A DNA stretch of 24,691 nt from a virus: IMG/VR virus record IMGVR_UViG_3300033143_000377, positions 1 to 24,691 of that record, one strand, 5' to 3'. This document shows, piece by piece, positions 1 through 24,691 of the stretch. The notes under the pieces were generated by a model. It saw nothing but the letters and a program-made list of their open reading frames with translations. It was not told the DNA's origin and made no database searches. The position numbers and the translations under genes are program-made. Every line of letters begins with the position of its first letter. Position 1 is the stretch's first letter.

Positions 1-128
1 GATTGTACGTGTGTCAGATTGTAACAGTCACTTATGCCTAGGTCATGCAGTGTATTAAGTCGGTCGATTTCGATAAGAAGTACCCCTTGTTCCATACCAA
101 GCTTGTCAGCCAGTGTTGTAATGTCCAT
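1..128 (-). CDS. Partial hypothetical protein (N-terminal 42 residues), divergent to the packaging operon
   Basis: Reading the minus strand from an ATG at 128-126 gives 42 uninterrupted codons to the window edge, beginning MDITTLADKLGMEQGVLLIE. The predicted peptide is helical and uses the same codons as the rest of the window (ACA, GAC, GTA, CTT). A weak Shine-Dalgarno (AGAGA, 138-134) lies 5 nt before the ATG, and a good sigma70-type promoter lies just upstream at 189-161, leaving a leader of about 26 nt. The TLADKLGM stretch is loosely reminiscent of helix-turn-helix or IF2-N-like folds, but no family is assigned. A chance open frame of this length is possible; the promoter placement is the main support. 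If real, it starts a leftward transcription unit, perhaps an early or regulatory gene. Confidence 0.5.
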   Translation of the reverse strand, partial: MDITTLADKLGMEQGVLLIEIDRLNTLHDLGISDCYNLTHVQ

Positions 129-160
129 GTGATTCTCTGAGTGTTGGTGGGTGTGACCAT

Positions 161-189
161 ATTATATGACAGTATGACGGTAATGTACA
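161..189 (-). promoter_or_regulatory. Sigma70-type promoter, leftward
   Basis: On the minus strand a perfect -10 box TATAAT (166-161) is preceded by a 17-nt spacer and a -35-like TGTACA (189-184, 4 of 6 matches to TTGACA). The predicted transcript would start near 154, about 26 nt before the ATG at 128. Two TGAC motifs (167-170 and 175-178 on the + strand) fall inside the spacer, where a bound regulator could act. Confidence 0.55.
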
Positions 190-221
190 CACTATTACAC
201 TGAATCCATGACGCAAACCAC

Positions 222-257
222 ACCGTGACCCACACTGTGACACTAAAACTGACACCT
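222..257 (+). repeat. Degenerate 12-nt tandem array of TGAC motifs
   Basis: Three consecutive 12-nt units each place TGAC at the same offset (226, 238, 250): ACCGTGACCCAC, ACTGTGACACTA and AAACTGACACCT. Other TGAC copies in the same orientation lie at 167, 175, 209, 304, 415, 430, 445, 464 and 475. This could be a binding array. TGAC is also fairly common in the coding DNA of this window, so the enrichment is moderate. Confidence 0.35.
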
Positions 258-387
258 GTTAAACGTTGTCCCTGCTGGGTTTTTACCCCTTAAATTGATC
301 CAATGACGCTTTTTACTGTTTTTCAATACTGGAGAGATACGATTGTGGGGGTAACCGCACAAATAAGGTTTTAGGGTGATTTTGCTT

Positions 388-408
388 GCGTCATGCGTCA
401 TGCGTCAT
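388..408 (+). repeat. Three tandem GCGTCAT heptamers
   Basis: Perfect head-to-tail copies lie at 388-394, 395-401 and 402-408. Their GCGTCA core is the reverse complement of the TGACGC present three times in the adjacent 15-bp repeats. The two arrays therefore form a three-plus-three inverted set, as expected for a multimeric binding site (repressor, packaging protein or initiator). Which protein binds is not visible. Confidence 0.8.
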
Positions 409-413
409 GGATT

Positions 414-457
414 TTGACGCGTATGGTGTTGACGCGTATGGTGTTGACGCGTATGGT
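414..457 (+). promoter_or_regulatory. Candidate overlapping rightward promoters formed by the 15-bp repeats
   Basis: Each repeat contains TTGACG (414-419, 429-434, 444-449) and TATGGT (422-427, 437-442, 452-457). Because the period is 15, each TTGACG sits exactly 17 nt before the TATGGT of the next unit, giving two staggered sigma70-like promoters (414/437 and 429/452). The -35 boxes match 5 of 6 and the -10 boxes 4 of 6. Transcripts would start near 449 and 464, ahead of the packaging operon. This is inference from spacing only. Confidence 0.35.
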
Positions 458-460
458 GTT
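416..460 (+). repeat. Three perfect 15-bp direct repeats
   Basis: The unit GACGCGTATGGTGTT occurs at 416-430, 431-445 and 446-460 without mismatch. Each carries TGACGC (415-420, 430-435, 445-450), the inverse of the GCGTCA core of the upstream heptamers. The array ends 57 nt before the preferred start codon of the first packaging gene (518). Confidence 0.9.
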
Positions 461-517
461 GATTGACTGAAAAGTGACATAGTGCTACAGTATGCACAAA
501 CACATCGGGAGATTGGT

Positions 518-997
518 ATGGATTATCTAAGAGAACGATTTACGTATGACAATGATGAAGGTTGTTTACGGTGGAGAGCGTACAATGATGATAATAATAT
601 ATCACCGATGTCGAGAGTTAAACCCGGTGATATTGCAGGTAAAAGAGGTCTAGGTGAATACAAAATAACAAGACAAGGTGACAGGCATTCAAAACAATGT
701 GCGCTTCGTATGATATGGCAACACGTCACGGGTGAGTTGATGATGGGTAAGATCAGAACAATGGACCCTCGTGATACGAGGTTCCGCATCGATAACTTAT
801 ACGTTGTACCATTTGACCAAGCACGTGTTCACAAGGATAGAGCCAAGAGCAGTACAGTGGTGTCATATAGCTTTGAACATGAACAATACACCGTGGTATC
901 TGTTGATCTATATTACAACAAGACCGTTTTAAGTTATCATGGTGATATGAATTCCGCGCTTACCGCGCTACGAGAACCTGAAGTGAGTTTCCTATGA
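518..997 (+). CDS. HNH endonuclease-like protein with degenerate active site
   Basis: This 159-residue protein has the layout of phage HNH endonucleases found beside terminase genes: an N-terminal LRERFTYD...G.L.WR segment (residues 4-20), a VKPGDIAG segment (34-41), then the HNH block at 62-97. In that block the framework residues are kept (R64, W67, G72, I79, R90, N93, L94). The residues that carry catalysis in active members are replaced: the family HR is LR (63-64), DH is RT (80-81) and DN is RF (88-89). A working nuclease is therefore unlikely; a DNA-binding or packaging-accessory role is possible. The ATG at 518 is preferred because GGGAG (507-511) lies 6 nt upstream; an in-frame GTG at 482 would add 12 residues. 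The stop overlaps the terS start (ATGA). Confidence 0.7.
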   Translation: MDYLRERFTYDNDEGCLRWRAYNDDNNISPMSRVKPGDIAGKRGLGEYKITRQGDRHSKQCALRMIWQHVTGELMMGKIRTMDPRDTRFRIDNLYVVPFDQARVHKDRAKSSTVVSYSFEHEQYTVVSVDLYYNKTVLSYHGDMNSALTALREPEVSFL

Positions 998-1440
998 GAA
1001 GAATAACAATAGCCGATATAATCAATTTACCACCTAAGAAAGCTAATTTTGTGGTGGAGTACATGAAAGATTTCGCACCACGTCGTGCAGCAGAAGCATC
1101 AGGTTATACTGCTGACCACGGTTATAAGTTACTCAGTGAACCTGAAATCAGTGCAGCAATTGAGCATATCATTCAACAACGTCTTGAAGTTAACATGATT
1201 GATGCTGACTGGTTACTGGGTGAGATGGTAGACAATCACATGATTGCACGTCACCAGGGTAATATCACAGCAAGTAACACCGCGTTGAACATGGTGGGTA
1301 AGCATAAACGTGTTGATGCGTTCGCTGCTGACAAGATAAAAGTCACCACTGATGCTGATGTCATGGACCGATTAGTTGCCGCTAGAAGACGTTTGAATGG
1401 CTCTAATGCACAAGAAGAGGATGACGTGACGTTCTTCTAA
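994..1440 (+). CDS. terS: Terminase small subunit
   Basis: This 148-residue protein resembles the Terminase_2 small-subunit family. It opens with the typical helix-turn-helix region: KKANFVVEYMKDF (residues 15-27), RRAAEASGY (30-38) and LLSEPEISAAI (46-56). A helical middle and an acidic tail (EEDDVTFF) follow. TerS oligomers recognise the packaging site on the concatemer and present DNA to TerL. It overlaps the HNH-like gene by 4 nt and lies 114 nt before terL, the expected order. The start has no strong Shine-Dalgarno, so translation is probably coupled to the upstream gene. The family call rests on motif recognition, not on a search. Confidence 0.8.
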   Translation: MRRITIADIINLPPKKANFVVEYMKDFAPRRAAEASGYTADHGYKLLSEPEISAAIEHIIQQRLEVNMIDADWLLGEMVDNHMIARHQGNITASNTALNMVGKHKRVDAFAADKIKVTTDADVMDRLVAARRRLNGSNAQEEDDVTFF

Positions 1441-1554
1441 TGCTATTCTTCACAACGCTCATCATTGGATTCATCAGACGTTGACAGTCCGTCACCCTGT
1501 CACCGGTCTTACCAGTGATGAGCATCATTCACAAGGTGATGACAATGGTGACAC
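1441..1554 (+). promoter_or_regulatory. terS-terL intergenic leader with GTCACC/GGTGAC inverted repeats
   Basis: This 114-nt gap has no gene. GTCACC occurs at 1491-1496 and 1499-1504. Its complement GGTGAC lies at 1547-1552, directly against the terL start codon, and the related GGTGAT is at 1535-1540. Pairing would place the only candidate ribosome-binding sequence of terL (GGTG, 1547-1550) in a stem. A small TGAT/ATCA hairpin (1516-1527) lies between. TTGACA at 1481-1486 is a perfect -35 hexamer, but no -10 box is found at the right distance. Confidence 0.35.
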
Positions 1555-3072
1555 ATGTCCAACATAGATATTCAACTCGCTGATGAAGTCAGCAAATACT
1601 ACGATAATCCTTTAGGTTTCGTCATGATGGTGTTTCAATGGGGTGAAGCAGGTTCTTCTCTTCACGGTTTCGATGGTCCTGATGAATGGCAAATCGATGT
1701 GCTCAATGCAATCGGTGATGCAGTCAAAGAACGTAAGTTCAATGGAGTTGATGCAGTTGATCCTGTGCAAGTCGCAGTGTCGTCAGGTCATGGTATCGGT
1801 AAGTCAGCACTATCCGCGTGGTTAGTGCTGTGGATAATGTCAACACGTCCCAATTCAAAAGGAGTTGTCACAGCTAACACTGGTGACCAGCTCAAAACTA
1901 AAACAATGTCGGAGTTATCCAAGTGGCGTAGTCGATGCATCACCGGACACTGGTTTCAGATGAATGCAATGTCAATTGTACACCGTGCTTATCCTGATTC
2001 ATGGCGAGTGGATGCACAGACATGTCGCGAAGAGAACTCTGAAGCGTTTGCGGGGCTTCATGCTGCTGACTCAACACCGTGGTACTTATTCGATGAAGCA
2101 TCTGCTATACCAGAAAAGATATGGGAAGTTGCTAAAGGTGGTTTGACTGATGGTGAACCAATGCATATCTGTTTCGGTAATCCAACACGTAACAACGGTA
2201 CATTCTATGAGTGTTTCAGGAAGAACAGTCACCGGTGGATAACAAGACAGATTGACAGTCGTACTGCTAAGATGACGAACAAACGATTAATACAAACGTG
2301 GATTGATGATTTCGGGGAAGATAGTGATTTTGTTAAAGTCCGTGTACGTGGCATGTTCCCGCATGGTGGTGATATGCAATTCATTCCGTCTGATGTCGTC
2401 TATGATGCAATGCGTCGTGGTTCTGGTGCTTATCTTGGTGATGATCCGTTAATCTGTGGCATCGATATGGCACGTGGTGGTGAAGATAATTGTATGATTG
2501 TGTTCCGTCGTGGTAAAGATGCGAAGTCTGAGAAGGTTTATCGTATACCAGGTGAGAAGTCACGTGACTCAATGAAGGTGGTATCACTGCTCATCATGAT
2601 ACTTGACAGACATCAACCCGATGTTACCTTCATGGATAAAGGTTCAATGGGTGGCCCTGTTGCAGATAGAATGCGTCAACTTGGTTATCATGTTGTCGAT
2701 GTAGGTTTCGGTGATAATGCTGCTGATGTTAAACACTTCAAGAGTCGTACTGCTGAGATGGGTTCGCATTGCAGACAATGGTTGCTCGACGGTGGTGCTA
2801 TCCCTAATGACCCACAACTTGAAGTTGAACTGACATCACGTGAGTTCGGTCACAATGATAAAGACCAACTGGTGCTTGAACGTAAGAAGGACATGAAGAA
2901 GCGACTCGGTGTGTCACCCGATTGGGCTGACGCATTGTACCTGACGTTTGCTGAACCAGTACCGAAACGTGAAGTACCACGTGGTCATCTCGATCACAAT
3001 CCTCACATTCGCAATAAATCACGTTCGGATTACAATCCTCTTGACAGTATGGATGATAGCGAGTACATGTAG
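1555..3072 (+). CDS. terL: Terminase large subunit
   Basis: The 505-residue packaging motor has both expected domains. The N-terminal ATPase has Walker A GHGIGKS (residues 78-84), the segment VVTANTGDQLKTKTMSEL after it, Walker B YLFDEA (D180 and E181) and a likely coupling motif near GNPTRNNGTF. The C-terminal RNase H-like nuclease has acidic residues at expected places: D304 in GIDMARGGEDN, D361 in VTFMDKGS, and D459 (or D456) in SPDWADALYLTFA. It translocates DNA into the prohead through the portal and cuts the concatemer. The ATG at 1555 is the first possible start, since an in-frame stop lies at 1549-1551. The only ribosome-binding candidate is a close GGTG. Confidence 0.95.
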   Translation: MSNIDIQLADEVSKYYDNPLGFVMMVFQWGEAGSSLHGFDGPDEWQIDVLNAIGDAVKERKFNGVDAVDPVQVAVSSGHGIGKSALSAWLVLWIMSTRPNSKGVVTANTGDQLKTKTMSELSKWRSRCITGHWFQMNAMSIVHRAYPDSWRVDAQTCREENSEAFAGLHAADSTPWYLFDEASAIPEKIWEVAKGGLTDGEPMHICFGNPTRNNGTFYECFRKNSHRWITRQIDSRTAKMTNKRLIQTWIDDFGEDSDFVKVRVRGMFPHGGDMQFIPSDVVYDAMRRGSGAYLGDDPLICGIDMARGGEDNCMIVFRRGKDAKSEKVYRIPGEKSRDSMKVVSLLIMILDRHQPDVTFMDKGSMGGPVADRMRQLGYHVVDVGFGDNAADVKHFKSRTAEMGSHCRQWLLDGGAIPNDPQLEVELTSREFGHNDKDQLVLERKKDMKKRLGVSPDWADALYLTFAEPVPKREVPRGHLDHNPHIRNKSRSDYNPLDSMDDSEYM

Positions 3073-3073
3073 A

Positions 3074-3101
3074 CTATTATTCTACGTGTGCTATTATTCT
3101 A
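3074..3101 (+). repeat. Two 11-bp direct repeats between terL and the next gene
   Basis: CTATTATTCTA occurs at 3074-3084 and 3091-3101, a 17-nt period, in an AT-rich 59-bp gap. Each copy contains TATTAT, a 5-of-6 match to a -10 box, but no matching -35 element was found. It may be a regulatory site or chance AT-rich similarity. Confidence 0.5.
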
Positions 3102-3131
3102 TTAATTACAAAAGTCAACAGGAGATTCACT

Positions 3132-3350
3132 ATGTGTGGAGGAAGTCCAAGCGCACCAACACCACCACCGGCAGTACCTGAAGCACCACGTGCACCAGAT
3201 ACAAGCACTAGTGCGGCAACAGGGGCTGACAAACGTCGTCGTGCAGCAGCAGCAGCAGGACAGGAAGGTGGTCGTAGTACCATACTGACAGGTTCCCGTG
3301 GTGTACAAGATGGCGCAGCTACAACAACTAAAACACTGTTGGGCCAGTAA
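3132..3350 (+). CDS. Small conserved phage structural-type protein (MCGG...KTLLGQ)
   Basis: This 72-residue protein is short and low-complexity. It begins MCGGSPSAPTPPP, continues through Pro/Ala/Thr-rich sequence and a basic DKRRRAAAAAG patch, and ends ILTGSRG...KTLLGQ. The combination of a Cys-Gly-Gly start, a proline run, a basic patch and an ILTG..G...KTLLG tail is a pattern I recognise from many tailed-phage morphogenesis clusters, where it is usually annotated as hypothetical or virion-associated; no biochemical role is known to me. A good Shine-Dalgarno (AGGAG, 3120-3124) lies 7 nt before the ATG. The next gene begins 3 nt after the stop. Confidence 0.75.
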   Translation: MCGGSPSAPTPPPAVPEAPRAPDTSTSAATGADKRRRAAAAAGQEGGRSTILTGSRGVQDGAATTTKTLLGQ

Positions 3351-3353
3351 CTG

Positions 3354-3794
3354 ATGACTACTGCAAAAGCTAACCTGAAGACTGACCAATATGTAAGGAT
3401 CAATACAGGTCTTAACCCATTGATCCTTCAGTCGAACATGAATCAGGTTAGAATTGCGTTATCGGATGCTAAACCTTCAAAAAGTAATACCGCGTTCCAT
3501 CAGCTTAATGGTGGTGATCAACCGTTCTTTTTACGATCAATTGATACGAATGTATGGGCTTTTGCTGTCACCGACACTTCATCCCTAACAGTGACCGAGT
3601 TCACAGGTAAAGAAGAAGGTGATAACCCTATTGATACCATCGTTGAATTTGCGATGTTATTCATGGAACAATTATCGTTGGTTACATCGAATCAAGATGC
3701 TATGCTGAGACAATTAACAATGATGAATTTGCGTCTGGAAGAGGCGTTTGAAACTGACTTAGATGAGGATTACCTAGATGAGCCAAGTGATTAA
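3354..3794 (+). CDS. Putative virion surface/adaptor protein with beta domain and C-terminal helix
   Basis: This 146-residue protein has two parts. Residues about 10-83 look all-beta (YVRINTGLNPLILQS, then IDTNVWAFAVTDTSSLTVTE) and resemble the small protein at 7030-7260, which has a similar VW..... .T.T.... ending. Residues about 90-146 are helical and acidic (DTIVEFAMLFMEQLSLV, then DAMLRQLTMMNLRLEEAF), a plausible oligomerising coiled coil, ending in an Asp/Glu-rich tail. This fits a head fibre, decoration or adaptor protein, but no function is established. It has little ribosome-binding sequence and is probably translationally coupled to the gene before. It overlaps the next gene by 17 nt. 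Confidence 0.7.
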   Translation: MTTAKANLKTDQYVRINTGLNPLILQSNMNQVRIALSDAKPSKSNTAFHQLNGGDQPFFLRSIDTNVWAFAVTDTSSLTVTEFTGKEEGDNPIDTIVEFAMLFMEQLSLVTSNQDAMLRQLTMMNLRLEEAFETDLDEDYLDEPSD

Positions 3795-4368
3795 ATCCGG
3801 TGACAGTGGTAACACTGTCAGTGTTGATAACCGAAACAGAATGAAAACACTGTCAACAAGTGCCGACATAAGTATTGATTCCGCACTTCAAGGTGAAGCA
3901 TTCTTCTTGACATCAGGTGTCGTTGAGTTGACATCTAGCAGTCAGTCTCACATATTCTACATGAAGAACACAGACAGTGTTGACTGGGTGCTACGTGACT
4001 TTAACACTGTTATTAATCAGTCAATTGGTGCACCTGATATTGAGATTAACACTCAGTTCACCATCAACCCCAATGATGGTACATTGATAACAGCAGGTGG
4101 TGTGGTCATCCCTGCTAATTTAAATTTTGGTAGTTCCAAGTCACTCAATGGTACATTCCGTAAAGGTGTCGAAGGTAGTACCATATCAGGGGGTATTGCT
4201 GTACCGAAGAACATGTATTTACCTAATCGCAATAATACAGCCGCGTTGGCAAACCCACTTATCATAGCACCGGGGACAGGTTTTGCTTTTGCCATTGAAC
4301 CTGCGTCGGATAATACGTCACTTAAAGTGGTATTCAATGCGACGCTATACCGTCGCGTAGAACCATAG
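3778..4368 (+). CDS. Beta-rich virion protein, paralogue A
   Basis: The 196-residue protein appears rich in beta strands and has no signal peptide or membrane segment. It shares a layout with the next gene: an N-terminal NTVSVDNRNRM hairpin, a central IFYMKNTDSVDW segment, a GSSKSLNG segment, and a C-terminal PLIIAPGTGFAFAIEP strand pair. The neighbour has VVLVNEENRL, FFYFKNTGLKDL, GSPKEVTG and NVIIPQGQAIAF in the same order, so the two are very probably duplicates. Position before the portal gene suggests a virion component such as a decoration, spike or connector-associated protein. Shine-Dalgarno GAGG (3765-3768) lies 9 nt before the ATG, inside the preceding gene. Confidence 0.75.
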   Translation: MSQVIKSGDSGNTVSVDNRNRMKTLSTSADISIDSALQGEAFFLTSGVVELTSSSQSHIFYMKNTDSVDWVLRDFNTVINQSIGAPDIEINTQFTINPNDGTLITAGGVVIPANLNFGSSKSLNGTFRKGVEGSTISGGIAVPKNMYLPNRNNTAALANPLIIAPGTGFAFAIEPASDNTSLKVVFNATLYRRVEP

Positions 4369-4378
4369 GAGTTGAACA

Positions 4379-4909
4379 ATGAAGATTACAGGGCCTAATG
4401 GGCGAGTTGTACTAGTTAACGAAGAAAACCGTTTAATGGTGAGCGCGGTTGCATTGAGTGAAGATAAACACCTCAACAGTGAAGAACGATACTGGTCAGC
4501 ATACTTTGAAGATACAACATTGGCTGCTGACGAGTATTTCTTCTATTTTAAAAACACAGGTTTGAAAGACTTAAATCTCACTGATGTTCGTGTCAGCTCA
4601 AGTGTTTCGTTAAATACGATGTATTACGAACATGTATCAGGTGTTGCAGCGGGTACCACTGATGTAACGGTCACTAGTCGCAATCTAGGTTCACCGAAAG
4701 AAGTTACGGGGTTAGTTCAGTCCGGTGCGGGTATCACAGGTTTAACTAACATCGGTGAATTGTTTTTTCAGAAATGTGATGTTGCAGCACGAGGGTATCA
4801 CCTGAAGTCAAGTAGTAATGTCATCATACCACAAGGTCAAGCTATCGCGTTTCGGTCTGCGCTAGCTGCGACAATTGAATGCATTGTGTCGATATCTGAG
4901 GCTGAATAA
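4379..4909 (+). CDS. Beta-rich virion protein, paralogue B
   Basis: The 176-residue protein is the second member of the beta-rich pair. It begins MKITGPNGRVVLVNEENRL, has FFYFKNTGLKDLNLTDVRV in the middle and ends with NVIIPQGQAIAFRSALAA followed by an isoleucine/valine strand. No catalytic motif is seen, and a structural or surface role in the virion is inferred. The strong AGGAG at 4367-4371 lies 7 nt before the ATG and overlaps the stop of paralogue A. The stop overlaps the next start (TAATG), so the three genes are tightly coupled. Confidence 0.75.
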   Translation: MKITGPNGRVVLVNEENRLMVSAVALSEDKHLNSEERYWSAYFEDTTLAADEYFFYFKNTGLKDLNLTDVRVSSSVSLNTMYYEHVSGVAAGTTDVTVTSRNLGSPKEVTGLVQSGAGITGLTNIGELFFQKCDVAARGYHLKSSSNVIIPQGQAIAFRSALAATIECIVSISEAE

Positions 4910-5346
4910 TGGCTACACCGACTATCATCAAGGACCACAAGACTGCCAACGTAGTTAGGGTTACTGAGTTCGGTCAATTGGTGGTTGCACCTTTGGACTA
5001 CAGCAAACCCTTGACTAAGTTACTCACGCCAGCAGACACTGCTGTCAATTTCATTGAACCAGAACAAGGTCAAAGTATTGTCATCACTGACATTATTTCT
5101 TCTGCAAACAAAGATGTTAGTACAACCACACCTGCAAACATCTTAATATATGAAGCAGATGCACCTGATGTGTTGAATGTCGGTAATTTGATACTCAACC
5201 CACAGTTGACACGTGGTGAGAACTTGCCTTTGACCGGGTTGAATCTCATCATACCTGAAGGTAAATGGGTGAATGCTTCTACAGATGATGACGTGATCAC
5301 TTTAACAATAATGTTTTACAGAGTACCAGTAGAGGTAGTGACATAA
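4909..5346 (+). CDS. Beta-rich virion protein, possible third member of the group
   Basis: The 145-residue protein begins with a hairpin like that of its two neighbours (ANVVRVTEFGQLVVAPLDY) and continues with strands such as SIVITDIISSANKDV, ANILIYEADA and GLNLIIPEGKWVNASTDDD. The VITDI...A...V.......ILIYEA pattern is one I know from small beta-sandwich phage proteins of unknown function. It is probably a virion protein. Similarity to the two upstream paralogues is clear only at the N-terminus and in the late 'IIP.G' strand. Shine-Dalgarno GAGG (4898-4901) lies 7 nt before the ATG; the stop overlaps the portal start (TAATG). Confidence 0.7.
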   Translation: MATPTIIKDHKTANVVRVTEFGQLVVAPLDYSKPLTKLLTPADTAVNFIEPEQGQSIVITDIISSANKDVSTTTPANILIYEADAPDVLNVGNLILNPQLTRGENLPLTGLNLIIPEGKWVNASTDDDVITLTIMFYRVPVEVVT

Positions 5347-7016
5347 TGCCAACTATTAACAGTTATAACAAACGACTTGAAGCATTGCGATCAGAACGTT
5401 CTTCATTCATCCCACTGTATCGTGAGTTGTCTGATTACCACCTTGCACATCGTGGTCGTTTCCTCACGTCTGATCGTAACAAAGGTTACAAACGTAACAC
5501 GAAACAGATTAACAACACTTCACGTCTATCTTCACGCACATTAGCGTCAGGAATGATGTCAGGTATCACTTCACCAGCTAGACCTTGGTTCAGATTAGGC
5601 ACTGGCGATACTAACCTCGATGACCTTCAAGCAGTGAAACACTGGCTTCATGAAGTACAGCAGATAATGTATAAGGTGTTTTCACAATCGAACACTTACA
5701 ATGCGCTTCATCAGTTGTATTCAGAGCTTGGTGTGTTCGGTACTGCTGCGATGGGGGTTTTCACAGACTTTGAAAACGTTATATGGTGTAAACCTTACAC
5801 TGTTGGCAGCTACATGCTTGGCCTGAATAGTCAGAACATTGCTGACACGTTGTACTTAGAGTATGAAATAAGTGTTGGTCAATGTATCAAACAGTTTGGT
5901 GAAGATAATGTCAGTCAATCTGTATTAGAACAATGGAAGAAAGGTAACAGTGAATCATGGGTCAAGATTGTCCATGTTACTGAACCTAATGATGACCGTG
6001 ACGGTAACAGTCCACTAGCATCTGATAAGCCGTGGCGTTCAGTCTATTATGAAGCGAAGAATGGTACTAAAGAAGGTACTGAAAAGTTCTTACGTGTATC
6101 AGGTTTTGATGAATTTCCAATACTAGCACCACGTTGGGACGTTACCGCTGAAGACACTTATGCGACTGATTGCCCAGGTATCACTGCATTAGGTGATACG
6201 AAAGCATTACAACTTGCTGAACGTCGTAAGTATCAGGCATTGGATAAAATTGTTAACCCACCACTTCAAGGTCCTTCATCAATGAAGAACAAGTTGAATG
6301 GTGGAGTCGTTGGGCCCAATGACATCATATGGCATGAACAGAATGGTGAAGGTTTACGTAGCATCTATGACTACAGACCTGACATCAATGCTATCAATGC
6401 TGAAATAGATAATGTTGAGAGTCGTGTGCAACGTGCATTCTATGAAGATTTATTCTTAATGCTGGCGCAGACTGACCGTCGTCAGATAACAGCTCGTGAA
6501 GTTGCTGAGAAGCACGAAGAGAAGTTGTTGATGTTAGGTCCTGTACTTGAACGTTTGCATACTGAATTACTTGACCCATTGATTGACAGAACATTCAGCA
6601 TACTTCAACAGAATGGTGTGCTACCGGTACCACCACCTGAACTACAGAATAAAGATTTAAACGTTGAATATGTATCAGTGTTAGCACAAGCACAACGACT
6701 TGTTGCAACAGGTGCTGTTGACAGATTGGTGCAGTTCACCAGTCAAGTCGCGACAGTGTGGCCCGAAGCACGTCACAAGGTTAATGCTTCACGTGCTATC
6801 GATGAGTACGCAGAGTCACTTGGTGTTGATCCTGCAATGGTTCGCAGTGATGACGAAGTTGCTGCAATGGCTCAAGCTGAAGCTCAACAAATGGCTCAAG
6901 CACAAGCAATGGCAAATGCAGAACAAGGTGCTAATATAGCTAAGACAGCATCAGAAACAGAAATGAGTGAAGACAATGCGCTTGGTGCAGTAATGCAACG
7001 AGCAGGTTTAGGATAA
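5346..7016 (+). CDS. Portal protein (T7-type head-to-tail connector family)
   Basis: The 556-residue protein resembles the head-tail connector family that includes T7 gp8 (536 residues). Typical features are the N-terminal RLEALRSERSSFIPLYRELS and LSSRTLASGMMSGITSPARP (residues about 60-79), the GVFGTAAMGV segment, the PRWDV...YATDCPG block, NPPLQGPSS, and the helical AFYEDLFLMLAQTDRRQITA segment that precedes the crown. Twelve copies form the channel at one vertex through which TerL pumps DNA and to which the tail adaptor docks. The C-terminus (residues about 505-530) is Ala/Gln/Met-rich. Shine-Dalgarno AGAGGT (5331-5336) lies 9 nt before the start. Confidence 0.95.
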   Translation: MPTINSYNKRLEALRSERSSFIPLYRELSDYHLAHRGRFLTSDRNKGYKRNTKQINNTSRLSSRTLASGMMSGITSPARPWFRLGTGDTNLDDLQAVKHWLHEVQQIMYKVFSQSNTYNALHQLYSELGVFGTAAMGVFTDFENVIWCKPYTVGSYMLGLNSQNIADTLYLEYEISVGQCIKQFGEDNVSQSVLEQWKKGNSESWVKIVHVTEPNDDRDGNSPLASDKPWRSVYYEAKNGTKEGTEKFLRVSGFDEFPILAPRWDVTAEDTYATDCPGITALGDTKALQLAERRKYQALDKIVNPPLQGPSSMKNKLNGGVVGPNDIIWHEQNGEGLRSIYDYRPDINAINAEIDNVESRVQRAFYEDLFLMLAQTDRRQITAREVAEKHEEKLLMLGPVLERLHTELLDPLIDRTFSILQQNGVLPVPPPELQNKDLNVEYVSVLAQAQRLVATGAVDRLVQFTSQVATVWPEARHKVNASRAIDEYAESLGVDPAMVRSDDEVAAMAQAEAQQMAQAQAMANAEQGANIAKTASETEMSEDNALGAVMQRAGLG

Positions 7017-7029
7017 TCAGGGGTAAACA

Positions 7030-7260
7030 ATGGCTAATATTAATATCGGTACTACAAGAAACTTCACACCATCAGACTCAACTGTGAGTGCTTTCACCAT
7101 GATACTAATCACTGGTGACGCGGGCAACGTGTCCATTGACCAAGAAGGTGGTAACAACGTGGTGATGACTGCGGTCCCTGCTGCTGTGTGGATCCCCGTC
7201 GGTAATGCGACACGCATCAAGGCAACAGGGACAACTGCTACAGGGTTTCTTGTAGTATGA
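7030..7260 (+). CDS. Small beta-rich virion-associated protein
   Basis: The 76-residue protein appears all-beta: MANINIGTTRNFTPSDSTVS, AFTMILITGDAGNVSIDQEG, then VPAAVWIPVGNATRIKATG and GFLVV. Proteins of this form often sit just after the portal in related podoviruses and are annotated as hypothetical. The final third resembles the beta domain of the protein at 3354-3794. A decoration or connector-associated role is inferred only from position and fold type. Shine-Dalgarno AGGGG (7019-7023) lies 6 nt before the ATG. The stop overlaps the next start (ATGA). Confidence 0.75.
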   Translation: MANINIGTTRNFTPSDSTVSAFTMILITGDAGNVSIDQEGGNNVVMTAVPAAVWIPVGNATRIKATGTTATGFLVV

Positions 7261-7814
7261 ACACCCTCACTCAGTGGTTTGCTACACAGATGCTTCTGAA
7301 GAGTAGCGCAGGTGGTGGGGGGTCAAGGTTGGTCTATGATTTCGCGGTATCAGGTGCTTACTTAACTACAAATATTCCAGTGTCTAATGCAGACATATTC
7401 CAGTTTACAGTCAAGGATTTTGTACTAGGTGGTACTCAGTATTTACTAGGATCAAACCCCAATTTAGGTTTCATACTGGTAAATGCGGGGGGGGCTATTA
7501 ATTTTGGAGGTATGACACTGAAGCTGGACGGGGTACTTGTTGTTGCTAATGTGACAATGATGCCTACCGACTCAGACCCGCATGTGCTTACAGCAACCAT
7601 GACAGATTCTTACAGCGTAACAACAGTGGGTGCTAGTAGAACCGGTGCGTCCACTTTCTCAGGGAAGATTTATGACATCACCAAAGAAAATGGTAGTGTG
7701 TACAATTACCCTGTTGATGATGGGTGGAGTGTTAACCCTACCATAGCAAACGCGGGAAGTGGTGCGGATGCGACGTTGACAAACGGGGTAGAATCAGACT
7801 GGGTCAACCTGTAA
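7257..7814 (+). CDS. Putative LamG/jelly-roll-like virion surface protein
   Basis: The 185-residue protein has a Gly-rich SSAGGGGSR linker (residues 16-24) followed by a beta-rich body of lectin-like appearance: FQFTVKDFVLGG, LGFILVNAGGAINFGG, VLTATMTDSYSVTT, then TFSGKIYDITKENGSVYNYPV and a DATLTNGVESDWV ending. The SGKIYDI...G.V.NYP.DD..........NG..SDW ending resembles the C-terminal strands of LamG-type domains on phage surface proteins. Adhesion to the host or environment is plausible but unproven. A run of eight G at 7487-7494 inside the gene would truncate it after slippage in either direction. It starts inside the preceding stop, with a poorly spaced AGGG at 7242-7245. Confidence 0.65.
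   Translation: MNTLTQWFATQMLLKSSAGGGGSRLVYDFAVSGAYLTTNIPVSNADIFQFTVKDFVLGGTQYLLGSNPNLGFILVNAGGAINFGGMTLKLDGVLVVANVTMMPTDSDPHVLTATMTDSYSVTTVGASRTGASTFSGKIYDITKENGSVYNYPVDDGWSVNPTIANAGSGADATLTNGVESDWVNL
7487..7494 (+). repeat. G8 homopolymer within a coding region
   Basis: Eight consecutive G encode part of Ala-Gly-Gly-Ala in the LamG-like gene. Loss of one G gives a TGA within about 20 nt and gain of one gives TAA within about 10 nt, so length change would act as an on/off switch at about residue 80. A G6 run lies earlier at 7317-7322. Sequencing error in the tract is also possible. Confidence 0.9.
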
Positions 7815-7831
7815 TTTATGGCGGTATACTG

Positions 7832-8080
7832 ATGACTAACGTGAAGGATGACCGTGAGTTAGAACTTCTCACAATGCGAAACTTGATGACGACTGAAAAC
7901 GGTAGAAGTTTTTTGTGGAGATGTTTGCAAAACTGTTGTACTTTTGAGAGTATATACAATACAGACACCGCTACCCATGCATTCAATGCAGGTAAACGAC
8001 AACACGGTTTGTGGTTAGATGAAGAACTGAGAGAATCCTCAATGGATTCTTATCTTTTAATGTTAAAAGAAAACAGGTGA
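7832..8080 (+). CDS. Bbp19-like phage protein
   Basis: The 82-residue protein matches the Bbp19-like pattern: an acidic RELELLTMRNLMTTENGR start, FLWRCLQNCCTF (residues about 27-38), a segment ending in AFNAGKRQHGLWL, and a final SYLLMLKENR. In such proteins R...L....GR.FL.R.L...G and A.N.GRR..GL are the recurrent motifs; here GRSFLWRCL and AFNAGKRQHGLWL fit. The family is named for Bordetella phage BPP-1, and its members lie next to scaffold and capsid genes, as here. The molecular role is not known to me. A four-codon ATG frame at 7818 with GGCGG in it ends on the start codon of this gene and may help coupling. Confidence 0.8.
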   Translation: MTNVKDDRELELLTMRNLMTTENGRSFLWRCLQNCCTFESIYNTDTATHAFNAGKRQHGLWLDEELRESSMDSYLLMLKENR

Positions 8081-8084
8081 CGAC

Positions 8085-8777
8085 ATGATTATAAATAGAT
8101 ATTGGTTATCACGGGTATTCAGAGATGAAGCCGGTGACGATGGTGCATCAGATGGAGGCGCAAGCACCACTGGTGTACAAACAGACGACAGTTCGACACT
8201 GTTGACTGCAACAGATTCAGATACAGCACCTGCTGTTGATGATAAAACTGGTGATGAAGGTGCTACCGACACCACTGGTGATGATACTGATTTAAGTAGT
8301 CAGACACCTCCCGACACTTATGCCGACTTTGTTATGCCTGAAGGGGTTGAACTTGATTCTGCATTGTTGACTGAAGCAGCACCACTCTTTAAAGAGTTGG
8401 GGTTGACTCAAGATCAAGCGCAGAAACTTGTAGACTTCCAAGCAGCACAAGCCAAGGCGAGTTCGGAGAGTAGCGTCGATGCTTTCAATCAGTTGATGAA
8501 CGACTGGCAGACCCAATCTAAAAATGACAAGGAGTTCGGTGGTGACAACTTTGAAGAAAGTGTTGGTATCGCTCGACAAGCCATTGATAAGTTTGGTACA
8601 CCAGAACTGAAGCAACTGCTGGAAGAACACGGTGTGGGCAACCACCCTGAAGTTATCCGGTTTATGGTCAAGGTAGGGAAGTTAACTGCTGAAGATGTAC
8701 CTGGTGGCACAACCACTGCGACATCACAAGCACAAGATCGTGTGTCTCTTCTTTATCCGAATGACAAAACTGCCTAA
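8085..8777 (+). CDS. Capsid assembly scaffolding protein (putative)
   Basis: The 230-residue, strongly acidic protein lies directly before the major capsid gene. Residues about 14-80 are an Asp/Gly/Ser/Thr-rich disordered stretch. Then come YADFVMPEGVELDSALL, a helix FKELGLTQDQAQKLVDFQAA, a helical WQTQSKNDKEFGG segment, and GVGNHPEVIRFMVKVGK. The P.GV.LD, ELGLT.DQAQKLVD, DKEFGG and GNHPEV.R motifs are typical of scaffold proteins in many podoviruses. It guides procapsid assembly and is removed before or during packaging. Shine-Dalgarno AGGTGA (8075-8080) lies 4 nt before the ATG and includes the previous stop. No protease motif is visible. Confidence 0.8.
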   Translation: MIINRYWLSRVFRDEAGDDGASDGGASTTGVQTDDSSTLLTATDSDTAPAVDDKTGDEGATDTTGDDTDLSSQTPPDTYADFVMPEGVELDSALLTEAAPLFKELGLTQDQAQKLVDFQAAQAKASSESSVDAFNQLMNDWQTQSKNDKEFGGDNFEESVGIARQAIDKFGTPELKQLLEEHGVGNHPEVIRFMVKVGKLTAEDVPGGTTTATSQAQDRVSLLYPNDKTA

Positions 8778-8796
8778 CTAATTCACGAGGTGAAAC

Positions 8797-9795
8797 ATGG
8801 CTACTTTAGGAAACAGCTTTATCGACTTAATCGATATTTACAAGCTTCAAGATGGTACTGGACAATTTGTTCCTGTTATCGAGATGCTTATGGAAATGAC
8901 ACCGATATTAGATGATGCCATTGCGGTAGAATGTAATAAAGGCACTACTCATTTACACACGGTTCGCTCAGGTTTACCATCAGTTACATGGGGTAAATTG
9001 TATGCGGGTATTCCGAACAGTAAAGGTGCAACTGCTCAAGTTGAAGACACTACAGGTTTCGTTGAAGGTCTTAGTACCGTCGATAAACGTTTACTTGATT
9101 TGTCTACTAATGAAGGTGCTGTACGTTTATCTGAAGCACAAGCGTATCTTGAAGCAATGGCGCAAGAAGTAGGTACGAAAGTATTCTACGGTAACTCTGC
9201 ATCAGATCCTGAAGAATTCATGGGCCTTGCACCACGTTTCAACGACTTGTCAGCACCTAACGGTGGTCAGATTATCGACGCTGGTGGTACTGGTGGTGAT
9301 AACACGTCTATCTGGTTTGTTACATGGGGTGATAATCAGTGTAACTTGCTTTACCCTAAAGGTACTCAAGCGGGTGTTCAACGCGAAGACCACGGCCAAC
9401 AACGTGTCACCGATGGTGCAGGTAATGCTTACTACGCTATGGAAGAAAAATTCACATGGCATGTGGGCATGGCTGTTAAAGATTGGCGTTATGTATCTCG
9501 TGTAGCTAATATTGATGCTAGTGACTTGAAAGCGGGTACTGTTGCATTGTACGACTTCATGCGTAAAGCATACTACAAGTTGCAGAACCGTCGTGTTGCG
9601 GGTGGTAAAATGGCTATCTATTGTAACCGCGATGTACTTGAAGCACTTGATGCTTTAGCTACTAATGCTGGTGCAACTGACAGTTTCATTCGCTTGAAAC
9701 CTATGGAAATCGAAGGTAAAGAAGTAATGACTTACCGTGGTATTCCTATTCGTGAAAGTGATTCAATCATCAACGCTGAAGCTCGTGTGGTTTAA
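8797..9795 (+). CDS. Major capsid protein, GP7/Bbp17 type
   Basis: The 332-residue protein is close in length to epsilon15 gp7 (335 residues) and resembles the GP7-type capsid family with an HK97 fold used by epsilon15 and BPP-1. Recognisable stretches include the start SFIDLIDIYKLQDG, the VIEMLMEMTPILDD helix, LPSVTWGKLYAGIPNSKG, TKVFYGNSASDPEEFMGLAP, and MAIYCNRDVLEALDALA near the end. It forms the icosahedral shell. No delta-domain or cleavage site is seen, which agrees with a separate scaffold gene upstream. Shine-Dalgarno GAGGTGA (8786-8792) is strong, as expected for a highly expressed gene. Confidence 0.93.
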   Translation: MATLGNSFIDLIDIYKLQDGTGQFVPVIEMLMEMTPILDDAIAVECNKGTTHLHTVRSGLPSVTWGKLYAGIPNSKGATAQVEDTTGFVEGLSTVDKRLLDLSTNEGAVRLSEAQAYLEAMAQEVGTKVFYGNSASDPEEFMGLAPRFNDLSAPNGGQIIDAGGTGGDNTSIWFVTWGDNQCNLLYPKGTQAGVQREDHGQQRVTDGAGNAYYAMEEKFTWHVGMAVKDWRYVSRVANIDASDLKAGTVALYDFMRKAYYKLQNRRVAGGKMAIYCNRDVLEALDALATNAGATDSFIRLKPMEIEGKEVMTYRGIPIRESDSIINAEARVV

Positions 9796-9827
9796 TACCG
9801 CACGTTTCACTTAATTAGGAGATTATT

Positions 9828-10265
9828 ATGATCTTATCTGCACAACAATTATTTTCCGATGACCAAGCCGTGACAGCTACTGCTATCTCGACTAACGTCA
9901 TTGACTTAGGTGTTGCCGGTACACCGTACGGTGCTGTTGCACCGTTGAACAATGACAAAGGTAAAGGTGCTGCGGTTCCTGTACTTATTCAGGTAACTGA
10001 AGACTTTGCAACGTTAACCAGTTTAACTGTTACACTTGAAGTGTCGGCTGCTGCTGGCTTAACTTCACCGAAAGTGTTAGCGACTGAAACCATTTTAGTT
10101 GCCGACCTTGTAGCGGGTAAACAGACGTATATGCAATGTTTACCTAATGGTGTTGATATGCGTTACCTTGGTGTTCGTTACACTGTTACAGGTTCTGACG
10201 CAACAGCAGGTGCAATCACTGCTGGTATTAGTATGGGTAATCAAACTAATACCACTGGTGCTTAG
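9828..10265 (+). CDS. Bbp16-type capsid cement protein
   Basis: The 145-residue protein follows the capsid gene directly and resembles the cement protein family named for BPP-1 Bbp16. It begins MILSAQQLFSDDQAVTATAI, then STNVIDLGVAGTPYGAV, a strand-rich jelly-roll-like middle (PVLIQVTEDFATLTSLTVTL), and MRYLGVRYTVTGSDATAGAI near the end. Cement proteins clamp neighbouring capsomers and stabilise the shell after expansion. AGGAG (9815-9819) precedes the ATG. It is followed 13 nt after its stop by a strong intrinsic terminator, which sets off the capsid and cement genes as a high-expression block. Confidence 0.9.
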   Translation: MILSAQQLFSDDQAVTATAISTNVIDLGVAGTPYGAVAPLNNDKGKGAAVPVLIQVTEDFATLTSLTVTLEVSAAAGLTSPKVLATETILVADLVAGKQTYMQCLPNGVDMRYLGVRYTVTGSDATAGAITAGISMGNQTNTTGA

Positions 10266-10278
10266 TCTGTAAACCTTT

Positions 10279-10305
10279 AAGTGGGGGCTTCGGCCCTCAT
10301 TTTTT
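10279..10305 (+). terminator. Rho-independent terminator after the capsid-cement genes
   Basis: A GC-rich stem (10281-10288 with 10293-10300, including G-T pairs at 10284/10297 and 10281/10300) closes a UUCG tetraloop (10289-10292) and is followed directly by a run of T (10300-10305). It is extended by two A-T pairs. This is the only clear intrinsic terminator in the window. Its place after the major capsid and cement genes parallels the T7 terminator after gene 10; incomplete termination would lower expression of the tail genes relative to the capsid genes. Confidence 0.92.
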
Positions 10306-10323
10306 CATTAATTGGAGAACACC

Positions 10324-10632
10324 ATGCCTAGTTATAAAGTATTAAGTAAAGGTTTCCACGGTGGTATGCTATACGACCCAGCGGGTAAACGTACTACATT
10401 GCACACTGAAAAACCGTTCCCGTCGAAAGACAAAAAAGAACAAGTACCTTCATGGCTTGAAGCTATCGCAGGTGAAACTGTTGCACAAGCTAGAGCACGT
10501 AAAGCTGCTGCAACTAAAGCCGCAAACAAAGCTGCTAAAGAAGCAGAACAACAACAGAACGAAATTGCTGATGCGTCATTCATGGGTGATGGTGAGTCTG
10601 CTGCTGAGTCTAGCACCGTTGAAACATTGTAA
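10324..10632 (+). CDS. Small Ala/Lys-rich conserved phage protein
   Basis: This 102-residue protein begins PSYKVLSKGFHGGMLYDPAG, then KR and a short PFPSKDKKEQVPSWLE segment. A helical, Ala/Lys/Glu-rich region follows (residues about 50-85) and then an acidic tail. The YKVL.KGF..G.LYDP.GKR start recurs after capsid or cement genes of related phages and is annotated as hypothetical; I know of no function. The ATG at 10324 is preferred over an upstream TTG at 10312, because GGAG (10314-10317) lies 6 nt before the ATG and would fall inside the longer version. It is the first gene after the terminator. Confidence 0.75.
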   Translation: MPSYKVLSKGFHGGMLYDPAGKRTTLHTEKPFPSKDKKEQVPSWLEAIAGETVAQARARKAAATKAANKAAKEAEQQQNEIADASFMGDGESAAESSTVETL

Positions 10633-10650
10633 TCATATTAGGGGTATTTA

Positions 10651-11307
10651 ATGGCTTCAGTAATTGAGATATGTAACCTAGCATTGAGTAACATTCGCGC
10701 AGGTAGTATCAACTCATTGACCGAAGGAAGTATACAAGCGCAGGTTTGTAAGCTGAAATACCCTATTCTACGTGACAGATGTTTGCGTGAATTACCGTGG
10801 CAGTTCAACCACAAGATGCGTGCATTAGCACCTGTCACCACTGAAATATTCAATTGGGCTTATGCTTACTCATACCCTGTTGACTGTTTGAAAATCCGTC
10901 GTCTTGTTGGTTCCTACGAAGAGTTACCCTCTGGTAGTGCTAACGTAGCATCACGCCTACTCGATAGCCGTGTGATACCGTTGAAAGACATCAGACGACA
11001 AATACCATATGAGGTATTCAACTTTGATAATGCTAAAGTCATAGGTTCAGATCAACCAGACCTACGTATTGACTTTGCTGCAAAAGTTACCGATCCTAAT
11101 TTATTCAGTGATGACTTCATTATGGCGTTATCACACTTACTATCTTCAGAGCTTGCTATACCTATTGTTGGCGCTGAGTTGGGTCGCGCATTGCGCAATG
11201 ACTCAGTACAGTTGTATCAACAGTATCTCAAGTCAGCAATGTCAGACGACATGAACGATCAGTATTTCACACCTGCTGAGAGTGATTTTATTACAGTCAG
11301 GAGTTAA
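10651..11307 (+). CDS. Tail adaptor / tail tubular protein A-like (T7 gp11-like)
   Basis: The 218-residue protein resembles T7 gp11 (196 residues). It begins SVIEICNLALSNIRAG, continues with QVCKLKYPILRDRCLRELPW (residues about 31-50) and AYSYPVDCLKIRRL, and ends in an alpha-helical ALSHLLSSELAIPIVGA segment. In this family the A...CN.AL..IGA start, the LR..PW..A..R motif and the YP.DCL....V segment are usual. Twelve copies bridge the portal and the nozzle. The gene lies directly before the gp12-like gene, as in T7. Shine-Dalgarno AGGGG lies 7 nt before the ATG. Confidence 0.88.
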   Translation: MASVIEICNLALSNIRAGSINSLTEGSIQAQVCKLKYPILRDRCLRELPWQFNHKMRALAPVTTEIFNWAYAYSYPVDCLKIRRLVGSYEELPSGSANVASRLLDSRVIPLKDIRRQIPYEVFNFDNAKVIGSDQPDLRIDFAAKVTDPNLFSDDFIMALSHLLSSELAIPIVGAELGRALRNDSVQLYQQYLKSAMSDDMNDQYFTPAESDFITVRS

Positions 11308-11310
11308 GCA

Positions 11311-13632
11311 ATGCCACAGATCATTCAACGCAGTTTCACCAGTGGTGAGATTGCGCCAGCGTTACAGTCACGAGCTGACTTAGGTAAATACGCTACCGGC
11401 TTAAACAAGTGTGAGAATTTCCTCGTGCGCCCACAAGGTGGTGTCTACTCACGCCCTGGTCTACGTTTCATCGGTGAACTTGATGACTCTTCTAAAGTAG
11501 GTCGATTAATCCCATTCAGCTTCAACACTGAACAAACTTACATGTTAGTGTTCGAGCATCTAAAAGTGCGCGTGATTAAAGATGGTGGTTTCGTTTTAGC
11601 CGGTGGAGGTCCTGCAATATTTGAACTTGCTACACCTTACACTGAAGAACAGTTACCCCGTTTAGGTTTCACTCAGAACGCTGATGTGATGACCATTGTC
11701 CACCCTGACCATGAACCTTCAAACCTTAACCGATTGGCTGATGACAATTGGACATTGACAGCGATTGACTATTCATCGAATGTCACACCACCAGTGTTTA
11801 GTGTTGGGTCAGTATCAAGAGCAATCACAGGTATCACACAAGCTAATCCCGCAGTGGTCACTGCTGTGGCTCATGGGTATGCCACTGGTAACTTAATCTA
11901 CATCGACAACGTACAAGGTATGGTTGAGGTTAATGGTCGAAATTTCATTATAACAGTGTTGACTAATGACACATTTGAACTCAACGGTGAAGATTCAACG
12001 AGTCACACAGCTTACGCAATAGATGGTAACGCGGATAGACAAAATGGGGCTACTACTGTTGGTGAAGGTTTCGGTGATTTCGATAAGACTTACGCTTACG
12101 TTGTGACGGCAGTGAATGACGCAGGAACTGAGTCACTAGCATCAGTTGAGACAAGTATAACCACTAAGTCAATATCACAGACAGGTGGTGTCAGGCTGAC
12201 ATGGGACACTGTATCTGAAGCCGCATATTATCGAGTATACAAAGACCCGTCACTTGGTACAGGTATATACGGTTGGATTGGTGATTCTAACAATTTGTCA
12301 TTTGATGACTACAACCTTGCACCGATCACAAGTGATGCTCCACCACTAGATCGTCAACCATTCAATGGTGTTGGTAATAAACCTTCTGCTGTGACTTATT
12401 ACCAACAGCGTCAAGTGTTCGCTAATACTTACAATGAACCACAAGCAACGTTCACTACACAAGTAAATAATTTTGATTCATTGCGCACATCTAACCCTGC
12501 ACGTGATGACGATGCGGTAACCTTCACCATTGCAGCACAACAAGTGAACGAGATACGTCACCTGTTGCCGTTGGACTCTTTAATATTACTCACATCAGGT
12601 GGTGAGTGGATTATGACAGAAGGTCAAGATCAGGTATTAACACCTTCAACAATCGGTGTAAGACCTCAATCATTTAACGGTTGTTCAATAGTACCACCAG
12701 TGGTAATTAACAGTACCGCATTATTCCTTCAAGACAAAGGTGCACGACTTCGTGACTTAGGTTATGAGTTCAGTAGTGACAAGTATACCGGTAACGATTT
12801 GTCACTGATGTCAGAACACCTGTTTGAAGGTAAGCAAATTACATCGATGACTTATGCTGCTGAACCCGATGGTATCGTTTGGTGCATACGCGATGATGGT
12901 GTGATGTTAGGTCTAACTTATCAACGTGAACATCAGGTGTGGGGTTGGCACCAGCATAACACTCAAGGTTCATTTGAGTCAGTAGCATCTATTGCTGAAG
13001 ATGACCGTGATGCTGTCTACGTTATTGCTAAACGAAATATTGACGGTAATGATGTGCGGTACGTTGAGCGAATGGAGAAGCGTGAGTCCGTTAATGCTGA
13101 AGATTGTTTCTACATTGATTCAGGTCTGACTTATGACGGTGCACCTGCAACGGTGATAAGCGGTCTTGATCACCTTGAGAATGAAACAGTATCAATACTT
13201 ACGGATGGTTACACTGTGCCTGATCAAGTTGTCACATCGGGTGCAATCACATTAGAACGTGCAGCATCTAAAGTTCACGTGGGTCTAAGTTATACGCCAC
13301 GTATTGAAACGCTTGACATTGACACACCATCTGCCATCCAAACAATCAAAGCTCAGTCAGTGTCAGTTTCAAAGGTCACTATCGAGGTCGAAGGTTCACG
13401 TGGGGGATGGGTTGGACCACGGCAGGACAATGGTTCTGATCCTATAATGAATGAGATTAAACCACGTTTCGACGGTGACAACTATGACCCAATTTCATTG
13501 AAAACTTACAAACAAGAATTGTTCATACAACCACAATGGTCGAAAGGTGGTGGTCTTAGAATTGAGCAGCGTGCACCTTTACCAATGGCTATACTGTCAG
13601 TAATCCCTCAACTCGACGTGGGTGGTAACTAA
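11311..13632 (+). CDS. Tail nozzle / tail tubular protein B-like (T7 gp12-like) with FCCH-like and FN3-like insertions
   Basis: The 773-residue protein is close in length to T7 gp12 (794). The N-terminal SFTSGEIAPALQSRADLGKY, GLNKCENFLVRPQGGVYSRP and GLRFIGE segments (residues about 8-57) are the hallmark of nozzle proteins. Residues about 170-236 fit a ubiquitin-activating E1 FCCH-like module (VTAVAHGYATGNLIYIDNVQ, then NGRNFIITVLTNDTFEL). Residues about 254-337 look like a fibronectin type III domain (KTYAYVVTAVNDAGTES, then VRLTWDTVSEAAYYRVYK). The nozzle fold then resumes with YYQQRQVFANTYNEPQATF and ILLTSGGEWIM. Six copies form the tail tip that carries fibres. AGGAG (11299-11303) lies 7 nt before the ATG. 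Confidence 0.9.
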   Translation: MPQIIQRSFTSGEIAPALQSRADLGKYATGLNKCENFLVRPQGGVYSRPGLRFIGELDDSSKVGRLIPFSFNTEQTYMLVFEHLKVRVIKDGGFVLAGGGPAIFELATPYTEEQLPRLGFTQNADVMTIVHPDHEPSNLNRLADDNWTLTAIDYSSNVTPPVFSVGSVSRAITGITQANPAVVTAVAHGYATGNLIYIDNVQGMVEVNGRNFIITVLTNDTFELNGEDSTSHTAYAIDGNADRQNGATTVGEGFGDFDKTYAYVVTAVNDAGTESLASVETSITTKSISQTGGVRLTWDTVSEAAYYRVYKDPSLGTGIYGWIGDSNNLSFDDYNLAPITSDAPPLDRQPFNGVGNKPSAVTYYQQRQVFANTYNEPQATFTTQVNNFDSLRTSNPARDDDAVTFTIAAQQVNEIRHLLPLDSLILLTSGGEWIMTEGQDQVLTPSTIGVRPQSFNGCSIVPPVVINSTALFLQDKGARLRDLGYEFSSDKYTGNDLSLMSEHLFEGKQITSMTYAAEPDGIVWCIRDDGVMLGLTYQREHQVWGWHQHNTQGSFESVASIAEDDRDAVYVIAKRNIDGNDVRYVERMEKRESVNAEDCFYIDSGLTYDGAPATVISGLDHLENETVSILTDGYTVPDQVVTSGAITLERAASKVHVGLSYTPRIETLDIDTPSAIQTIKAQSVSVSKVTIEVEGSRGGWVGPRQDNGSDPIMNEIKPRFDGDNYDPISLKTYKQELFIQPQWSKGGGLRIEQRAPLPMAILSVIPQLDVGGN

Positions 13633-14093
13633 TGATTGAATGGGTAAAGCCAACAGCAGCACTAGTTGAATCCATTGCTGCTGACATGCGACAAGCTGAC
13701 GTTGAAGAAGTGTGGGCCTCGAATCATCACACACCGATTGAATCGATGATGAAGGGTTGGGCTTTGTCTGACTTCTCAACGATTGCAGTGAACGAGATAG
13801 GTGAGCCATTGGTGATGATTGGTCTCGTTAAGCGCGACGTGTTGACGGGGTCAGGTGTCGTGTGGATGCTTGGCGCTAACAGAGCGATGAAGCATAAGAA
13901 AGAATTTTTTACACAGACTAAACCCGTCATTGATGAAATGCTGACTATATGTCTTAGATTGTGTAACATGGTGCACAGTAAGAATACAAACAGTATTACA
14001 TGGTTGAAGTGGTTAGGGTTCACAATTGAAGAACCTGAACCGCATGGTCCTGATAATGAACTGTTCCATCGATTCCATTTAGAAAGGTATTAA
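13632..14093 (+). CDS. T7 gp13-like virion/GNAT-fold protein
   Basis: The 153-residue protein resembles T7 gp13 (138 residues) and the related GNAT-like DUF2833 group. The central GWALSDFSTIAVNEIGEPLV (residues about 42-61), VVWMLGANRAM (about 76-86) and the final NTNSITWLKWLGF (about 118-130) are the usual landmarks. In T7 it is needed for morphogenesis of infective particles, although it is not a major virion component. Whether it retains acetyl-CoA binding is not clear; the canonical R/Q-x-x-G-x-G/A loop is not evident. Its start overlaps the stop of the nozzle gene (TAATG), and it is followed by the three ejection-protein genes as in T7. Confidence 0.8.
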   Translation: MIEWVKPTAALVESIAADMRQADVEEVWASNHHTPIESMMKGWALSDFSTIAVNEIGEPLVMIGLVKRDVLTGSGVVWMLGANRAMKHKKEFFTQTKPVIDEMLTICLRLCNMVHSKNTNSITWLKWLGFTIEEPEPHGPDNELFHRFHLERY

Positions 14094-14095
14094 AC

Positions 14096-14641
14096 ATGTG
14101 TGAACCAGCAACGATTATGGCAGTGACGGCAGTGGTATCTGCGGGTTTTGCAGCCAACCAACAAATTAAACAAGGTAAGTTTCAGGAGTCTACTGCTGAG
14201 TACAATGCTCGTGTAGCTGAGAATCAAGCAGAAGAAACCCGTAACGCTGGTGTTGAAGCGGAGAACATTCAACGCAAGAAGACTGCTGAACTGTTATCCA
14301 AACAACGTGCACAGCTCGGTGCTGCTAATGTTGATTTGTCATCAGGTTCAGCTTTACAGTTACAAGAAGAAACTGAAGCACTTGGTGAAGCAGACGCTTT
14401 ACGTATCCGCAGTAACTTTGAAGGTCAAGCCGGTGCATTGAACACTGGTGCTGACTTAACTGCTGCATCAGGTCAATTCGCTGAATCAGCAGGTAAAAGT
14501 GCTGCAACGGGTACATTGTTGAGTGGTGCGGGTAAAGTGATAGGGTCTGGTGTTGCTGATAAGTGGTTCACACCAACGAGTGCCGCGTCGCAAAACTTAG
14601 CCGGTACACCAACGGTTGATTACAATTTAGGAGTCGCGTAA
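14096..14641 (+). CDS. Internal virion (ejection) protein, T7 gp14-like
   Basis: The 181-residue protein has the layout of T7 gp14 (196 residues). A short N-terminal hydrophobic helix ATIMAVTAVVSAGFAANQ (residues 5-22) is followed by a long Ala/Glu/Gln/Arg-rich helical region (KFQESTAEYNARVAENQAE, then QRKKTAELLSKQRAQLGAAN). Conserved LSSGSALQL comes next, then a Gly/Ala/Ser-rich tail. gp14 proteins are ejected with the genome and are thought to form the outer-membrane channel. GAAAGG (14082-14087) lies 8 nt before the ATG. The stop overlaps the next start (TAATG). Confidence 0.8.
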   Translation: MCEPATIMAVTAVVSAGFAANQQIKQGKFQESTAEYNARVAENQAEETRNAGVEAENIQRKKTAELLSKQRAQLGAANVDLSSGSALQLQEETEALGEADALRIRSNFEGQAGALNTGADLTAASGQFAESAGKSAATGTLLSGAGKVIGSGVADKWFTPTSAASQNLAGTPTVDYNLGVA

Positions 14642-16272
14642 TGCCTAAAGTCGCAACATACGGACAGCAACAGGTTCGCACCAATGTGGTCAGTCAACCA
14701 CGTGCTGATGCTTCAGCAGGTAACGCTGCGTTTCGAGCTAACACTCAAGCGGTTCAAGGTCTTGCATCTGTTGCTCAAGCGGGTGCACAAATGGTTCAAC
14801 GCATTGACACCACTTCAGCAGAAGAAGCATTGGTGCAATTCGAGCGTGACAAAAACAATTTATTCTTTGAACCTGAGACTGGTTACTTCAACACTCAAGG
14901 TAAGAATGCTTTCGATAACGCCAATGCTGCGAGTGAGTCACTAGTTGATTTGAAGAAGAAGTATGGTGAGTCACTTAACCAGAATTCACGCACCATGTTT
15001 GACAAGTCTGCTGATTTACATATCACACGTAGTCAAGCAGACATTGCACGTCATTCAGCTAAAGGTTTGAAGTCGTGGGAAGTTGCCACGATTAGATCAC
15101 AAGTTGAGAACACAGTTGAGAATGCTTCATTGTACTGGAATCAACCTGACAAGTTAGCAGTGCAGAATGCATTAGGTCGTCAAGCGATCCTTGATGCTGC
15201 TGAACTTGAAGGTATCGGTGCTGAAGCAACTAACGAACGGTTGCAGACCTACGACTCATCATTCACTAAAACAGCTATTACATCGGCTGTCAGTAGCAGT
15301 GCTGCTGAAGGTGCGACCATGTTAGAGAAACACGGTGCTAAGTTGGAAGGTCCTGACAAAGTTAGAATTGAAAAAGATATTGTGGCTAAAGCTAAAGCTG
15401 AGAAACTGCAAGCTGACTCACAGCAAGCTATTCTTACTGGTACAAAGTTAGTCGATATGTATGATAGTCGTGAAGAAGTACGTGAACAGGTTAACAGTAT
15501 CGAAGACCCTGAGTTACGTAAGAAAACGATGACTGAATCAATGCGACAATTCAACCTGAAGAAACAGGGTGAGTCTGAAGCACAAGCAGGTTCATACGAG
15601 GATGCTGAGTCACACATCATTGAAGGGGGCTCTGCTGAAACATACCAAGCTATTGACCCTGAAGGTTGGGAGCGTCTATCTACTAAACAGAAAGTTAGCA
15701 TTGAATCAGGTAAAGCGGTCATCACTGATTGGAATGTTTACACTGACTTGGTGTTATTACCTAAAGAACAATTATCAAAGATCAACCCTACTGAACACTT
15801 CCACCAACTTGCACCATCTGAACGTAAGAGCTTGGTGAGTGCGGTTAAGACTGCGGGTGGGACTGGTTCAAGCAAAGACAAGATTGACCATCAGATAGGT
15901 CGCACACGTAGTGCACAGACGACCATTGCCGTTGAGCAAGTGATAGGTAAGAAGTCGAAGTGGAATGATAAGCGACGTAAACAAGCTGATGCATTCTATG
16001 ACTTGTTAGATGGTGAAGTGAAGTTCCGTGAAAGCGAAAAAGGGAGCAACTTGTCATCAGAAGAATTCACGAATGTGTTGTCAGATTTAACTCGTGAGGT
16101 TACTATTGAGCGTAGTGCATTCGGTGTTGATTTCCTATACCCTGATGTAGAACAAAATGTTACAGAGATACCACCTGAAAATGTAAGAGTGTTAAGTAAA
16201 TTCTTACGTGATAACGGTATACCGGTTACTTCTGATAACTTACTTAAAGCTCAACGACAGGCAACAAAATAA
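14641..16272 (+). CDS. Internal virion (ejection) protein, T7 gp15-like position
   Basis: The 543-residue protein is highly helical, polar and low in cysteine, as expected for the second ejection protein; T7 gp15 is longer (747). Residues about 74-120 contain FFEPETGYFNTQGKNAFDNA and LVDLKKKYGESLNQNSRTMF, a YFN.QGK.A motif I recognise from gp15-like proteins. The rest is mainly long helices (VEQVIGKKSKWNDKRRKQA, for example). No transglycosylase, endopeptidase or other catalytic signature is visible. In T7 this protein forms part of the periplasmic tunnel. AGGAG (14629-14633) lies 7 nt before the ATG. The stop overlaps the start of the giant ejection protein (TAATG). Confidence 0.75.
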   Translation: MPKVATYGQQQVRTNVVSQPRADASAGNAAFRANTQAVQGLASVAQAGAQMVQRIDTTSAEEALVQFERDKNNLFFEPETGYFNTQGKNAFDNANAASESLVDLKKKYGESLNQNSRTMFDKSADLHITRSQADIARHSAKGLKSWEVATIRSQVENTVENASLYWNQPDKLAVQNALGRQAILDAAELEGIGAEATNERLQTYDSSFTKTAITSAVSSSAAEGATMLEKHGAKLEGPDKVRIEKDIVAKAKAEKLQADSQQAILTGTKLVDMYDSREEVREQVNSIEDPELRKKTMTESMRQFNLKKQGESEAQAGSYEDAESHIIEGGSAETYQAIDPEGWERLSTKQKVSIESGKAVITDWNVYTDLVLLPKEQLSKINPTEHFHQLAPSERKSLVSAVKTAGGTGSSKDKIDHQIGRTRSAQTTIAVEQVIGKKSKWNDKRRKQADAFYDLLDGEVKFRESEKGSNLSSEEFTNVLSDLTREVTIERSAFGVDFLYPDVEQNVTEIPPENVRVLSKFLRDNGIPVTSDNLLKAQRQATK

Positions 16273-19200
16273 TGGCAGATTTAAACCTTGAGAATATTGA
16301 CCTCGGTGGATTCGGATTAAACGACGAAGACCCACAACAGACACAGCTTAACGCTAACATGAACGAGGCTATCAAGGTTGACCCTGTTCAACATGCTAAG
16401 ACAACACAACTCAGTCAAGAATCTGGTGTACCTGAATTCGCTGTCAAATCTGATCCTGCACAAGTTGAGCATAAGCTGAAGCTTGACAAGATTAATCTTG
16501 AAGGTATGACACAGCGTGCACCGAAGACTTCCAAGTATCTCACTGATGATGTAAACAACTCAGTCATCGCCCAAGAAGATGTTATCAGTAACCTGCTTGA
16601 AGGTATCGAAAAGACATTTGATGGCATGGGTCGTTCCATTGGTATCAGCTTCGAGTCACAAGCTAAAGGCGCATTACTAGCGGGTAACGAAGGTACATCT
16701 GACCGCATTGAAGACTTGATACCAGCTAGTGCTATGCCCATGGGTATGGAGGCTGATGCAATGTTCATGTCACGTGAGCTTGCTGCTAACTTCGGTATTG
16801 AAACAGATGAACAACTTACTGCTGCTAAACTGCAAACATCTGAACGATTGATTGGTGAGATTCAATCACTTGATGCAGAGCGTAAACTGTTAACGCCTAA
16901 AGACATGAACATTGTGCAAGAAGGTGTTCGCGCAGGTGTAGAGTCACTTGCTAACATGGCACCCGGTTTCAGTTTAATGGTGTTATCTGGTGGTCGTGCG
17001 GCCCCATTACTTACAACGATCGGTGCACAAACATTCTCAGGGTCATTCGGTAAAGGTCGTGCTGAAGGTTTGAACTCTGAAGAAGCTGCATGGTTTGCTA
17101 GCATCGATGCAGCTATTGAAGTGGGAACTGAGTTGATACCACTGAAAACACTATCGACCATGCTTACCGGTAGCACTAAAGGTTTCACTAAAGGTGCGTT
17201 GAAGTTTGCTGTACAAGAGATGGGTACGGAGCAACTTGCTACTGCATTACAGACAGTCAATTCATACGCGTTCGGTTTAGATAAAGAATTGGAAAACGCC
17301 ACGACAACGGGTGAGATGATTGAGATACAACTTCGTCGTCAAGCAGTTACTGCCATAGCTACGATTGTTGCAGGTGGTACACAGATAGCTGCGGTTGGTA
17401 CAGTCAAGAAGACTGTTGCAAAATTAACACAAACAGAACAACAACAAGAAAATCAAGGTGAGGTTGAACAACGTAACCTCGATAAGCTGAGTGCTGACTC
17501 TGATAAGTCTAAACTGAAAGAACGTGACGTTGAATCATTCAAGCAGTTTGTGCGTGAAGCTGATGGTGAGAACAATACCAACGTGTTCATCGATGGTGTT
17601 CAAACATCACTATACTTACAAAGTAAAACCCCTGAAGAAGTTCAGGATGACCCTGCGTTGACGATGCTTGCGAACGCGATGCGTGAGTCACGTGCCACGG
17701 GTACTGACATAGCGATACCGATTGACGACTTCATGGGTGACATCACCGGTACTGAATCGTTCGTTGAGTTACGTGAACACATGACAATGAGTGATGAAAC
17801 AGTTTCACCATTTCGTCAAGAACAGCATAAAGTTGAGACTGAATCATATGTTGAGACATTGATTGCTGAAGCAGAAGAGAACGCATCTGAGTACGTTGAA
17901 GCACAAGAGATTTACACCAGTGTTCGCGATCAACTGATTGACACTGGTGCAGTGAACTCTGCTAATGCTTCAATCATGGCGCAGATGGTACCAGCGTGGG
18001 CAACAGCTCAAGCACGTCGTAGTGGTAAGTCAGTACAGCAAGTTTACTCTGATGCAGGTCTAACAATTGAAGGTCCTCAGTCGGGTGAGTTGTCACGTCT
18101 TGAAGGTGAGCAGGTGTTGACTCAAGAAAATTTGACACCGATCACTGACATTACATCAGAAGGGTCTGTGCAGGTTGACAGTAATAATCCTTTCTTGTTT
18201 GATTTTGATCCTAATACTTTCACTGTTAGGGAAAGTGTATTCAAAGATGTTGAAGGTGACACTCGTGACCCACTTAAACTTAAACCTATAACCGTTACAG
18301 TTCGCGATGGTGAGACTGTCATACTGGATGGTCATCACAGAACTAAGATAGCGCAAGAAACCGGTAATGCAGTGCGTGCTGTTGTGATACCTGCTGAAGA
18401 TGTTGACGCAATGGAAGCTGATGGGGTTCACCCTGCTGAAATGAGAAGTGAATGGGTCGCATCAGGTAAAATGAGTGGTCGAAAACAACAAGAACAGTTT
18501 GCACAATCACCATTGAAATCTGTTGACCTTATAGATTTTAGCGATCAACAACTCGCGGTGAAGATGGTTGAACTTGATGCAGGTACACCATTGTTCAATG
18601 AGTTTGATACTGAGCAATTCCCACATGTCGATACTGTCAAAAAAGAGTCAGGTCAATCACCAGTGTTAGGTTTTCATAACATGATTCGCAACAGTTATGT
18701 AATGGGTGATGGTACGGTTTATCGTGCTAACCATAAAACAGGTAATGTGACGAAGGTTGATGAAATTGAATCGCGTAACTTTTTAAAGAATAAAATATTT
18801 AGTGCACAACGAAAAGCTGAACCAACTGTTGAAGAGGTTCAGGTTGAATCGGTACAAGAACAAATTCAAGAAGCTGCTGATAAAATTGAAATCACTGATC
18901 GTGAAGCTGCTGATACCAACTCATCCGAGTTTAAAAACTGGTTTGATGATTCTGTTGTGACTAAAGAAGACGGTTCACCATTGACCGTTTATCATGGTAC
19001 ACGTGCAGCAGTTGATGATTCATTCGTGTTCGACTATTCACGCATCGGTGAACAAGGTCGTGCGGAAGGTGCAGGTTTCTATTTCACACCAAATAAAAAC
19101 GTTGCTGACGGCTATGCAGATAATGGCGCAACACTTGAAGTTTACCTGTCCATTCAGAACCCTATCGATTTTAATCAAGAAGGTTTTGAAGATGAACAAC

Positions 19201-22200
19201 TGTTCAACATCGTTAAGCGTATTGCCGAATTAGAAGCTATTGAAGATGAAGCGAGTATTGCTGACGGTTTCCTGTCTAACTTTGGTGATGTATCTTTTGA
19301 AGGTGTAGATAGTGTAATACAGAATGCTGCTGACCTTATGTCAACCGATACCGCGCTTGATCAACTCAGTGGTATGGTTGGCGCAGGTGTCGGGGTTGAA
19401 GTAGTCAATCGAGCAACACAAGAAATCACAGGACACGATGGTGTGGTATCACAAGGTTTCAGTGGTCAAGGTGGTAAAGATGACCCGTTAATATATGTTG
19501 CATTCTTCCCTGAACAAATTAAATCAGCACAGAACATTGGTAAGTTCGATCCGAAAAGTCCTGACATATTCAAGCAAAACCAACCAGACACCGATGCTGC
19601 ACGTGGTTACTACGATCCTGAAAACAGTATCATACGTTTGACTGAAGCATCCGACTTGTCAACCTTCCTTCATGAGTTTGCACACTTCATGTATGAGATG
19701 GAAGCGTCAGGTAACACTGACATGAATGAAAGCATTAACAACTGGTACAAACGCAACGGTGAAGAAGTTGCTGCTGAAGCTACTAAGAACCTTAACGGTA
19801 ACTTTGATGCTATCAAACAGGGTGAACGTACTAACGACAACAAGCAGACTGTCACTGAAGCTGATGTGGTGAACTACCTTGACACAGGTTCATCAGGTAG
19901 CAAAGATAAAGATGCTGCTGTTCGTCGTGCTGTGCATGAGCAGTTTGCCCGTGGCTTTGAAACATATTTGATGGAAGGTAAAGCACCAAGTGTTGAACTG
20001 CGTAATGCATTCAGAACCTTTGCACGTTGGTTAGGTCAGATTTATCAATCACTACGTGGTGACTTAAACGTGAAACTTGATGCTGAGATGCGTGAAGTGT
20101 TTGATCGTTTACTTGCAACTGAAGAACAGATTGCTGCTGCTGAGTCGCGTGCACGAGTTGAACCAATGTTCACTGATGCTGCTATGGCAGGTATGACTGA
20201 AGAAGAATTCTCTGACTACCAACAACGTCAGGAAAAAGTCAAAGATGTTCAGACTGAAACATTGCGCGACCAAATGATTAAAGCGTTAACACGTAAGACT
20301 AAGAAGTGGTGGAACGAAGAAAAGTCTGATGTTATCGATGAAGAAATGGGTCGATTATCTACTGAACAAGTTTACTCTACTGCGGCACGTTTACGTGATG
20401 GTGACATCAAGCTTGACACTGCTTCAGTAAAAGAGATAGCTGGTGAAGAACGTACCGATAAGCTTGGTCGCAAGTCCATCCGTGTATCGGACAAGTTACG
20501 TGGTATGACTGCGAAAGGTCAGAAAGGTGTTCACCCTGATGAAGCTGCTGCATTCTTAGGTTACTCATCTGGTGCTGAGATGTTGAACGAGTTAATGACT
20601 GCACCACCAATTAAAGAAACTGCTGAGACTAATGCAGAAGCTATCATGGTTGAACGTCACGGTGACATCTTCACCGATGGTACGATTGAGCAACAAGCTG
20701 ATGAAGCAGTGCAGAATGAAGAACGTGGTAAGTTGATTCTTCATGAGTTGAAGATTCTTGCACGTGGTACGAACCAACGCACACTTGACCGTCAAACGGT
20801 GAAGACGATTGCTGAAGAACGTATCGGTAACTTGTCATTCAAAGAAATTCACCCTGGTAAGTATCGTAAAGCTGAAGTACGAGCTGCACAAGAATCTGCA
20901 CGCATGTTAGCTGAAGGTAATAAAGACGGTGCTGCACAAGCTAAAGCACGTCAATCTTTAAACTATTACCTTGGTATGGCTGCTACTGAAGCGAAGAATG
21001 AAACAGTTAAAATTGTTGACCGTATGGGTCGTTACAATAAGAAGAAGGTACGTGAAGAAATTCAGAAAGCTGAAGGTGGTTACTGGGGTCAGATAGTCAA
21101 GATACTTGAACGCTTTGAATTCAGAAAAACTGCATCATTAGCATCTGTTGATCAAGTTAACCAAGACATTAACACGTGGGCTAAAGAACGCATGGACATC
21201 GACGGTGACGGTCTTGTACTTCACAATGCGGTGTTAAATGAATCGTATGTCACCCATTGGAAAAATGTTGCTTACAGCGATTTACAGGGTGTCAATGACT
21301 CAGTGAAGAACATTGAACATGTTGCACGTTACGCTAACAAGCTGACACGGATGGGTGAAGAAATTGAATACAATAAATTAGTCGATAAGTTGGTGACAAC
21401 TGCGGCTGAAACTGGTACGGGTCGATTCAAAAAATCTGCAAGTGTTGCTGATGACCTGAGTTGGGTCGAAGCTAAAGGTCGTTGGTCGATGGCTCAGATG
21501 TCAAAGATACCTTACATGATGTCGTGGATGGATGGGATGGATCGAGTAGGTACATGGTTCACCACATTCTCACAACCGATGACGGACGCGTATAGTGCTG
21601 AGTTAGAATTGTTCAAAGAAGTTGGTGAACCTGTCATTGACATGATCAAGAACAGAAGTAAAGCAGACGAGAAACGTCACAATACAACATTCTTCATCCC
21701 TGAAATTAAAGACACAGCAGGTGGCACTCATACCGGTAACTTGAAAGGTCATGAGATTGTTGCAGTTGCATTGAACACTGGTAATGCTGGTAACCTTAGA
21801 AAGCTTTTACTCGGTGAACAGTGGGCCACTGAAGACAGTGGTGACATCAGCTTAGAAAATCCTAAGTTGCAAGCTGTGCTGAAGCATATGACTGAATCCG
21901 ATTGGAATATGGTTCAGACTATTTGGGATCAGATAGATATTCTTTATCCTAAACTTGCTGAAGTGCACCGTCGCACTACTGGACTTGTACCACCTAAAGT
22001 TGAAGCTACACCAGTTGTGACAGACTTCGGTACATTTAAAGGTGGTTACTACCCTGTTAAATATGACCCAACTCGTGACAATAAAGCTGCTGAGTTTGAA
22101 GAACGTAAAGATGCAGAAGTGGGCTCAATGTTTGCGAGTAACGCCAGCATACAATCATCGGTGAACACTGGTTCAACGAATGAGCGTACCGGTTACTTTG

Positions 22201-23468
22201 CACCAATGCATTTGACATTGAACGTGGTTCCTAATCATATTCAAGAAACGATACATTACATCACCCACCATGACGCAGTGCGTGAAGTCAACAGATTACT
22301 ACGTGACCCACGGGTGAAGGATGCTGTGACTTCTAAACTTGGCCCTGAAGAATTCGCACAACTTAAACCATGGTTGAATGATATTGCTAAAGATGGACGC
22401 AATGCACCGAATAAATCGATTGTTGATGCGATGTTCAACAAATTACGTTTAGGTACGACACTTGGTGTGATGGGCTTCAAAGCTTCAACGGGTATCATTC
22501 AGATAAGTGGTTTGTCTAACACCATTGCTGAAGTGGGTATGGGTCCAGTGATGCAGTCTATGCGTACAATACTTGGCAGCCCTAGCACGATAAAAAGTGC
22601 ATGGGAGTTTGCTAATGAGAAATCTAAAGTATTGAAGCATCGTACTAAGACAATGGATCGCGAGATGATGAACGCAATGCAACAACTCGAAAGTAAACGC
22701 GGTGTGTTAGCCGCGGTTCAAGAAGCTTCAATGAAGCACATTGCATACATACAGACGTATATGGTGGATTTACCATCATGGCACGCTGCATACATTAAGG
22801 AACTCAGTGAGTCAGGTGATGAAGCTAAAGCTTTTCAGTATGCAGATTGGGTGATTGAGAATGTCCAAGGGTCAGGTGTAACTAAAGACATGGCTGCATT
22901 GATGCGTAACCAAACGAAGACACACACTATATTCACCATGTTCATGACATTCTTCAGTGCATTGTGGAACTTGCAACGTGACATGGTGAAAGGTGGTAAG
23001 TCTGGTGCATACTCAACAACTACGTTAGCCGCTAAGACAATGTTCCTTTTCACCATACCTGTATTGTTTGAGATGATAATGCGTGGTGAATTTGCTAAAG
23101 AAGATGAAGAACCTGAAGAGTTACTACAAAAGTCATTGACTAAAGTTGCACTATACCCTATTACATCTATACCGTTTGTTCGTGATGTAGTCAACGGTGT
23201 CTTCGGTGGGTACGGTTACAATGCTTCACCTGTTACGTCTATCGTAGAACAAGGGTTGCAAGGGTTACAAGGTGCGGGTAAAGCGGTTCTTGCTGATGAT
23301 GAACTGACAAAGAGTCAAGTTAAATCAATCAGTAAATTAGCAGGTGCAGGTTTAGGTGTACCAGGTACAGGTCAAGCATGGGCAACAGGTGAACATTTGT
23401 ATGACGTTCTCGCTGAAGGTGAAGAGTTCACCACACACCAATTCTTGTTTGGTCCTGCGCGTAAATAG
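16272..23468 (+). CDS. Giant polyvalent ejection protein: ParB-like, ART-like and zincin-like segments
   Basis: The 2398-residue protein fills the place of T7 gp16 (1318). Segments in order: disordered acidic N-terminus (1-110); helical hydrophobic region with possible membrane helices (225-258, 358-378); ParB/sulfiredoxin-like segment (about 645-735) with ILDGHHRTKIAQE (684-696); ADP-ribosyltransferase-like segment typical of polyvalent proteins (about 895-1105) with VYHGTR (906-911), GFYFT (935-939), YLSIQNP (958-964) and FFPEQIKSA; gluzincin-like HEFAH (1134-1138) with possible third ligand E1223 in HEQFARGFE; long helical central region; DIDGDG loop (1642-1647); LPD38-like C-terminus with hydrophobic stretches (2218-2235, 2252-2268). 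No transglycosylase motif was found. Such proteins enter the host with the DNA, where the enzymatic segments could modify or cut host proteins. Domain calls are by motif recognition. Confidence 0.85.
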   Translation: MADLNLENIDLGGFGLNDEDPQQTQLNANMNEAIKVDPVQHAKTTQLSQESGVPEFAVKSDPAQVEHKLKLDKINLEGMTQRAPKTSKYLTDDVNNSVIAQEDVISNLLEGIEKTFDGMGRSIGISFESQAKGALLAGNEGTSDRIEDLIPASAMPMGMEADAMFMSRELAANFGIETDEQLTAAKLQTSERLIGEIQSLDAERKLLTPKDMNIVQEGVRAGVESLANMAPGFSLMVLSGGRAAPLLTTIGAQTFSGSFGKGRAEGLNSEEAAWFASIDAAIEVGTELIPLKTLSTMLTGSTKGFTKGALKFAVQEMGTEQLATALQTVNSYAFGLDKELENATTTGEMIEIQLRRQAVTAIATIVAGGTQIAAVGTVKKTVAKLTQTEQQQENQGEVEQRNLDKLSADSDKSKLKERDVESFKQFVREADGENNTNVFIDGVQTSLYLQSKTPEEVQDDPALTMLANAMRESRATGTDIAIPIDDFMGDITGTESFVELREHMTMSDETVSPFRQEQHKVETESYVETLIAEAEENASEYVEAQEIYTSVRDQLIDTGAVNSANASIMAQMVPAWATAQARRSGKSVQQVYSDAGLTIEGPQSGELSRLEGEQVLTQENLTPITDITSEGSVQVDSNNPFLFDFDPNTFTVRESVFKDVEGDTRDPLKLKPITVTVRDGETVILDGHHRTKIAQETGNAVRAVVIPAEDVDAMEADGVHPAEMRSEWVASGKMSGRKQQEQFAQSPLKSVDLIDFSDQQLAVKMVELDAGTPLFNEFDTEQFPHVDTVKKESGQSPVLGFHNMIRNSYVMGDGTVYRANHKTGNVTKVDEIESRNFLKNKIFSAQRKAEPTVEEVQVESVQEQIQEAADKIEITDREAADTNSSEFKNWFDDSVVTKEDGSPLTVYHGTRAAVDDSFVFDYSRIGEQGRAEGAGFYFTPNKNVADGYADNGATLEVYLSIQNPIDFNQEGFEDEQLFNIVKRIAELEAIEDEASIADGFLSNFGDVSFEGVDSVIQNAADLMSTDTALDQLSGMVGAGVGVEVVNRATQEITGHDGVVSQGFSGQGGKDDPLIYVAFFPEQIKSAQNIGKFDPKSPDIFKQNQPDTDAARGYYDPENSIIRLTEASDLSTFLHEFAHFMYEMEASGNTDMNESINNWYKRNGEEVAAEATKNLNGNFDAIKQGERTNDNKQTVTEADVVNYLDTGSSGSKDKDAAVRRAVHEQFARGFETYLMEGKAPSVELRNAFRTFARWLGQIYQSLRGDLNVKLDAEMREVFDRLLATEEQIAAAESRARVEPMFTDAAMAGMTEEEFSDYQQRQEKVKDVQTETLRDQMIKALTRKTKKWWNEEKSDVIDEEMGRLSTEQVYSTAARLRDGDIKLDTASVKEIAGEERTDKLGRKSIRVSDKLRGMTAKGQKGVHPDEAAAFLGYSSGAEMLNELMTAPPIKETAETNAEAIMVERHGDIFTDGTIEQQADEAVQNEERGKLILHELKILARGTNQRTLDRQTVKTIAEERIGNLSFKEIHPGKYRKAEVRAAQESARMLAEGNKDGAAQAKARQSLNYYLGMAATEAKNETVKIVDRMGRYNKKKVREEIQKAEGGYWGQIVKILERFEFRKTASLASVDQVNQDINTWAKERMDIDGDGLVLHNAVLNESYVTHWKNVAYSDLQGVNDSVKNIEHVARYANKLTRMGEEIEYNKLVDKLVTTAAETGTGRFKKSASVADDLSWVEAKGRWSMAQMSKIPYMMSWMDGMDRVGTWFTTFSQPMTDAYSAELELFKEVGEPVIDMIKNRSKADEKRHNTTFFIPEIKDTAGGTHTGNLKGHEIVAVALNTGNAGNLRKLLLGEQWATEDSGDISLENPKLQAVLKHMTESDWNMVQTIWDQIDILYPKLAEVHRRTTGLVPPKVEATPVVTDFGTFKGGYYPVKYDPTRDNKAAEFEERKDAEVGSMFASNASIQSSVNTGSTNERTGYFAPMHLTLNVVPNHIQETIHYITHHDAVREVNRLLRDPRVKDAVTSKLGPEEFAQLKPWLNDIAKDGRNAPNKSIVDAMFNKLRLGTTLGVMGFKASTGIIQISGLSNTIAEVGMGPVMQSMRTILGSPSTIKSAWEFANEKSKVLKHRTKTMDREMMNAMQQLESKRGVLAAVQEASMKHIAYIQTYMVDLPSWHAAYIKELSESGDEAKAFQYADWVIENVQGSGVTKDMAALMRNQTKTHTIFTMFMTFFSALWNLQRDMVKGGKSGAYSTTTLAAKTMFLFTIPVLFEMIMRGEFAKEDEEPEELLQKSLTKVALYPITSIPFVRDVVNGVFGGYGYNASPVTSIVEQGLQGLQGAGKAVLADDELTKSQVKSISKLAGAGLGVPGTGQAWATGEHLYDVLAEGEEFTTHQFLFGPARK

Positions 23469-23504
23469 TGATAAACTTTAATCAATATAATTCGGAGCTT
23501 CACC

Positions 23505-24691
23505 ATGACAGTTAATACAAATAACATTACATCAGGTCCATACATAGGTAATGGTGTAGCGGACACGTTCAGCTACACATTCCGTGTGACTGATAAAGAA
23601 CAGTTGGACGTGTACGAAACAGATATTGATGGTGTTGAAACATTGTTAACCGTTGACACTGATTACACAGTGAACGATGTGGGTGTTGACGCAGGTGGTA
23701 CGATCACACGCGTTGCGGGTCCGTTACCTCTGAGTTACAAATGGTACGTACGTTCTAATTATTTACATACTCAACTTACGTCGTTTGAATCTCAAGGTTC
23801 TTTTTTCCCTGAGTTACATGAAGACGCTATGGACAAGTTAACTTTCCTAAGTCAGCAGACAAAAGATTCTTTGAGTAGATCATTAAAGGTATCTGATTCT
23901 TACACGGGACCTATACCTTTGTCGTTAGACAACCCTGTCGCGGGTAAGTTTTTAAAATGGAAAGATGATCTATCCGGTGTGGAAAACTCAGACGGTGTAG
24001 GTGATGGTGGTGCAGGTGATGGTGGTACAATCAGTTTTGCAACATTACTGGCAGCTACTACAAACACAGATTTAGACCCTACGGGTGGTGAAGTCGTAGA
24101 TATTAAAGGACGCATTACAGCCCATGATGGCGGCGGTGCGACGTGGGACACAGTGTTGACATCAACAGTAATAGCTGATGGTTTCGGTATTATACAATGT
24201 TCAGGTGTTACTGAATTAGCGTTAGTAGTACGTAAAGGTTTCATATTCAATACTAAAGTCTATGGTGCGTTGGTTGATGGTGACTATTCATCAGGGTCAC
24301 TTATAGGAACAGATGATAGTGCTGCGATTCAAGCCACTCTTAACGCTGCGAGAAACAAGGGTGTTGTTCTGCTTGGTGATGGTTTTTCTAGGCTTTCATC
24401 ACCATTATCATTGCAACGTGCAGACAGTATTGCGGGTCGTGGTGTCTGTAACAATAACGGGTATAGATCCAGTTATTCACCGACAGATGTAGTGGGTGGA
24501 TCGTGTTTAGTTCCTGATGCTGGTGTCACTGCTATCACGTTTGACAAGGGTACATACGATACTGCTTTCGGTTGCAGACTAGAAAACTTCTCAATATACG
24601 CATCTACTATAACACAGACACCATATGGTGATGCACCAGGTTATGTACCTACGTGTAATGGTATCAATGCGGCTGAGTCGGCTGAATTAGT
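23505..24691 (+). CDS. Tail fibre/tailspike protein, N-terminal part (open at window end)
   Basis: The ATG at 23505 has GGAG (23494-23497) 7 nt upstream, and the frame stays open for 395 codons to the window end. Residues about 1-130 resemble the T7 gp17 N-terminal attachment domain: NGVADTFSYTFRVTDKEQLD, then QLTSFESQGSFFPELHEDAM and DKLTFLSQQTKDSLSRSLK. A Gly/Asp-rich linker follows (VGDGGAGDGG, residues about 165-175). From about 253 (YGALVDG, then GTDDSAAIQATLNAARNKG, VVLLGDGF and LSSPLSL) the sequence looks like the start of a pectate-lyase-type right-handed beta-helix, common in capsule-degrading tailspikes. The catalytic and C-terminal regions are outside the window, so depolymerase activity cannot be judged. 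Confidence 0.9.
   Translation, partial: MTVNTNNITSGPYIGNGVADTFSYTFRVTDKEQLDVYETDIDGVETLLTVDTDYTVNDVGVDAGGTITRVAGPLPLSYKWYVRSNYLHTQLTSFESQGSFFPELHEDAMDKLTFLSQQTKDSLSRSLKVSDSYTGPIPLSLDNPVAGKFLKWKDDLSGVENSDGVGDGGAGDGGTISFATLLAATTNTDLDPTGGEVVDIKGRITAHDGGGATWDTVLTSTVIADGFGIIQCSGVTELALVVRKGFIFNTKVYGALVDGDYSSGSLIGTDDSAAIQATLNAARNKGVVLLGDGFSRLSSPLSLQRADSIAGRGVCNNNGYRSSYSPTDVVGGSCLVPDAGVTAITFDKGTYDTAFGCRLENFSIYASTITQTPYGDAPGYVPTCNGINAAESAEL

What the first reader, a model, noticed from the sequence alone, without database searches (positions are those of the whole stretch)
16272..23468. Giant ejection protein carries a ParB-like, an ADP-ribosyltransferase-like and a zincin-like segment in one chain
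Seen: ILDGHHRTKIAQE at 684-696, VYHGTR/GFYFT/YLSIQNP between 906 and 964, and HEFAH at 1134-1138 with HEQFARGFE about 85 residues later, in a 2398-residue protein. Known: polyvalent proteins of phages and conjugative elements combine such domains and are thought to be delivered with DNA to counter host defences. Inferred: the gp16-position ejection protein here doubles as an enzyme payload. The host targets of the ART and protease are unknown, and this is the best candidate for new biology in the window.
Basis: partly seen in the sequence, partly recalled or inferred. Interest (0 to 1): 0.7.

Follow-up and report, generated by a model that had tools for sequence, protein, structure and literature searches.

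The report
Phage ejection polyprotein with swappable cargo
A giant protein that a marine, Vibrio-type phage probably injects with its DNA has a slot in which related phages carry quite different enzymes, and almost every enzyme block is marked off by the same three-residue tag, which looks like a cutting site beside a built-in protease.

Summary
The gene (2398 aa) is a BPP-1 Bbp10-like protein in T7 gp16 position. The HExxH segment belongs to the constant core: it is present in 56/56 homologues and in a published zincin family (CLCA_X) seeded by Bbp10. The ParB-like and ART segments sit in a hypervariable slot (residues 616-1104). In relatives this slot is nearly empty (3 aa, Vibrio phage MZH0603) or holds up to 1578 aa: ART, PBECR nuclease, GNAT, GGDEF, RadC, kinase, zeta toxin or ParB-like domains. 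Two loci 96% identical in DNA on both sides carry unrelated cargo. A second slot lies inside the zincin. New here: nearly every cargo unit, whatever its fold, ends in [F/L]-x-Q (right border 51/56, background 0.11; 21/21 unrelated cargo-tail clusters; 15/15 PBECR5 starts). ART domains in other protein families end differently. Best reading: an ejected polyprotein with interchangeable effectors separated by processing sites, probably cut by the embedded zincin. The slot and its contents are shown; ejection, cleavage and the protease are inferred. The ART is solid, the ParB/Srx fold likely, the zincin fold not confirmed by prediction. Host targets are unknown.

The parts
16272..23468 (+). whole gene, 2398-aa Bbp10-like giant internal virion protein (gp16 position)
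   Evidence: phrog_9880 E=6.8e-294; Bbp10 of BPP-1 28% identity over 1110-2342
16353..16631 (+). LPD22 domain, residues 28-120
   Evidence: Pfam PF18834 E=1.4e-7
18117..19583 (+). cargo slot 1, residues 616-1104; 3 to 1578 aa in homologues, content unrelated between close relatives
18114..18125 (+). VLTQ (615-618), left border tag of slot 1
   Evidence: [FL]xQ at left border in 47/56, background 0.06
18126..18506 (+). ParB/Srx-like unit, residues 619-745, with D-G-H-H-R at 686-690 (GHHR nt 18330-18341)
   Evidence: 49% identical domain in L084; whole slot of L062 is such a domain; profile ranks only ParB/Srx-type proteins on top in PDB, each E 0.37-1.8
18495..18506 (+). QFAQ (742-745), tag between ParB-like unit and module M
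   Evidence: FAQ also precedes module M in L001, L014, L017
18507..18824 (+). module M, residues 746-851, confidently folded, no known relative outside this family
   Evidence: shared with L001, L002, L014, L017, L033, L075; pLDDT about 95; no significant fold match in PDB
18966..19535 (+). ART-PolyVal domain, residues 899-1088 (H908, Y937 or Y948, D1056)
   Evidence: Pfam E=7.7e-19; residue conservation
19566..19577 (+). IFKQ (1099-1102), right border tag of slot 1
   Evidence: [FL]xQ in 51/56 homologues at this border, background 0.11; 21/21 unrelated cargo tails
19671..19685 (+). HEFAH (1134-1138), zincin-like motif of the constant core
   Evidence: 56/56 homologues
19809..19826 (+). AIKQ plus insertion point of slot 2 (after residue 1184), empty here; holds 130-390 aa of cargo in 15/56 homologues
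19935..19961 (+). HEQFARGFE (1222-1230), predicted third-ligand helix
   Evidence: E1230 98%, H1222 96%
20394..20399 (+). slot 3 point (1375/1376): optional module of about 115 aa in 6/56 homologues, absent here
19584..23465 (+). constant core 1105-2398, HExxH region plus large C-terminal part
   Evidence: 61 loci by tblastn
13632..14093 (+). internal virion protein, neighbouring gene
   Evidence: phrog_308 E=7.6e-38
14096..14641 (+). T7 gp14-like internal virion protein
   Evidence: Pfam PF24072 E=1.4e-10, phrog_418
14641..16272 (+). gp15-position protein, similar to phage structural lysozyme families
   Evidence: phrog_10475 E=8.4e-32

Best explanation
The protein is a giant internal virion protein built as a polyprotein. 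A constant N part and a constant HExxH plus C-terminal core form the delivery machine. Between them lies an open slot into which different phages recombine different enzyme units, each ending in [F/L]-x-Q. In this phage the slot holds a ParB/Srx-like unit, an unknown module M and an ADP-ribosyltransferase. The phage ejects the protein with its DNA; the [FL]xQ tags are cut, most likely by the embedded zincin, and the freed enzymes act on the host or its defences in the first minutes. Shown: slot, swapping, cargo identities, tag enrichment, invariance of HExxH. Inferred: ejection, cleavage, the protease, host targets.
For: Slot length 3 to 1578 aa at one place in 56 homologues. L014 and L041: DNA 95.5% and 96.6% identical on the two sides, slots of 445 and 647 aa without similarity, sharp breakpoints. 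Window and L016: flanks 85/92% identical in protein, slots unrelated. At least 44 of 55 slots hold a recognisable enzyme domain: ART 25, PBECR5 15, GNAT, GGDEF 6, RadC 3, zeta toxin, kinase. The same units move between slot 1 and slot 2: L024 slot 2 and L026 slot 1, 78% identity. Cargo shared by relatives is under purifying selection, dN 0.01-0.12 against dS 0.21-0.94. [FL]xQ at right border 51/56 (background 0.11), left 47/56 (0.06), both borders of nearly all slot-2 inserts; F/L followed by xN, xE, xK or xS not enriched. 15/15 PBECR5 domains start just after the tag; 36 distinct 9-mers encode 54 right-border tags, so the constraint is on protein. All 21 unrelated cargo-tail clusters carry it. 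25/25 family ART copies end in hxQ, against 2 of about 15 elsewhere, which end FSR-like or at the stop codon. HExxH 56/56. Gene order gp14-gp15-gp16-like. An analogous role was proposed for polyvalent-protein metallopeptidases (PMC5512222).
Against: No virion proteomics or cleavage data for this family were found. The residue after Q is often proline (12/56), awkward for a cut after Q; a thermolysin-like cut before F/L would fit a zincin but is a guess. The zincin model shows helices only and no fold match. N4 vRNAP, with an HExxH domain, is reported packaged unprocessed (PMC5512222). The tag could be a linker or docking motif instead.
Confidence: 0.5

Rival explanations
1. Ordinary polyvalent ejection protein: cargo is injected and works while still attached; [FL]xQ is a linker or a short docking motif (for folding, packaging or threading through the tail), not a cut site.
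For: N4 vRNAP, a giant ejected protein with an HExxH domain, is reported to be packaged unprocessed (PMC5512222) and has no [FL]xQ just upstream of its HExxH. Proline follows Q in 12/56.
Against: A tag with fixed hydrophobic residue and fixed Q, free middle residue, at both ends of unrelated units and absent from homologous ART domains in other families is what processing sites look like.
Confidence: 0.3
2. The tags are processing sites, but cut by another protease (a phage head protease or a host protease), and the HExxH region is a structural relic or acts on the host.
For: Window 8085-8777 matches a PHROG named 'protease'. Frequent proline after Q is unusual for a zincin S1' site.
Against: That 230-aa protein reads like a low-complexity scaffold with no evident catalytic motif, and the major capsid protein has no [FL]xQ. 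HExxH and its third-ligand helix are nearly invariant across 56 homologues.
Confidence: 0.15
3. The zincin is itself an effector that cuts host proteins; the cargo slot is independent of it.
For: Zincin effectors exist in polymorphic toxins and this option is named for polyvalent proteins (PMC5512222).
Against: It never varies in presence while everything else that looks like an effector does; slot 2 interrupts it in 15/56 without losing its motifs.
Confidence: 0.1
4. Slot diversity is an artefact of metagenome assembly.
For: Most loci are IMG/VR contigs.
Against: The four isolated Vibrio phages L001-L004 show it too: 330 against 165 aa of different cargo with flanks 98/93% identical (L002/L004), and an empty slot in MZH0603.
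Confidence: 0.01

Closest known systems
Polyvalent proteins of phages and conjugative elements (Iyer et al. 2017, PMC5512222)
   Same: Large virion-associated protein joining ART, ParB-like, zincin and LPD domains; idea that metallopeptidases release the units.
   Different: Here one orthologous protein has fixed insertion points with demonstrated recent cargo replacement and an empty allele, and a family-specific [FL]xQ tag between units. The passages of that paper that were searched describe neither.
Bordetella phage BPP-1 Bbp10 and its CLCA_X zincin segment (Lenart et al. 2013, PMC3650047)
   Same: Orthologous core, HExxH in register (BPP-1 residue 797), same HEQFARGFE helix.
   Different: BPP-1 carries a PBECR1 nuclease in the slot instead of ParB-like, M and ART.
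T7 gp16 and the podovirus ejectosome (PMC8954989)
   Same: Gene position after gp14- and gp15-like genes.
   Different: Twice the size; lysozyme-like similarity lies in the preceding gene; no sequence similarity to gp16 itself was tested or found.
N4 virion RNA polymerase (PMC12633501)
   Same: Giant ejected protein with payload upstream of an HExxH domain and a large helical C-terminal part.
   Different: No detectable sequence similarity of the cores and no [FL]xQ just upstream of its HExxH.
T4 Alt
   Same: Model for a virion-packaged, injected ART (PMC5512222).
   Different: Alt is an R-S-E type ART; this one is H-Y-D type.

Membership tests
Polyvalent proteins (phage type) | several biochemically disparate domains in one large polypeptide | tested here: met
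   ART-PolyVal and LPD22 by Pfam, ParB-like, HExxH
Polyvalent proteins (phage type) | gene beside virion genes | tested here: met
Polyvalent proteins (phage type) | protein packaged and injected | not testable with these tools
   no proteomics found for the family
ART-PolyVal (PF18760) | profile match above the curated cut-off | tested here: met
   69.3 bits against 31.2
ART-PolyVal (PF18760) | H (strand 1), Y (strand 2), D (strand 5) | tested here: met
   H908 93%, Y937 65% and Y948 88%, D1056 88% of aligned copies; which Y is catalytic was not settled
CLCA_X zincin-like family | similarity to the seed, Bbp10 residues 700-1000 | tested here: met
   window 1110-2342 aligns to Bbp10 773-1987, E=4.8e-130
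CLCA_X zincin-like family | HExxH motif | tested here: met
   56/56
CLCA_X zincin-like family | consensus HExxHxxxD | tested here: not met
   window reads HEFAHFMYE; the seed Bbp10 also has E there, HESGHFFLE
CLCA_X zincin-like family | zincin fold | tested here: inconclusive
   AF2 helices only, no PDB match
ParB/Srx superfamily | G-x-H-R active-site motif on a strand-strand-helix core | tested here: met
   D-G-[HN]-H-R invariant in 17 aligned sequences; E60-64, E68-73, H75-84, E88-93 in the model, low confidence
ParB/Srx superfamily | statistically significant profile or fold match | tested here: inconclusive
   top five PDB hits all ParB/Srx-type but E 0.37-1.8; no fold match
ddrB-ParB (PF18763) and ParB_N (PF02195) | profile match | tested here: not met
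T7-type ejection proteins | gp14-gp15-gp16 gene order | tested here: met
T7-type ejection proteins | present in virion and moved into the cell | not testable with these tools
   needs proteomics

The most novel reading that the evidence does not exclude
A phage delivers its early effectors as a true polyprotein: interchangeable enzyme units ending in a universal [F/L]-x-Q cleavage signal are plugged into fixed slots of a giant ejection protein and released by a built-in zincin, so that cargo can be exchanged between phages without redesigning the delivery machine.
Probability: 0.42. Interest if true: 0.86.

Novelty: new variant of a known kind. Interest (0 to 1): 0.68.

Why it matters
Polyvalent proteins have been known since 2017, but how their many domains are separated has been a guess. 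This family gives defined candidate cut sites, a defined candidate protease and natural variants (empty slot, swapped slot) that make the guess directly testable. The slot is also a hunting ground: whatever sits between two [FL]xQ tags, such as the unnamed module M, is a candidate early effector or counter-defence enzyme.

Tried and rejected
Pfam, ddrB-ParB and ParB_N profiles do not detect the ParB-like part. Foldseek of both AF2 models gave no significant PDB match; against BFVD the only significant hit was a fragment 60% identical, not followed up. PADLOC found no consistent defence family in the slots. A scan of bacterial genomes with the zincin region gave only three distant loci, so no host or close prophage could be named from it. 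A DNA-level recombination signal as the reason for the tag was rejected because 36 different 9-mers encode it. A tag intrinsic to the ART fold was rejected because ART domains in other proteins end otherwise. Homology of the core to the N4 vRNAP C-terminal part was tested and not found. Papers on virion proteomics of the family were sought without success.

Full report
OBSERVATION. The 2398-aa frame at 16272-23468 and all quoted motifs are present at the stated residues. Neighbours are portal (5346-7016), a capsid protein of the GP7 family (8797-9795), tail genes, a T7 gp14-like protein and a gp15-position protein with similarity to structural lysozymes. The best annotated relatives are Vibrio phages; the model phage of the family is Bordetella phage BPP-1 (Bbp10). 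The window is an IMG/VR virus record of its full length.

THE SLOT. Aligned to four isolated Vibrio phages, residues 1-618 and 1104-2398 match at about 65-84% identity, while the middle does not: in MZH0603 residue 618 continues directly with the equivalent of 1104. Sixty-one viral loci were collected with the core. In 56 proteins that span both sides, the slot measures 3 to 1578 aa. Close pairs prove replacement: L014/L041 have flanks 92/99% identical in protein and 95.5/96.6% in DNA, but slots of 445 and 647 aa with no similarity and sharp breakpoints; window/L016 have flanks 85/92% and unrelated slots; L001 differs from L002 in the slot mainly by one extra GNAT unit at the front. Because isolates show this, it is not an assembly artefact. 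MZH0603, an isolated phage, lacks cargo in this slot, so the cargo appears dispensable at least for that phage on its laboratory host (inference).

CARGO. Pfam over 55 slots: ART-PolyVal 25, PBECR5 15, GNAT about 7, GGDEF 6, RadC 3, and single zeta toxin, polyvalent kinase, PBECR1, nucleotidyltransferase and metallopeptidase matches; at least 44 of the 55 have one. BPP-1 itself carries PBECR1 there. Iyer et al. list ART, GNAT, GGDEF, PBECR, RadC, kinases and ParB as polyvalent-protein domains (PMC5512222). Shared cargo evolves under purifying selection.

WINDOW CARGO. (i) 619-745, ParB/Srx-like: no Pfam match, but a 49% identical domain in L084, a divergent version filling the whole 128-aa slot of L062, and invariant D-G-x-H-R in 17 aligned sequences. 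A profile of these ranks five ParB/Srx-type structures on top in the PDB (SbnI three times, a ParB-domain nuclease, and 1vk1, which from my own knowledge is ParB-like), though each alone is insignificant. I hold the fold likely (about 0.85) and its activity (nuclease, NTPase or kinase) open. (ii) 746-851, module M: confidently modelled, no known relative outside the family. (iii) 880-1102, ART: E=7.7e-19, with H908 and D1056 conserved in about 90% of copies. Its last conserved block runs to residue 1102, the end of the slot.

HExxH. H1134, E1135 and H1138 are identical in 56/56, E1230 in 98%. Bbp10 700-1000 was a seed of the CLCA_X zincin-like family (PMC3650047), and the window aligns to it. 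Prediction with 28 sequences gave only helices and no fold match, so the fold rests on motif and family, not on structure. In 15/56 proteins a second slot opens exactly after residue 1184, between the two predicted zinc-ligand helices, with 130-390 aa of ART, GNAT or other cargo. An optional conserved module sits at 1376 in 6/56.

THE TAG. Within 20 residues upstream of the core, [FL]xQ occurs in 51/56 (background 0.11) and [FLYM]xQ in 54/56; at the left border 47/56 (0.06). F/L followed by xN, xE, xK or xS is not enriched on the right (5, 9, 2 and 0 of 56). Slot-2 inserts have the tag on the left in nearly all cases and on the right in all. Even empty sites keep one copy: LTQ in MZH0603, IKQ at the window's slot 2. 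All 15 PBECR5 domains begin just behind a tag, whatever precedes them. Grouped by unrelated cargo tails, 21/21 groups have it. The middle residue and the codons vary (36 distinct 9-mers for 54 tags), so selection is on protein. The tag travels with the cargo: ART units end FKQ-like, PBECR5-containing units LFQ, and L024 slot 2 and L026 slot 1 (78% identical) both end LFQ. In controls, 25/25 ART copies of this family end in hxQ, whereas ART domains of other phage and plasmid proteins end in FSR-like residues or stop there (2 of about 15 with Q; the two may themselves belong to related prophages). In the window the tags are VLTQ 615-618, QFAQ 742-745, IFKQ 1099-1102 and AIKQ 1180-1183. These tests were devised after the pattern was seen, on related sequences; the clustering by cargo is the guard against that.

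MECHANISM. I read the tags as processing sites that separate units, with the invariant zincin as the most likely protease, before packaging or after ejection. The frequent proline after Q speaks against a cut directly after Q; a zincin might instead cut before the F/L. The main rival is a non-cleaved linker or docking motif. N4 vRNAP, reported as packaged unprocessed, has an HExxH domain but no such tag just upstream, which fits but proves nothing.

KNOWN OR NEW. The class (polyvalent proteins), the ART family and the zincin-like segment are known. The fixed, exchangeable slots in one orthologous ejection protein and the family-wide [FL]xQ punctuation were not found in the papers searched; the library lacks most subscription journals, so absence is weak evidence.

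Noticed in passing
L076, L083, L118, L119, L121, L124, L126: ART domains in polyvalent proteins of other phages and plasmids often end in a different short motif (IRFS, DILFSR, DIAFSR and similar), perhaps an analogous tag of those families.
   Followed up: partly
L084-L102: A D-G-[HN]-H-R ParB/Srx-like domain not detected by Pfam recurs, often at the C-terminus of other phage proteins; it may deserve a family of its own.
   Followed up: partly
L067 6839-9985: One slot holds two ART domains, LPD23 and a second metallopeptidase-like domain.
   Followed up: no
L022 9158-10003: A zeta-toxin-like kinase as the only recognised cargo of an ejection protein.
   Followed up: no
window 18507-18824 (residues 746-851): Module M is confidently modelled and shared by several phages but has no known relative or fold match.
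   Followed up: partly
L042 5204-5674, L045 10742-11212, L048 10757-11221: Optional conserved module of about 115 aa at the third insertion point, the same family in all six carriers.
   Followed up: no
window 8085-8777: Matches PHROG 458 'protease', yet reads like an acidic low-complexity scaffolding protein without an evident catalytic motif.
   Followed up: partly
window 482-997: HNH endonuclease-like gene upstream of the small terminase gene.
   Followed up: no
L011 (PQ492659.1): Limnohabitans phage DC33 is filed under Inoviridae in the record but carries a BPP-1-like giant protein, which suggests a taxonomy error.
   Followed up: no
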